The notes beneath the pieces were generated by a model. The model was not told where the DNA came from and searched no databases. It saw only the letters and a program-made list of their open reading frames with translations. Positions 1-64,000 of a DNA stretch of 64,000 nucleotides are shown in pieces. The stretch lies in contig NC_033638.1 in assembly GCF_001540865.1 (NCBI RefSeq), positions 1,635,215-1,699,214 of the forward strand, in the 5' to 3' direction. Position 1 is the first letter of the stretch; each line of letters starts with the position of its first letter. The DNA is from Ananas comosus (Eukaryota; Streptophyta; Magnoliopsida; Poales; Bromeliaceae). Position numbers and translations under genes: made by a program.

Positions 1-77
1 AAGCAGTCCACCATTGGTGGGGATTTTAAAAGATGGTGGAGCACTACAACCACACATGTGACAGTTGATGTGATTTC

Positions 78-110
<33 letters not shown>

Positions 111-2606
111 CTTTGTTTTGAACTTCTTGGTATTTTCCTCATGCTTTTGGCAATTAAAAATAAAAACAAAAAGTGAAAGAAAAAACTGATAAAAAAGAAT
201 ATGAGATAATAACTAACAAAAGCATGATAAAAATTTGCACGAACCCCCTCAAGTACATGCCATTTTGTATAGGCCCCTATACTTTTAGCAATAGTTACTG
301 AAATATCCTCCAATTTTTTAAAATATCTTATATATTTTTATTTTTTTTTTGTTTCAAATTTGCCCCTTGTATATTTCTCCTTTATTCAAATGTAACCCTG
401 CTATTAATACCTGTTAAGGGATCTCGGGTTAAAACCTGCTTAAATTTCTACTAAACTTTAAAAAAAGTCAAAATATCTCTTTTGTCCTAATTTAAGGGTA
501 AATAAGAAAAGTTGCGAACAATACAAGATTATTTAATTAAGAAGAATGCAAAATGTAAGATTCAGAATCAAGTAATAATAACTTGATGACTGTTTAATTC
601 TGTACACAATAAAAAAATTAAAGGAAATGTTAATTTAGTGGGTGTGTAATTATATTAGTTAGTTTCTTGGAAAACAATAGAAAATATTTTTTGGAGAAAA
701 AAAAAAAGTATTGCATGAAAAATACATGCACTTTCTATAGTTTTCTTTTCTGGATGAAAAAACTAAAATCTGATAAATGAAAGTGAGACTTTTCTATAAA
801 TCTAGCAAAAAAAAAAAAAACCAGAAAATTAAGCTATATTGTTTTTTTGGAAATCAAACAAACAAAAAATATTTTTTCATCCAATCTCAAATATTTTATG
901 AAAAACCTAATAGAAAAAAGTCTTATTAACAAGTGATGATGTAATTTTCGTTTTAGTTTTTTTTTTTTCCAAATTTTTGAAAAAAATATTTTGAGTTCTA
1001 AGAATGAATTCTCTTTTTTGTCCCCTCGAATTATTTCTCTTTTCCTGCATTTATTAAGTAGTTAATTCCGTTCACTTTTCGTAACAAAGGTTTTTATACT
1101 TCAAAATGAAGCAGTGCTACTTTTCTCTAGGAAACACCCTTTCTTTTCTTTTCTATGTGATCTTATATTAGTACCAATTTTACGCTAAAAGATGCTTTGT
1201 TCTTTTAATTAAGCATCTAATATACTTTGGCTATAGATTTGATGGTTAGTATCTGAGATTCTAAGCCCGAAATTTAATTATTTCGTATTTCTAGGTGAGT
1301 TAATTTCTAACAAAAAATATTCGAAATGGTGTAAGGTCGGTTGGACCGAGTCATAATCGTGTTCCGTTGGCACTGTATCTGTATGTTTAAAGTAAATTGG
1401 TTGCGTATTTCTAATAGATTGAGCTTTTGAGATTAATAATTAGCACGAACGATCCGATAGTTCACAAAACATGCATGTAAATATATGTCTATTTTAAAGT
1501 AATTAAGTATATATACATCTAAAAATAGATTAAGCAGGAATCAATTCCTTCCATATTCTATTCGTTTAGACTAGCTTCTTTTGAATAAAAGATAAAAACT
1601 CATATATAGTTATTAAAAGAAAATTAAAAACATATATAAAAGTTGGATGAGTGGTGTAGGATATATAGTTTGTAACAGCTCATGGCAATGATATAAAGTA
1701 CACTTGATATCTATACCATCACTAACAACATCTAAACTTTTATCATCTTTTGGAAAAGGAATTGGGGATTAGATACTATACTTTCCTTTTTTTCCTTCAT
1801 TCAATCATTGAAAAGGAAAGGTAAAGCTGTATATATAGAGCCCCCCTCAAGTATAGATAATTCTGAAATAGTCCTCTCAACTTTCTTTTTTTTTTTTTCA
1901 AAAAAAATACTATCTATATATCAAGGCATAGATATATCTTACACTTCGACCATTGTAGGATTCACAAAAAACCCAAATATATTTAGATAAAATAAAAATA
2001 AATTGATAAAATTTAATGGAAAAAATTAATAGGGAATATGAGCTCTTGGATAAGTGGGGTGTAAGATCTGCACATATTCTACAGGTGTAACTTCTAAGAT
2101 AAAAGTTTTACATGTTAAACTCCTTTTTCAGTTTTTCATTTGTTTGGTTCTATGGAAAACAGACTTTTATAGAGATTTTTTTTCTATATTTTTATGAAAA
2201 TCTATTGTTTTGATTTCCTAATTAAATAAGAATCCGGAAAACAAAAATATTAGTTTTCCGTGAAGTATGGAGAAAGGAATTTTCTAAAAATGCTTATTTT
2301 TCTTCAAATCAAATTGGCGGAGTGTTCCATGAAATTTTTTTCTTCTTGAAAACTTGTTTAATCCAGACTTTTCTGAGGAATCAAATAGAGCCTAATAAGT
2401 GATTCTAGTGAAAAATTTAGAAATACTATCGTATATGTAATATGTTGGTAATTTTAGCAAATTTAATGATCTCAATTACTTTTTATCAAATAAAACTAGA
2501 TGGATTAATCGTTTTTATTAATTTTGCTAGAGTTTTTAATTTAACCAAGTGTAAAAATTCAAACTAAAAAAATTAGAAGTCGAGGGATCTCCATTAAAAA
2601 AAAGGT
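1..2606. other. AT-rich intergenic DNA, no gene seen
   Basis: No reading frame here has recognisable protein content; the short open frames run through poly(T), poly(A) and microsatellite tracts. A CT microsatellite lies at about 78-108. Stretches around 238-310 and 1840-1890 (CCCCTCAAGTA, followed by words such as tttagcaatagttactgaaat) resemble each other and look like decayed repeat pieces. I see no RNA gene or promoter I could defend. Confidence 0.6.
78..108. repeat. (CT)n microsatellite
   Basis: An uninterrupted run of alternating T and C of about 30 bases. On the minus strand it is read as an Arg-Glu dipeptide run inside a spurious open frame. Confidence 0.95.
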
Positions 2607-2917
2607 AAATTTCAAATACCACCCTTGTGATTTTGTACTTTCTCACTTTAGTGCCCTGTGGTTTAAAATGTATCAAGTTAGTACTTTGTGCTTTCATTTT
2701 TCTCTTTTCGTCAGCTCCTCCGTTCATATTTCGTTAAATTATATACAAAAAACTTGAGATATAGTACCATTTAGTTTTAACTTTGTGATTGGTTTAACGA
2801 AAAAAAATAGTGGAATGGATAATAAAAAAAAAATTACAGAGTACTAAATTGATATATTTTAAACCATAGAAAACTAAAGTAAGAAAGTGCGAAACCAAAA
2901 GAATGATATTTAAATTT
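2607..2917. mobile_element. MITE with long imperfect terminal inverted repeats
   Basis: The first ~77 bases (aaatttcaaatacc... through ...tatcaagttagta) return as an imperfect reverse complement at 2842-2917. Shared words are ACTTTCTCACTTTAG and GTGGTTTAAAATGTATC and their complements. The total length (~310 bp), non-coding AT-rich centre and long inverted ends fit a foldback-type MITE. Half of the same unit recurs at 40662-40712, so it is a dispersed family. I could not define a target-site duplication. Confidence 0.6.
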
Positions 2918-3097
2918 TATTTTTTTTTTAAAATAAAATATAAAAAATTTCTATAAATATCTATTTTTTCTCTCCTTCTGAGTTTTAGACAGCTACATTT
3001 TGCTCTCTTAAACTTTATAATATTTTTAAGAAATATAGGTGTCATGGAAAAAACGAAATGAAAAATTATTCCTCTTTGTTCTATAGCGAAATGATCC

Positions 3098-3100
<3 letters not shown>

Positions 3101-3141
<41 letters not shown>
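3101..3141. repeat. (TA)n microsatellite
   Basis: About 40 bases of perfect TA dinucleotides, continuing into imperfect TA-rich sequence up to about 3190, directly before a Helitron-like 5' end. Confidence 0.95.
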
Positions 3142-3144
<3 letters not shown>

Positions 3145-3192
3145 TATAGTAATATATATATATTATAATATTATATATTATATATATAGTAA

Positions 3193-3804
3193 TATACTAT
3201 ATTAAAAGCACGTATATTCAATTTGGGTCTTTCGACAGAACACATTTTTGGAAATTAACGCTTTTCAGCTCTTTCCGTCCGAAAAATTTTTAAATATAAG
3301 AATAAATAGAAATAAAAACAGCAATGAATAACTAAGTTCTTATAACAGATAGATGTGAAATTAAAATATAAATTTTTCTATTTAATTGAAAAAAAAAAAA
3401 AAAAAAAAAAAAAAAACAAAAGTAAATTTGTTCTATAACAAATTATGGGGTTAAAACGTTAAAAGATATTTTTCTATTTTATTTTAATAATAGTCTTTTT
3501 AGATATTATCTATTTAATTTCAAAATAATATTCTTTTAATGATAAAGATTTTTTTTTATTTAATTCAAAAATTTATTTCTAGCAATTTTAATTTTTTTTA
3601 TTTAATTTCAAAAAGTAATTTTTGCATTAGAGATTATGTTAAATTATTTATCATTTAAAGGATATCTTTCTAATAGCGTGATTTATTATTTAAATTGTTT
3701 TAGATATATTTTTTGGCATCATATAAAAATATGCTATAATTAAAAATAATTTATAAAAATTAATTTGCTAAATTATTACTGTATTTGCACGTACATTTTA
3801 CTAG
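3193..3804 (+). mobile_element. Non-autonomous Helitron remnant
   Basis: The left end reads atactatattaaaagcacg, close to the plant Helitron 5' terminus (TCTATACTA...AAAGCACG) with its TC eroded. The right end has a weak GTA...TGCACGTAC hairpin remnant followed about 10 bases later by CTAG and then T, the expected 3' terminus and insertion between A and T. The interior is AT-rich, has poly(A) at about 3389-3416, and no coding capacity. This rests on terminus resemblance only; family assignment would need an alignment. Confidence 0.45.
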
Positions 3805-4282
3805 TATATATAATATATATATTATATAATATAGTGTAAAATATTTCCGTACTTTAGCCAAAAAAAAAAAAATGTTGAGAGGATCTCCATACATTATTTA
3901 CTGAAAAAGAGAAAAGAAAAATTAATGCTTCTCCCTAAATGGTGGGGGATTTGTTGGTGGAGATGAAAAGGGGGTGTTGGCCTTCTCAGCTTAATTACAA
4001 ACAAGTGCTTCAGAAAACCCACCAAGAAGCTTGAGACAGGGCGGTACGCTGCGTGCCGTTCCTTTTTGTAATGGGGCACTTTTTTACGTAGTGGGATCCA
4101 AATTACCCAAATTACCCCTATGTGAATATTTTTCCTTATGTTTTAAAACCGGAGTTGACCTAATCTGTTGGAATATATGAGATTCCATATAGCCCTATAT
4201 ATAAGATATAATAGGGCTAAAACTTTTAACCCAGTTATAATATTTTGAACGGCAGTTAGGACCAGTAGATTAAGAGAATTAA

Positions 4283-5208
4283 GGCCATGTTTGTTTCAAC
4301 GTAAGTAGACTTGGGGCGGAAGTAGATTTTGGGTTGAAGTGAAGTTTAGGTGAAAATTAATTCACTTCCGCTATTTGTTTCTAACTATGGAAGTGCAGTT
4401 CTGTGAGTACTGTTGTTTGTTTGGTAGGAAGTAGATGACGTAAAAAGTGTAGATCTCCACCCCCGGTATACTTACCTCCGAAGTGATATTATTGTTTATT
4501 TTATAACTTAGTGAATAATAAATTATAATAAATAAAAATTAATATAATTATATATGTATATAATTATATATATGTATAATTATAAAATAAAATTTTAAAA
4601 ATTTATATTATTTGTTTGCATATAAATTATAATAATGCAACAAATAAAATTCTAAAGTTAAAAAATTATTAACATTTAACAAATTCATTTTNCGGTATAC
4701 TTACCTCCGAAGTAATATTATTGTCTATTTTGTAACTTAGTGAATAATAAATTATAATAAATAAAAATTAATATAACTATATATGTATATAATTATATAT
4801 ATGTATAATTATAAAATAAAATTTTAAAAAATTATATTATTTGTTTGCATATAAATTATAATAATGCAACAAATAAAATTCTAAAGTTAAAAAATTATTA
4901 ATATTTAACAAATTCATTTTTCATCATTTTCTAAATATACAAATTAGGCAAAAAATATATTAAAACTTATCTAACTAAATTTGATCACATTACCTAACCA
5001 AATTTAACAAGCTTTTTTGCCTCTTTGCACTTCACCGGAATTGACTTCGCCCTGTGGGAGGACGAAGTCAATTACCCTATTTTGGGTGAACTCGACTTTC
5101 GGCCGTAATAAAATTACGATAAAACAAACAACGGGAGTGATAGTTTACGGCGTAAACAACTTTCCCCCTCTCCACTTCCCTCTCACTTTCACCCAAACAA
5201 ACACACCC
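4283..5208. mobile_element. Tourist/PIF-Harbinger-like MITE in TRIM LTR
   Basis: The ends are GGCCATGTTTGTTT and, reverse-complemented, GGGTGTGTTTGTTT. Each is flanked by TAA (4280-4282 and 5209-5211), the 3-bp target duplication typical of PIF/Harbinger elements. Length is 926 bp, long for a MITE because of an internal tandem duplication (4464-4921). No transposase is encoded. It interrupts LTR1 of TRIM-A, so it is younger than that insertion. Confidence 0.75.
4464..4921. repeat. 229-bp tandem duplication with an N at its junction
   Basis: The block beginning cggtatacttacctccgaag at 4464 is repeated at 4693 with only a few substitutions. A single N at 4692 sits exactly at the boundary. Either the MITE carries a real duplication or a gap was closed by overlapping ends that were not merged. 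Confidence 0.85.
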
Positions 5209-5655
5209 TAAGCGTATTAGCATTAGAGAAGCTCTAGGATGGATGACTCCCTGAAAATTGGAGCGTCATAATTGATATCAACGCTAATTGTCAGCCCCAA
5301 GTGTGAGATGAGTCGACTGAGCCGGGTTATACAGTCCGGAGAGTGGGGCTCTCATATTGATGACTGTTGTGGGTATAGCGCAGCTCCCCCACAAGTTCGG
5401 TTAAGACTAGCGAGCCGAGTCTCGTATCTTCTGTTACTTATGAGTCTAAGCCTGACGAGAATATCAGGGTTTAAAGGAGGGGAGAGAATGTGAGACCTCA
5501 GATAGTTCAATATATAAGATATAATTGGGTTAAAACTCTTAACCCAACTATAACATTTAGGGCGGTGGCTAGATTCAAGAAGTTAAGAGAGTTACGCATG
5601 TTAGGATTAGAGTAGTACTAGAATGAGTGACTCCCTAGAAAGTGGGACATGATAG

Positions 5656-5898
5656 AATAGTCAAATCATGACTCGCTACGCAAACCGGTTCTATTCAACC
5701 CATAAAACAAGCCTTACTTAAAACCAACTTTGACCTGTTTAGATCAGTGGTTCAACAGTGAACCGATGAACCCGCTCGATTTTGCAAGAACTGACCAGAT
5801 CTTTTTTTTATTTTATATTTTAAATATTATATCAAAATATAACTTATATTTTGGATGTATTTTTAATTATATATAATATAATAAACACAGAATACTAT
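5656..5898. other. Short spacer, no gene seen
   Basis: Moderately AT-rich sequence between TRIM-A and the next TRIM LTR fragment. It includes phrases such as gtgaaccgatgaaccc that look like an eroded repeat, but I cannot assign it. Confidence 0.4.
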
Positions 5899-5953
5899 TG
5901 TGAGACCCCAGATAGTCCTATATATGAGATATAATAGGGCTAAACTCTTAACC
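5899..5953 (+). repeat. TRIM-A LTR fragment, fused to inverted primer site
   Basis: TGTGAGACCCCAGATAG through ctcttaacc matches the first ~55 bases of the TRIM-A LTR and then stops abruptly at the inverted primer-binding site of the family D LTR. The same breakpoint appears, inverted, at 8625/8626 and again at 9078/9079. Confidence 0.7.
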
Positions 5954-5967
5954 TGGCTCTGATACCA
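5954..5967 (-). other. Primer-binding site (tRNA-iMet), inverted
   Basis: The reverse complement reads TGGTATCAGAGCCA, the standard site complementary to the 3' end of plant initiator methionine tRNA. It is separated by 8 bases from the LTR terminus GTGACA, read on the minus strand. Confidence 0.8.
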
Positions 5968-7514
5968 CTTTAATCTGTCACGCCCCGGGGTCCCTTTCAG
6001 TTTAAAAAATTTCGACGCGCACGAGCAACACGAAGTTCAACGAAACAGCGCACACTGAAACTAAAACACATGTAACTAACTCATCCGGAGCTCTCTGACC
6101 CTACGTGAGGTGAGCATTGTGATCAGGACTGACTGAAGATCACCGTGCTCACCTCCGGGGGCATCGGAACAGCCCCGGGTCGATATTGCTCCGAAAGGTG
6201 AGCATGGCCTCCGGCACGTCGAAACCTGTCGGTGGGTATCTTGGCTCGGCTGATTGACCTCTGGTTTGCGTAGACGGACCATAAAAGCGCCGAAATCGCA
6301 TGAAATAATGCGATTTCGGGTATTCGGAAGGGCTTTTATGCAACTTCGTCCGTCGTGGCTGCTGTTGGCAGCAAGTATGGGCTGAGAATAACCTCCAGAC
6401 TGATTGTCCAAGGCCCCGAACCTTTGCGAAGACCGGAAATGCATTTCCGGAGCGTTTTTCGGCGAAATCCGCCGATAGAACGCGTTTTCGATTCGGAATT
6501 CTTCCGACGGTACTTGGGGATCATTTGTTTCATCGCCGAGCCTTGTTGGCTGGTCACCCGCATCGTTTCGTGGGTTTGGAAACGACGGGTGAGCGACGGT
6601 GAAGTTCCGGTGCAGTTTTCGGGACTTTCGGTTTGTCCGGTAATCGGTTTTGGGAAATCGATTCTCGTGGGTTTATTTGTGGGGTTATGCTTTTAGGGTT
6701 TCTTAGTTGTGGGTTAGACACTAACCCAGTGGACCCCCTTAGGTCCTGTTGACGTTCTTTTGCAGTCAGGAGACAGGCGCGACAGTTGTACAGGTGGGTA
6801 CTTCGATCCGACATTGGTACACTGGTGCACGCTCGGTGACGTTTCCTTTACCCTTGTTGCTTATATCTTTTACCATATATATGTTGAGCCTTGCACCCAT
6901 GCTGTTTCCTTATTACTCTACTTAGTTGTTGCCAGGTGTAGTATCATGTGTAGGAGTAGAGTAGACTTTATCTGTATATGATATTTATGATTTGGTTGGT
7001 CTTGATCTCCTATGTGATCTCCATGACCTTGGGTCGCGTTTGCATCTCCTACACTTGTGACCTGTGTGGTGTTTTCTTGTACCTCGATATCAGTGACATG
7101 ATTGCGTCGCGTTCATATCCTATAACTTGTGACATGATTGTCTGAGTTCATTTCCTATAACTGCGACATGATTGGTCGGTTTCATATCCTATACTTATGA
7201 CCTATTCGGTCGAGTTGCTTACAGTTCTATCTATAATCTGTGATTTGGTTGGGCGGTTCCCCTATTTTTGATATCTATGACTATTCGGATCGAGTTGCTA
7301 CAGTCTACATGACATACGTCGCCGATTAGTTGCCTGATGGCCTATACGGTCTGGTGAGCCCTGAGGGGCTGGATTGTCGGCTAGTTGCGCATGGATGATC
7401 TTTGAGCATACTACATTGATCGCCACTGCAGGTACGCATTTCACGAACACCAGCGGTCTGATCCACCGCAGAGGGTGTTCTTTTCCCGGAAAAGTGGTTG
7501 GATTGCCAACCCGT

Positions 7515-7620
7515 TGAGCCAGGGGCTTTATTGCGAGGGTATATGCTTCTGACCCAGGGGCTTCATTGCGAAGGTCAGGTACTATGCTTCTGACCCAGGG
7601 GCTTCATTGCGAGGGTCAGA
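7515..7620. repeat. Three tandem copies of a 36-41 bp unit
   Basis: Units starting at about 7515, 7551 and 7592 share GA(C/G)CCAGGGGCTT, TATTGCGAGGGT and TATGCTTCT. They lie inside the family D LTR. Confidence 0.85.
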
Positions 7621-8006
7621 ACAGGTTGGCAGTGTATGGGCCTGACGTCTTCGGACCAATAGGGCAGCGAGATTGGGTACTTTGATGTTTCATCAGTTGA
7701 CGCATATGTCTATAGTGCAGCGTTTGCATGCATATTTACAAGTCCTTACTTTATAGTTGTATTGCTACTATAGTGATATTCTTGTATGCTTTCGATTTCA
7801 GTTACAGTAGCGGTAGCCGTATTCAATTAGTCTTACTTTTCTTTCAGTTTATTACTACTGTATTCGGTATATCTGACTCATTACTTTACATATCTCTTTG
7901 TTTATTGTTGTTCTGCTATATTTCACATGACCCGTGTTGTTGTATAGCTCTTCCTGATCCGGTGAGTACTCCTCGCCTTCTTCGGCTTGCGGTACCACTG
8001 GAGGGA

Positions 8007-8023
8007 GACATGTTTACATGTTC
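8007..8023 (+). promoter_or_regulatory. LTR stem-loop, family D form
   Basis: GACATGTTTACATGTTC can form a 6-bp ACATGT/ACATGT stem (plus a G-T pair) with a 2-base loop. It sits between CCACTGG (upstream) and TCTCACTCCCC (downstream), the same flanks that surround a differently sequenced stem in families A and C. A T-rich stretch ending in CAG follows. A role in RNA folding is inferred, not shown. Confidence 0.5.
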
Positions 8024-8612
8024 TCACTCCCCACTATTTTTCAGGTATCGCAGGCGATGTGTATTGGACGAGATGTGGGTACGTTCGTAGTGGTCGATAG
8101 AGCTTTCCAACCAGGTTGTTCGGTTTAGTTTCTTACCTTCTTATTTCGTCGATGTATAGTTTAGTTGGTTTATGTGGTTCAGTTTTATTTACATTTGAAA
8201 GTGTGGATTTTCATGAATGTAATAAAGGATTTCTGGTTTTGGTAAATAAAGGTTTTCTACCTCTCGTGGTAGCACTTCTAAAGAATAAGGTTTCCGTGTA
8301 GAAACAGTTTTCAAAGGATTTTTGGTGATTTCTATTAAACATTGAATGTAAAACTGTGATTGAATGGTGAATGTATGAATGTATAGTTATCTTTATACTC
8401 ATCTAGTTGTGGTTGTATCCTGGTTGTACTCTTGTACATTGTGCGACGCCCGTGCAATACAGGGGAGACTCTGTCGTGGGAACAATGGATCTCCTGTATT
8501 TGTGCGGATCTGGCATACTCTGGGGTCAGATATATATATAAAAAAAAAAATGTTCGGCGCTTTTCCGCTATCTTTTAAACTGAAAGGGACCCCGGGGCGT
8601 GACAGATTAAAG

Positions 8613-8625
8613 TGGTATCAGAGCC
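8613..8625 (+). other. Primer-binding site (tRNA-iMet)
   Basis: TGGTATCAGAGCC lies 8 bases after the LTR terminus GTGACA at 8604. The sequence that follows is not retroviral leader but inverted TRIM-A LTR. Confidence 0.85.
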
Positions 8626-8997
8626 AGGTTAAGAGTTTAGCCCTATTATATCTCATATATAGGACTATCTGGGGTCACAATCTCCCCTCCTTTAAGCCCT
8701 GACGTCCTCGTCAGGCTCAGACTCACAAGTACCAGGCGATGTGAGACTCGTCTCGCTAGCCCGTCATCCAGACCCTGGCTCAGCCGAGACTCATCTCACA
8801 CTTCCGGCTGGTAATTGACTCTGATACCAACTGAGACGCCCCAACTTCCCAGGGGGTCACCCATCCTAGGACTACTCCCGTCCTAGCACACTTAACTCTC
8901 TTAACCTCTTGGGCCTTGCCACCACCCAAAATGCTTAAGCTGGGTTAAGAGTTTAGCCCTATTATATCTCATATATAGGACTATCTGGGGTCTCACA
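8626..8997 (-). mobile_element. TRIM-A copy, minus strand, one LTR truncated
   Basis: Read on the minus strand: 5' LTR 8832-8997 (166 bp, TGTGAGACCCC to GGGGCGTCTCA); primer site TGGTATCAGA just inside (8820-8829); a ~150-base interior containing GGGTCTGGATGACGGGCTAG; polypurine tract ttaaaggaggggagat (8680-8695); and the first ~54 bases of the 3' LTR (8626-8679), cut at the junction with the family D primer site. The interior is shared with the second TRIM family at 56.7-57.6 kb. Confidence 0.75.
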
Positions 8998-9134
8998 ATA
9001 AAAATTTCGACGCTTTTCCGCTATCTTTTAAACTGAAAGGGACCCCGGGGCGTGACAGATTAAAGTGGTATCAGAGCCAGGTTAAGAGTTTAGCCCTATT
9101 ATATCTCATATATAGGACTATCTGGGGTCTCACA
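8998..9134 (+). repeat. Second copy of the family D tail-PBS-TRIM junction
   Basis: The last ~58 bases of the family D LTR (ending GTGACA at 9057), the 8-base spacer, the primer-binding site (9066-9078) and ~55 bases of inverted TRIM LTR repeat the arrangement at about 8548-8681 almost base for base. Confidence 0.8.
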
Positions 9135-9205
9135 ACTATATTTTGTATATACTTTGTACTGTAAAAATAATGACTAAGTATTTATGACATTGATGTTGTC
9201 GATCA

Positions 9206-10287
9206 TGTTAAGGATTTTCTAGGTTGGCGAATTTCATAAAGTCGAATGGAGTCTTGAAGAGTTAAACGTGAAGTTTTGGAAAAGAAGATTCATTTGAAGG
9301 TCAAGGATTCATTCAAAAAGCTCAGCACCTCAGGTATGAAGTATAGATCATTTGTGGTGAAGTTAACTGATCAAAATATGTTAGAAGACTTGGATTGCAT
9401 TGTTAAACTCATTCTGGACTTTTTAGTGTTCAAGGACCGGTCCCTGAGATGAGAGACCGGTCCCAGAGGGTCCTCTTTGCGTGAAATGTTGAGGCAACCG
9501 GTCCCTGGAAAGTGAGATCGGTTCCCGAACGCTTGATTTTCTGTCACACAGTGAGGGACCGGTCTCTGAAATGAGAGACCGGTTCCCGAAGCCTGTGTTT
9601 TCAGGCACGCAATCAGGCACGCAACGAGGGACCGGTCTCCCACTTGAGGGACCGGTCTCCCAAAGACCGGTCTCCTCGAGAGGACCGGTCTCTGAGGACG
9701 ACGTAAGTTTTTAAAATTGTAGTTTTGCAATCCTAGTCTACTTCTAAGTCTTCTAAATCTATAAATATGATATGAGGGTACCCATATGATGTATGCTTTA
9801 AGAGATAATGTTTTAGAAACTTAAAAACTTGATTTGGAGCTTTTGATCTATGTTTTAAATATCAAGTTCTTAGATCATCGATTTGATTCTTTGATTTCAA
9901 TTCAATAGTTCCTTGAGGATCAAATCGATGATGTTCTAAGAAGGGTTTCTCCTCATATTATACGTGCTTTTTATGTAATCAAATCACCACAAATTATCAA
10001 TTTCCTGCGAGCTTCGGAAGGAGTGTTGGGCGCGTGGATTTCGCGTGAAAGCCGTGGATTCGGTGAGCGTTTCGTTAACTCGAGACGTGTTTTGCTGTGA
10101 GGATTTGCAGCGGGATCGATTGGAGGATTCCAAGCGATCGAGGACCGGCGAAGACAATCTACAACAAGGATTCGGTAAATTGAGTCATGTATTTTCGTTA
10201 AATCACTTGTACTCAAGTTTTCTTAGTGGATTTCTTTGCGTGATCGGTCCCATGGGTTTTTCTCTCCGAATTGGAGTTTTTCACTAG
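9206..10287 (+). mobile_element. Copia-like (possibly SIRE/Maximus) LTR remnant
   Basis: It opens with TGTTAAGGATTT and ends near ccgaattggagtttttcac, the kind of terminus seen in large Copia LTRs. Length is about 1.08 kb, with no coding. No matching target duplication was found: the right side abuts a family B LTR fragment at 10288, so the 3' end is probably lost. It carries the ACCGGT array at 9436-9688. The lineage name is a guess from the end sequences. Confidence 0.45.
9436..9688. promoter_or_regulatory. ACCGGT twin-palindrome array (Copia-like LTR)
   Basis: ACCGGT (once ATCGGT) occurs at 9436/9456, 9497/9517, 9558/9578 and 9631/9651, every pair exactly 20 bp apart start to start. Further sites follow at 9666 and 9683. 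Most sit in a longer palindrome of the GGGACCGGTCCC type. The array lies about 230-480 bp from the LTR start. Confidence 0.8.
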
Positions 10288-12319
10288 GTTCAATATTACT
10301 CTTACTCAACCTATGTCCTTGACACTAGGTTCAATGCCACTCGATCTATATATATATATGTCCACATGCACATGTCATTTAACATAGTTCTATATATGTC
10401 AACTTACCCTCACTTAGCATTCTCGTCATGTCATCATTTATTTTCTTAGCATTAACCACATGCTTATCATGTATTTACTTGGCATTCTTATAACATGCAA
10501 CATGCATTCAACTAGCATTAATCAATGCATTTATTTAGGATTTCTATACCATGTCATTCATGCATTCTCTTTTGTATTTCTACTTTATGTCATTAGTATA
10601 CATTCTCTTTAGCATTTACTACATGCATCCACTTAGCATTTACATGCATCAATATAAAACCACATTACTCTTAGACATAACGGCGACCTAGTCGCTTCAG
10701 TAAACACAACCCACCTCAATTCGTACTCCGATTGCTCGTAGTCACTTGCAATCGGCCTCCCGAGGCACCCGTGATCCTGTTCGGCCCGAACTCTCGCGCG
10801 ACCACCCGGACGGCCTCCAATCCACGATCCGAAAATTAAAGGTCTACGGTTAGTTGCCACGAGCCCACGATTCCGTTTTCATGACTTTAGGACGTCGCCT
10901 CAGCCCTCCAGGCGGAAACGAAGCCGAAACGTCCGTTTTTTTAATATCTTCTCACCGGCTCGACGAATCGCCGAACTGACTTCGCCAACGTGTCGGAAAA
11001 CCTACCGATTTGGTTTCTACAAAGTCAATTTACATTCAAACCCCTCTATGACAAAAGCCCCAATTTGGAGCCCTAATAGTGCACTATAACAACATATACT
11101 CTAAACCCATTTAAATCAAGCGTTAACAAGCATGATTTCATCTAGAGATTCATCTAAAATCATTCTTAGGGCAATTAAACCGAATTCTAAGGTTCCACCA
11201 TTAAAGGGTTTGAAGCTTACCTTACTTGAGCCAATGAAGAAGAAGTAATAGCTCAACTCCAAACCATCTTCTCCATCAAGCTTCTTCTCCAATTTCCTCT
11301 CCAATTCCTCTTTGGTGGAGAGATTACAAGAGAAGGAGAGAGGGTGGTGAGCTAGAAGAAAAGAGAGAAAGAGAGAAAGACTCTCCTTTCTCTCTCTCTC
11401 GGGTTGAACCGCACAAAAGGGGGAGATGGCATTTGTTACACAAATAGCCCCCCCAACTATAGCTTATTTTCAGTTTAGCAGCTCAATTTAGCAGTTCGGA
11501 CACGTTGGAGCCCTTCTGAACGTCCGTTTGCGCTCAAATTTGACAGTCAGGCTCGGTTTTGCTTACTAAGAAAGAATATATGTTAAGTTTTTAGTTTCGA
11601 CCACGTTTGGTCACCGAAAGCTCTACCGAACTGTAATCTCTAGCAGATAGCAGTCGGATTTTATTTTCCACCTTCCGGGTGTCAGAATGGCATGAAACTT
11701 TAAATCTAGTCTCATAAAAATAATTCTGACATATTGTTCAGTTTTCATAATTTTCTGACACTGTGTATTTTCTGCTAAAATATCAGCCCCATCTCTCACA
11801 GAAAATTCTAAATCTTTTCTTTTCGTTCCGATTTCGGCACAAGTCATTTCTAACTTATATTTTACTCCACTAAATCTAATAAAAATAGTATCTCACACTA
11901 TTTTTATTTATTTTTTACTTTTATATCAAAATCTGATATGTCACAAGCCCAAAGTTTACCAGTACACTTCCTCGTGTCACCGGTAACACGACTGCGCAGA
12001 GACAAAACCCGAGAGCTGCTTCTCGGTTTCGTAGCCTTTGTACCGGTACACTTTCAATGCTGTACCGGTACACATTGCTGTACCAGTTACAACTCGATGG
12101 TTGTACCGGTACACTTTGCCGAGACTTGGTTTTTGGTTCCGTTTCGATTCTATTTCGCGCCGAACAACGCTAAAACATTTCCAACTCCTTCTAAACTCAC
12201 TTTTAACCCTTCCAACCTTGTTGGAATGTTAAATAGAACTCGTCCAACCATTTCATTCGCACGCTTTAGTCAATTTGACTAAAGTCCAATATTTTCTACC
12301 GAAGTTTCGGTATGTTACA
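10288..12319 (-). mobile_element. Family B LTR fragment (sense strand minus)
   Basis: The right end is the reverse complement of TGTAACATACCGAAAC, matching the start of the complete family B LTR at 46861. Inner blocks also match, for example the CCAATTTGGAGCCC/AATTTGG segment, the cell of sequence around the GTGTCGG motif and the CCGGTACA repeats. The distal end is missing at 10288. It abuts Gypsy-1 LTR sequence at 12320 and has displaced the outer part of that LTR. The short open frames inside are not genes. Confidence 0.65.
11958..12110. promoter_or_regulatory. ACCGGT array in family B LTR
   Basis: ACC(G/A)GT sites start at 11958, 11979, 12042, 12064, 12082 and 12105; spacing within clusters is 18-23 bp. 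Several are the palindrome TGTACCGGTACA. They lie about 210-360 bp from the LTR start when read on the minus strand. Confidence 0.75.
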
Positions 12320-12987
12320 AAGGCCTTCTCCTAGATCTCCTTCTTCTTCTCCACCTTTCTTTCCTTCTTCTTCTTCCTCTTCTTCTTCTCCTTCTACCTT
12401 GCTCAAGAGAGGGAGAGAGAGAAAGAGTTTAGTGAGAGAGAGAATGTGAGAGTGAGGGTGAGAATGAGAGAGAGGAGAAGGCTCAGCCCCTCTATACCCC
12501 TCAACTCATGGCATTTTGCATAAAAGCCCCTCCACTTTACTTCTCTCAACCTGCCTTGCCTGGGCAATTTTCGCGCAGAGGGACCGGTCCCTCAACGGGA
12601 GGACCGGTCCCCGAGAGCAATTTCCCGCAACACGCGTACGGGAACCGGTCCTTGCTCGAGAGACCGGTTGCATCGGGTGCCTGCCGCAACCCTCAGCTAC
12701 GGGAACCGATCCCTCCCACCAGGGACCGGTCCCCGAGAGCAGTTTTGCGCAGGGCTCCCCTCTGCCAGAATTCCTGCTTAAGGGAACCGGTCCCTGCCGC
12801 TAGGGACCGGTCCCCGAGAGCAGAATCTGCCAAGTGTAGATTTTACATTATTTGCTCTCGCAGACTCGACTCCAAAGCACTTTTTGTGTTTTGGACATCT
12901 TTAGCTCCTCCAAAGCCTACCCACTCGACAATTAGTCGATCCTGTACGAAGTCCAACTCTCCGATTTCGAGAATTCACTTCCTTACA
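12320..12987 (-). repeat. Gypsy-1 3' LTR, U3 part only
   Basis: Matches 23463-24131 in the same order (aaggccttctcctagatctcc, CT-rich tract, ACCGGT array, ttcgagaattca, cttcc(t)taca). It ends at CA (12987), next to the polypurine tract. The rest of the LTR is absent. Confidence 0.8.
12583..12811. promoter_or_regulatory. ACCGGT twin-palindrome array (Gypsy-1 3' LTR)
   Basis: Four pairs: 12583/12603, 12644/12663, 12705/12725 (first member ACCGAT) and 12786/12806. Start-to-start distances are 20, 19, 20 and 20 bp; pairs are about 41-61 bp apart. Flanks favour GGGACCGGTCCC. Confidence 0.85.
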
Positions 12988-13000
12988 TCCTTCCCTCCTT
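12988..13000 (-). other. Polypurine tract of Gypsy-1
   Basis: The minus strand reads aaggagggaagga directly before the LTR start TGTAAGG. This purine run primes plus-strand synthesis in LTR elements. Confidence 0.75.
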
Positions 13001-13092
13001 AAAAGGAGTTTCGTCCTCGAAACCCATTCAACTTAATTTAAACTCAGTTTCTATACCTTATTCCTCAAACAAGTGAGGATGATGCTTTCTCA

Positions 13093-16000
13093 TTAGATCC
13101 TCGAGTTCTCAGGTGGCCTCGCGATCATCATGATTGCTCCATCGGATTTTACGTAGGGAATCTCGCGATTTTGCAGCTTTCGCACTTCTCGGGCGATAAC
13201 CATCACCGAAAACTCCTCGTAGCTCAAGTCTTCTTGGAGCTCCGGCGGCTCGTATAGCATCGCGTGCTCGGGGTCATGAATATACTTGCGAAGGTTGGAG
13301 ACATGGAACACTTTGTGTACATCCACGAGCTTCGGCGGTAAGGCAAGCCGATAGGCCACCGTGCCAACTCGCTCCAATATCTCATATGGTCCAATGTACC
13401 GGGAACTTAACTTTCTCCGCACTCCAAACTGCTTCACACCCCGCATTGGCGAAACTTTTAAGAATACGCGGTCACCCACCGCAATTCTATGTCTCGACGG
13501 CGCCTATCAGCATAGCTTTTCTGTCTCGACTGCGCCGTGAGGAATCGCTTCTGAGCAAAGCGGACTTTCTCCTCCGATTCTCGCAACACGTCTGGGCCGA
13601 ACTCTGCACGCTCACCCACATCGCTCCAGTGTATAGGAGACCGACACTTCCGCCCGTAGAGGGCCTCAAACAATGCCATCTCTATACTTGCATGATAACT
13701 GTTGTTGTAGGCGAACTTGGCCATCGGCAAATGATCACACCAACTCCCCTTATAGTCGATGACACACGCCCGCAGCATATCCTCCATAGTTTGAATGGTC
13801 CTTTCTGTTTGCCCATCTGTCTGAGGATGGAATGTTGTACTAAAATCGAGCCGTGTGCCAAGGGCTTCCTACAGGCTCTTCCAGAAGTGTGAGGTAAATC
13901 GGGGGTCGCGATCCGACACGACCGATTTCGGCACCCCGTGTAACCGAACTATCATGTCAAGGTATACCTGCGCCAACTTGTCACCTGCCCACGTGGTGTG
14001 GATCGGCAAAAGGTGAGCCGACTTCGTCAATCGAATTACCCAAATTGCATCATGGCCGCCAGTTGAGTGAGGCAAACCGACCACGAAGTCCATCGATATA
14101 TCCTCCCATTTTCAAACGGGGATTGGTAGGCTTTGCAGTTTTCCCACTGGAAATCGACGCTCCGCCTTCACTTGTTGGCACACTAAACATTTCGCCACGA
14201 AGCGTCCAACATCACCCTTCATTCCAGGCCACTAATAGTGCATTTTCAATCCTTGATACATTTTGGTGCCGCCCGGGTGATCACAATAAGGCGACCAATG
14301 TGCCTCTTGCAAGAATAACCTTCGAATCTCCTCATTGTTCAGCACACACCATCGATTTCGAAATCGAAGTGCACCATCGGCGTTTATTGTGAAATCGCTG
14401 CCACGACCCTTCTCGGTGTCGCGCCGCACCTTTTGGAGTTCTCGGTCTGCGAGTTGCAGATTCTTGATCCTCTCCAATAAGGTCGGTTGGACAACGAGTG
14501 CCATCATCTGAGCTGGAATCTCGGGAGTAACCACCTCAAGGTTCATTCGCTCCATGTCCAGCCATAGGGGTGTTTGATTTGTAACCCACATAGCGAGTTT
14601 CTCTGCAGACTTTCTGCTCAATGCATCCGCGACCACATTCGCTTTCCTCGGGTGGTAAAGGATATCCACATCGTAATCATTTAGTAGTCTAACCACCGCC
14701 GCTATCGCATGTTGAGCTCTTTCTGTGTAAACAGATATTTTAGGCTCTTGTGGTCGGTATAGATCTCACAATGGGCACCGTACAGGTAGTGCCTCCACAG
14801 CTTCAAGACGAAGATTACCGCCGCTAGCTCCAAGTCGTGAATGGGGTAGTTCTTTTCACAGCTCTTTAGCTGACGGGACGCATAAGCAATTACTTTCCCG
14901 CCCTGCATCAAAACACACCCCAATCCTAGATAGGAAGCGTCGTTATAGACCACGAAGTCTTCACCCTGCACCGGTAAAGCGAGCACTGGAGTCGAAGTTA
15001 GCCTTTCCTTCAACTCTTTAAAACTCCGATCGCACTCCTCGCTCCAAACGAATTTAGTGCCTTTCTGAGTCAGACGGGTAAGTGGAATTACTATCTTTGA
15101 AAAGCCTTCCACGAACCGCCTATAGTAGCCAGCCAAACCCACGAAGCTTCTAACTTCCGTGACGTTCGTTGAGCGCGGCCAATCCTTGATTGCCTCAACT
15201 TTCCTCGGGTCTACTGAAACTCCACCCCCAGAAATCACATGCCCTAGAAATGAGACTTCTTGAAGTCAGAAGTCACACTTTTTTAACTTAGCATATAGCT
15301 TCTCCTCCCGAAGGACTTGAAGCACAATCCTCAAATGCTTGGCATATTCCTCGTCACTGCGAGAATAGACCAATATGTCGTCTATGAAGACCACGACAAA
15401 TCGGTCCAGGAACTCTCTGAAGGCACGGTTCATCAAGTCCATGAACGCCACTGGAGCATTCATGAGTCCAAATGGCATGACCGTGAATTCATAGTGCCCG
15501 TACCGCATACGGAACACAGTTTTCTACATATCCTCCGGCTTGATCTTCAACTGGTGATAGCCGGACTGCAAATCTATTTTTGAGTACACACGACCCCTGC
15601 AACTGGTCGAACAAATCATCAATTCAGGGGAGTGGGTACTTATTCTTGATCGTGACCTTGTTCAACTCTCGATAATCCACGCAGAGTCGAAACGATCCGT
15701 CCTTCTTTCGTACAAATAACATCGGGGCTCTCCACGGTGATACACTTGGTCGGATGAATTGCTTGTCGAGGAGGTCCTGTAACTGACTCCTCAATTCTTT
15801 CAGTTCCGCCTGCGCCATTTGGTACAGAGCCTTCGAGATCGGCGCAGTGCCGGGAATCAAGTCTATGACGAACTCGATCTCCCGATCTGGCGGTATCCCC
15901 GGTAACTCCGCGGAAAACACATCCGGGAACTCCCGCACCACGGATAACTCCTCCAGGTTCGGAGTCACTCGATCTACTTCTACAATAGTTGCCAAGAACG

Positions 16001-16800
16001 CTACGCAACCGCTGTTGACCAACTTTCTTGCTCTCGCCGCCGACACCGTCGCGGCGAAGCACGAGCTCTGACAAGCCCGATAAGTGAACTCCTTCTGTCC
16101 TGGCTCACGAAACGTAATCACTCTGCTCTTGCAGTCGATCGTTGCGTGATACTTCGAGAGCTAGTCTATGCCCAGTATGACATCGAACTCTTTAAGATTC
16201 TTGAGCTCTAGCATCCTAATGGGTATTATCCAGTCGCCTACTTGTACTGGACACGATGAGCATTCCGTGTAGGCATTAAATGTCGACCCAGGGCCCTCAA
16301 CTCGCCACTTGTCACTCGCCTCTATGAGTATGTCATGCATGCGTGCGAATGATCTGCTGATGAACGAATGTGTGGCACCAGTATCAAACATAGCCCTGGA
16401 GCGAACTCCGTTAATCAAAACCATACCTGCCACAAGGCGATGCTCCTCCGCCTCCGTGGGCTCCTCGGCTTGAACCTGAGCGGCAAATACACGTCCGCTC
16501 GGGGCCGATCGCGCTATCTCGGGCTGGCGCAACATCATCGCACGTCCCGCCGACACGGCCGTTGGTGGAACTCCTCCATAGTAGGCCGAAATCGTCAGCG
16601 CCGATGCAGTGGATGGGGCAGGTGAGGATCTTCCTCCTGGGGAATCCCGTATAAAGTGCCCCGGTTGCCCGCACTTGTAGCACTTGCCTTGGCGCTGCTC
16701 ACAACGCGACACCAGGTGGTCTCCACAACATATGACGCACCGTCGCGCTCCACTGCCCTTTGGCTGAGTCCGCGGATACTTCGGGGGCTTCTTGGAACGT
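13093..16800 (-). pseudogene. Gypsy-1 pol (protease, RT, RNase H, integrase), broken
   Basis: Minus-strand fragments in order: zinc knuckle and protease (16161-16811, with CYKCGQPGHFIRDS and the aspartic protease motif DTGATHSF); RT N-part (15624-16121); RT palm with [11 protein letters not shown] (15266-15517); RT end and RNase H (14702-15238, with YNDAS); ADALSR and integrase zinc region (14232-14696); integrase core (13458-14093, with VSDRDPRF); and a C-terminal part (13093-13479) that drops out of frame near its end. Frame arithmetic shows at least three frameshifts plus in-frame stops. RNase H acidic residues remain, unlike in Gypsy-2. The product would be non-functional. Confidence 0.85.
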
Positions 16801-16805
16801 GCTTG
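16801..16805. other. Target-site duplication GCTTG (left)
   Basis: GCTTG precedes TGTCACGCC at 16806 and is repeated at 20334-20338, directly after the LTR end TTACA. The reading of the interrupted gag-pol continues on the other side. Confidence 0.9.
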
Positions 16806-17165
16806 TGTCACGCCCTGGATTTCAGCAGAAGCTCACCAGTCACGTGCACAGACCCGCCGTGTACCCCACAACTCAAGTATACACCAGACGTCTACAAATA
16901 GTATAGTAAAAGAATTCAATTCTAATTAGGTAATCAGAGCAAAACTTAAGAGTTTAAACTTATACAATTCAAAACCTTATTACAGTAAATAAGAACAAAG
17001 TACAATTCACATAATCTTAATATACATCACTGACTAATCTAATAACTGGTAAAGATCTTCTATTTAACATCAAGAAGGCTCTAGCTAGCCGCTGACCCCT
17101 CGCCCGGAACCCTAGCCTTTCCCGCTGTGGAAGGCTCTGTAAAAACAACAACAAAGAGGGTGTGA

Positions 17166-17185
17166 GAACTATTAAACAATAGTTC
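17166..17185 (-). promoter_or_regulatory. LTR stem-loop, family C form
   Basis: GAACTATTAAACAATAGTTC: perfect 8-bp stem with loop AAAC. It is followed on the plus strand by CCCAGTGGG and preceded by GTGA. The other family C copy (43897-43916) has the same stem and loop GTTT. Confidence 0.65.
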
Positions 17186-19971
17186 CCAGTGGGTAAGCCG
17201 CCGAGAGTGGCGAAGTACACCACTAGGTCAACTGTGGCATGAGTTAATAGCAATAAAGAAGCAATTAAATGCAACAGGTATGAAAGTAAACTACTCATGC
17301 TATTTGCTCAACAATAAATAAATATCAACAGGCTGCAGGTATTAGTTATCATGATAGATTCTATCATTCATAGTAATTGATAATTAACTAGGCATATACC
17401 AGATTGTATGCATGATAATTCATTTTACTGAAATCACTGATAATATCATATAATAACCTTCTATGTTAGCAATAATGAAACATACTGTCATTGTATTACT
17501 AATCAATCACGATGTCAACTTCTAGGTTACTCATCAATAAGCTTACTTTAAATGTCAACTTTCTAGCACAATCATCAATAAGTTACCTTGACCAAAGACA
17601 TAAAGTAACTTACTACTATGTCCAGCTAAGGTTAAAGTACTAATCATAACCCAATTTCCAACAGACTTACACAAGGTAAGTTTAAAGCCGCGCCGTGCCT
17701 AATGGCCCCGTGGTAGTATACCCTCCCCACGGCATTCCACTTCGGCGCTCACTTCGTACATAAGTGAGCATCTGTCGCTAAGCTACTCCGGAGTGCTGGC
17801 TTGGGGGGCGCGACCCCCACAAGCGTGTGCGAAAGAGCACAATGGCATACAAGCTGTAATCCACGGCACAAATATCACAACGTCATCATGTCAGCATCAT
17901 GTCTCTGACATGGAATCTCAACTCGACCCAAGGTCGACACTGTAGTGCCCAATCGTAAGTCACTATCCGCAACTTGTTGACATGATTCTACCCATAGCTA
18001 GTATAACTTAATAAGTTTAAGCTTTACATCATGCTAGTGGTTCTATCAGGCTACACCTGGTCACTCACTCATAATCCCCTCACTACTCCTTATACATAAG
18101 GAAAGTGGTTTACTAAAGTCATACTCAAAGACTCATGGCACATATCCTGTAGTTCAATGTAAACCTCCACTACTTAGAGTAAACAAATACTATGTAATTA
18201 CATCTACTTGGTTATACAGTTATGTTATCATATCCAAATCTAGTTATTGACTAGATTACATTCACTTGTAATACATTCAAGTTATATCATAATACTAAAT
18301 TCTAGTTACTTAACTAGATCATAAAACATAACATGAAGTTCAGGCCAATTTATCAGGTAAAAGTAGAATCCAACTGGTTAATATAAATAAGCAAAATACT
18401 CGATAAAATACTTTTTCACATCATCTCAATACAATTCATTCTACACTATGAACGTATACTCAAGCGAGCTCATTTGCACGATGTGTTCAAAGTACAGCCA
18501 TCGTGCTTACAATATAAACTTCTATAGTGTAATTCCCAAGTACATCTTATGCTTTACTGTCCAACTGAACTACATATTACATTCATGATTTTCACGATTA
18601 TATTCTCTTGAATGACATCAAGCTCACATGCCTATACAAATTACAATATCATGAATGCGTAGTAATCAAATAAGTGACTATGTAGAATGAACAAGTCATA
18701 AGTCTTCCTCTACTGCTTAGAGGTGCTATTATATCCGATGTGATATGTATATAATGCATGTCTCAATTCCTTAAACTATACATATATTCATGAATATGTA
18801 ATAACTTCAACTCAAAATGTCAAAGGAGACATAGGGGGAATTCACCCATTTCGGGAAGGTCCGACCCACCGATATACGACGCCTCTTGTCGAGTTAATAA
18901 GCTCGGGGAATCTGAAGTCTTCAAGTCCCCTAGATTGAGATACAGTCGAATCTACTCTTCAATCTAGGTAAAAGTACTTAGTACTAAGCTCAACCAGCCC
19001 AAAGGAGTCCCGAAATTCAACTCACTTGATTCTCAAACCTGCTGTAAACTAGGTATCAAAATCGCATTGCAACTACGGCTACAATGTCCAAATTGGCAAA
19101 ATCCTCACCTTATACAAGGTTATAGCTTGAATCCCTGATTTGGTTCAAGTTGTTACATCGAAGTAAATCTTCGAAAGCTCTCGGATATCAGCTGAGAACC
19201 ATTCGACAATCTGTCGTAAACCTGCTGCGAACAATGTTCAGAAATAGCATTAGTAATTCGTAATTGAGGTTCTATTTCACTTATATCAGTTTCTCACTTG
19301 TATCTCGGCTTCCTGCTGATTGAAATATCCTCAATTCAACCCACCACTGCCAAGTATTCAGCACCACGTGAGCTTCCAAGCTGCTATAACAGAATCAGAA
19401 AAACAACATCACAATTCCACTAATAACTCCACTAGAACATAACCCTAAGGTCGATACTCAATTGCTCACCTGTTTAAAACTTAATTCCAGTTTTCCCCTT
19501 GATTCGAGTGGAGTAATCCCCAGCCAAAACTAGTTCTACTGCGGCTGCCACTCCCCTTGCCAACTACAACAAGGAAACTTATTCTTAAGTTAATCCATTA
19601 CTACACACACAAGAATTTGGTAATGAATTACATAACTTACCTTTCCCAAACTTCAACATAGATAATCCTAGGATTAAGGTTGATGAAGCATCAACAAACT
19701 CTTCATCTACTAAGAAAAAGGCTTCTCCAAATTCTCTAAATCAGCAACCTTCAAAGAAGGGAAAGAAATCAGCTCCAACTCCTTGCTTTCCTCTTAGAGA
19801 GAGAAGAAAACCCTAGAGAGAGAAGAGAGAAGCTTCAAATCTGATCCTCAGGGTCCTAACACCCCTTAGGTACCCTCTGGAGCCGAGCAGGGGTGTTAGA
19901 GATAAGTTTGGAGAGTAAAAAGACCAAAGTACCCAAGCTGCCACGCAGCTGCTACCTCTGCTGCTTTCTGT

Positions 19972-19999
19972 ACCGGTACAGCCTGAAGGTTGTACCGGT
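19972..19999. promoter_or_regulatory. ACCGGT pair in family C LTR
   Basis: Two TGTACCGGTACA-type palindromes with cores at 19972 and 19994, 22 bp apart, about 335-360 bp from the LTR sense start. The second family C copy lacks them at the corresponding place. Confidence 0.7.
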
Positions 20000-20338
20000 A
20001 CACCAATGCAAAAGTGCTGAATCCGCAAGTGCAATGCACTTTCTTGTCTCCGACAATCCGATCCCTCACAAACTTGTCCATAAACATCTTTAAACTCTTT
20101 AAAACATGTAGGGAGGTTCCAAATGTTATTCCTCTCACTCGAACTTCGTAATTGACCAAATTCAGAGCATTGCAATAGAATTGTGCATTTGCGATGTACT
20201 TTTCCATTTCCAGTTATCTGCTTGCTCCAGTAATTCGCTGAAGCCTCTCAACAATCCTTCAAAAGTTATAGAAGAGTTCCAATCATTATTCCAACCCTCC
20301 AATTCGTAATTTGCCGAAGTTCAGTGTATTACAGCTTG

Positions 20339-21316
20339 TCCCCCCGAACCGCCGCCTTGACGCTTCTTGCCTTTGTCCTTGGACTCGGCCAACATCTCGT
20401 GCTTCTCCCGAACATGGGCGTCACCGTGCTCCGCCCAGAGTGCTCGGTCGAAGACCTCCGCGAAGGTCGTGAGTTTAAGTATCTGCACGGCCTTGTAGAT
20501 CCCCGGCCGAAGTCCTCGTAAGAACCAGTCGGCCCGATCCCGGTCATCTCGTACCACATCAGGGACATAGTCAATGATGTGGGAGAACTCCTGCTCATAC
20601 TCCGCTACTGAGCGGTCCCCTTGCTCCAACTTGCGGAACTTCTCCTGGAGCTTCCGCTTCAATGTGTCGGGAAAATAATTGGCAAACATCGCCCTCTTGA
20701 ACTCCTCCCAAAGCATCGGCAGAAGGCCGGGAAGTCGATCCCGTTTGACGCGCTTCTACCAGACCTTCACCGCTTTCTCCAAGCAGTGGGTGGCGAGATA
20801 CACCCTACCTCTCTCCAAAGTACACAGATCTTCGAAGAGAGTCTCCATCGAGTCGATCCAAGACTCGACCATCGCCGGCTCCACCTTCTACCCCTCGAAG
20901 ATGGGTGGGTTGAACTTCTTGAACTTGATAAGAGCCGTCAACGCGCGCTCTCCTTCCACGTCTTCGGCCGTCACATCGGGTGTCGCCGATCCCGACGCCG
21001 CCTGAGGAACAATTGCTGGCGGTGGACGTGCCGTCACTGGGACAGCCGCTATACCCTCACCCTCTGCCGCTTCGGGTACACGAGTCGAGGGTGCAGGCGG
21101 GCCACCGCCTTCAGTCACCGTCGCGGCCGCTGCCGCAACCTGCCGTTCCAAGAGCTCCTGGAGCCGCTCGAATCGGGTCTCCTGGCGCTGCACCACATTG
21201 GTCAATGCGGCCACTTGTGCCTACAACCGATCCATCACACTCGGTTCAGCCTGCTCGGGCACCTTAGGAGGCAGTGCCGGAGTAGATCTCGTACTCGGGC
21301 GTCCCCTTGGTGCCAT
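20339..21316 (-). pseudogene. Gypsy-1 gag, broken
   Basis: The start codon is the ATG complementary to 21314-21316 (MAPRGRPSTRS...). A coiled-coil-like segment (VVQRQETRFERLQELLERQ) and the retrotransposon gag core ([41 protein letters not shown]) follow, matching Gypsy-2 gag closely. In-frame stops occur early (TAG where Gypsy-2 and the flanking context suggest Gln), after FEG, and at WxK near 20757. The frame is cut at 20339 by the solo LTR and resumes at 16800 with the Lys/Pro-rich linker before the zinc knuckles. Gag normally forms the particle shell. Confidence 0.8.
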
Positions 21317-21682
21317 TTGCTCCTGAAACGCAATTACTTGGTTAGTTATCTTAACCCGTTCGCTTCATCGCAATTACGACACATAACGACCCAACAACAA
21401 AAATCGGGCAGAAGCACACAAGTGTCCTCATTCTAGACTCTTGGCGTCATGTCGTCGGCCGCCGGCATAACCACCTCAAGTCAAGAACTAATACCACTTG
21501 AATCCATCTCTAGTAACTACTAGAGATATGTCAACAACTTAGACCCAATCGAACTAACTCCCGCCACCGTTACAAGTTCACGTTCCACTCACGCACCTAC
21601 AGCCTTAGGGTTTACCAACCTAGGGTCTCCTAGGTCATCCTAGACTTTCTCTCTTTACTTGATCTTATTGCTCTGATACCCC
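21317..21682 (-). other. Gypsy-1 leader with damaged primer-binding site
   Basis: Untranslated leader. The primer site survives only as GGTATCAGAGC (21670-21680, minus strand). In Gypsy-2 the corresponding stretch from primer site to LTR interior is about 35 bases longer, so the PBS start, the spacer and the LTR terminus GTGACA have been deleted and replaced by about 2-4 bases. Confidence 0.7.
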
Positions 21683-22136
21683 TGCCAATTTGGCACGGTT
21701 CGGGCGCGGCGAACGGACGCCGAACGGGCAGCAACTCTTCTGCCCGCCCAAGGCTCACAACCTGATCATGTACAAGAATTTATCCAGAAAAATTAAATTC
21801 ATACATACACGATCAACGGGGCACAAATAGTGCCAACAACGAAGAGCAAATAATCCACAAGATACACAAGTGAAATAAAGAGAGAACTACTAACTATTAC
21901 ATCACATTTGCATTCTTTATACAATTACATTTTCTTTCCCAAAATGAATAGATGCTCATCAAGTACATGGCTCTCCAAAGTCCTCACCTACATGAATCTC
22001 TCTCAAATACATAGGTGTGCTAATGCAAAAGAAAAGCTACTACTCTACCAATAATCCTCACTGGTCGGGCGCGATGCCCATGCCACGGCCCTCGCCCGGC
22101 AAACCTGTACCTAGCCCTGGAAATAAAGTGGGGTGA

Positions 22137-22155
22137 GAACTATCTTCCATAGTTC
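22137..22155 (-). promoter_or_regulatory. LTR stem-loop, Gypsy-1 form
   Basis: GAACTATCTTCCATAGTTC: 7-bp stem, 5-base loop, between GGGGTGA and CCAGTGGG. Stem length and loop differ from Gypsy-2 but pairing is intact. Confidence 0.65.
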
Positions 22156-23727
22156 CCAGTGGGCTCGGCCGCCGACTCCGTCGATCTCCCCACTAGGTCC
22201 AAGTGTGCAAAAGTAACAACGGAACAGATAGATATATATATCAAAGCTGTAAAGACATAATAGAAAAACTATGCTACTATACCCATAATCATGTGAAATG
22301 AATGCATGCATTATTTAGTAAAAGTTTACTATCATGCTAACAAGTTCGAGCCATATTCGATAAGCAATGTTCGATGACAATATTAACTTTTCATTTACCC
22401 AATCTGTGGCGAAACCCTTGGGTTTGCCTACGCCTCACATATCCATCCCATAGGGTAAGGAAACTCCACGTGCCCCCGAACCCGGGACTGTCTGCGGACA
22501 TCAACTCTGTCCTAATCGCCCGACACTCCGGAGTACTCGACGATAATTCCTCTCCATGTGAGGATATGGATGGCTTTACTATCCCGAATAACAGACCGTG
22601 AGCTTGATCTATCCTCTCCACGTGAGGATACCCTACGAACTAGGGCCAACATTCTCTCGGAACTCATCTATTCTGACATTCATGCATAATTACTTAGCTA
22701 TACTAAGTTCATTGGTCATAAGTCATTTACTAGGAAAACCACCTATCCCTAAGTTCATGAACCTCTAGTGTCAAGTACACTACATTAATACCACTCTCTA
22801 TGTCACTGAATAACCATCGAGTTCATCTATTTTTTTTGGCACTATAGGATCTATGTTCCGACTCAATCCTTACCTATCCATTTCACCAAGTATTCCATGC
22901 ACACTAAGTTAACATTTAGAAGCATAAGAAAAAGGTACTACAATGTAATCCTATAATGCAACATGCAATAGAAGAAAATCATGTATTTCTAAGACATAGA
23001 AAAGAGCTCGGTTGCTTCGGGATGACACCCCCACCTTTTGAGGGTACGAAGGTTCTAGAAACACTTCCCAACGAATGTTACGACGAGGTCTCGGCCTCCT
23101 TGGTCCAAAACGGTACTCAATCGGCTATATTTCGCCGATAGCTTTTCACTCGCTCGACGAATCGAAAATCCGATTTCGCCCCCGCGTTTAGACACCTATC
23201 AATTTGGTTCACAAGCTATCAAATGAGATCAATCTCATTATTTATCAAATACCCCAATTTGGAGCCCTAGGTTTGTACCAATAGCAAACCACCAATAAAT
23301 CCCTAAATTCTAGCTTAAAGCATCAACTAATCATGCTAGGGTTCCATTTGACCCATTTCTAAAGCTAGAAATCCAAAACCCTAGGTTCTACCATTGTTAG
23401 GGTTCAAGAGCTTACCTCTTAAGCTACACCAAAGAGGATAGGAGAGGGAGGTGAAGGTGTCCAAGGCCTTCTCCTAGATCTCCTTCTTCTTCTCCATTTT
23501 TCTTTCCTTCTTTTTTTTCCTCCTCTTCTTCTCCTTCTACCTTGCTCAAGAGAGGGAGAGACATAAAGAGTTTAGTGAGAGAGAGAGAATGTGAGAGTGA
23601 GGGTGAGAATGAGAAAGAGGAGAAGGCTCAGCCCCTCTATACCCCTCAACTCATGGCATTTTGCATAAAAACCCCTCTACTTTGCTTCTCTCAACCTGCC
23701 CTGCCTAGACAATTTTCGCGCAGAGGG

Positions 23728-23955
23728 ACCGGTCGATCAACGAGAGGACCTGTCCCCGAGAGCAATTCCCCGCAACACATGTACGGGAATCGGTCCTTGC
23801 TCGATAGACCGGTTGCATCGAGCGCCTGCCGCAACCCTCAGCTACGGGAACCGGTCCCTGGTGGAGGGACCGGTCCTCGAGAGCAGTTTTGCGCAGATCT
23901 CCCCTCTGCCAGAATTCATGCTTGCGGGAACTAGTCCCCGCCGCCAGGGACCAGT
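23728..23955. promoter_or_regulatory. ACCGGT twin-palindrome array (Gypsy-1 5' LTR)
   Basis: Pairs at 23728/23748, 23789/23808, 23850/23869 and 23930/23950; distances 20, 19, 19 and 20 bp. Several members carry single changes (ACCTGT, ATCGGT, ACTAGT, ACCAGT), mostly transitions at the CpG, yet spacing is kept. Confidence 0.8.
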
Positions 23956-24131
23956 CCCCGAGAGCAGAATCTGCCAAGTGCAGATTTTGCATCATTTGCT
24001 CTCGCAGACTCGACTCTAAAGCACTTTTTGTATTTTGGACATCTTTAGCTCCTCCGAAGCCTACCCACTCGACAATTAGCCGATCCTGGACGAAGTCCAA
24101 CTCTCGGATTTCGAGAATTCATTTCCTTACA

Positions 24132-24214
24132 GACAGACAGGGGAGATGCTGTCCGTTCGGCGTCTGTTGACGTGACCCGAACCCGACCAAATTGGCGGGG
24201 ATTGGGGCGTGACA
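24132..24214 (+). repeat. Oppositely oriented LTR tail fragment
   Basis: About 83 bases ending GGGGCGTGACA, resembling the last part of the family B LTR at 49230-49309 (GACGGGGGAGGCT..TGTCCGTTCGGCGTCTGTT). It lies between the Gypsy-1 LTR end and the resumption of Copia coding sequence. Confidence 0.65.
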
Positions 24215-25970
24215 TTTGGGGTCCTGCTCCTATTTCTACACGTATTGGTAATCGATACTATGTGATCTTTTGGATGACTATTCTCGTTTTACCTGAATAT
24301 ATTTCATGAACAACCGGTCTGAACTATTGCAAATATATAAAAATTTTACAGTTATGATTCAAAATCAATTTGGTACAAATATTAAAATATTTCGTTCAGA
24401 CTCTGGTGGTAAATATCTCTTCTGAATTCAGACAAATTGTTGCAAGTCAAGGCACCTTACCTCAGCTTTCTTGCCCATAGGCTCATAAGCAAAAAGGGTT
24501 GCTGAAAGAAAGCATCGTCATATCATGGACACTGCTCGGTCTCTTCTTTTTTATGGTTCTGTTCCTTCAATTTTGGACCGATGCTGTCAATACAGCTATT
24601 TACTTAATCAACATTATGCCTTCTAGTGTTGTTTCAGGTGTCTTTCCTAGTGCGTGGTTGTTTGCCAAGCCTCCTTCATATGATCACCTGCGAGTCTTCG
24701 GTTGCACTTGTCTTGTTTTGCTACCTCCTCACGAACGAAATAAATTGTCTCCTAAATCTGCTATTTGTATCTTTCTAGGGTATAGTCTTGAGCGTAAAGG
24801 GTATCACTGCTATGATCCTAACACGAGACGTCTTCGAATTTCTCGTGATGTGATTTTCTTTGAGCATCTTCTCTATTATGCCCAACCCGCACAAGCCACT
24901 GCAATTTCTCCCTCTACCCATATCGATTTTTTTCTTTTTATATAATTCTTTTCCAGTGTATTCCTCTTCCCATGAGAACTCTATCTCTCCTAATACCTCT
25001 CTTGCAGATGAAAGTGAAGTTCATGCCTCTCATGATGGTCCTTCCGTCGAAGCTCCATCCGACAAATCTCCGACATCCGTGCGTCGCTATCCCCTTTGAG
25101 AGCGCCAGCCCAAAAGGTTCTTTGGTTGTGTTACCTCACATTCTCTTTCTCTGCATTTTCATACCTTTCTTGCTAACCATCCATACTCACCCGGAACCAC
25201 GAACATACCGCCAAAGTGCGACCATTCTTGAGTGGCAAGATGCTATGTCTGAAGAACTTAAGGCTCTCAACCACACCGGTACCTGGAAGCTTGTTCCCCT
25301 TCCTCCAGGAAAGGTTTCAATCAGTTACAAATGGATCTACAAAGTTAAGACAAAGTCTGATGGTTCTATTGATCGCTCTAAGAGTCGCTTAGTTGCTCAC
25401 GGCTTTACTCAAGAGTATGGCATCGATTACGAGGGGACATTTGCTCCGGTTGCTAAAATGACATTCGTTCGCGTTCTTATCACTGTTGCTGCCTCTCGTG
25501 GTTGGCTGTTATATCAACTTGATGTTAAAACTGCTTTTTTACATGGTGATCTTCACGAAGAAGTTTACATGCAACCACCTCCTAGCCTTAATCATCCGCC
25601 TGGTCATGTCTACTTACTTCGCAAGGCGTTGTATGGTCTTAAACAAGCTCCTCGCGCTTGGTTTGAGAAGTTCTCGGCTGCCGTTATCTCTGCTGGTTTT
25701 CGTTAGAGTGAGAATGACCATGCATTTATTACTGTTTTACTTCTCTACGTTGATGATATGATTATCACTGGTGATGATCCCGATTTTATACATTTTACCA
25801 AATCTTTCTTTCAACGTCAATTTGAAATGAAGGATCTCGGGCTCCGCCATTATTTTCTAGGTATTGAAGTAGCCTACGATTCTAAAGGCTATCTACTATC
25901 TCAACGGAAGTACACAGTGTATCTCATCTCTTGTGCTGGTCTTACTGACAATAACACAGTAAATACTCCA
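24215..25970 (+). pseudogene. Copia pol, integrase to reverse transcriptase, broken
   Basis: Begins inside the integrase core (GNRYYVIF and, out of frame, the DDYSR-like region), continues with the integrase end (DAVNTAIYLINIMPSS; HLRVFGC; FLGYS; DVIFFEH) and a damaged linker. The RT follows at about 25200-25970 (ATILEWQDAM, YKWIYKVK, LVAHGFTQEYGIDY, QLDVKTAFLHGDL, LRKALYGLKQAPRAWF, then YVDDMIITGDD). Frameshifts break the integrase part; TAG at 25704-25706 interrupts RT where Gln is usual (CAG to TAG). The frame runs up to the ATGCA duplication at 25971 and continues at 35805. gag and the 5' LTR are not in the window. Confidence 0.85.
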
Positions 25971-25975
25971 ATGCA
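25971..25975. other. Target-site duplication ATGCA (left)
   Basis: ATGCA precedes the Gypsy-2 LTR start TGTCACG and is repeated at 35800-35804 after its end CTCACA. Both copies lie in the Copia RT reading frame, so the insertion point is exact. Confidence 0.95.
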
Positions 25976-26467
25976 TGTCACGCCCCGCCCCGAATCCACT
26001 ACCAATTTGGCACGGTTCGGGCACGCCGGACGGACCGCCGAACGGACAGCACCTCTCCTGTCCGCCCAAGGCCAAGCAACCAGATCACGTACAAGAATTT
26101 GCCCAGGAGAATAAATTCAATATATACATGATCGACTAAGGCACACAAGTGCCAAGTAACTAAGAGCAAGAACCACAAGTGGATGTACAAGTGTATAAAG
26201 AGAGACAGTCTAACTATTACAACCATTCAACATTTACATCATTGAATATATTACATTTCCACCTTCCAAAATCTAAATACATGTTTTCCTCAAAATATAT
26301 AGGTAGCTCTCCAATATCTATCCAAAATATCATCTAGTACACGAGGGTACTCTAATAAATAAAAGGAAAAGCTACTAACTAAGCTCACTTAGGGTGCTAA
26401 GCCCTTGCCGCGGTCCCCGCTCGACTCGCCTCTGTGTGTACCTGTACCCCAAAACCACACGGGGTGA

Positions 26468-26487
26468 GAACTATATAAATATAGTTC
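26468..26487 (-). promoter_or_regulatory. LTR stem-loop, Gypsy-2 form (3' LTR)
   Basis: GAACTATATAAATATAGTTC: 8-bp stem with loop TAAA, between ACGGGGTGA and CCAGTGGG. On the sense strand it follows CCCACTGG and precedes TCACCCC, then a T/G-rich stretch ending in ACAG. Confidence 0.65.
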
Positions 26488-28071
26488 CCAGTGGGTTCGG
26501 CCGCCAACGCTGCTGGTTTTCCCACTAGGTCTAAGCTGGCACAGATAGAGAGATAGATAGATATACGTAGAAAATGAACTGCAACTACTCTATCATGCCA
26601 TCAATGATAATAATGGATGCAACAACTACTATCATGCTAGTATCATGTCATGAGTATATAAAGGTGCATAGTAATGTAAACTACAACATACACTATGTCT
26701 ACTCAAGGCAATAATGCAAGTCTACTATACATTTCATGTTTATTACCCAATTTACTTGGTTAACCCGTAGGTTAAACCCTCGACTCACTCTCAATCTCAT
26801 AGGTGAGGAGAAACTGCACTCGCACACCGAGACCGTCTGCGGGACAACTACGTCTGCCCCTAGTGAAGTACTCCGGAGACTCGTGCCTCGGTGGAGCGAC
26901 CACCGACAAGCAAAAACAGACTAGTTAGTATGATCCAATCCTCACAAAAGGATACCCTGTCTACTAGGGTCAATGTGCCTCTGCTGCACAATCATGATAT
27001 ATAATCCATGTCGGGACTTCTACTATCCCTAAGTTCATGTCAAGTTTACTACACTAGACTCGATGCCACTCATTCGATCATTGTAGTAAGTTTTCTACTA
27101 GTTGACATGCCACTCGTTCAAATTTAGTGTTTCTACTACACTAGTTCAATGCCACTCTACTAGACTATGTCCAAGTTCGGCTCTCTATGCCGCTATAGGA
27201 TTCTATGTCACAAGACCCAATCCTCATGCTATCCTAGTCCACGTATCAAGCTCACCCCGCTACACTACTAAGTAAGCATGCAAGGAAATGGAAATGTACA
27301 ATTACTATATCCTATAGCACAATATGATCAATATAAATACTTAGACATAAAAAGAAACCCGGATGTTTCGAGACGACACCCTCCACCTCTTGGTGATGTC
27401 TTGAAGCTACGATTCCGTTTCCAAGATTTTTGGAAGCTTTCGCCGCGTGCTGTGGCAATCTGTACCCTAGCGGCTTAGATCTTCGATATCTCCGCGTACA
27501 CTCGTCGGATTGCCGAACCGAGCGCACCGTTGTGTCGAAATACCTACCAATTAGGTTAGATGATGGTCAAATGAGATCAATCCTTTACTTTTCCAAAAAC
27601 CCTCTTTTGGTGCCCTAGGGTTAGCATCAAGCTAAACCCATCTCAAAACCCTAGATTCTAGCTCCAATCCTACCATTCATTGTGCTAGGAATCCATTTGA
27701 TCCCATCCAAAGAGCTAAAACCCAAAAACCCTAAATTCATAAGCTAGGGTTGGAAGCTTACATCTAGGTTAGCTTAAAAGAGAGAGAAGAGGATGAGGGC
27801 GAAGTCCAAAAGCTTGCTTTTGTTGGTCTCCTTCTTCTTCTCCTTCCCTTTCTTCCTTCTTTTCCTTCTCTTTTCCTTTTCTTCTTCTTCTTCTTCTTTC
27901 CCTTCTATAGAGAGAGAGAGAGCAAGAGAGTGTGAGGGGGAGAGAGAGTAGAATGAGAGAGTGAGAGGGAGAGAGGGGCTAATAAGCCCTCTAATGTAAC
28001 AATATCCCAGCAGCCCCCTCCACTTTTCATCCTATGCACTGCCCCTCACTGGGCATTCTGCGCCCAGAGGG

Positions 28072-28345
28072 ACCGGTCTCCCCGACTTGGGACCGGTCCC
28101 CGAGAGCTTCAGCTCGGGTCACGCGTTCGGGTACCGGTCTCTCCCAGAGAGACCGATCCTCGGGAGACCGGTTCCTTCCTGAGAGACCGGTTCCCGAGAA
28201 CTGGGATTTCAGGACTTAGCCATATTTTGGCTTTTCTCGCTGGTCTCGCGTTCGGGGACCGGTCCCTCACTGCCAGGGACCGGTTGCCTCAAGCAACCCC
28301 GCAACTCCCACTGATGGGACCGGTCCCTCCCTGCCAAGGACCGGT
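28072..28345. promoter_or_regulatory. ACCGGT twin-palindrome array (Gypsy-2 3' LTR)
   Basis: Sites start at 28072/28092, 28133/28152 (ACCGAT), 28167/28186, 28258/28279 and 28319/28340. Distances within pairs are 20, 19, 19, 21 and 21 bp. The array lies 176-450 bp from the sense start of the LTR, in U3. The 5' LTR repeats the array at about 35350-35623. Confidence 0.85.
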
Positions 28346-28521
28346 CCCCGAGAGCAGTTTTGCTCTAGTGCAGGTTTTGCACTATTTGCTCTCGTGGACT
28401 CGTTTCCAATGCACTTTTGGTGATTATGATATCTTTGGCTTTTCCAAAGCTCACCAATACGACCCTTGGTCGATTCTGGATGAAGTCTAATCCTCGTATT
28501 TCGAGAATTCACTTCCTCACA

Positions 28522-28533
28522 TCCTCCCCTCCT
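28522..28533 (-). other. Polypurine tract of Gypsy-2
   Basis: The minus strand reads AGGAGGGGAGGA immediately before the LTR start TGTGAGG, which is the exact position required for plus-strand priming. Confidence 0.9.
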
Positions 28534-28585
28534 AAAAAGGAGTTTCGTCCTCGAAACGAATTTACTATTTTAATCAACTCCTACC

Positions 28586-30088
28586 TCATTGCATTTCTGT
28601 AAAGAGATGAGGATAGTGCGCTTTCATCGTTTCCTCGAGTTCCCACGTGGCCTCACGATCGTCGTGACCGGTCCAACGAATCTTCACATAGGAAATTTCA
28701 TGATTTCTCAATTTCCGCACTTCTCGAGCAATGATCATCGCCGGGAACTCTTCATAGCTTAAATCCTCTTGTAGATCCGGCGGTTCATAGTACATCACGT
28801 GCTCGGGATCGTGGATATACTTGCGAAGGTTAGAAACGTTGAATACATCATGCACACCCGCGAGCTTCGGCGGTAATGCAAGTCGGTATGCTACCGCTCC
28901 AACACGTTCCAACGCCTCGAAAGGTCCGATATATCGGGGACTTAGCTTTCCCCGCACTCCGAAGCGCTTCACACCTCTCATAGGTGAAACCTTCAAGAAA
29001 ACGCGGTCACCCACCGCGAATTCCAAATCTCTACGGCGTTTGTCAGAATAGCTCTTTTGCCTCGACTGTGCCGTAAGTAGTCTCTCGCGAGCGAGATAGA
29101 CCTTCTCTTCTGCCTCCCGCAATACGTCTGGGCCCAATGCCGCATGCTCACCCACATCGCTCCAACATATAGGAGATCCGCACTTCCGTCCATATAGGAC
29201 CTCGAACGGTGCCATCCCAATGCTAGCTTGATAACTGTTATTGTAGGCGAACTTGGCAATCCTCAAATGGTTTGCCCAACTACTCTTGTAGTCAATGACA
29301 CACGCCCGCAACATATCCTCCAGAATCTGTATAGTCCTTTCTGACTGTCCGTCTGTCTGAGGATGAAACGCGGTGCTGAAATCGAGCCGTGTGCCAAGTG
29401 CTTCCTGCAGGCTTTTCCAAAAGTGCGAAGTAAAACGGGGGTCTCGATCTGACACGATCGACTTCGGAATCCCGTGCAACCTCACAACTTCATCCAAGTA
29501 TACCTGCGCCAACTTGTCGCCCGACCAGGTGGTGTGAATCGGTAGAAAGTGTGCCGACTTGGTCATACGATCCACAATCACCCAGATCGCGTCGTGGCCA
29601 CCCGTCAAACGGGGCAATCCGACCACGAAGTCCATCGCTATATTCTCCCATTTCCAAACGGGAATAGGTAAACTTTGGAGCTTTCCCGCTGAAAATCGGC
29701 GCTCAGCCTTCACTTGCTGGCATATTAAACATTGCGCTACATAGCGCCCAATATCCGCTTTCATGCCCGGCCACCAGTACTGCATCTTCAGATCACGGTA
29801 CATCTTGGTGCCGCCCGGGTGAATGCTATAAGGAGTCCGATGTGCTTCTTGTAAGATCAACTTCCGGGCCTCCTCGTTTTTCGGTACGCACCATCGGTTC
29901 CGAAATCGAAGCGCACCCTCGGCGTCTATATTGAAATCACCGCCGTGTCCACTTTCGATGTCTCGCCGCACTTTTTGGAGGTTAGGGTCTGCAGGTTGCA
30001 AACTCTTGATCTGCTCCAACAAGGTCGGTTGGACAACGAGAGCCGTAAGCATAGACGGAATTTCCGGAGCTACCACCTCTAGATCCAA
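28586..30088 (-). pseudogene. Gypsy-2 pol: integrase with chromodomain-like tail
   Basis: 500 codons in the same frame as the upstream parts, cut off from them by a TGA at 30089-30091. The order is: integrase zinc region with His83, His90, Cys120, Cys123; catalytic core with Asp153, Asp214 (SDRDPRF) and Glu250 (DGQSER), giving the standard D,D(35)E spacing; then the GDRVFLKVSPMRG region, and a C-terminal IRWTG...EATWELE segment like a chromodomain, which in chromoviruses steers insertion into heterochromatin. All catalytic residues I can identify are present. Translation from the element's own start would not reach it unless the stops are read through. Confidence 0.88.
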
Positions 30089-30742
30089 TCATTCCATCTC
30101 TCTCCATAGTGGTTCTTGACGTGTGACTAACATAGCAAGATTCTCCACTGACTTCCTGCTAAGCGCTTCGGCCACCACGTTTGCTTTTCCGGGGTGGTAT
30201 AGGATTGTAACATCGAAATCCTTTAGCAACTCAAACCACCGCCGCTGCCGCATATTAAGCTCTTTCTGTGTGAAAAGGTACTTCAGACTTTTGTGGTCCG
30301 TGTATATCTCGCAACGCGCGCCATACAGGTAGTGCCTCCATAGCTTGAGGGCAAACACTACGGCGGCCAACTCTAAGTCATGGACAGGGTAGTTCTTCTC
30401 ATAGCTTTTCAATTGACGGGACGCATAAGCGATCACCTTCCCGCCTTGCATCAGAACACACCCTAAGCCCGATTGTGACGCGTTGCTATACACCACAAAG
30501 TCTTCATCTTGCACCGGTAAGGCGAGCACCGGAGTCGAAGTTAATCTATCCTTCAACTCTTGAAAACTCCGGTTGCACTCGTCATTCCAAATGAACTTGG
30601 TGCCTTTTCGAGTCAGATGGGTAAGTGGACCCACGATCTTCGAGAATCCCTCCACGAACCGTCTATAATAACCCGCTAAACCTACAAAGCTTCGAACTTC
30701 CGTGACGTTAGTCGGGCGAGGCCAATCCTTGATCGCCTCCAC
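30089..30742 (-). pseudogene. Gypsy-2 pol: RT connection and RNase H
   Basis: 217 codons between the two nonsense codons (true upstream limit at the TAA, 30857-30859). It begins with the RT thumb/connection ([14 protein letters not shown] upstream; [17 protein letters not shown]) and carries RNase H. Of the expected acidic residues, the first is Asn87 (YSNAS, usually D) and the last is Glu192 (AEALSR, usually ADALSR); Glu124 and Asp149 are kept. Gypsy-1 keeps D at both positions. RNase H removes the RNA template during reverse transcription, so this domain is probably inactive or weak. It ends at TGA where Gypsy-1 has Arg (CGA to TGA possible). Confidence 0.88.
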
Positions 30743-30859
30743 TTTCCTCGGGTCAACAGATACTCCTCCCTCGGAAATGACATGCCCAAGAAATGCAACC
30801 TCTCGGAGCCAAAAGTTGCATTTCTTAAACTTAGCATATAGCTTCTCCTCCCGGAGGAC

Positions 30860-33316
30860 TTAAAGCACTATTCTCAAATGCTCGGCATGTTCCTCGTCGC
30901 TACGCGAGTAGACTAAGATGTCGTCTATGAAGACCACGACAAATCGGTCCAAGTACTCCTTGAAGACACGGTTCATTAGATCCATGAACGCTGCCGGGAC
31001 GTTAGTGAGCCCAAACGGCATGACCGTGAATTCATAGTGTCCGTACCGCGTGCGAAATGCGGTCTTTTGCACATCTTCCGGTTTGATCTTAAGTTGGTGA
31101 TAACCGGACTGCAGATCGATCTTTGAATAAACCCGAGACCCTTGCAACTGATCAAACAGATCGTCAATTCTCGGCAACGGGTACTTATTCTTGATCGTGA
31201 CCTTTTTCAACTCGCGATAGTCGACGTAGAGTTGAAACGATCCATCCTTCTTTCGCACAAATAGAACCGGGGCTCCCCACGGCGATACACTTGGCCGTAT
31301 AAATCCTTTATCAAGGAGATCCAATAATTGAGCCCGCAATTCCTTCAATTCCGCCGGCGCCATCCGATACGGAGCCTTCGACACAGGCGCGGTTCCTGGA
31401 ACCAAGTCTATCACGAACTCGATCTTCCGGTCTGGCGGCATTCCCGGCAACTCCGCGGAAAATACATCAGAAAATTCCTGAACCACGGATAGTTCCTCAA
31501 GTGCCGCAGTCGCCCTCTCGACTTCCACAACAGTCGCCAAGTAGGCCGTACAACCGCCGTTAATCAACTTCCTCGCCCTCGTCGCCGATACCATAGCGGC
31601 GAAGTGCGAGCTTCTATAGGCCCGGTAGACAAATTCCTCTTGTCCCGGTTCACGAAACGTAATCACTTTACTTCTACAGTGAATAGTTGCATAGTACTTC
31701 GAAAGCCAATCCATTCCTAGAATGACGTCGAAGTCTTTCAACTTCTTGAATACCAACATACGGATGGGCATTATCCAATCGCCCAACCGCACGGGACAAG
31801 ACGAACACTCCATACGTACTAGAAAATCACGTCCGGGGCCCGATACTCTCCAAGTGCTTTTACTCTCTTGTAGTTCTATGTCATGCATGCGTGCAAATGA
31901 CCTACTGATGAATGAATGCATAGCACCTGTATCAAACATAGCCCTAGAGCGAACTCCGTTAATTAAAACCATACCTGCGAGTACATGGCGATCCTCCGCC
32001 TCAGCAGGTTCCTCGGCTTGAGTTTGAGCGGCAAACACCCGCCCACTCAGAGCCGATCTCGTCGCCTCAGGTTGGCGTGGCACCATCGCACGTCCGGCCG
32101 ATGACGCAGCAGGTGGGACTCCTCCATAATGCGCTGGGGTCGCCGGAGCCGACGCGACCAAAGGGGCAGGCGAAGCCCTCATTCGACAGTGGCGGCTGAT
32201 ATGGCCCGCCTGTCCACACGTGAAGCACTTTCCCTCCCGTTGATCACACATCCTCGGCTCGTGGTTCCCACCGCAGATTATGCACCGCTGCGGTCCGCGG
32301 CCCTTGGATTGCGTTCGCGGGTACTTCGGGGGCTTCCTTGGCCTCGATTGAGCTCCCGAGCTACTCTGAGCCCGCTTCTTGCCACCGTCCTTCTCGGACG
32401 CTTCTCGCTCCTCCCGGATGTGAGCGTTTCCTTGCTCCGACCACAACGCTCGATCGAGCACCTCCGCGAAGGTAGTGAGCTTCAGAATGTGCAACGCCCG
32501 GTAGATATCGGCCCGGAGCCCTCGCTCGAACCAATCGGCTCGATCCCTGTCATCCCGCACTACGTCGGGGACGCAGTCAATGATGTGAGAGAACTCCTGC
32601 TCATATTCCGCCACCGTGCGGCCACCTTGCTTCAACTTTCGAAATTGCTCTTGCTTCTTCTTCTCGCTATCGGGGAAGTAGTTGACATAGAACAATCCCC
32701 GAAATTCCTCCCACGTCATCGGCGGAAGGTCGGAAGCCCGGTTCCTCTTGATTCGCTTCCACCAAACCTTCGCCGTTTGCTCCAAACAATGAGTGGCGAG
32801 GTAGACCTTGTCCCTCTCTGAGGTGTAGAGGTCCTCGAACAAGGTCTCCGTCGAGTCCACCCATGACTCGACCATCCATGGCTCGACCTTCTCTCCCTCG
32901 AAGGTCGGTGGATTAAACCTTCGAAACTTCTCGAGAGCCGCAAGTGCGCGGTCCCTCTCCGCCTCCAATGCCGTCGTATCGGGTGCCGTAGAACCCGACG
33001 CCGCCAGAGGAACGCTCGCCGGCGGGGGACGTGCCGCCACCGGAACTGCCGCAATGCCCTCGCCCTCAGCCGCCGTAGGCGCACGAGCTGGAGGCGGGGG
33101 CGGATCACGGCCCTCAGTCGCAGCTGCAGTTGCCGCTGCAAAATGCCGCTCCATAAGCCCTTGGAGCTGCTCAAACCGACTCTCCTGGCGCTGTACAATG
33201 CCTGTTAATGCCGACACTTGCGCCCGTAACTCCCTCACTTCACTAGATCCGGCTTCCTCGGGCACCTCAGGAGATGGTGCCGGAACGGACCTACGCACGT
33301 AGCGTCTTGGGGACAT
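30860..33316 (-). pseudogene. Gypsy-2 gag, protease and reverse transcriptase
   Basis: 818 codons from ATG ([10 protein letters not shown]) to a TAA. Domains: coiled-coil-like segment about 25-60; Ala/Pro-rich linker 65-110; gag core about 130-290 ([47 protein letters not shown]); two zinc knuckles, [13 protein letters not shown] (345-357) and [14 protein letters not shown] (364-377); aspartic protease with DTGA (462-465); RT from about 620 with [18 protein letters not shown] and the active-site FIDD (796-799). The start is supported by the matching Gypsy-1 start and by lying 345 bases inside the primer site. The TAA replaces a Gln codon seen in Gypsy-1 (CAA to TAA). Confidence 0.9.
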
Positions 33317-33660
33317 TGTTCCTGCAACGCAACAACCGGGTTAGTCATCTAACCCACTTATCTCCGTCGCATACACTATATTACGCGACACAACTCCGCC
33401 ATAAGCGGACGTACACATGTATTAGTCCTAACTCTTAGCGTCGTGTTGTCGGCCGCCAACACAACTCCGCGACCTTGGAACTAACACCGCTCGGATCCAT
33501 CTCTAGCCACACTAGAGGTCTACACTCGATCCGACCTAATCGGATTCTTCCTCAACCGATATAGGTTTACGTTCCTCTCACGTACCTATACAACCCTAGG
33601 GTTCACCGTCCTAAGGTCTCTTAGGTCCATCCTAGACCCTCTCTTTACTTGCTCTTAATT
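33317..33660 (-). other. Gypsy-2 untranslated leader
   Basis: About 345 bases between primer site and gag start. Alignable with the Gypsy-1 leader (CTCTAG..ATCC, GTACGTGA, cctagggt blocks). No open frame of note. Packaging signals would be expected here, but I cannot define one. Confidence 0.7.
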
Positions 33661-33672
33661 GCTCTGATACCA
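33661..33672 (-). other. Primer-binding site (tRNA-iMet) of Gypsy-2
   Basis: The minus strand reads TGGTATCAGAGC, nine bases after the LTR end CATGACA. It is complementary to the 3' end of plant initiator tRNA-Met. Confidence 0.93.
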
Positions 33673-33681
33673 ACTTTCTTT

Positions 33682-35799
33682 TGTCATGCCCCGCCCCGAA
33701 TCCACTACCAATTTGGCACGGTTCGGGCGCGCCGGACGGACCGCCGAACGGACAGCACCTCTCCTGTCCGCCCAAGGCCAAGCAACCAGATGATGTACAA
33801 GAATTTGCCCAGGAGAATAAATTCAATACATACATGATCGACTAAGGCACACAAGTACAAAGTAACTAAGAGCAAGAACCACAAGTGAATGTATAAGTGT
33901 ATAAAGAGAGATAGTCTAACTATTACAACCATTCAATATTTACATCATTGAATATATTACATTTCCACCTTCCAAAATGTAAATATATGTTTTCCTCAAA
34001 ATATATAGGTAGCTCTCCAATATCTATCCAAAACATCATCTAGTACACGAGGGTACTCTAATGCATAAAAGGAAAAGCTACTAACTAAGCTCACTTAAGG
34101 CGCTAAGCCCTTGCCGCGATCCTCGCTCGACTCACCTCTGTGTGTACCTGTACCCCAAAACCACACGGGGTGAGAACTATATAAATATAGTTCCCAGTGG
34201 GTTCGGCCGCCGACGCCGCCGGTTCTCCCACTAGGTCTAAGCTGGCACAGATAGAGAGATAGATAGATATACGTAGAAAATAAACTGCAACTACTCTATC
34301 ATGCCATCAATGATAATAATGCATGCAACAACTACTATCATGCTAGTATCATGTCATGAGTATATAAAGGTGCATAGTAATGTAAACTACAACATACACT
34401 ATGTCTACTCAAGGTAACTAGTTCAATGCCACTCTACTAGACTATGTCCAAGTTCGGCTCTCTATGCCGCTATAGGATTCTATGTCACAAGACCCAATCC
34501 TCATGCTATCCTAGTCCACGTGTCAAGCTCACCCCGCTACACTACTAAGTAAGCATGCAAGGAAATGGAAATGTACAATTACTATATCCTATAGCACAAT
34601 ATGATCAATATAAATACTTAGACATAAAAAGAAACCCGGATGTTTCGAGACGACACCCTCCACCTCTTAGTGATGTCTTGAAGCTACGATTCCGTTTCCA
34701 AGATTTTTGGAAGCTTTCGCCGCGTGCTGTGGCAATCTGTACCCTAGCGGCTTAGATCTTCGATATCTCCGCGTACACTCGTCGGATTGCCGAACCGAGC
34801 GCACCGTTGTGTCGAAATACCTACCAATTAGGTTAGAGGAGGGTCAAATGAGATCAATCCTTTACTTTTCCAAAAACCCTCTTTTGGTGCCCTAGGGTTA
34901 GCATCAAGCTAAACCCATCTCAAAACCCTAAATTCTTGCTCCAATCCTACTATTCATGGTGCTAGGGATCCATTTGATCCCATCCAAAGAGCTAAAACCC
35001 AAAAACCCTAAATTTCATAAGCTAGGGTTGGAAGCTTACCTCTAGGTTAGCTTAAAAGAGAGAGAAGAGGATGAGGGAGAAGTCCAAAAGCTTGCTTTTG
35101 TTGGTCTCCTTCTTCTTCTCCTTCCCTTTCTTCCTTCTTTTCCCTCTCTTTTCCTTTTCTTCTTCTTCTTCTTCTTTCCCTTCTAGAGAGAGAGAGAGCA
35201 AGAGAGTGTGAGGGAGAGAGAGAGAGTAGAATGAGAGAGTGAGAGGGAGAGAGGGGCTAATAAGCCCTCTAATGTAACAATATCCCAGCAGCCCCCTCCA
35301 CTTTTCATCCTATGCACTGCCCCTCACTGGGCATTCTGCGCCCAGAGGGACCGGTCTCCCCGACTTGGGACCGGTCCCCGAGAGCTTCAGCTCGGGTCAT
35401 GCGTTCGGGTACCGGTCTCTCCCAGAGAGACCGGTCCTCGGGACACCGGTTCCTTCCTGAGAGACCGGTTCCCGAGAACTGGGATTTCAGGACTTAGCCA
35501 TTTTTTGGCTTTTCTCGCTGGGCTCGCGTTCGGGGACCGGTCCCTCACTGCCAGGGACCGGTTGCCTCAAGCAACCCCGCAACTCCCACTGATGGGACCG
35601 GTCCCTCCCTGCCAAGGACCGGTCCCCGAGAGCAGTTTTGCTCTAGTGCAGGTTTTGCACTATTTGCTCTCGTGGACTCGTTTCCAATGCACTTTTGGTG
35701 ATTATGATATCTTTGGCTTTTCCAAAGCTCACCAACACGACCCTTGGTCGATTCTGGATGAAGTCTAATCCTCGTATTTCGAGAATTCACTTCCTCACA
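33682..35799 (-). repeat. Gypsy-2 5' LTR with ~430-bp deletion
   Basis: 2118 bp, TGTCATGCCCC to CTTCCTCACA. It matches the 3' LTR closely but joins ...tctactcaagg directly to ...ctagttcaatgcc at about 34415, so 3'-LTR bases of about 26710-27140 have no counterpart. Stem-loop at 34174-34193, ACCGGT array at about 35350-35623. Confidence 0.9.
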
Positions 35800-35804
35800 A
35801 TGCA

Positions 35805-36483
35805 ACTTCATCAAAAACTAACTCCTACCATGGGTGAGCCACTTTCAAATCCTACACGCTATTGGGAGTTAGTTGGAGCTCTTGTTTATCTCACCATCTC
35901 TCGTCCAGATATTGCTTATGCTGCCCACATAGTAAGCCAGTTTGTGCAGGAACCAACTTTTGTTCACTATGCTGCTGTTTTTCGCATTTTCCGCTATCTT
36001 CACGGCACTATTAACCAGAGTCTTTTCTTTTCTTCTACCTCGGAACTTGCACTCCGAGCTTATTCTGACGCTGATTGGGCTGGGGACCATACTGATCGTC
36101 GATCTACCACGAGTTATTGCATTTTTCTTGGTGACTAGCTTATTTCATGGCGAGCTAAGGAGCAGAATATTGTCTCCAAATCTAGTGTCGAAGCTGAGTA
36201 TCGTACTATGTCTACTACAGCTTCTGAGATTGTTTGGCTTCGTCGTCTTCTTGGTGATATTGGCATTACTTGCTCTACTCTGACATCTCTGTATTGTGAC
36301 AATCAAAGTGCAATCAAGATTGATAATAATCCGGTATTTCATGAATGCACTAAAAATATTGAAATTGATTGTCACTTCGTTCGACATCATTTTTTTAATG
36401 GCACACTTGCCTTACCTTTTATATCTTCTTATCTCCAGCTTGCCGACTTCTTCACAAAGTCTCATACCATACAACGACATTAA
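35805..36483 (+). pseudogene. Copia pol, end of RT and RNase H
   Basis: The Copia frame resumes directly after the ATGCA duplication: GEPLSNPTRYWELVGALVYL, ISRPDIAYAAHIVSQFV, YLHGT, then RNase H with YSDADWAGDHTDRRSTTSYC, a TAG at 36136-36138 in the GDxLISW motif, VEAEYRTMSTTASEIVWLRRLL, LYCDNQSAIKI, HFVRHHF and LADFFTKS, stopping at TAA (36481-36483). Apart from the TAG the frame is open. This is the C-terminal part of the polyprotein begun at 24215; the 9.8-kb Gypsy-2 insertion separates them. Confidence 0.87.
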
Positions 36484-36525
36484 TTTCTTTTATCCAAACT
36501 TTCGCTGCTTAACTCACCTTGAGTT

Positions 36526-36535
36526 TGCAGGGGGG
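36526..36535 (+). other. Polypurine tract of the Copia element
   Basis: TGCAGGGGGG directly before the LTR start TGTTACC at 36536, 3' of the RNase H stop, as expected. Confidence 0.75.
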
Positions 36536-36798
36536 TGTTACCATATATATTACATACCATATATATCTTATATATGTTGCCATATATATATTATATATAT
36601 ACCACCATTTATATTATATATGTTACTATGTATATTGCTTTCTTATTAAGATAGTAATATTTCTATATCCTTTTGATTATTTCTTTGTATAAAGGATACA
36701 ATCCTGTACTTTCATGTGAAACATTTTTTTCTCTCGCTGTATAAGAGAATGGATTTAGATGAATAACATAGAGAAAATTTCTCAATTCTCTTGTTTCA
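36536..36798 (+). repeat. Copia 3' LTR
   Basis: About 263 bp from TGTTACCATATAT to TTGTTTCA. It contains TA-rich repeats, a TATA box (TATAAAG, 36688-36694) and a T/C-rich end. Short LTR length and RT style suggest an Ale/Retrofit-like Copia, but the lineage is uncertain. The matching 5' LTR is not in the window. Confidence 0.7.
36688..36694 (+). promoter_or_regulatory. TATA box in Copia LTR
   Basis: TATAAAG in the middle of the LTR, about 110 bases before its end, where transcription of Copia elements normally initiates. Confidence 0.5.
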
Positions 36799-37346
36799 CT
36801 CCCCAAGTCAAATTTTAAATTTTTAAATTTTAAACTTTAAATTTTATGAATTCTATGAAATTTTATAATTGTGCATCCAAACAGGGCCTTACTTTACAAA
36901 ATAGTCCCATATGAAATTAGTAAATAAGAATTTGACAAATTGTCTTATTTGAAGATTTGATATTTGCTATTGTGTTCAAACTTACAAATTTAAAGTTTTT
37001 AAGCTTAATAGATTTCAATCGATATGACACATCTTTGGCCTCCTGAGCCGTTGAAACTACTAAAAGATAAAAGTGCTAATAATTATAGTATTGGGAAAAG
37101 CGTCACAAAATTGTGTTTTTTTGTATTTATATTCCACGCTTCCTATCATATATATTTAGGCTAGGGACTTTTTAATAGGCCTAAAACATAAACTTGAATT
37201 AAATTAATGTCTTTGGACTTAGAAACTTTTTGATAAGCCTAAGATACGAATTTAAGTTAAATAAGAGAAAATTAAATAACACTAGAAACTTGATTAAATT
37301 CGAGAATTTAAGTTAAGCATATTAGGAATGTTTAGCAATACTATAA
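36799..37346. other. AT-rich spacer, possible MITE end
   Basis: No coding content. Around 36862-36885 the sequence gcatccaaacagggccttac looks like the right terminus of a Tourist-like MITE (GGCCCTGTTTGGATGC in reverse), but I found no partner terminus. Confidence 0.4.
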
Positions 37347-38422
37347 GGGTGCGTTTGGTTCAAGTTATCCTGACGGGATTACAGGCAATCCTGTCGGGAT
37401 TACCGTGTTTGGTTCATCCACTCTGTAATTAGTCGTTAATACAGCATTACAAATCGAGCAGGATTACACCGAAAATATTAACGAGAGAGGGGTCGTGTAT
37501 CTTACATTACTGAAAACCGGTAATACTATATATTATGTAAAATGATAATTTTACCCTTTAACTCTCGAAACGCTTTCAATACGTTATTTTAAAAAAAATA
37601 ATTTAAAATTTTGAATTCTCAACTTTTAATTTTTAATTTTTAATTTTCAAATTTAAATTTTTAAATTTTAAATTTTAAACTTTTAAACTTCAAATTTAAA
37701 TTTTAAATTTAAATTTTAAATTTTAAATTAAATTTAAAATTTTAGATTTTAAGTTTTAAGTTTTAAATTTTAAATTTTAAATTTCAAATTTCTCAGATTT
37801 TTTTTAAATTTCAAATTTCTCAGATTTTTTTAATTTCTCAGATTTTTTTCAAATTTCAAATTGCAAATTGCAAATTGTAATTTCAAATTGTAATTTCAAA
37901 TTTCAAATTTCAAAATACAATGTGGTATATGAGGTGTAGTTATATGCATTGTGCGAAATACAATGTGGTATATGAGGTGTAGTTATATGCATTGTGTAGG
38001 TTGTTATNTCTGAATTTAAATTTTGAATTTCAAATTTAAAATCTAAATATAAAATCTTAAATTGAAAATTTAAGATTTAAAATTTAAAATTTACATTTTA
38101 AAATTTAAAATTTAAAATTTAAAAATTTAAATTATTTTAAAAAAAATTGGTAAAAAAATATTGTTTGTAAACAGTAAAAAAAAGTTTACGAAATATAACT
38201 AAGGATAATTTTGAAATAAACTATACTTTATTGTCTAGATTACTAAATTTTATAAACAGAACCAAACATAATAACGCTATAAATACTGCAATCTAGTATT
38301 ACATTACTGTATTAAACTAAACGCACTAATATAGTATGAGTAGTAATCTCATTTAGAAATCCAAAATATCTGGATATATCGAAATACTCTGTAATATAAC
38401 ATAACTCGAATCAAACGGGCCC
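37347..38422. mobile_element. Tourist/PIF-Harbinger-like MITE, 1.08 kb
   Basis: Termini GGGTGCGTTTGGTTCAAGTT and, reverse-complemented, GGGCCCGTTTGATTCGAGTT, flanked by TAA at 37344-37346 and 38423-38425. The interior is dominated by AAATTT-type simple sequence and holds a 42-bp tandem duplication (37914-37998) close to a single N (38008). No transposase. Structurally like the MITE at 4283-5208, with different sequence. Confidence 0.75.
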
Positions 38423-38425
38423 TAA

Positions 38426-39329
38426 GATAAAAGTAGTGAATGACTTACTGCTTTATGACAAAACAATTTAGCCATTTTTCTTTTATTTCCAAGTATGAGA
38501 ATGAGAGATTTAAAATTCTCTGGTAAGAGGAGCGAATGCATTAATTATCCAACTAATGCAAGGTACGTGGCTTGGCGAAACCTTGCAATTTTGACGGTCG
38601 ATATGATATTACGTATTGCAAATGATGTAACATCTTATTTCTATGTAGCATGGTGAACTTTGGGTGATCCTATGTGCCACGCGTAGGTTGGATTTCGCAG
38701 AACTTGGCCTAAAATAGGCTCGAAACAATTTTGATTCCTAGACCTTAAATCAAACACAACACAAATTGGCCGAAAAATGCGACAAATTTTGTTCATTTCT
38801 GAGTCGGCCTGCTGGCCCGATGGACCGGCATGCCTCATGTACATTCCTAGGAAAAGTTGGTGAATACATGGGAAAAGATTTAAGTTTCAGAATATGTCAT
38901 GGATGTTTTTATTTTATTTTTTTATTTTTATTTTTTTGGTGGTTGCTTAAAACAAGGATGAGATTTGGAAGAATTCGGCCAATGAATAATAATAATAATA
39001 TTAATAATAATAAGTGCAAGGCTAGCTTTGGAGGGTAGATGGTCACTAGGGACTAGTTGACTTCGATTGCTAGTGATGTTGGGCATCATCTATACTATCT
39101 TTGAATTGTGAATCCAAAAATGGTACGGCAGTCCTCTCTGCGATCGGAGCCTTCGGGCGAGAGCGGGCGCGGGCGCAAGCGCGAGCGGGTGAGCAGGCGC
39201 AGGCGAGCCGCACGGGCGAGCCGGCTCGGATGACGCGGGCGCAGCGCGAGCCCGGTGCGACGACACCGAGCCCGCGCAAGACAAGCCTTTTTTTTTTTTT
39301 TTTTCCTTTTTCCTGTGGAACTAGGGATT
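38426..39329. other. Spacer with GC-rich low-complexity block, no gene
   Basis: 38426-39090 is ordinary mid-AT sequence with an (AAT)n-like run at about 38985-39010. 39125-39285 is a GC-rich patchwork of GCGAGC/GGGCGC words that opens frames on both strands, followed by poly(T). Nothing codes recognisably. Confidence 0.5.
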
Positions 39330-39364
39330 AATGTGGGCCGTGTCGGGCCGACACGGCCCACATT
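39330..39364. repeat. Perfect 35-bp palindrome
   Basis: Arms of 17 bases around a single central G (39347). The left arm reads aatgtgggccgtgtcgg and the right arm is its exact complement. It could extrude a cruciform or form a stable RNA hairpin. Confidence 0.9.
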
Positions 39365-40661
39365 TATCCGGGCCAAAATGGCCGAGGCCAGCCCAGCAGC
39401 GCCCATCCAAAAGTTGGGCTGTGTTTTGTGCCGCCAAAGTTCTGGACCTCAGCCCGGATGTACGGGCCGAGCCTTGCTTCGGCCAGCCCTTTTTCATCTT
39501 ATTAATTTTATTTAAAAATATTTAAAATTTTAAAAATAAAAAATAAAAATATTATTTTTTAAAAATAATATATAAGTTAAAAAATATAAAATTTTAAAAT
39601 ATATTTATAAAATATTAAAATTTTAAATTTTTTTGAATTTTAAATTTTTTGGACAAAAATACCTCCACAATGCAAATTTTTGGACTGTTGGGAAGGACGT
39701 TTTAGTCCAATAAACTCATCTCCCAGGTCTATCATACCCTTGGGAGGAGCCCCAAAGCCAAACCTCAACTCCCAATCCTCCAAAGCATTGAGTATGGCTG
39801 GTGCAAGGGCCCTTGGGAGTTGGGTTGTTATATAAACTAGGCTGGGTTATAATTAAACAACTCTGCCCGGCCGGCTTGGGAGGTACTGGCCCACGGCCGG
39901 CTGGGCCGTGCAGGTCGGCGCCGCGGCATCCTCTCAGCGCCCGCACGCCCAGGCCCGTGGTGTGCTGCCGTGCCGGGCCACCGGGCCGCGGGAGCAAGGC
40001 CCAGCACGACCCGATTTAACTAGCCGGGCCGACCGGGCAAAAGTGCTACAGTGCTCGTGCCGTGCCTGGCCCGGCCCACTCTCGTGCCGGGCCGGGCGGC
40101 CCGCGGCCCGTTTGACACCCCTATGTGCGACCCACTCCTCTCTCTCTCTTTTTTGTTTTTTTTTCCTTTCTAACTTTCTTATTTTGTAGTTTTAAATTTA
40201 AATTTAAAATTTGAATTTAAATTAAAATTTAAATTTTAAACCAATTTTTTTCTTATTTTGATGGGTTGCGGGCCGCATATAGAAATTTAAATTTTGTATT
40301 TAAATTTATAGTTTGAATTGAATAGAATTTAAATTTTTGTATTTAAATTTAAAGTTTGAATTTAAATTTAAATTTAAATGTCAAATTTAAATTTTAAATT
40401 AAATCAAAATTTTGATTTCAAACTTAAATTTTTTATTTTAATTTTGATATTTTAATTTATATTTAAAATTTATAAATATATGACTTGGAAATCAAAAGAA
40501 GAGCTCTCTTTATTCGAAAATTTTGTGAGTCCCATATTTTTTTTTTCTTTTTAATTGAGGGTTAATTGCACCATTTGTCCCGACTCTTGCACCATTTTTA
40601 CTCTAGTCCCTAATATTTTTTTGCAATAGCGATTATGTTCCAACTGTTAAATCCATATAGT
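39365..40661. other. Non-coding repeats: GC-rich and AAATTT blocks
   Basis: 39500-39650 and 40190-40480 are AAATTT-type simple sequence. 39860-40120 is GGCC-rich (gtgccgggccgggcggcccg then gtttgacacccct), a phrase I recognise as a common plant dispersed repeat end but cannot classify. Open frames here are low-complexity. Confidence 0.5.
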
Positions 40662-40712
40662 TTCGCACTTTCTCACTTTAATACCCTATAGTTTAAAATG
40701 TATCAATTTATC
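40662..40712. repeat. Half copy of the 2607 MITE
   Basis: TTTCGCACTTTCTCACTTTA and AGTTTAAAATGTATCAATTT match one arm of the MITE at 2607-2917; the other arm was not found nearby. Confidence 0.6.
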
Positions 40713-40823
40713 CCCTTATTTTGGAAGGGTTGTGGGGTTTATATGTAACTTTTTTTTATAAATTAATCGAATATTGGTTCCAACCTTAATTTTAATGATA
40801 ATAATTTACTGTAAAAATACCTT

Positions 40824-40852
40824 CCCGCTACATCGCGCGGGCCCTTAACTAG
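40824..40852 (+). mobile_element. Helitron 3' terminus
   Basis: CCCGC (40824-40828) pairs with GCGGG (40837-40841) around an 8-base loop, followed by CCCTTAA and CTAG (40849-40852), then T. This is the classic plant Helitron end. The 5' end was not located, so the size of the element is unknown. A single N lies 28 bases downstream (40880). Confidence 0.7.
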
Positions 40853-41138
40853 TTATTATATAATCTACAACCATGAAAANAATGTTGAGTTTGAAGGCTA
40901 GTTGTTGACCTACTCCTTTGATACGTCTAATCGCCAGGACCTCTTTCACTCCCCGCTCTCGCTCCCCTCACTGTCCGCTCTCCCTCATTAATTTGTCGCC
41001 CTCTCGCTCTGCTCTCGCTCCTCGCTCCGCTCTCGCTCCTCATTAATGGCGGGCGGGATCCGCTGCCGGATGGCGTTTCGTGGGCTTCTGGTGGATTGCG
41101 TCATGTTGGGGGTCCGATCGCGAGTAGAATCGTCGGCG
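40853..41138. other. CT/GC-rich upstream region
   Basis: 40940-41045 is rich in CTCTCGCTCC words, like the pyrimidine-rich stretch upstream of many plant promoters. With the segment after 44377 it would have formed one continuous upstream region before the solo LTR inserted. Confidence 0.35.
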
Positions 41139-41431
41139 GCATGGCGTGCGGGATGGTCGTGTCATGCTGATGTCCTCGTTCCACAGCCGGATGGCGGTAT
41201 CTTCCCTCCCTTCTTCCGTATGGGCGCCAACCGGGTGGCCGTATCTTCCCTCCTCTCTACACCCTCCGTACGGGCGTCAGCCGGCATGGCGGGCGAGATG
41301 GACGCGTCATGCTGAGGTCCTTGCTCCGCAGCCGGATGGTGGTATCTTCCCTCCTCTCTGGACCTTCCGTATGGCCGTCAACGCTTGGTGGGTTTCTAGT
41401 AGGTTATGTCATACCGATGGTTCGAACTCGA
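41139..41431. repeat. ~147-bp tandem repeat, two copies plus a partial
   Basis: ATGGCG(T/G)GCG(G/A)GATGG, GTCATGCTGA, GCCGGATGG and GGTATCTTCCCTCC recur at about 41139 and 41285; an eroded relative begins at about 41046. The open frames over it come from the repeat. Confidence 0.7.
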
Positions 41432-41540
41432 GGTTGGGCTGGCGTGTCGTACGTTCGCCCATGTTGCCTCTTCGTGTGGTTGCGTTGATCCGAGGAAGGA
41501 GGCGGTTGGCTTAGTCTATCGCAGGCGGCCCTGCCGTACG

Positions 41541-41545
41541 CCCCC
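41541..41545. other. Target-site duplication CCCCC (left)
   Basis: Five C before TGTAGTACTC (41546) and five after GTGACA (44372-44376). As homopolymers they are weaker proof than the other duplications, but both LTR ends are exact. Confidence 0.65.
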
Positions 41546-41705
41546 TGTAGTACTCTGAACTTAGCAAATTGCGGAGTTCGAGATAGTGGGATTGGTAATT
41601 GGAGTGTACCCACAAGTTCTAAAGGTTCTAAGAGAATTTGTGGACAAGTTTGAGAGTGATCGGACTGCCGGAAGCACAAAAGTGCATTACTAGTGCAGGA
41701 AATTA

Positions 41706-41730
41706 GCAGCAGCAGCATGAGCAGCAGCTT

Positions 41731-41761
<31 letters not shown>

Positions 41762-41815
41762 TGAAGCAGCAGCATCAGCAGCATCAGCAGCAGCAGCTGA
41801 ATCAGCAGCAGCAAC
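41706..41815. repeat. (CAG)n-rich microsatellite
   Basis: An interrupted CAG/GCA repeat of about 110 bases (with CAT, GAG, TAA variants). On the minus strand it reads as poly-leucine and creates a spurious open frame. Confidence 0.9.
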
Positions 41816-43896
41816 TGGCTGGCAGCAGGGGCTTTATAGTAATTTTTCTATCATCCTTATCTTCTAATCACTACGATTGACTTCCCCTGTTGGCTTATTG
41901 CAGGGATAAGCTAAGAATAGGGTTGCAAGTTCTTTTTTTTTCTCTTTAGAGACTTAGAGAGTTTTCTTTGAGTGAGGTTGCCAAGTTGAGCTGATTTCTC
42001 CTTCTCTCTTGTGTGCTACTGCTTTAGAGGAAGTGAGGAAGTTTTGTTGCTGTTGGAGAGATAGATTTAATAGGGTTTCGGTGGCCTAAACTCTGGATTC
42101 AGCTAAAGTACCTTGTGGTATGGGTTTAACATCACTCTCTTTTCTACTATTTACCATTAGTAGTAGAAGTATGTTGATTTTAATCCCTCCACTGTCAGCA
42201 GGATTGGGAAAGTTTCAACAATTAGAGAAGGGTCCTCTTACTGTGATTTCTTGGCCTACACCCAGGGGAAAGTTAAAGTGATGCCTTGAGAAGGTGATTA
42301 ACTATTGAATTGCGTTGTTGAAGCTATGTTGGATATAATAATGAAGTTCTAATGCTGATTTCGGATTTGTGCTTTCAACAGTCTTGCAGTCCATTTTAAG
42401 CTGGATATCTGATTCTTGTAAACTGGTTTTGGGTATACTTCCTCTAATAGGAGCTGGAGCTCTAAATGGAAAAGGTGATAAACAAGTTGTTTCTCTAGTT
42501 TGAGCTGAAATTAATGATATTGATGCAATGTTAATGTTGTTTCTGCGTTCTGTTTTCAGCAGCTAAGATGGTTGTTTCCAGCTGATTGTAGTAACTAGTA
42601 AGCGCTGATTTGGAAGAACTCAAATTGAGTGAATAGAGGTTCGGTTCTACGCTAAACTTAGCAGGAAATTTTATCGAAATCTGAAGTTACCACCTAGTTT
42701 TAATGCAGATTTTGGAACCCTGTTACTGCAGGATTGGGATTGGGACCTAACTGAGCTAAATTGATCATCACGTGGGGCCGAATTGAGCTGAGTTCAAGAG
42801 GCCCAACTTGGACTAAAGTAGAGGTTTAGCTTCGCCTAAATTTAGGTGAGAATTCAACTTTTAGTATGGGATTTTATTAAGTTTGGCATTGATACTTATG
42901 TAATTTCAGCTCTTTGCTGATTTTGATCGTGTCAGGAGGACTTGGAGGCTTTGGACTCCTTGCAAGCGCTAGTTCAACGAGTATCGTCTATTAGTAGGTG
43001 GGTTTGACCTTACCAGAACAAGTGAAGCTCCCCTATGTACTATATGATGTTCTAGAATTATTAGTTATGTGTGCTTGTGTAAAGAGGTACTAGATATAGG
43101 ATATGGAATGTTTCAACTAGCATTGTTTAATATAATTAAATGAAAGCTCTATGAAGTAGAGAGAGTTATTCATGAATGTTTTGATGTTCAGTTTACTTGT
43201 ATAAATAATGGACAATCTACATTATGCTACTATAAGTAGAGAACATTTTCTTATGACCTGATTAATAGTACTTTAATACTAATAAATTTCTAATGGCATA
43301 TGTAAAATAGCATTACTTTTACACGATTGCTAATCTAGTGGACACTAGTATGCATAATTATACCTAGAATCTGACCTATTGGTAGAGAGTGACACTTTAT
43401 ATGTTAAACCATGACGATTGAGAACTGTTAGTCTATGGATCGTGCTTGCTTGCCATTGTGCTCATTCGCACATGCTTGTGAGGGTCGCTCTCTACAAGCC
43501 GGCACTCCGGTGTTGGCCTACGCGACAGTTGCTCGCCCGTGCGGGATTGGGTGCCGAAGTGGATTGCCGTGGGGAGTGTATACTACCACGGGGCCATTAG
43601 GCGCGGCGCAAGTTGGACTACCTCGAGTAGGTCCTTATGAATTACACTAAAGTGCTAAATGATAACAATAGTTGATTATCACTGAGTAGTGTATAGTTAC
43701 ATACCTTCATGACTTGTTTATGCTCATAGTAATCACTTTTCTTGCTTCTAATTGATTGATATATTTGACAGTAGGATACATGTTCCTCGTTAATTATCAT
43801 TGATATATCTATCCTGCAATCAATGTTTTTACATTTCTAGTAGTACATCATAAGCCTAGTGGTGTAATTCGCCGAGACTGGCGGCTTACCCACTGG

Positions 43897-43916
43897 GAAC
43901 TATTGTTTAATAGTTC
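43897..43916 (+). promoter_or_regulatory. LTR stem-loop, second family C copy
   Basis: GAACTATTGTTTAATAGTTC: 8-bp stem, loop GTTT. Preceded by CCCACTGG and followed by TCCCGCCC and a T-rich stretch ending in ACAG. Confidence 0.65.
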
Positions 43917-44463
43917 TCCCGCCCTTTTTGTTGTTGCTTTTACAGAGCCATCCACTACGGGAGAGGGTAGGGATCGCGGCAAGGGAGTCGCGTCTAGCTA
44001 GACATAGCGTGGAGTCCCGCTAGGTGATCACCTCACTATTCTGTGATACTGACAAGAGTGAGGTGTACCAGTGTATAGAGAGACTACCTTAGTATATAGC
44101 TCTTTTGAAGCGACTTGTGACGTATATGTGGGTTTAGAATGTTGTATTTACAGTTTTGGACTCCTGCCTCTGTTGAGTTTCTAGGATTTATACTATTTCT
44201 TTTTCTATTAGTTGTTGTACTATTGGTTCATACTTCGCTCTGATATCATGTTAGAATCTCTTCAAGATCCTTCCTTTTGTAACATGACTTTCGTAGACGT
44301 CTTATATACTGCAGGTATATGACGGTCTGTACATGTACCGGGTATGCTTCCGCTGATACCCGGGCGTGACACCCCCTCTCCCCTACGTCCCCCCCGGTGC
44401 ACTCGGGGACCGTATGCCCTTCCTCCCTCCCTCCCTCTTCCCTGCGGCCTTCGCTCGACTACT

Positions 44464-44471
44464 TATAAATA
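44464..44471 (+). promoter_or_regulatory. Candidate TATA box of the 44880 gene remnant
   Basis: TATAAATA after a CT/GC-rich stretch. The region between it and the ATG at 44880 ends in TTGCTGCAG just before the ATG, so a 5'-leader intron is possible. Confidence 0.4.
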
Positions 44472-44879
44472 CAGGGATTGCTCTGGGATTTTGTGGCTTT
44501 TCATGTGCTTCTCCTCTTCTGTTTTCTTTCTATATCCTCTATTCTCTATCCTCTATCGTATATCCTCTATTGCTTTGGGGTTCGGTTTGTGGGTTTTTTA
44601 TTGAAGTGCTAAGAAAGGTAGGGCCTTTGTTCGGAAGGCATTTCACTCCTGTGGGTTCTCTCGTAGAGTGCTTAGAAAGTTGCAGCTTTTGTTCGTTGAA
44701 GCCTTTTTTGTTGTGGATTATGGTTGGTTTCCCTACCGTTTGCGAGCTATCGTAGCTGAAAGCTGGTTTCTGTACAATTTGTTTGTTTTTTTTATTGCTA
44801 TGTTTTTTAGGTGTTTCTCTATTTTGTTGATTTATTTCTTCTTGCATTTTGTTTTTTTGTGAATTGTTTTGCTGCAGTT

Positions 44880-45431
44880 ATGGCATTGGTAGTTGTTACA
44901 GTATGTTTTCGTGAATTGTTATGCGATGTTTGCCAACAGTATTCGTTCTTGGCTCCGAGGTATGGTGTCCCGGTTGAAAATAATGGATTGATTAGTGTTG
45001 ATGTTGAAGTTGAGATCCCTAGAGGTGATTCTGTTGCTGAGACCATTAGAATTTGGGGCAATCCCTTATCGGATGTTGATCAATCTGAGGAAGATGCTGC
45101 TCTGCGTGCTGTCGCAAAATTGCGTGACGAGTATATTTGGAGGATAAAATATTTTATGAGAATTTGTATGCCCGGCTTTCGGTGGACCATACTGTTGTCC
45201 GTAAAAAATATAAGCGTCTAAAAACTGAGTACAATTTGTTAAAGGGTTATTATAATGATCTTATGTCTGAGAAGGAGCTCTTAGTTGCATGCTGAGAGGC
45301 GTGAGCTCATGGGAAACATAGAAAAGTGTTCTGAGGTGCTTCGGCGGCCTAGCATTCATGGCATTCACCCTGCAAGTAGTGGGGAGGGGTCTGGTGAAGA
45401 CCCGGCGACGCCATCGGGTTATAGGGATTGA
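44880..45431 (+). pseudogene. Host-like gene remnant, dsRBD-like fold plus coiled coil
   Basis: From ATG 44880 the first frame gives MALVVVTVCFRELLCDVCQQ, then APRYGVPVENNGLISVDVEVEIPRGDS... and EEDAALRAVAKLRDEY. The pattern (CQ..., PRY, a beta-rich middle, then a helix with AAxxAVAKL) recalls a divergent double-stranded RNA-binding domain; this is my inference and the family is not one I can name. At about 45140 the meaningful frame shifts (EDKIFYENLYARLS..., Lys/Glu/Leu-rich, coiled-coil-like, ending in TGA 45293-45295) and shifts again near 45285 (ERRELMGNIEKCSEVLRRPS...), ending at TGA 45429-45431. Two frameshifts make it a pseudogene, unless sequencing errors are involved. AATAAA at 45592 may be its poly(A) signal. 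Confidence 0.55.
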
Positions 45432-45548
45432 AGCTGTTTCATTGTTGCTTTGTTTTGGCAGTTCTCAGAGGTTTTGGGTTTGTACTCAGGAAAAAAAACT
45501 CCTGTAGTTGCATAGTATGCTGGTTTAGTTTTTAGCAGGTCTTTTCAG

Positions 45549-46166
45549 GAAGAACTTTGTGAAGTTTATGTTGTGAGTTTTGTTCTGGTGGAAATAAAAG
45601 GGTTCTTTATGTACTGTGTAATGATGTTCTTGCCTTTTTTGGTTTGTTTTCTATGTATTTACCAGTTTCGGTTGCTGTTTTAAAGGCTTTAGGAGATATG
45701 CTATATGTAAGCTGTTGGTTTTAGGTCTGGTTTTAAATGATAACCCAGGAAGAACTTTGTGAAGTTTTTGTTCTTGTGGAAAAAAAAGGTTCTTCCTGTA
45801 TTGTTTAATGATGTTCTTGCCTTTTTGGATTTGTTTTCGATGTACTTTCCAGTTTCGGTTGCTTTTTTAAAGGCTTTAGGAGATAGGAGATTAGGCAGTA
45901 TTCTATGGAGCTTTGGGTCTTTTTCCTCTCTTGCTCAGATCTGGTTTTATGCTATATGTAAGTTGCTGGTTTTAAGTCTTGTTTTAAATGATAGGCGGTG
46001 GTGAAAGAGACAATGTGGCGTTCTTGGAATGGATGCCTCCTTTCCTTTGATGATCAGGTGCTAAAATACTGTTGCAGATTGGGTGAGAAAAAAATGTGGT
46101 GCCCTTGGGATGGATGGCTTCCTTTTCTTTGATGATTGGGTGCTAAAATGTTGTTGCATATTGGAT
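45549..46166. repeat. Two successive diverged direct duplications
   Basis: GGAAGAACTTTGTGAAGTTT to ATGATA recurs: 45549-45742 and 45748-45995 (~190 bp plus a short insertion in the second). Then TGTGG(C/T)GTTCTTGGAATGGATG-like units of about 75 bp lie at 46012-46078 and 46096-46166. They follow the gene remnant and probably derive from its 3' untranslated region. Confidence 0.75.
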
Positions 46167-46207
46167 GGTCCTTTGGTAACTATTGCATGCAAGTGGGCAT
46201 ATATCCT

Positions 46208-46640
46208 ATACTCCATCCATCCAAAAATAAAGTTCTCTTTACTAGCTGGCTTATTTCCACATAAGTGTTATAAAAGTTTTAATAAATTTATAGATGTTTA
46301 AAAGCGTTGTCTAAATTTGATGGGCAGGCGTAAGATTGTAGTTTAACTATCAGTGTACAAGTAGTATTTCTGAACTTTTGGAGCTCGGAATATTGTAATA
46401 CATCTAATTAATTATTGTCCTATGTTGAAGATTTAGTGACATACAGATACATAATCGCCTTCGCAAAAAAAAAAAAAAAATTACTGCAGTTATCCTTGCT
46501 TATGAAGAACTAAGTTGAGATGTTTTCATGCTTTTCTTTTATATTGAGTCTTTGTGTAAAGCCAGTTTTAGGCTTCCCCTCTATTGTAAGTATAACATAC
46601 ATGTCCAGATTTGTCATAAACCTATATAAAAAATAGGAAC
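46208..46640. mobile_element. Possible Stowaway-like MITE, weak
   Basis: TACTCCATCCATCCAAAAAT at 46208 closely resembles the Stowaway terminus (TA, CTCCNTCCGTCCCAAAA). A possible mate, AAAAAATAGGAACGGATGA, lies at about 46626-46645, but the match is imperfect. Confidence 0.35.
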
Positions 46641-46855
46641 GGATGATTATCAGGTTGGGCATTCTTATGTTAAACCTGGACATCCTATTTTATTTCACGT
46701 TGATCATCCTATTTTCATATTTGAGTGGCTGGTTTATGACTATTCTTTGCATTCTATTTCAAATGATGCTATTTCAAATGATTTGATAGCTATATTAAAA
46801 AATATGATTTGTGTTATCTCTTCACAAATCTCATGATGCATAGTAAATATCTATT
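46641..46855. other. AT-rich spacer containing half of a flanking duplication
   Basis: 46672-46795 (CTGGACATCCTATTTTATTT..., TTATGACTATTCTTTGCATTC, TTTCAAATGAT) is repeated with changes at about 49598-49790, on the far side of the family B solo LTR. No gene. Confidence 0.6.
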
Positions 46856-46860
46856 ATATA

Positions 46861-49309
46861 TGTAACGTATCGAAACCCGGAAGAAATTGTCGAACTTTAG
46901 CCAAATTGGTTAAAGTTGTCAAAAGAAAAGTTGGACAAGTTCCAATTGGCATTCCAACAATGTTGGTAGGGCTAAAAATAGGTTTAAGAGGTGTTAGAAA
47001 GGTTTTAGCATCGAACGGCGCAAAACTGCATTCTGGAGCAAAGTGTACCAGTACAACCAGCGAGTTGTCACCGGTACAGCCCAGCAGCCGAGCCGAGTGA
47101 GCTCTACAGCCCAGCAGCCGAGCCGAGTTTCCTCTCGGGTTGCTCTCTGCGTAATCGTGTAACCGGTGACAGAACAAAGTGTACCGGTACACTTTGGGTC
47201 TGACAGCAAAAATGAAAACTGCTGCAAATACAAGTGTTTGGAGGGTTTTGTTGTAATTGTTACAACATGTTAATCCCCAACCCTACTTTTCTCTCTCTCC
47301 CGTAGCCATTTCTTCTCCTCCTCTTATTTTCCTCTTTCTCTCTCTAGAAACCTCTTGAAAGAGCAAGGAGAAGATAGATTAGAAGGCTTGGGAGGTGATT
47401 TTGGGAAGATTGAAGGCTTGGACTCTCTCCTCCAAGGTGGACATTGTAGAGCTTTGGGCCAAGGTGAGGTGTTTTTGTAAGATTAGGGTTAGGGCTTGGG
47501 AGTTATGCCCTAAAGCTTTGGGTTTTGACCTTTTAGCTAGAATAGAAGCCTCTAATGGCCTTAGAACACATGGAAACAAGGTTTACCATGTGCTCTCATC
47601 GTAGAAACCCTAGGGTTGAGTTTTATGTCCTAGGAATGGTTCAAAAGGTTTGGAAATGGTATTAGAGAGCTTCTTAGGTGGTTCTAAGCTTAGTTTTGCT
47701 TAGCTGCAAGATCAATCCCAAGAAATTTGATAAGTGGCATTATTAGGGCACCCAATTTGGGGCTTTTGCCTCCGAATGTTTCTAAAGCAAACTGACCTTG
47801 TAGAAACCTAATTAGGAGTATTCCCGACGCGTGGGACAACTTCGTTTGACATTATGAAAAGATTTAAATGAAGTTATTGAGAAAAGCCTAATTTGGCTTC
47901 GTTTTGCCGCAGGCGAAAAAGTAGGGCTTTAAAAATCCCAAGAAATTCATCGTAGCATCCCTACAACCGTCTAAGGTGGGTGGTGCAATCCGAGGATCTC
48001 GGAATTTCTTTTATGTCTAAAGTGTCATATTTGAGCATATGTGTATTGAGCATGAAATTGCATAGTAGGGTTATATGTGAGCATTTCATTGCATGTTGTG
48101 AGTACAAATGCATGTGGACTACTAGCAAGATTGTGAGAATTTATAAACCCTATTCATCCATGATAAGTGACAAGAACTTAGTGGGCCTAGTAAACAAATG
48201 TGACATCTTGACATAGAAATAGAAAGCGACAATAATGAGTCGAGAATGTGAGAGTTGGAACACTTAGAAAATAAGTGTGGCATGTGTACAAGAACATAGC
48301 AGTGTATATGACACTAGTGAACGTAAAGAATGCAAGTAAAAGTGTGATAGCGACATTATAACATAACAACCTTAGAATTAAGGGTCATATGTGCATTGTT
48401 TCCTTATAGTTAAGGAATGGATTGAACTTGATATCCCTACAGTTAAGAATTGGATCATACTCGCCTGTAAGTCCTTACTCGAGGGTGGTAGCTCCCCCTC
48501 GGGCGATGTTCTCCGGAGTTATCATCACTGGGTGTAGTAGCCTCCCCAGAGGACGGTCCCGTCGGGCGTAGTAGTCTCCCCGATACTGGAATTTGAGTTG
48601 GTGAGTTGTTGAGGCCGAAACCTATGGGTTAGCCAAGAGATTGAGCAACGAGATTGTGACCATGCATTCATCATGAGTATATTATTGAGCATTGCATTAA
48701 TTACTGTTCAGCCATATTAGCTGCATTTGTATAGTTCGGTTACTATCTATATCTCTTTTCTTCTATTATGCCTGATTTAGACCTAGTGGGAAGATCGGCG
48801 TGGTCGATTGCCGAACCCACTGGAAACTTTATTGTAATTCTCACCCCACTATTTCCACAGAGCCGGGACCGAGCGAGCCGGCGGACGATCGCGGTAAGGG
48901 CATCGTGCCCTAGTTAGAGACCACCCGAGTTGGTTTCACCTTTTGGTTTAGTTGCATACTCTTTAGATATCATCTTTTGTATTCCGATGATTTTAGTATT
49001 ATGAACATGTTAAATAAATGAGGTAAAAAGGATTATGTTTCAATGCAAAGTTTATATTTTGAGATCATGTGATGTAAAGAGAAGAAATGATGCAAAAATG
49101 TAAATGATTTTCCTAAGTGTAGTTTATCACTTTCACTATTGGCTATTGCTTGCCCTCGTGCAAGCCATTGTGTATGCTTCCGCTTATGCAATTTTTATAC
49201 TCTATCTGTACCTGTTGTTGAGCCTTGGGCGGACGGGGGAGGCTCTGTCCGTTCGGCGTCTGTTCGACGCGCTCGAACCGGCCAAAAGGATCGGCCTCGG
49301 GGCGTGACA
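46861..49309 (+). mobile_element. Family B solo LTR
   Basis: 2449 bp from TGTAACGTATCGAAACCC to GGGGCGTGACA, with ATATA before (46856-46860) and after (49310-49314). No internal region remains. Inner landmarks: ACCGGT sites 47047-47188, CT-rich tract about 47289-47347, CCCACTGG...TCTCACCCCAC at about 48817-48849, and TCTGTCCGTTCGGCGTCTGT near the end. Partial copies lie at 10288-12319 and 56565-56735. The open frames within it are not genes. Confidence 0.88.
47047..47188. promoter_or_regulatory. ACCGGT array in family B solo LTR
   Basis: ACC(A/G)GT at 47047 and 47070 (23 bp apart) and at 47162 and 47183 (21 bp apart), 186-328 bp from the LTR start. Some are in the palindrome TGTACCGGTACA. 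Confidence 0.7.
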
Positions 49310-49314
49310 ATATA

Positions 49315-50473
49315 CATGAATGAGGTTGTTAAGGCTAATCCTGTGTCGTTTATAATTACTAATTTGACAAAAATTGTGCTTTCTAGAAAGCTCATACTGT
49401 TATTGCCTATCTATATTGAAGTTCAGGTTGTGATAGCCAATAAATTAAGCCTTGGCTAGCTAAGCTAGCTCTTTGCACCAGTGCTTAACAATTATGCCAA
49501 GATCTCTATAGGTTACAAATACCTCGAGGTACTAATTAAGGTCACTATTTTATAGGTTAAGCATTCTAAGGTTCTAATTAAGATTGTCCAATCTGGACAT
49601 TCTATTTTATTTTACGATGATCATCCTATTTTCATATCTGAGCGGCTAGTTTATGACTATTCTTTGCATTCTTTTGCCCTGATTAATTGTATTGGTATCT
49701 GGTCGTAAAATAGGATCATCATAATACTATTAGTATCTGGTTTATGATTATTACTTTTATTTCAAATGATACTATTTCAAATGATTTGTACATTTTCTAT
49801 TTCGTATATTATATGTTTTCATATGTTATGAAAATTATACATTTTTAAAAAAAAAGAACATATTAATGCCTACATAGAAGTGCTCACTTAACAAACGTAT
49901 AATATCAACCTTTACTCACATATGCTCAACTTTTTCCGACAACCATCGAGAACAAGGCGCGGAACTCACTGCTAAAACCCAAATTTTCATACCAACTAGC
50001 GAACATAGGACTTTAAGCCTAAGCGCCAAGCCCACAATCACTCGCATAAGCACAACAGCTCTTAGTAAAGCGAAAATGCCACTAGTTCCAGTCTAGCTAA
50101 GGACAAGTCCACTATACCAAACAATTAAGCAAAACCACATAAAAAAGAAGAAACTGTCCAGGGAATCAGAGAGAAATATGAATTGTATATAATGTTATAA
50201 TAGCACCCGCAACTAAACAAATTATATATTCAAACCATAGACAATCTCTCAATCTAAATGTAAATAAGAAAAAACAAATAGATATAAAAAAATACTTTGT
50301 TACTATACTAAAAATGATAATCAACACCGAAAAATATAAATTTAAAACGAAAAATGAGAAAGCTAGTTATAGTTCAAATAAACATCTTTCTTGAACTCAC
50401 CACAAAAAGACAACAATTGATTACACATATCCGAGTTCAATGATAGACATCTAACTTCCTCCTACGCAAAACA
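49315..50473. other. AT-rich spacer, no gene seen
   Basis: Contains the second half of the duplication that flanks the solo LTR (about 49598-49790), then AC-rich non-coding sequence. Confidence 0.5.
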
Positions 50474-51110
50474 TACTCCCAATAGTCCCACATCAATGGG
50501 GAAAAGGGGTTTGTCCATTGGTGTTACAAGACACTTAATGCACTAACTGAACCACAACTAATCCCCGCACCATCAATTATAACACTCCCGGCCGAGCCAT
50601 CTTCAAGCCCACAATACTATATAACTCATTGATAAACGTACAGCCAAATTGTATGGGCCCACAACACAAAGAGAGATTTAGGTAAACATAAACTACGTCA
50701 TCAATTCTAAAGTCCAAGGGCCTGGGCTTCAGATTACACTTTTAGCGTAATTCAAGAACGAGGCTATAGTACTAATACACACTGCACATCACCTGTGCTC
50801 ACGTCCCCTCACCAGGCTAGAACGCTAAAACCCTAGGTTCTGGATGACGGGACTATCGCGAGACTACGCTCTCACATGCAATGGTGATCACCGCATTCGA
50901 GCTGATTGTGTCCCAAATAGAAGATCTGACGAGGACTCACCGGAGCACACCTTACAACTAACAACATGGGGAGTCAGTGCATCACACATCATCCCACCAA
51001 TCCTAGCTCCCCTGCACCCAACATCAATGGAAAACAGCGGTTGTTCTCTCGGGGATTTAATAACGAAGAAACATTAGAACACTAGTAATAAATACACTGG
51101 GCTTAAAACA
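50474..51110 (+). mobile_element. Very diverged TRIM-B copy
   Basis: CCCAATAGTCCCACATC at about 50478 and ACACTAGTAATAAATACACT at about 51080 match the TRIM-B LTR at 57.1-57.2 kb. GGTTCTGGATGACGGGACTA (50836) and GACGAGGACTCAC (50929) match its interior. The order left LTR, interior, right LTR is kept, but divergence is far greater than in the other copies. Confidence 0.55.
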
Positions 51111-54100
51111 TGATTCAACACAATTTTGATGATCACGAACAGTATAAATAGATTTAGTAAGAGGACAGGTAAATACTAAATCACACACACCCGAAGTTTA
51201 ATCAAATAATAATGTTGCTTATATATCAGTAACTACCACATAACCCCCCAACCATAATAAAGACTGAAATAATCTTAACAACGCGACCCGCATTAATTAA
51301 TCCCCGGCCAACCCCAAACCAATGGGTCGTATGACATTAGCAGACACCACGTCACCTATGTGACCTAGCCCACAAATAATCCGTCTAACTCTTTTTGCAT
51401 GAGGCACAGACGACAGATACGTCACATTGCTCGAGGCAGAATGCCCATTATATCTTTACATACCGAATTGCTTATCTGAGCAACCCACATCTCTTAGTTG
51501 GGCAATCGACTCTTTGAGAATTTATTGTTCAAGCCTAACGATCCCTCACATCCTTGACATGCCTCACCTCAACTAAAAACGACCGCATCGTCAGCAAAAA
51601 CAACTTACTGAACACAGATATTAAATACATGCATAACTTAACAAAAACGGCCCCCACGCTTCGCATGCCGAAATAACAGTTCCGCATCCAAATTTTACAA
51701 ATATTTTAAATCTTATTTTAATTGTTAATTAATTTATATCATATTCAATCTAACATCAACTCAACAATTTCAAAAAAACAATATAACAAATTACAAAATA
51801 ACATATATACACAAACACATAATCAATTATCAAAAACAAACAATATAATAATCTAATAAACTAAAAAAGACAAAATACTACAAGATTTAATTCAAAATTA
51901 TACCAAATTTAAAATTTAAATATAAATCAATATACCCACACATACTAAAACTACTAAAAACCAGTCTTCCAATTAACCATCCTCACTGACAAAACCTAAA
52001 AACGATCCCCAATATCTCGACATTACATCAACCATCTACTCTCTCTCATTACATCTCTAAACGATCACTCTGTCACCCTCACAGATCTACCCAACCCTCA
52101 CCACACCAGACATACATCCCCCTCCAAACAATATATAACCTCGCCGAGACAAAGAAGACCCACACCACCATCACGCACGCCACACAAAACAAAACAAAAA
52201 CAAAAAAAAAAAAGAAAAAAACCATCCGCACACGCGACCCAAAAGACACTACTCAGACCACCGCAGTACAAAATTAACCAAAAGACCAAAACGACTTACA
52301 ACACCCGACACCCCACCACCAAGCCCCACCAAATACAAAAACAACACTCACAACAACCGTAACCCCACGCGCCTAGAGCAACCTTAACAAACATCTTAAA
52401 GACAACTCTACATGACCAGAGCCTCCCACATCGACCGTCATAGACAACCTCACGACACGAAGCCATCGCACGGGCCTACACAGTTCCGCCACACACGAAA
52501 TAAATATCAGCAGTAAAGTAGTTAGTATAGAAAAAACAAACCCAACCAGCTCTGAACTTATTAAGCATACCGTCATTAAACAGATTAAATCAAAACTCAA
52601 ACACCTTTCGCCCTAAAACTCAAACAAATAAATATTACAACTTTAAAAAAAAAACGAACCTGCACTCACAAGCGCCAGCGGCCGTGCCTCACTCCGTCCA
52701 CGAACCTCCCCAGCTGCCCCCACCCCACGCCCCGCCCGCGCCTCGCCGCCAGCCGCCACACGCCACCGCGCCTTCGGCCGCCGCTCCCGAACCTGCCACC
52801 ACCTCCTCCGCCCCACCGCCCGCCCACACACCCCAGCACCGCCCCTCCAGCTTCGCCTCCCCCCCTGCTTCCAGCCCACCCCCCCCCACAGCCGCCGCAA
52901 CCCCGCTGAGGGGGGGGGAAGTCGACGAGACAGATAGACGCTAACAGAGCAACGCCAAGCAGCACACCACGCCATACACCCCCGACGGCCCAAAGCCACC
53001 TCCACCTCCACGCCCCCCGCAGGGGAACGGAACAAAAGCCGAGTGGCGCGTGGTGAGAGAGAGCCCCAAGCGCTAGTCACCGGACCAAGGGTAAGTAAAG
53101 ACGAGAGGTAAGCGGGGACACCCCGAACCCGCGGCGCCCCAGGCGCCCAGAAACCACCCCAGCCCCCACTCTGGCGCGCGCACCGCCGCACCCTCACGCC
53201 CGGGCGCCGCCCCCGGCTCGCCCCGCCACGCCCCCCACCCCCGCACGCGCACACAAAAACGCAACCGGACAGGCCCCCCCACACACACCCAGCCGAACAA
53301 CCCACAACCCCTCCACCCTGCCAAATAGTGTCTGTCACCTTGTGAGACAAAAAAACAGAATAAAATTAAGCAAATCAAACCCCAGCAAAAGGCATACACC
53401 TGTTAAATAAGATGTAAATACATTAAAAATAATATTCCGTAAACCTATAAGATCTACCAAACCAATCCTAAGACTTATTGTAAAAATAGCTGTACCCCAA
53501 AGATAACATCATAGAAACAGAAAAAAATCAAACCAATGGAATAAAATACAAGCAAATCCCACCAAAGACTGAAATAATAATTAAACCGCCAAAAAAATAA
53601 GTATAAAAAAATACCCGCACAAAAAAATAAAGCCCACAAAACATAAAGAGAGCGCAGCGAAAATACGCGAAGATAAGCGAGCGCGGCAAAACAAACCCGA
53701 CGCCAAGATCGAAAACTAACAAAAAGATGCGCGAGCCCACAGAGCAGCGCATCCGCAAGGTACTGCCCCCCAAACCGACCCCTCCCGCCGCCAAGCAGCC
53801 CAGAGTGCATAAAACAAAACCAAAGAGGCAACAATAAAAAAGCGGCAGAAAACAAAGAACACCGAAAGATGAAGTCAAACAAAAAGGAAAAAACAGGGAG
53901 ACGCGGACAACAAGATAAGATAAAACACAAACGCCAGAAAAGAGGAGAAACAAAAACAAAAGAAATCCCAAAAAGAAACCAAGGAGCGGAGACAAATAAA
54001 ACAGAGCACAGAATGAGAGAGAGAAACAATACAAAGAACCGCGCAGGCGGACTCAACACAAAAAAAGAAACCACCATACAAGAGAAAGGGCCGCCATGTT

Positions 54101-54133
54101 CGGGAGGCCCGCACCCCGCGCGCGCGCAGAGAG
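51111..54133. other. G-depleted (plus strand) A+C-rich tract, no gene
   Basis: Long stretches have almost no G on the plus strand: I count 2 G in 51781-51960. 52675-53330 is extremely C-rich. Minus-strand open frames at 52643-53350 and 53475-54077 are Gly/Arg-rich or Phe/Leu/Cys-rich low complexity, explained by base composition. No domain is recognisable, and I would not call a gene. Confidence 0.6.
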
Positions 54134-54283
54134 GGCAGGCCTCCCTCTCTCTCTCTGTCTGCTCTCTCTCTCTCTCTTTACCTCTGTTCTCTCTCTCTTT
54201 CTCCCCTCTCTTTGTCTGCTCTCTCTCTCTCCCTCTGCTCTCTCTCTCTCTCTCTCCCTCTGTTATCTCTCTCTCTCGCGCTG
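54134..54283. repeat. Imperfect (CT)n tract
   Basis: About 150 bases of CT repeats broken by TGTCTG, TTTACC and CCCTCTG. Confidence 0.9.
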
Positions 54284-54287
54284 AGTC

Positions 54288-54304
54288 CCCCGCAAAACGC
54301 GGGG
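54288..54304. repeat. GC-rich hairpin near a sharp composition border
   Basis: CCCCGC and GCGGGG pair around AAAAC. A second inverted repeat, AACTCT/AGAGTT, follows at 54318-54336. After about 54345 the sequence abruptly becomes AT-rich. This could be the terminus of an element (the minus strand then starts A|TCTATATAACTC, Helitron-like), but I found no partner end. Confidence 0.4.
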
Positions 54305-54344
54305 AGCGCGCCGTAGGAACTCTCGATTCAAGAGTTATATAGAT

Positions 54345-55760
54345 AGGGGCCTGTCATTAGCCATCATTTTTTACTTTCAATCAGATGGTCAAAATCTTGG
54401 ATCTGAGGACTTAAAAATAACAAGCAACAAGGCTTCGATGCTATTAAAGGCATTCTAGCTCAATTCCTTTGATAAATTTTTTTGCCTTAATTTTATAGCT
54501 AGGTTTTTTGGTAAAGAATAGAAGTTATCTAAACTATGAACTATTTTGAAAAAAGCTATCAACATTTTTAAATTTTGATTTTGCAACCAAACTTTTGAAT
54601 TTATTTGATTTGAATTAGCCAATAGTATTTTAATTTCAAAAGTTGAATGCGTCGTTTATTTTTGCAGGTTTTGTTAGCATATTTTATATGATTCTCGCAA
54701 CTATAAATTTATTAAAATAAATAGTTAACTTAAATTTTAAAATTAAAATACTATCAATTGATTCAAATTAAACAAATTGAAAGATGAAATAATAAATTAA
54801 AAGTTTAACAAATTGGGTGGCCATAGCTAAGATAAATTTCGTATGATTTTACCCATTTTTTAGCTGAAACTTTCTCTCTTCATTATCTCCAGAAAAAGAA
54901 ATGAATATTTCAACACTGAAAGGAATATTTCAACACTGTTATCTATATCTATGACAACCATGCATGTTTAACTACAGTAAGATACAACTGAATGTGAGCA
55001 TGATTTGTTACATGATTTTAGCTTTTTAACAGCTTAATAAATGATTAGTCCAGTGATTGGTTGAATCAAATACTTCAACTAATTGGGTTAATTTTATTTT
55101 ACTATTCAACCTTTCAATCTATTTGATTTGATTCAGTCAACAATACTCTTACTTTAAAATTTAAGCTAATTACTTATTTTAATAAACTTATGGTTATAAA
55201 AATTGCATGAAATATACTAACTAAATCTGTAAAAATAAACGGCGCATTCAAATCTTAAAGTCAAAATGTCGTTGACTGACTCAAATGAAAGATATTGAAA
55301 CATTGGGTAGTAAAATCAAAATTTTGAAAGATTTGATAGCCGTCTCAAAATGATCCGTAGTTCAGATAAATTATGTACGTGTTCACCATCTACATTGGTC
55401 GTTCTAGTTTGTGAGATATCTCCATCCGACTAGAGCATGTGATATAGATGGATGCAGCAGTCACAGAATCTGTTTGAAAGGAAGCAATATGGAATATATC
55501 CCGATTAAGCACGAAGTAAACAGAGCCACAATTAAGGCTTACTAAAGTCTGAGCTCCTTGCCATTTGCAGCATTGATGCTTTCATGTCTTCCTTTATCCT
55601 AATTCTTCTACATCTTACTGTCTTATTCTGAAAATGGCATGTACTTGTTCTGCTCTCTTGAACTCATTCCTGTCAGTCGAGTTCCCAGCAGTTGGGGCAT
55701 CAAACTTTCCTTGAAGAATTCCTATCATTCGAGGTCCTTTCGGGGTTATCGATCACCTAG
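54345..55760. other. AT-rich spacer, no gene seen
   Basis: Non-coding. Words such as TTGATTTGAATTAGCCAA/TTGATTTGATTCAGTCAA recur in both orientations between 54590 and 55290, suggesting an eroded inverted duplication. 55620-55760 has short readable frames that may belong to the exon-like remnant that follows. Confidence 0.45.
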
Positions 55761-55898
55761 TTCTGCCATGTCACCTACCTCGACCATGCTGTCAACACAA
55801 TCTATCCCCTCCCCGCTGAATCTGTTGATGCTACAAATGGTTTGGTGCAATCCAATGAGTATATCAGGAAGCTGCTTCGCATGAACCGCCCGAAGTAA
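55761..55898 (+). pseudogene. Exon-like gene remnant, family unknown
   Basis: A frame opening after TAG (55758-55760) reads FCHVTYLDHAVNTIYPLPAE followed by SVDATNGLVQSNEYIRKLLR and MNRPK, ending at TAA (55896-55898). Its balanced composition is unlike the low-complexity frames around it and looks like real protein sequence. Upstream, MACTCSALLNSFLSVEFPAV begins at 55635 in a different frame. No domain is recognised. It may be a decayed exon or gene fragment carried by a transposon. Confidence 0.35.
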
Positions 55899-56564
55899 AC
55901 TGGCGGCAACAGCCAATACTACAACTATATATATAATAGTAACACATAATGTGCATGACTAATGCCGGTTATCCTGACGGAAAAAAGATGCACAAATGTA
56001 GTAAATGTGACTTGCTACAACACTCGAATGTCATTCCAATACCTAGTCACCACTAGCACATCCTCCGCATCCACAATAAACACATTCAATAACCTTTTCT
56101 TCCCTGAGATGCTTAGGAACCCTGCAGACGCACGCGGTCGCAAAGTTGTGATCTCGTATCTGCATGCAGCGAAGGCAGCACAGGCGCTCATAGCTCGGCT
56201 GTATATTGGTTACTAAAACAAGAATTATTGAATAATGAAAAGTAACAACAGAACAAAGCAGGCAATTCATATGACAATAAAGGAACATGAGTACTGCCTA
56301 AATATAAAGCCCAATCCAACCAAAAAGAAAAGGTTACTCTACTCAACTCACCCTACCCAGCCCATTCGACCCAATTACAAACAAAAAAGAAAAAAAAGAA
56401 AAAGAAAAATCGATTATCATCTTCCCTTCTTCCCTCACTCAATCCACTGAAATCCTAGACAAAGAGCCCTTCCCTCTTGTCCTCATCCGCCATCGCAGCC
56501 AACGAGATAGAGTTTCGACGATTGTTAAATGTTTAAATAAGTGTTGGTAAATTAGCAGCACTCC
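55899..56564. other. Spacer, no gene seen
   Basis: Non-coding; A-rich stretch 56380-56410. 56460-56520 is locally GC-richer, without a convincing frame. Confidence 0.45.
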
Positions 56565-56735
56565 TGTAACGTATCGAAACCTCAATAGCGATTATCGTAC
56601 TTTAGCCAAATTGGTTAAAGTACCGAGAGAAATGGATGGACGAACTCCAGTTGACATTCCAACAACGTTGGAAGGGTCAAAGTCGAGTCCCGAGGGTGTT
56701 AAGCAAGTTTTAGCATCGCTCGGCGCGATTTAAAA
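56565..56735 (+). repeat. Family B LTR fragment (start only)
   Basis: TGTAACGTATCGAAACCTCA and TTTAGCCAAATTGGTTAAAG match the first ~170 bases of the LTR at 46861; it then breaks off at the TRIM complex. Confidence 0.75.
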
Positions 56736-57596
56736 TGTGAGTAATGTGAAAGAAAAAGTTGGATCCTATGTGGGATTATTGGGGTTGTCATTGGATTTAT
56801 AAGAGACTTAGACACTAGTAATAATAACTGGGCTTAAGCATTTTGGGCCGGTGGTTGGGCCCAACGAGTTATTGTTGCTAGTGGGCTGGGTCGTTACATA
56901 TGGTATCAGAGCCGGTTCACCAGCTGGACATGTGTGGCAAGTCTCGGCTGAGCCAGGGTCTGGATGACGGGCTAGCGAGATGAGTCTCACATCGCCTGGT
57001 GATCTTGGGCTGTGTGTGTAATTGGACTGACGAGGACGTTAGGGCTTTAACAGGGGGAGTCTGTGACACCCCTAACGACCCAGCCCACTAGCAACAATAA
57101 CTCGTTGGGCCCAACCACCGGCCCAAAATGCTTAAGCCCAGTTATTATTACTAGTGTCTAAGTCTCTTATAAACCCAATGACAACCCCATTCCCATCCGA
57201 TGTGGGACTATTGGGGTGTCACAGACTCCCCCCGTTAAGGCCCTGACGTCCTCGTCAGTCCAATCACACACACAGCCCAAGATCACCAGGCGATGTGAGA
57301 CTCATCTCGCTAGCCAGTCATCCAGACCCTGGCTCAGCCGAGACTCGCCATGCATGTCCAGCTGGTGAACCGGCTCTGATACCATATGTAACGACCCAGC
57401 CCACTAGCAACAATAACTCGTTGAGCCCAACCACCGGCCCAAAATGCTTAAGCCCAGTTATTATTACTAGTGTCTAAGTGTAAATCCAATGACAACCCCA
57501 ATAATCCCACATCGGATGGGAATGGGGTTGTTATTGGATTTATAAGAGACTTAGACACTAGTAATAATAACTGGGCTTAAGCATTTTGGGCTGGTG
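56736..57596. mobile_element. Inverted TRIM-B complex (two elements head to head)
   Basis: Plus-strand part: LTR ending GGGTCGTTACA (56898), primer site TGGTATCAGAGCC (56901-56913), interior, purine tract aacagggggagtc (about 57049-57061), and just TGTGACACCCC of the next LTR (57062-57072). It then switches to a minus-strand element: LTR 57073-57223, purine tract (ggggggag complement, 57224-57235), interior, primer site (57372-57383), LTR from 57386. A further inverted LTR half runs from about 57516 to 57596. TRIM-B LTRs are about 150-160 bp. Interior and primer site match TRIM-A closely. The long inverted arms could form hairpin RNA. Confidence 0.75.
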
Positions 57597-58192
57597 TGTC
57601 ACGCCCCAGACCGCACCACCCGAAAACGGCACCAATTTGGTCCGATTCGAGGGCGGCGTGCGCGACCGCCGAACGGACAGAGTCTCCCCTGTCCGCCCAA
57701 GGCTAAGCAATGGATTGTGTACAACAAGTCCCCAGGAAAAACAACTTGCATTCATACACAATCAACAACGAAGCGAAAGCACAAACAGTGCTATAACCAA
57801 TTAGAGCAAGCGATACAAGTAAAATCATACAAGTATACAAAAGAGAGAAACTTAACTATTTAAGCATATTTGAAACATTAAACCTCTTTCGATATCATTT
57901 AAACTTTAAACGTTTAATACAACTTGCATTCTTTTTCCCAAAATGAAAATACATCATATGCTCTCCAAAACCTCACCCTATACATCATCTACTCTCAAAG
58001 CATAACCAAAAGTACAGGGTATAGAGCTAATGCAAGTAGGTAAAGTAAGCTATCTACCAAAAGCTAGGGCGCTATGCCCTTACCACGATCCATCGATGAA
58101 GGTCCGCTAACCTGTGTACCTGTACCCCCAAAACCACACGGGGGTGAGAACTACGAATAGTTCCCAGTGGGTTCGGCCGCCGACTCCACCGA
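57597..58192 (-). repeat. Family A-like LTR, cut by the assembly gap
   Basis: TGTCACGCCCC, CACCAATTTGG, CGAACGGACAG and TCCCCTGTCCGCCCAAGGC match the Gypsy-2 LTR start. The stem-loop at 58148-58163 is also present. The rest is lost in the N run. Confidence 0.75.
58148..58163 (-). promoter_or_regulatory. LTR stem-loop, shortest form
   Basis: GAACTACGAATAGTTC: 6-bp stem, loop CGAA, with GGGGTGA and CCAGTGGG flanks as in the other copies. Confidence 0.65.
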
Positions 58193-58292
58193 NNNNNNNN
58201 NNNNNNNNNNNNNNNNNNNNNNNNNNNNNNNNNNNNNNNNNNNNNNNNNNNNNNNNNNNNNNNNNNNNNNNNNNNNNNNNNNNNNNNNNNNN
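58193..58292. other. Assembly gap of 100 N
   Basis: Exactly 100 N, the conventional placeholder for a gap of unknown size. Confidence 0.98.
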
Positions 58293-58645
58293 GTTTTGGG
58301 CCACCCACGAGGCCCGCGAGTCCACGTCTGCGACTCGGCGCGCATGCTCGCAGCAACCAGCAACCGGGACGTTTTTTTGGGCCGAATTATTCGCAAATCG
58401 CGTTTAATTCTCGAATAATTATTTTTACCCAAAAAAAGAAATTTTTCCGAATTTTTGGAAAAAATATGAAAACGGCCTTTTTATTCGGCTTTTCAAAAAC
58501 TCGCGAATTATTCTCGAATAATTCACGAATTAACTAACTATGGATCCGACAGGATTTGGGCGAAAGGGAAAATGGGAGTAGCCGCCCTGCGGGTCGGAGC
58601 GGTAGGCTTTCAGAGCGGAGGCAAAAGGCGGACCCAAAACCCGCC
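58293..58645. other. Non-coding stretch between gap and CACTA element
   Basis: Contains AATTATTCG/CGAATAATT words repeated in both orientations and a GC-rich end. It may be the remainder of the LTR before the gap, or the host site of the CACTA element. Confidence 0.4.
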
Positions 58646-58666
58646 CACTACAACAAATCAGAGCTG

Positions 58667-58802
58667 TGCCGACGCTTTTTTGGAAACGCTTTGTCAATGC
58701 GTCGGAAAGTCCAAATTTAATTCATAAATTAACGACGCTTAATTAAAGCGTCGACAAGGGCGCTGAAATAATTTGACGCGAAACATTTTTCACACGGCGT
58801 CA
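58667..58802. repeat. CACTA subterminal repeats
   Basis: (G/C)CGACGCTT, TGCGTCGGAAA, CGACGCTTAATTAAAGCGTCG, GACGCGAAA and GGCGTC are scattered in both orientations. Such repeats are transposase-binding sites in this superfamily. Confidence 0.7.
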
Positions 58803-58907
58803 AAAGAGGAATAGAAAAATGCCCTAATTAAACCTCTTTCTCCCTTTTCCCTTTTCCTCTGAGACCTTTTCCCATTCACTTCCTTCACAGGCGAAGAAGA
58901 AGGCACA

Positions 58908-59420
58908 TGCTTTCCCACCTCCGCTTCGCCGCAGCCTCTCCCACCTCTGCTACGATCTCTCCCGCCTCTGCCGCTGCTCCCACTCCTCCGCCTACCCCTG
59001 CCGCCGCTTCCTCCAGGGACCCAGCTTCTCGCCCGCGTCCACTCCAACCCTTCCTTCACCTCCGCCTCTGCCATCGATGAGGACAACGGCGCCGTTGCCC
59101 TCGACGCCCCCGACGTTGCTGCCAACATCTTGAAGGCCCTCGCCCTCGACCTCCTCGACCACCACCTTCCCACTCTCCGATCCTGTGACGCCGCCCTCTA
59201 CCCCGTGCAAGCATGGCGACGCCTTCTTCAGGTGTGCCGGGGTCCATCTCGCCCTCAACTGCCGGAATCGCCTCCACGCCGACCTCACCAACCTCATCGA
59301 CGCCGTGCACTGCAACCTCGACAACGCCAAGCCCTTCGCCCTCCTCGGCAAGTGCTACGAGCACAAGGGATACCCCGAGGCCGCAGAGGCTATCCGGATT
59401 CAAAGGCGGAGACACAAGCA
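58908..59420 (+). pseudogene. Captured gene fragment, TPR-like, frame-broken
   Basis: GC-rich island (Ala, Pro, Ser-rich start MLSHLRFAAASPTSAT) inside otherwise AT-rich DNA. One frame holds SAIDEDNGAVALDAPDVAAN, ILKALALDLLDHHLPTLRSC and DAALYP; a frame shift near 59205 leads to FFRCAGVHLALNCR, LTNLIDAVHCNLDNAKPFAL, LGKCYEHKGYPEAAEAIRI. The last part has the helix-turn-helix spacing of a tetratricopeptide repeat (AxxLGxxYxxxGxxxxA). I infer a host gene piece captured by the transposon; the parent gene is unknown. Confidence 0.5.
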
Positions 59421-59526
59421 GTTGAGTACATATTTTACTTTCCCTGTCGCTCTCCCTGTTTTTTGTTTTTATTCCATTTTGCATAGGGTTTGCAATAACT
59501 TAGACTCTACTCCTCTGCATAATTAG

Positions 59527-60637
59527 TCTTTCATTCACCAAAGATTACTTCTACCTATTGTATCGTATTAATTAATTAGTAACAAGTGAGGCTCTTGCTC
59601 TGCATAATATTAAATTGGATGACTAGTGATTGGAAGGTTTTAAACATTTCCATTGTGTAGACTTGTATAACTGCAGCTTTATGTAAAATTGCATAGTAAT
59701 TGAGAGCTTATACTCTATATGCACATGAGAAAAAAGATCTAATTTTTTTTAGTTTGTAGTGTTTTAACATAGTGAGCTTTTTTGATCAAAAAATTTGCTT
59801 TGATGTATCCTATAAAATATATTCGCCACCTAAGAAATATTCTTGGTTTGTACTTTTACTAAAACAATATATCTTAGCATCTCTTTTATTTAGTATTTTT
59901 CTAAAAATCGTAGATTGCCCTTAAGTTTTTGTCTAATATATGAAGCTAGTCATACACTTAGTGTTTAGTTCTTTATAATTAAGCTCTATTATGTCAATCT
60001 ACTAATTTACAAGTAGTATTAGACTGCTGAATAATAGTTTTAAAATTTTTAGGAATACAATCATTCCTAATCAACACTATTAGCATTGTTATTGGCTCAA
60101 CAAGCTCATTGGTAATAGTTAGTCAAAGTGAAATTTTTGGATAAGAAGCTTCTGAAATTTTACAGTACGGAGAGCAACATCTTCTTGGTATGGTAAAACT
60201 TATTATTTTGCATATTTTTCTGCATTTTTCTTCAATTCTACAATGTTGTTTCCCTCTTTATTAACATAGGAAGTCATAACATTTCTTATTTTTAATTTGC
60301 AAATAAACTATGATCTTTCTTTCTTATCAATTCTTTTCTTGTATTAATTGGTTATAGATGAAGTCCTTTCATAATTGTGATAATTATCATTTATGATTAT
60401 GGTTTCTAACTGATTTGTTATTTTTAAATTAATTTGCATGTTTTTGGAAGTAAGTGTGTTAATTAAAATGCTATGTGTTTGAATAGTAAGCAGTATTAGT
60501 GTCTATTCTATCTAAATAGTCTATTATTTATGGTTTTTGAGTTGGGGCTCAATTTCATAATGCTAATTGTTTCTTTCTACCCTAATCTTTATAGTTAAGG
60601 CTGAAGTTTTTGTTCCTTATTTTATCTCTTTTAACAT
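59527..60637. other. AT-rich region before the transposase gene
   Basis: About 1.1 kb without coding content, T-rich like intron or leader sequence of a plant gene. A promoter cannot be pinpointed. Confidence 0.5.
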
Positions 60638-61465
60638 ATGAGTCATAATCATACAGATTGTGATATAATGGACAAAAGTTGGATAAAGAAGCCAAGAAAT
60701 GATATTGCATACATTGATGGTGTTAAAACTTTTATTAAATTTGCTATGGAGAAATCATCCATAAATGGCAAGATTCTATGCCCATGTCGAAAGTGTTACA
60801 ACAATTCTTCTTTTATACCAGAAGTTGTTGAAGAACATTTAGTGTGGAATGGTTTTTTATTAGGTTACAATGTTTGGGTATTTCATGGAGAGTCAATTGT
60901 CACATCCCCAAATGAAATCGAATGCACTTCATTTGCTCCAAGATCTAGTAATGCACAAGAAAGTAGTTCAAGACAAGATGGTCTAGAGGGATTGCTGCAA
61001 GATGTTTTTGGAATTATGGGCACTAATTTGAATAATGAACAAGTAATGAATGAGATTATTTCTAATAGTTTAGAAGAATGTAATGACGAGGCGTATGCTA
61101 CTGGATTTCTCGGCGAGCAAAATTTTAATGAACGGTCGATACATTCATCACCTAAGGAAACAATCCGATATAGTAACTTGGTGAAAGATTGTGATAAAGA
61201 ACTATATCCAGGTTGTAAAAACTTTTCCAAGATATCGTTCATTCTTCACTTATTCCACCTCAAATGCTTAAACGGGTGGTCCGAAAAATCCTTTACAATG
61301 TTGCTCCAATTATTAAAAAATTCATTTCCTGAAGGCAACTCTTTGCCATCATCTTATTATGAAGCTAAAAAGCTGATAAAAGAATTGGGTCTTGGATATG
61401 AGAAGATTCACATTTGCCCTAATGATTGTATGTTATATTGGGGTGAGACGACTAATCAAGAGTAA
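60638..61465 (+). pseudogene. CACTA transposase (TNP2-like), N-terminal part
   Basis: Starts at ATG 60638, or more likely at 60668 (MDKSWIKKPRND), the usual start of this family. Residues about 11-85 form the transposase-associated domain (CPCRKCYN cysteine cluster, HLVWNGFLLGYNVWVFHGE). The later part (HLKCLNGWSEKSFTMLLQLL, LGLGYEKIHICPNDCMLYW) leads into the zinc-like CxxC region. TAA at 61463-61465 interrupts just before CNVCGSSRW; the next open frame is in the same phase, so this is one gene with a single premature stop. TNP2-type proteins bind element ends and catalyse cut-and-paste movement. Confidence 0.85.
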
Positions 61466-63183
61466 TGTAATGTGTGTGGATCTTCACGGTGGACAATGAA
61501 TAAAGATGATAATGGTTGTTCTGATGATTTGCAAAGGAAGAAAAAGCCGGTCAAGATATTACGCTATTTTCCTTTGATACCAAGATTAAAAAGAATTTAT
61601 ATGTCATCTAAAATTGCTTCGTTAATGAGATGGCATGATGAAGGTCGCATTAAAGATGGAATCTTGAGACACCCAGCAGATGGCCTTGCATGGAAATCGT
61701 TTGATGATCATTATCCTGATTTTTCTTCTGATCCTCGTAGTGTTAGACTTGGTCTTGCTAGTGACGGATTCAATCCTTTTCGAACAATGAGTACTACTTA
61801 TAGCACTTGGCCGGTGATATTGATTCCTTATAATTTACCTCCGTGGTTATGCATGAAACAATCGTCATTCATTTTATCAATGGTCATTCCCGGTGAAAAA
61901 GGTCCAGGTAATGATATTGATATTTATTTGCAACCTTTAATAGCGGAGTTAAAACAACTTTGGGATGGTGTTGATGCTTTTGATGCTTCTACTAAGCAAA
62001 ACTTTGTCATGAAAGGGGCTCTTATGTGGACTATTAATGATTTTCCTGCCTATGCTAATTTATCTAGTTGGAGCACAAAGGGACGTGTTGCTTGCCCTTG
62101 TTGTGGGGTTTCAACCGATTCACGTTGGTTGAAGCATAGTAAGAAATTCTGTTATATGGGCCATCGTCGATGGTTGGAACCAAATCATCCTTTTCGATAT
62201 CAACAAAATCAATTTGATGGCACTATAGAGTTGCGTTCCGCTCCAATATCACCATCTGGAATTGATGTCCTAAGGCAACTACAGGGCATAACTTATAAAT
62301 ATGGCAAAGGCTCGAAATCTTCTAAAAAAAGGATGAGAGAGGAAGTTGATAGTTCTGCAAATCAAGTAGTGGATGAAGTTGGCACTACAAATCAAGTAAG
62401 AGTGTTTGAAGATACCGATGAGTTCATTGGAGATGGCCATGATTTTCATGAAGTTGGGATTGATAGTGATACATTAGATACATCAACACAATGTATAGTG
62501 AAAAATTTGTGGAAGAAAAAAAGCATCTTTTTTGAACTGCCATATTGGAAGTACAATCTTCTTCGACATAATTTAGATGTTATGCATATACAGAAGAATG
62601 TTTGCGATAACTTTATTGGAACCTTTTTGAATATGCATGGTAGGACTAAAGACAATTTGAATGCACGGTTGGACCTAATAGATATGGGCATACGACACGA
62701 TCTACATCCCAAGTTGCAATCGAACAACAAAACTTACATACCTCATGCAATCTACACTATGTCTACACAAGACAAAGTAAACTTTCTGACGGTTTTAAAA
62801 AATATTAAAGTTCCAGATGGATATGCATCGAATATCGCAAGATGCGTGAATCTAAAAGAACGAACACTTTCAAACCTCAAGAGTCATGATGGGCATATTT
62901 TACTGCAGGATATTCTTCCATTAGCTTTGAGAGCATCTATGCCAAAACAGATTATCACAATTGTTTCGGAACTATCATTATTTTTTAAATCAATATGTTT
63001 CAAATCTCTTGATCCAAAAGCTCTTGATCAGTTGGACTCAAGTGTTGCATTAACACTATGCCACATAGAGAAAATATTTCCTCCCAGTTTTTTCACTGTC
63101 ATGGTTTACCTCATTATTCACTTAGCATCGGAGGCCAAGTTAGGTGGTCCTGTACATTACAGATGGATGTATCCCATTGAAAG
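61466..63183 (+). pseudogene. CACTA transposase (TNP2-like), central part
   Basis: Same phase as the previous part, continuing after the TAA. Cys-rich CNVCGSSRW is followed by the Transposase_21 core: VKILRYFPLIPRLKRIYMSS, MRWHDEGR, HPADGLAWKSFDDHYPDFSS, RLGLASDGFNPF, WPVILIPYNLPPWLCMK, GPGNDIDIYLQPLIAELKQL, ALMWTINDFPAYANLSSWST, ACPCCG, then LPYWKYNLLRHNLDVMHIQK with NVCDNFIGT. The DUF4218-type region begins at KSHDGHILLQDILPLALRA and ends YPIE. The exon ends at a GT donor (63184), so the stop at 63185-63187 is intronic. Apart from the TAA this part is fully open. Confidence 0.88.
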
Positions 63184-63297
63184 GTGAGAGATTTAAATCT
63201 AAGTAATCTATGTATCATTAATTTTTCTATTTGATCAATCTATTACTAGAATAAGCAAATTAACAACATATTATTTTATAAAATTTTATTCTGTTAG
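63184..63297 (+). other. Transposase intron 1
   Basis: Starts GTGAGAG and ends TCTGTTAG; 114 bp and AT-rich. Joining its sides keeps the phase and the known YPxERY context of the family. Confidence 0.8.
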
Positions 63298-63598
63298 GTA
63301 CTTGGTACGGTTAAAATCTTACGTACGCAACAGAGCTAAACCAGAGGGCTCGATTGCTGAAGGATACATTGCGGAAGAATGTTTAACATTTTGTTCAAGA
63401 TATTTGGAAGGCGTGGAAACAATATTCAATCGACCAGAAAGAAACTATGATGATATAGATAATGCGGAAGCTTACATGTTCTTATCTTGTGGGCGCGTAA
63501 TAGGAAATTTCGAAAGTATTGTGCTTGACGAAATCTCATTAGTGCAAGCACATCGCTATGTACTACTTCATTATGACAAAATTACTTCATATCGTAGG
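63298..63598 (+). pseudogene. CACTA transposase, next exon
   Basis: Continues the DUF4218 region: VRLKSYVRNRAKPEGSIAEG, AEECLTFCSRYLEGVETIFN, then QAHRYVLLHYDKI. It probably ends at a GT donor at 63599 (AG before GTGAAT). Later exons would lie beyond the inserted LTR and outside the window. Confidence 0.8.
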
Positions 63599-63651
63599 TG
63601 AATACTATTTTACTAGTTTTATCCATAATATTTATTTTTTTATTTTACAAA

Positions 63652-64000
63652 TGTCACGCCCCGGGGCCGATTTTAAAAGCCTTTTGAAAATAGAGTTGCG
63701 GAAAGCGTGCCATTTTTTTTTTTTTTTTTCAACCTGGCCCACGTGACGTACAGACCCGCCACAAATACAAAGTTCCTCTGTCCACTCGGGCAGAGTCTCC
63801 TTTGTATTTGCACGGCGTACCAACGGATACAACAGGATCTCAACCACAACCTACATTTACCAATCAACAACCAAGGCATGATATGCATTTCCATACAGCT
63901 AACAATCCTTAGAATGATGCATGCCTCTAAGCACTCCTTAGGCGCTGGATGATGCAATGCACAATACAACAAACATCCTATTTAAAAGTGCTCCCCACAC
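63652..64000 (-). mobile_element. Family D LTR inserted in transposase intron 2, partial
   Basis: TGTCACGCCCCGGGGCCGAT at 63652, then poly(T) (63713-63729), ACAGACCCGCCACAAATACA and GCAGAGTCTCCTTTGTATTT match the reverse complement of the family D LTR end at 8460-8604. The duplicated target would be ACAAA (63647-63651), but the other end is outside the window. Confidence 0.75.

Follow-up and report, generated by a model that had tools for sequence, protein, structure and literature searches.

The retrotransposon LTRs of the 64-kb stretch analysed here (hereafter, the window) harbour real and ordered arrays of the palindrome ACCGGT, in which the sites stand in pairs about two helical turns apart. 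We read these arrays, with a probability of roughly 0.6, as cis-regulatory U3 enhancer modules composed of phased dyad sites for a putative host homodimer. This reading builds on the observed excess of sites, their pairing, the joint phase of five arrays, the symmetric flank counts, the place in U3 in Gypsy-1, Gypsy-2 and family B, and the retention of sites in two pairs aligned between Gypsy-1 and Gypsy-2. The arrays are the following:

9436 to 9689, plus strand: array of five pairs in what the initial annotation called a Copia-like LTR, nine exact sites and one ATCGGT (the 9436 array).
11958 to 12110, minus strand: array of family B copy 1 (B1), three pairs with flanks TGT-ACCGGT-ACA, four exact sites.
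12583 to 12811, minus strand: array of the Gypsy-1 3' LTR, four pairs, seven exact sites and one ACCGAT.
19972 to 19999, no strand assigned: family C pair, 22 bp apart.
23728 to 23955, minus strand: decayed array of the Gypsy-1 5' LTR, four exact sites.
28072 to 28345, minus strand: array under study, five pairs in the U3 of the Gypsy-2 3' LTR, 176-449 bp from the LTR start.
35350 to 35623, minus strand: counterpart array of the Gypsy-2 5' LTR, five pairs, ten sites, all exact.
47047 to 47188, plus strand: array of family B copy 2 (B2), two pairs, three exact sites, 186-327 bp from TGTAACG at 46861.

In total, the window contains 55 copies of ACCGGT, where 9.0 ± 3.0 are expected; none of 100 shuffles reached this number (shuffle maximum 18), and 48 of the 55 copies lie in the eight array regions. 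Among the palindromic hexamers of the window ACCGGT ranks fifth, after four AT-only words. For the gaps, each family copy was represented by a single array (9436, B1, Gypsy-1 3' LTR, C, Gypsy-2 5' LTR and B2), and 15 out of the 29 gaps between exact neighbours measured 18-23 bp. The five arrays with at least three sites contain 14 such gaps, against 3.4 ± 1.7 expected for exact sites, and 20000 random placements gave at most 12. When one mismatch was allowed, 21 out of 34 gaps were of 18-23 bp, and the corresponding comparison was 20 against 4.4 ± 1.9 (random maximum 13). The six tested arrays are not six independent samples, since Gypsy-1 is a homologue of Gypsy-2 and family B contributes both B1 and B2, and the ACCGGT counts and gap statistics apply to the 64-kb window. 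The pairing near two helical turns proposed in the initial annotation is thus confirmed.

The element that contains the array under study, Gypsy-2, is a minus-strand Ty3/gypsy chromovirus with the following parts:

25976 to 28521, minus strand: 3' LTR, starting with TGTGAGG at 28521 and ending with TGACA at 25976, with a TGCAT target-site copy at 25971-25975.
28586 to 33340, minus strand: coding frames, three open frames searched separately, with Pfam matches to gag, protease, RT, RNase H, integrase and a marginal chromodomain.
33682 to 35799, minus strand: 5' LTR, with ends as in the 3' LTR and a TGCAT target-site copy at 35800-35804.

The Pfam domain order of Gypsy-2, gag-protease-RT-RNase H-integrase-C-terminal chromodomain, is that of Ty3/gypsy chromoviruses, with the chromodomain (E 2.7e-5, 24.5 bits) slightly below the cut-off of 25.1. 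We take TGGTATCAGAGC, past the end of the 5' LTR, to be PBS-like, and AGGAGGGGAGGA, ahead of the 3' LTR, to be the purine tract. Protein relatives share 42-75% identity and the named ones are from plants (among the best 120 of 7976), which, together with the kinds of element present, suggests a plant as the source of the DNA. The RNase H frame at 30089-30859 has no relatives in viral contigs, and a pattern search of the viral contigs gave one match, L001.

The pairs of the Gypsy-2 3' LTR are located at 28072/28092, 28133/28152, 28167/28186, 28258/28279 and 28319/28340. Their spacings are 20, 19, 19, 21 and 21 bp, as previously annotated; nine sites are exact and 28152 reads ACCGAT. At 176-449 of 2118 bp (the length of the 5' LTR), the array occupies the upper half of the LTR and is followed downstream by a CT-rich leader; inspection by eye found no clear TATA box after it. 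A single large indel separates the two LTRs: ~409 bp at 26731-27139 are present in the 3' LTR and absent from the 5' LTR, with an overlap of ~21 bp at the break. The whole element (25971-35804) is inserted in a Copia element, directly after the Copia RT match. This host has RVT_2 matches in the frames 24864-25703 and 25707-26111, and the frame 36139-36480, without Pfam match, contains what we take to be RNase H-like words.

Gypsy-1 has the same order as Gypsy-2, and its array lies 176-404 bp from the LTR start. Two LTR parts were delimited:

12320 to 12987, minus strand: part of the Gypsy-1 3' LTR, 92% identical to 23463-24131.
23463 to 24131, minus strand: part of the Gypsy-1 5' LTR, from the LTR alignment.

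The annotated spacings of the 3' LTR (20, 19, 20, 20) hold, with one degenerate site at 12705. For the 5' LTR, annotated as 20, 19, 19, 20, one exact pair was found (23850/23869), but the other three are degenerate: two contain one one-mismatch site each, and in the fourth the site at 23950 has one mismatch and its partner two (by eye).

The 9436 array has the annotated spacings of 20, 20, 20 and 20 bp, with one degenerate site (9517), and a further fifth pair with a gap of 18 bp. The frames beside this array gave no Pfam match, which leaves the label Copia-like without coding evidence for or against it, and a target-site search for its LTR ends gave eight candidates, none of them singled out. 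A possible promoter element follows the array:

9759 to 9769, plus strand: TATA-box-like CTATAAATATG, ~70 bp past the 9436 array, found by eye.

Upstream of the array, at 9047-9078, an LTR-end-like GGGGCGTGACA followed by TGGTATCAGAGCC was seen by eye and is perhaps the border of another gypsy-type element. Elsewhere in the window, the region 60635-63187 matches Transpos_assoc, Transposase_21 and DUF4218 in Pfam and encodes a CACTA-type transposase, and 4464-4920 is a tandem duplication of a 229-bp AT-rich unit with 97% identity.

Both family B copies start with TGTAAC, at 12319 on the minus strand and at 46861 on the plus strand. The spacings annotated for family B (21, 22 and 23, 21) and for family C (22 bp) were found again, and B1 has a further pair with a gap of 23 bp; the one-mismatch site ACCAGT is present in three out of the five family B pairs. 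In the linker of B2 (47070-47162), a ~23-bp stretch is present twice, 30 bp apart, and a third family B LTR start, without ACCGGT, lies at 56565-56736. The target-site search found no LTR ends for B1 or B2. For family C it gave an LTR candidate 70 bp long, which is not credible, and the frames beside this pair have no Pfam match. The initial annotation placed the arrays about 180-480 bp from the LTR start in each case. The measured positions, for four of the six arrays, are 176-449 bp (Gypsy-2), 176-404 bp (Gypsy-1), 186-327 bp (B2) and 209-361 bp (B1).

Helical phase was analysed jointly in five arrays (9436, Gypsy-1 3' LTR, Gypsy-2 5' LTR, B1 and B2), with sites of up to one mismatch and our own pairing; family C, the Gypsy-1 5' LTR and the Gypsy-2 3' LTR were left out, and the arrays included are few and partly homologous. 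A scan of periods from 9.5 to 25 bp gave 10.3 bp as the best common period, with R 0.77. Random placement gave R 0.42 ± 0.06 in the band 10-11, and none of 2000 placements reached 0.77; with exact sites only, R was 0.80 against 0.47 (0/2000). When the pairs were kept and only the linkers were redrawn, in two ways, the observed phase was reached in none of 3000 trials in each, and jittering only the pair gaps also gave 0/3000. The linkers-only P was 0.004 for Gypsy-2, 9436 and B1 together, 0.03 for Gypsy-2 and B1, and 0.09 for Gypsy-1 and B2. Taken alone, single arrays give weak support for the phase (Gypsy-1 0.02, Gypsy-2 0.12, 9436 0.22, B1 0.25, B2 0.81). Three of the 14 linkers break the phase, with 15 bp in Gypsy-2, 15 bp in 9436 and 18 bp in B1. 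The linkers of 53, 61, 63, 72 and 92 bp deviate by at most ~1.5 bp from whole turns and are not copies of the 41-bp linker; those of 63 bp (B1) and 92 bp (B2) are one linker in two family B copies, each near whole helical turns. Most sites are therefore located on one face of the helix, as the initial annotation had suggested, with a common period of 10.3 bp over the five arrays.

The same annotation considered the families unrelated, which is too strong, as homology between Gypsy-1 and Gypsy-2 extends over both the LTR and the coding region (76.8% identity over 4044 columns; LTR starts z 47.6). Its statement that the sequence between pair members varies is true, but the spacers exceed the likeness of shuffles inside Gypsy-2 (z 4.9) and between Gypsy-1 and Gypsy-2 (z 5.2), so old tandem duplication contributed. 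This raises a rival explanation, a decayed minisatellite, in which ancient tandem duplications of 20- or 61-bp units would alone have left the regular spacing behind, without any selection for distance. Compatible with it, the linkers of Gypsy-1 and Gypsy-2 are alike beyond shuffles (z 6.9), the 9436 linkers resemble those of Gypsy-1 (z 4.8 on the same strand, 3.2 on the opposite strand), and 11 out of 14 units chosen from Gypsy-1, Gypsy-2 and 9436 align to one consensus. The 9436 spacers also resemble those of Gypsy-1 and Gypsy-2, with z 3.7 to 6.3 whichever strand is compared; such a likeness on both strands would in part reflect symmetric composition, and a common origin is possible.

The spacers of B and C show no likeness to those of Gypsy-1 or Gypsy-2 (z from -2.5 to 1.3 in six comparisons that covered either strand), yet their gaps measure 21-23 bp, and the LTR start of B has no likeness to that of Gypsy-1 or Gypsy-2 (z at most 1.7). 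Weak likeness was found between the spacers of B1 and 9436 (z 2.3 and 2.7) and between the linkers of Gypsy-2 and B1 on the opposite strand (z 2.8), and B1 resembles the sequence that precedes C (z 3.9, 0/300 shuffles). The post-array stretch of B2 aligns to Gypsy-2 (z 10.7) and Gypsy-1 (z 7.1), partly through CT-richness; this likeness of the leader is confined to B2, because the stretch taken for the post-array part of B1 aligns to none of Gypsy-1, Gypsy-2 and B2 (z at most 0.0). There are thus two sequence groups with about equal pair spacing, Gypsy-1, Gypsy-2 and 9436 with 18-21 bp, and B and C with 21-23 bp.

The decay of sites bears on the minisatellite in both directions. Between the two Gypsy-1 LTRs, differences affect 12 of 73 CG, 13 of 71 CHG and 27 of 523 other positions; CG and CHG positions together differ three times more often than the others, which is the pattern expected for methylated DNA. 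The hexamers and the remaining array positions differ alike (6/48 and 22/180), so this copy gives no sign of constraint after insertion, as a minisatellite would have it. Between families, however, two end pairs that align between Gypsy-1 and Gypsy-2 (two of the four Gypsy-1 pairs) keep four out of four hexamers and the block GGACCGGTCCCCGAGAGC while their spacers differ. Without selection between insertions the hexamers should go first, because they hold the fast-differing CG and CHG positions, and they were kept nonetheless. Together with the linkers near whole turns that do not derive from the 41-bp linker, this makes the minisatellite alone an unlikely explanation.

The flanks of the sites read GRG-ACCGGT-CYC in Gypsy-1, Gypsy-2 and the 9436 array, and TGT-ACCGGT-ACA in B and C. 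Among 28 sites of the first group, G is found in 23 at -3 and C in 26 at +3; position -2 has G in 19 and A in 8, mirrored by C in 19 and T in 7 at +2; position -1 has G in 22 and A in 4, mirrored by C in 22 and T in 6 at +1. The 12 sites of B and C have a different flank that is likewise palindromic. These mirror-symmetric counts would suit the dimeric factor proposed earlier. Covariation of flanks within sites was not found (complementarity 78/120, against 78.2 with the right flanks shuffled inside the family). Pair partners, compared within families over three bases each, matched in 33 of 57 inner positions against 39.0 when shuffled, and in 39 of 57 outer positions against 35.7 (P 0.13). 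Half-sites that vary independently inside a family suggest a protein dimer and not base-paired arms, and the symmetric flanks without such covariation therefore favour a DNA-bound homodimer over RNA hairpins.

Another explanation would be hairpins in the 3' LTR transcript, from which small RNAs would be made and silencing would follow, an idea put forward for maize Sireviruses. The three arrays folded are far more stable than shuffles (Gypsy-2 5' LTR z -6.1, 9436 z -7.8, B2 z -4.0), but good folding is expected of any repeated palindrome and whole helical turns are not needed by a hairpin. When families are pooled, the outer flanks of pair partners match in 42 of 60 positions against 28.8 shuffled (P 0.0004) and the inner flanks in 36 of 60 against 30.2 (P 0.08); this match arises because the families differ in their palindromic flank. 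Rfam gave no match at the gathering score. According to the available excerpts of PMC10760457 and PMC5311732, which cite Bousios 2016, the Sirevirus palindrome regions have an excess of small RNAs, and the maize hotspot likewise consists of clustered palindromes, capable of forming hairpins, within the regulatory LTR portion. We consider hairpins quite improbable as the main role of the arrays, since covariation was not found inside families despite the stable folds of three arrays; they are possible as a side effect of an enhancer. Rotational positioning, by which CCGG steps at 10.3 bp would fix a nucleosome upstream of the promoter, is very unlikely: nucleosomal DNA has a period of ~10.3 bp, which fits the five arrays (these span 142-274 bp), but such positioning would require neither an exact hexamer nor a symmetric or family-specific flank, and the sites occupy every second turn at most.

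A second motif accompanies the sites:

28098 to 28107, minus strand: co-motif CCCCGAGAGC, adjoining the second member of pair 1 in the Gypsy-2 3' LTR array.

Further copies of CCCCGAGAGC are located at 28346, 35376, 35624, 12609, 12731, 12812, 23754 and 23956. Counted on either strand, CTCTCGG has 11 of its 19 window copies inside the arrays, whereas shuffled arrays would contain 0.6; each of these 11 reads CTCTCGGG in the sense direction of its element (Gypsy-1, Gypsy-2, B1 and B2), and six of them are LTR duplicates of one another. Oriented CTCTCGGG near ACCGGT was seen at 12009, 12611, 12733, 12814, 23756, 23958, 28100, 28348, 35378, 35626 and 47132.

The nearest precedent among the matches listed is the Sirevirus line. 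The available part of Bousios 2010 (PMC2829016) describes a palindromic motif repeated in Sirevirus LTRs, with at least eight copies per element, an element-specific sequence around a CGG-CCG core (one of 13 elements lacks the core) and no common binding factor. Arrays of these motifs begin 200-400 bp into the LTR, within its upper half and ahead of the TATA box, and are absent from the other Ty1/copia elements of that study. Our arrays are similar in having many copies of a short, dyad-symmetric, CG-rich motif, and probably also in their place upstream of the promoter, in the upper LTR half (seen for Gypsy-2), and in a motif that differs between elements around a comparable core (PMC2829016, available part). 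Arrays of palindromes at about this LTR position have hence been described since 2010, and the term undescribed in the initial annotation is too strong (PMC2829016, same part).

The differences are also clear. Sireviruses are Ty1/copia elements, whereas Gypsy-2 is a Ty3/gypsy chromovirus with Ty3-type gag and pol, and Gypsy-1 is its homologue. In place of CGG-CCG, the core here is ACCGGT, in which CCG and CGG overlap (PMC2829016, available part); CGGTC...GACCG occurs in our arrays only across a pair. The maize Sirevirus motif, CACCGGACNNNGTCCGGTG in the text available, differs from ACCGGT too. Compared with the Sirevirus start of 200-400 bp (PMC2829016, available part), Gypsy-1 and Gypsy-2 start at 176 and B2 at 186, and only B1, at 209, falls within. 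A TATA-like box, which follows the Sirevirus motifs (PMC2829016, available part), was seen here only for the 9436 array. Eight or more exact sites are found in the Gypsy-2 5' LTR (ten), the Gypsy-2 3' LTR (nine) and the 9436 array (nine), and the Gypsy-1 3' LTR reaches eight with seven exact and one degenerate, all copies counted; B has four and three exact sites and C two, in elements that are not delimited. The Gypsy-2, Gypsy-1 and 9436 arrays have a GC content of 0.58-0.66 and a CpG observed/expected ratio of 0.76-0.81, and are not outstanding by this ratio since that of the window is 0.90. Pairing at ~20 bp and helical phase are absent from the available part of the Sirevirus account (PMC2829016).

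The literature search, with most subscription papers outside its scope, found no chromovirus ACCGGT arrays among the matches listed, and nothing usable on candidate factor families, including LOB domain, among the matches listed. The U3 of Tnt1 possesses repeated activator boxes and ONSEN a heat-shock element; similar to these, our arrays may be LTR sites for a putative host factor that drives transcription, with different sequences and factors. ONSEN is named in the excerpt available of PMC11656987. In the available text of PMC11049143 and PMC1940011, ACCGGT belongs to a primer and a motif list, and PMC6911290, in its available part, deals with palindromes at insertion sites; these have no bearing on the arrays.

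The enhancer reading adds to these results a bound protein, its activating role, array growth through duplication and selection for phase, all of which we infer. In this reading, every ACCGGT and the bases beside it would form a dyad recognised by a host DNA-binding protein that works as a homodimer. A distance of about two helical turns between the dyads of a pair, and mostly further whole turns from pair to pair, would place the dimers on one DNA face, where mutual contact or a common co-activator is possible, and the bound dimers would drive transcription from the promoter downstream. The arrays may have grown by old duplications of a ~61-bp unit (pair ~20 and linker ~41), with selection during the life of the element keeping sites and phase while the remainder drifted. 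By analogy, they can be read as the Ty3/gypsy chromovirus counterpart of the Sirevirus palindromic motifs, with helical phasing added. It is conceivable, though we lean against it, that a single host homodimer serves several LTR families of one plant genome, perhaps from two superfamilies, by reading ACCGGT dyads at whole turns of 10.3 bp, plus the oriented CTCTCGGG beside them in Gypsy-1, Gypsy-2 and B, as a geometry-dependent enhancer code kept in phase by selection against fast CG/CHG decay.

To our knowledge, little is known about what activates plant chromoviruses, whose families are large and mostly silent. A phased array offers a concrete handle on them, with one hexamer, one spacing rule and one symmetric candidate factor, possibly common to several families. 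If the enhancer reading is true, it would carry the Sirevirus-type motif over to Ty3/gypsy elements and supply a geometric rule applicable across sequenced plant genomes.
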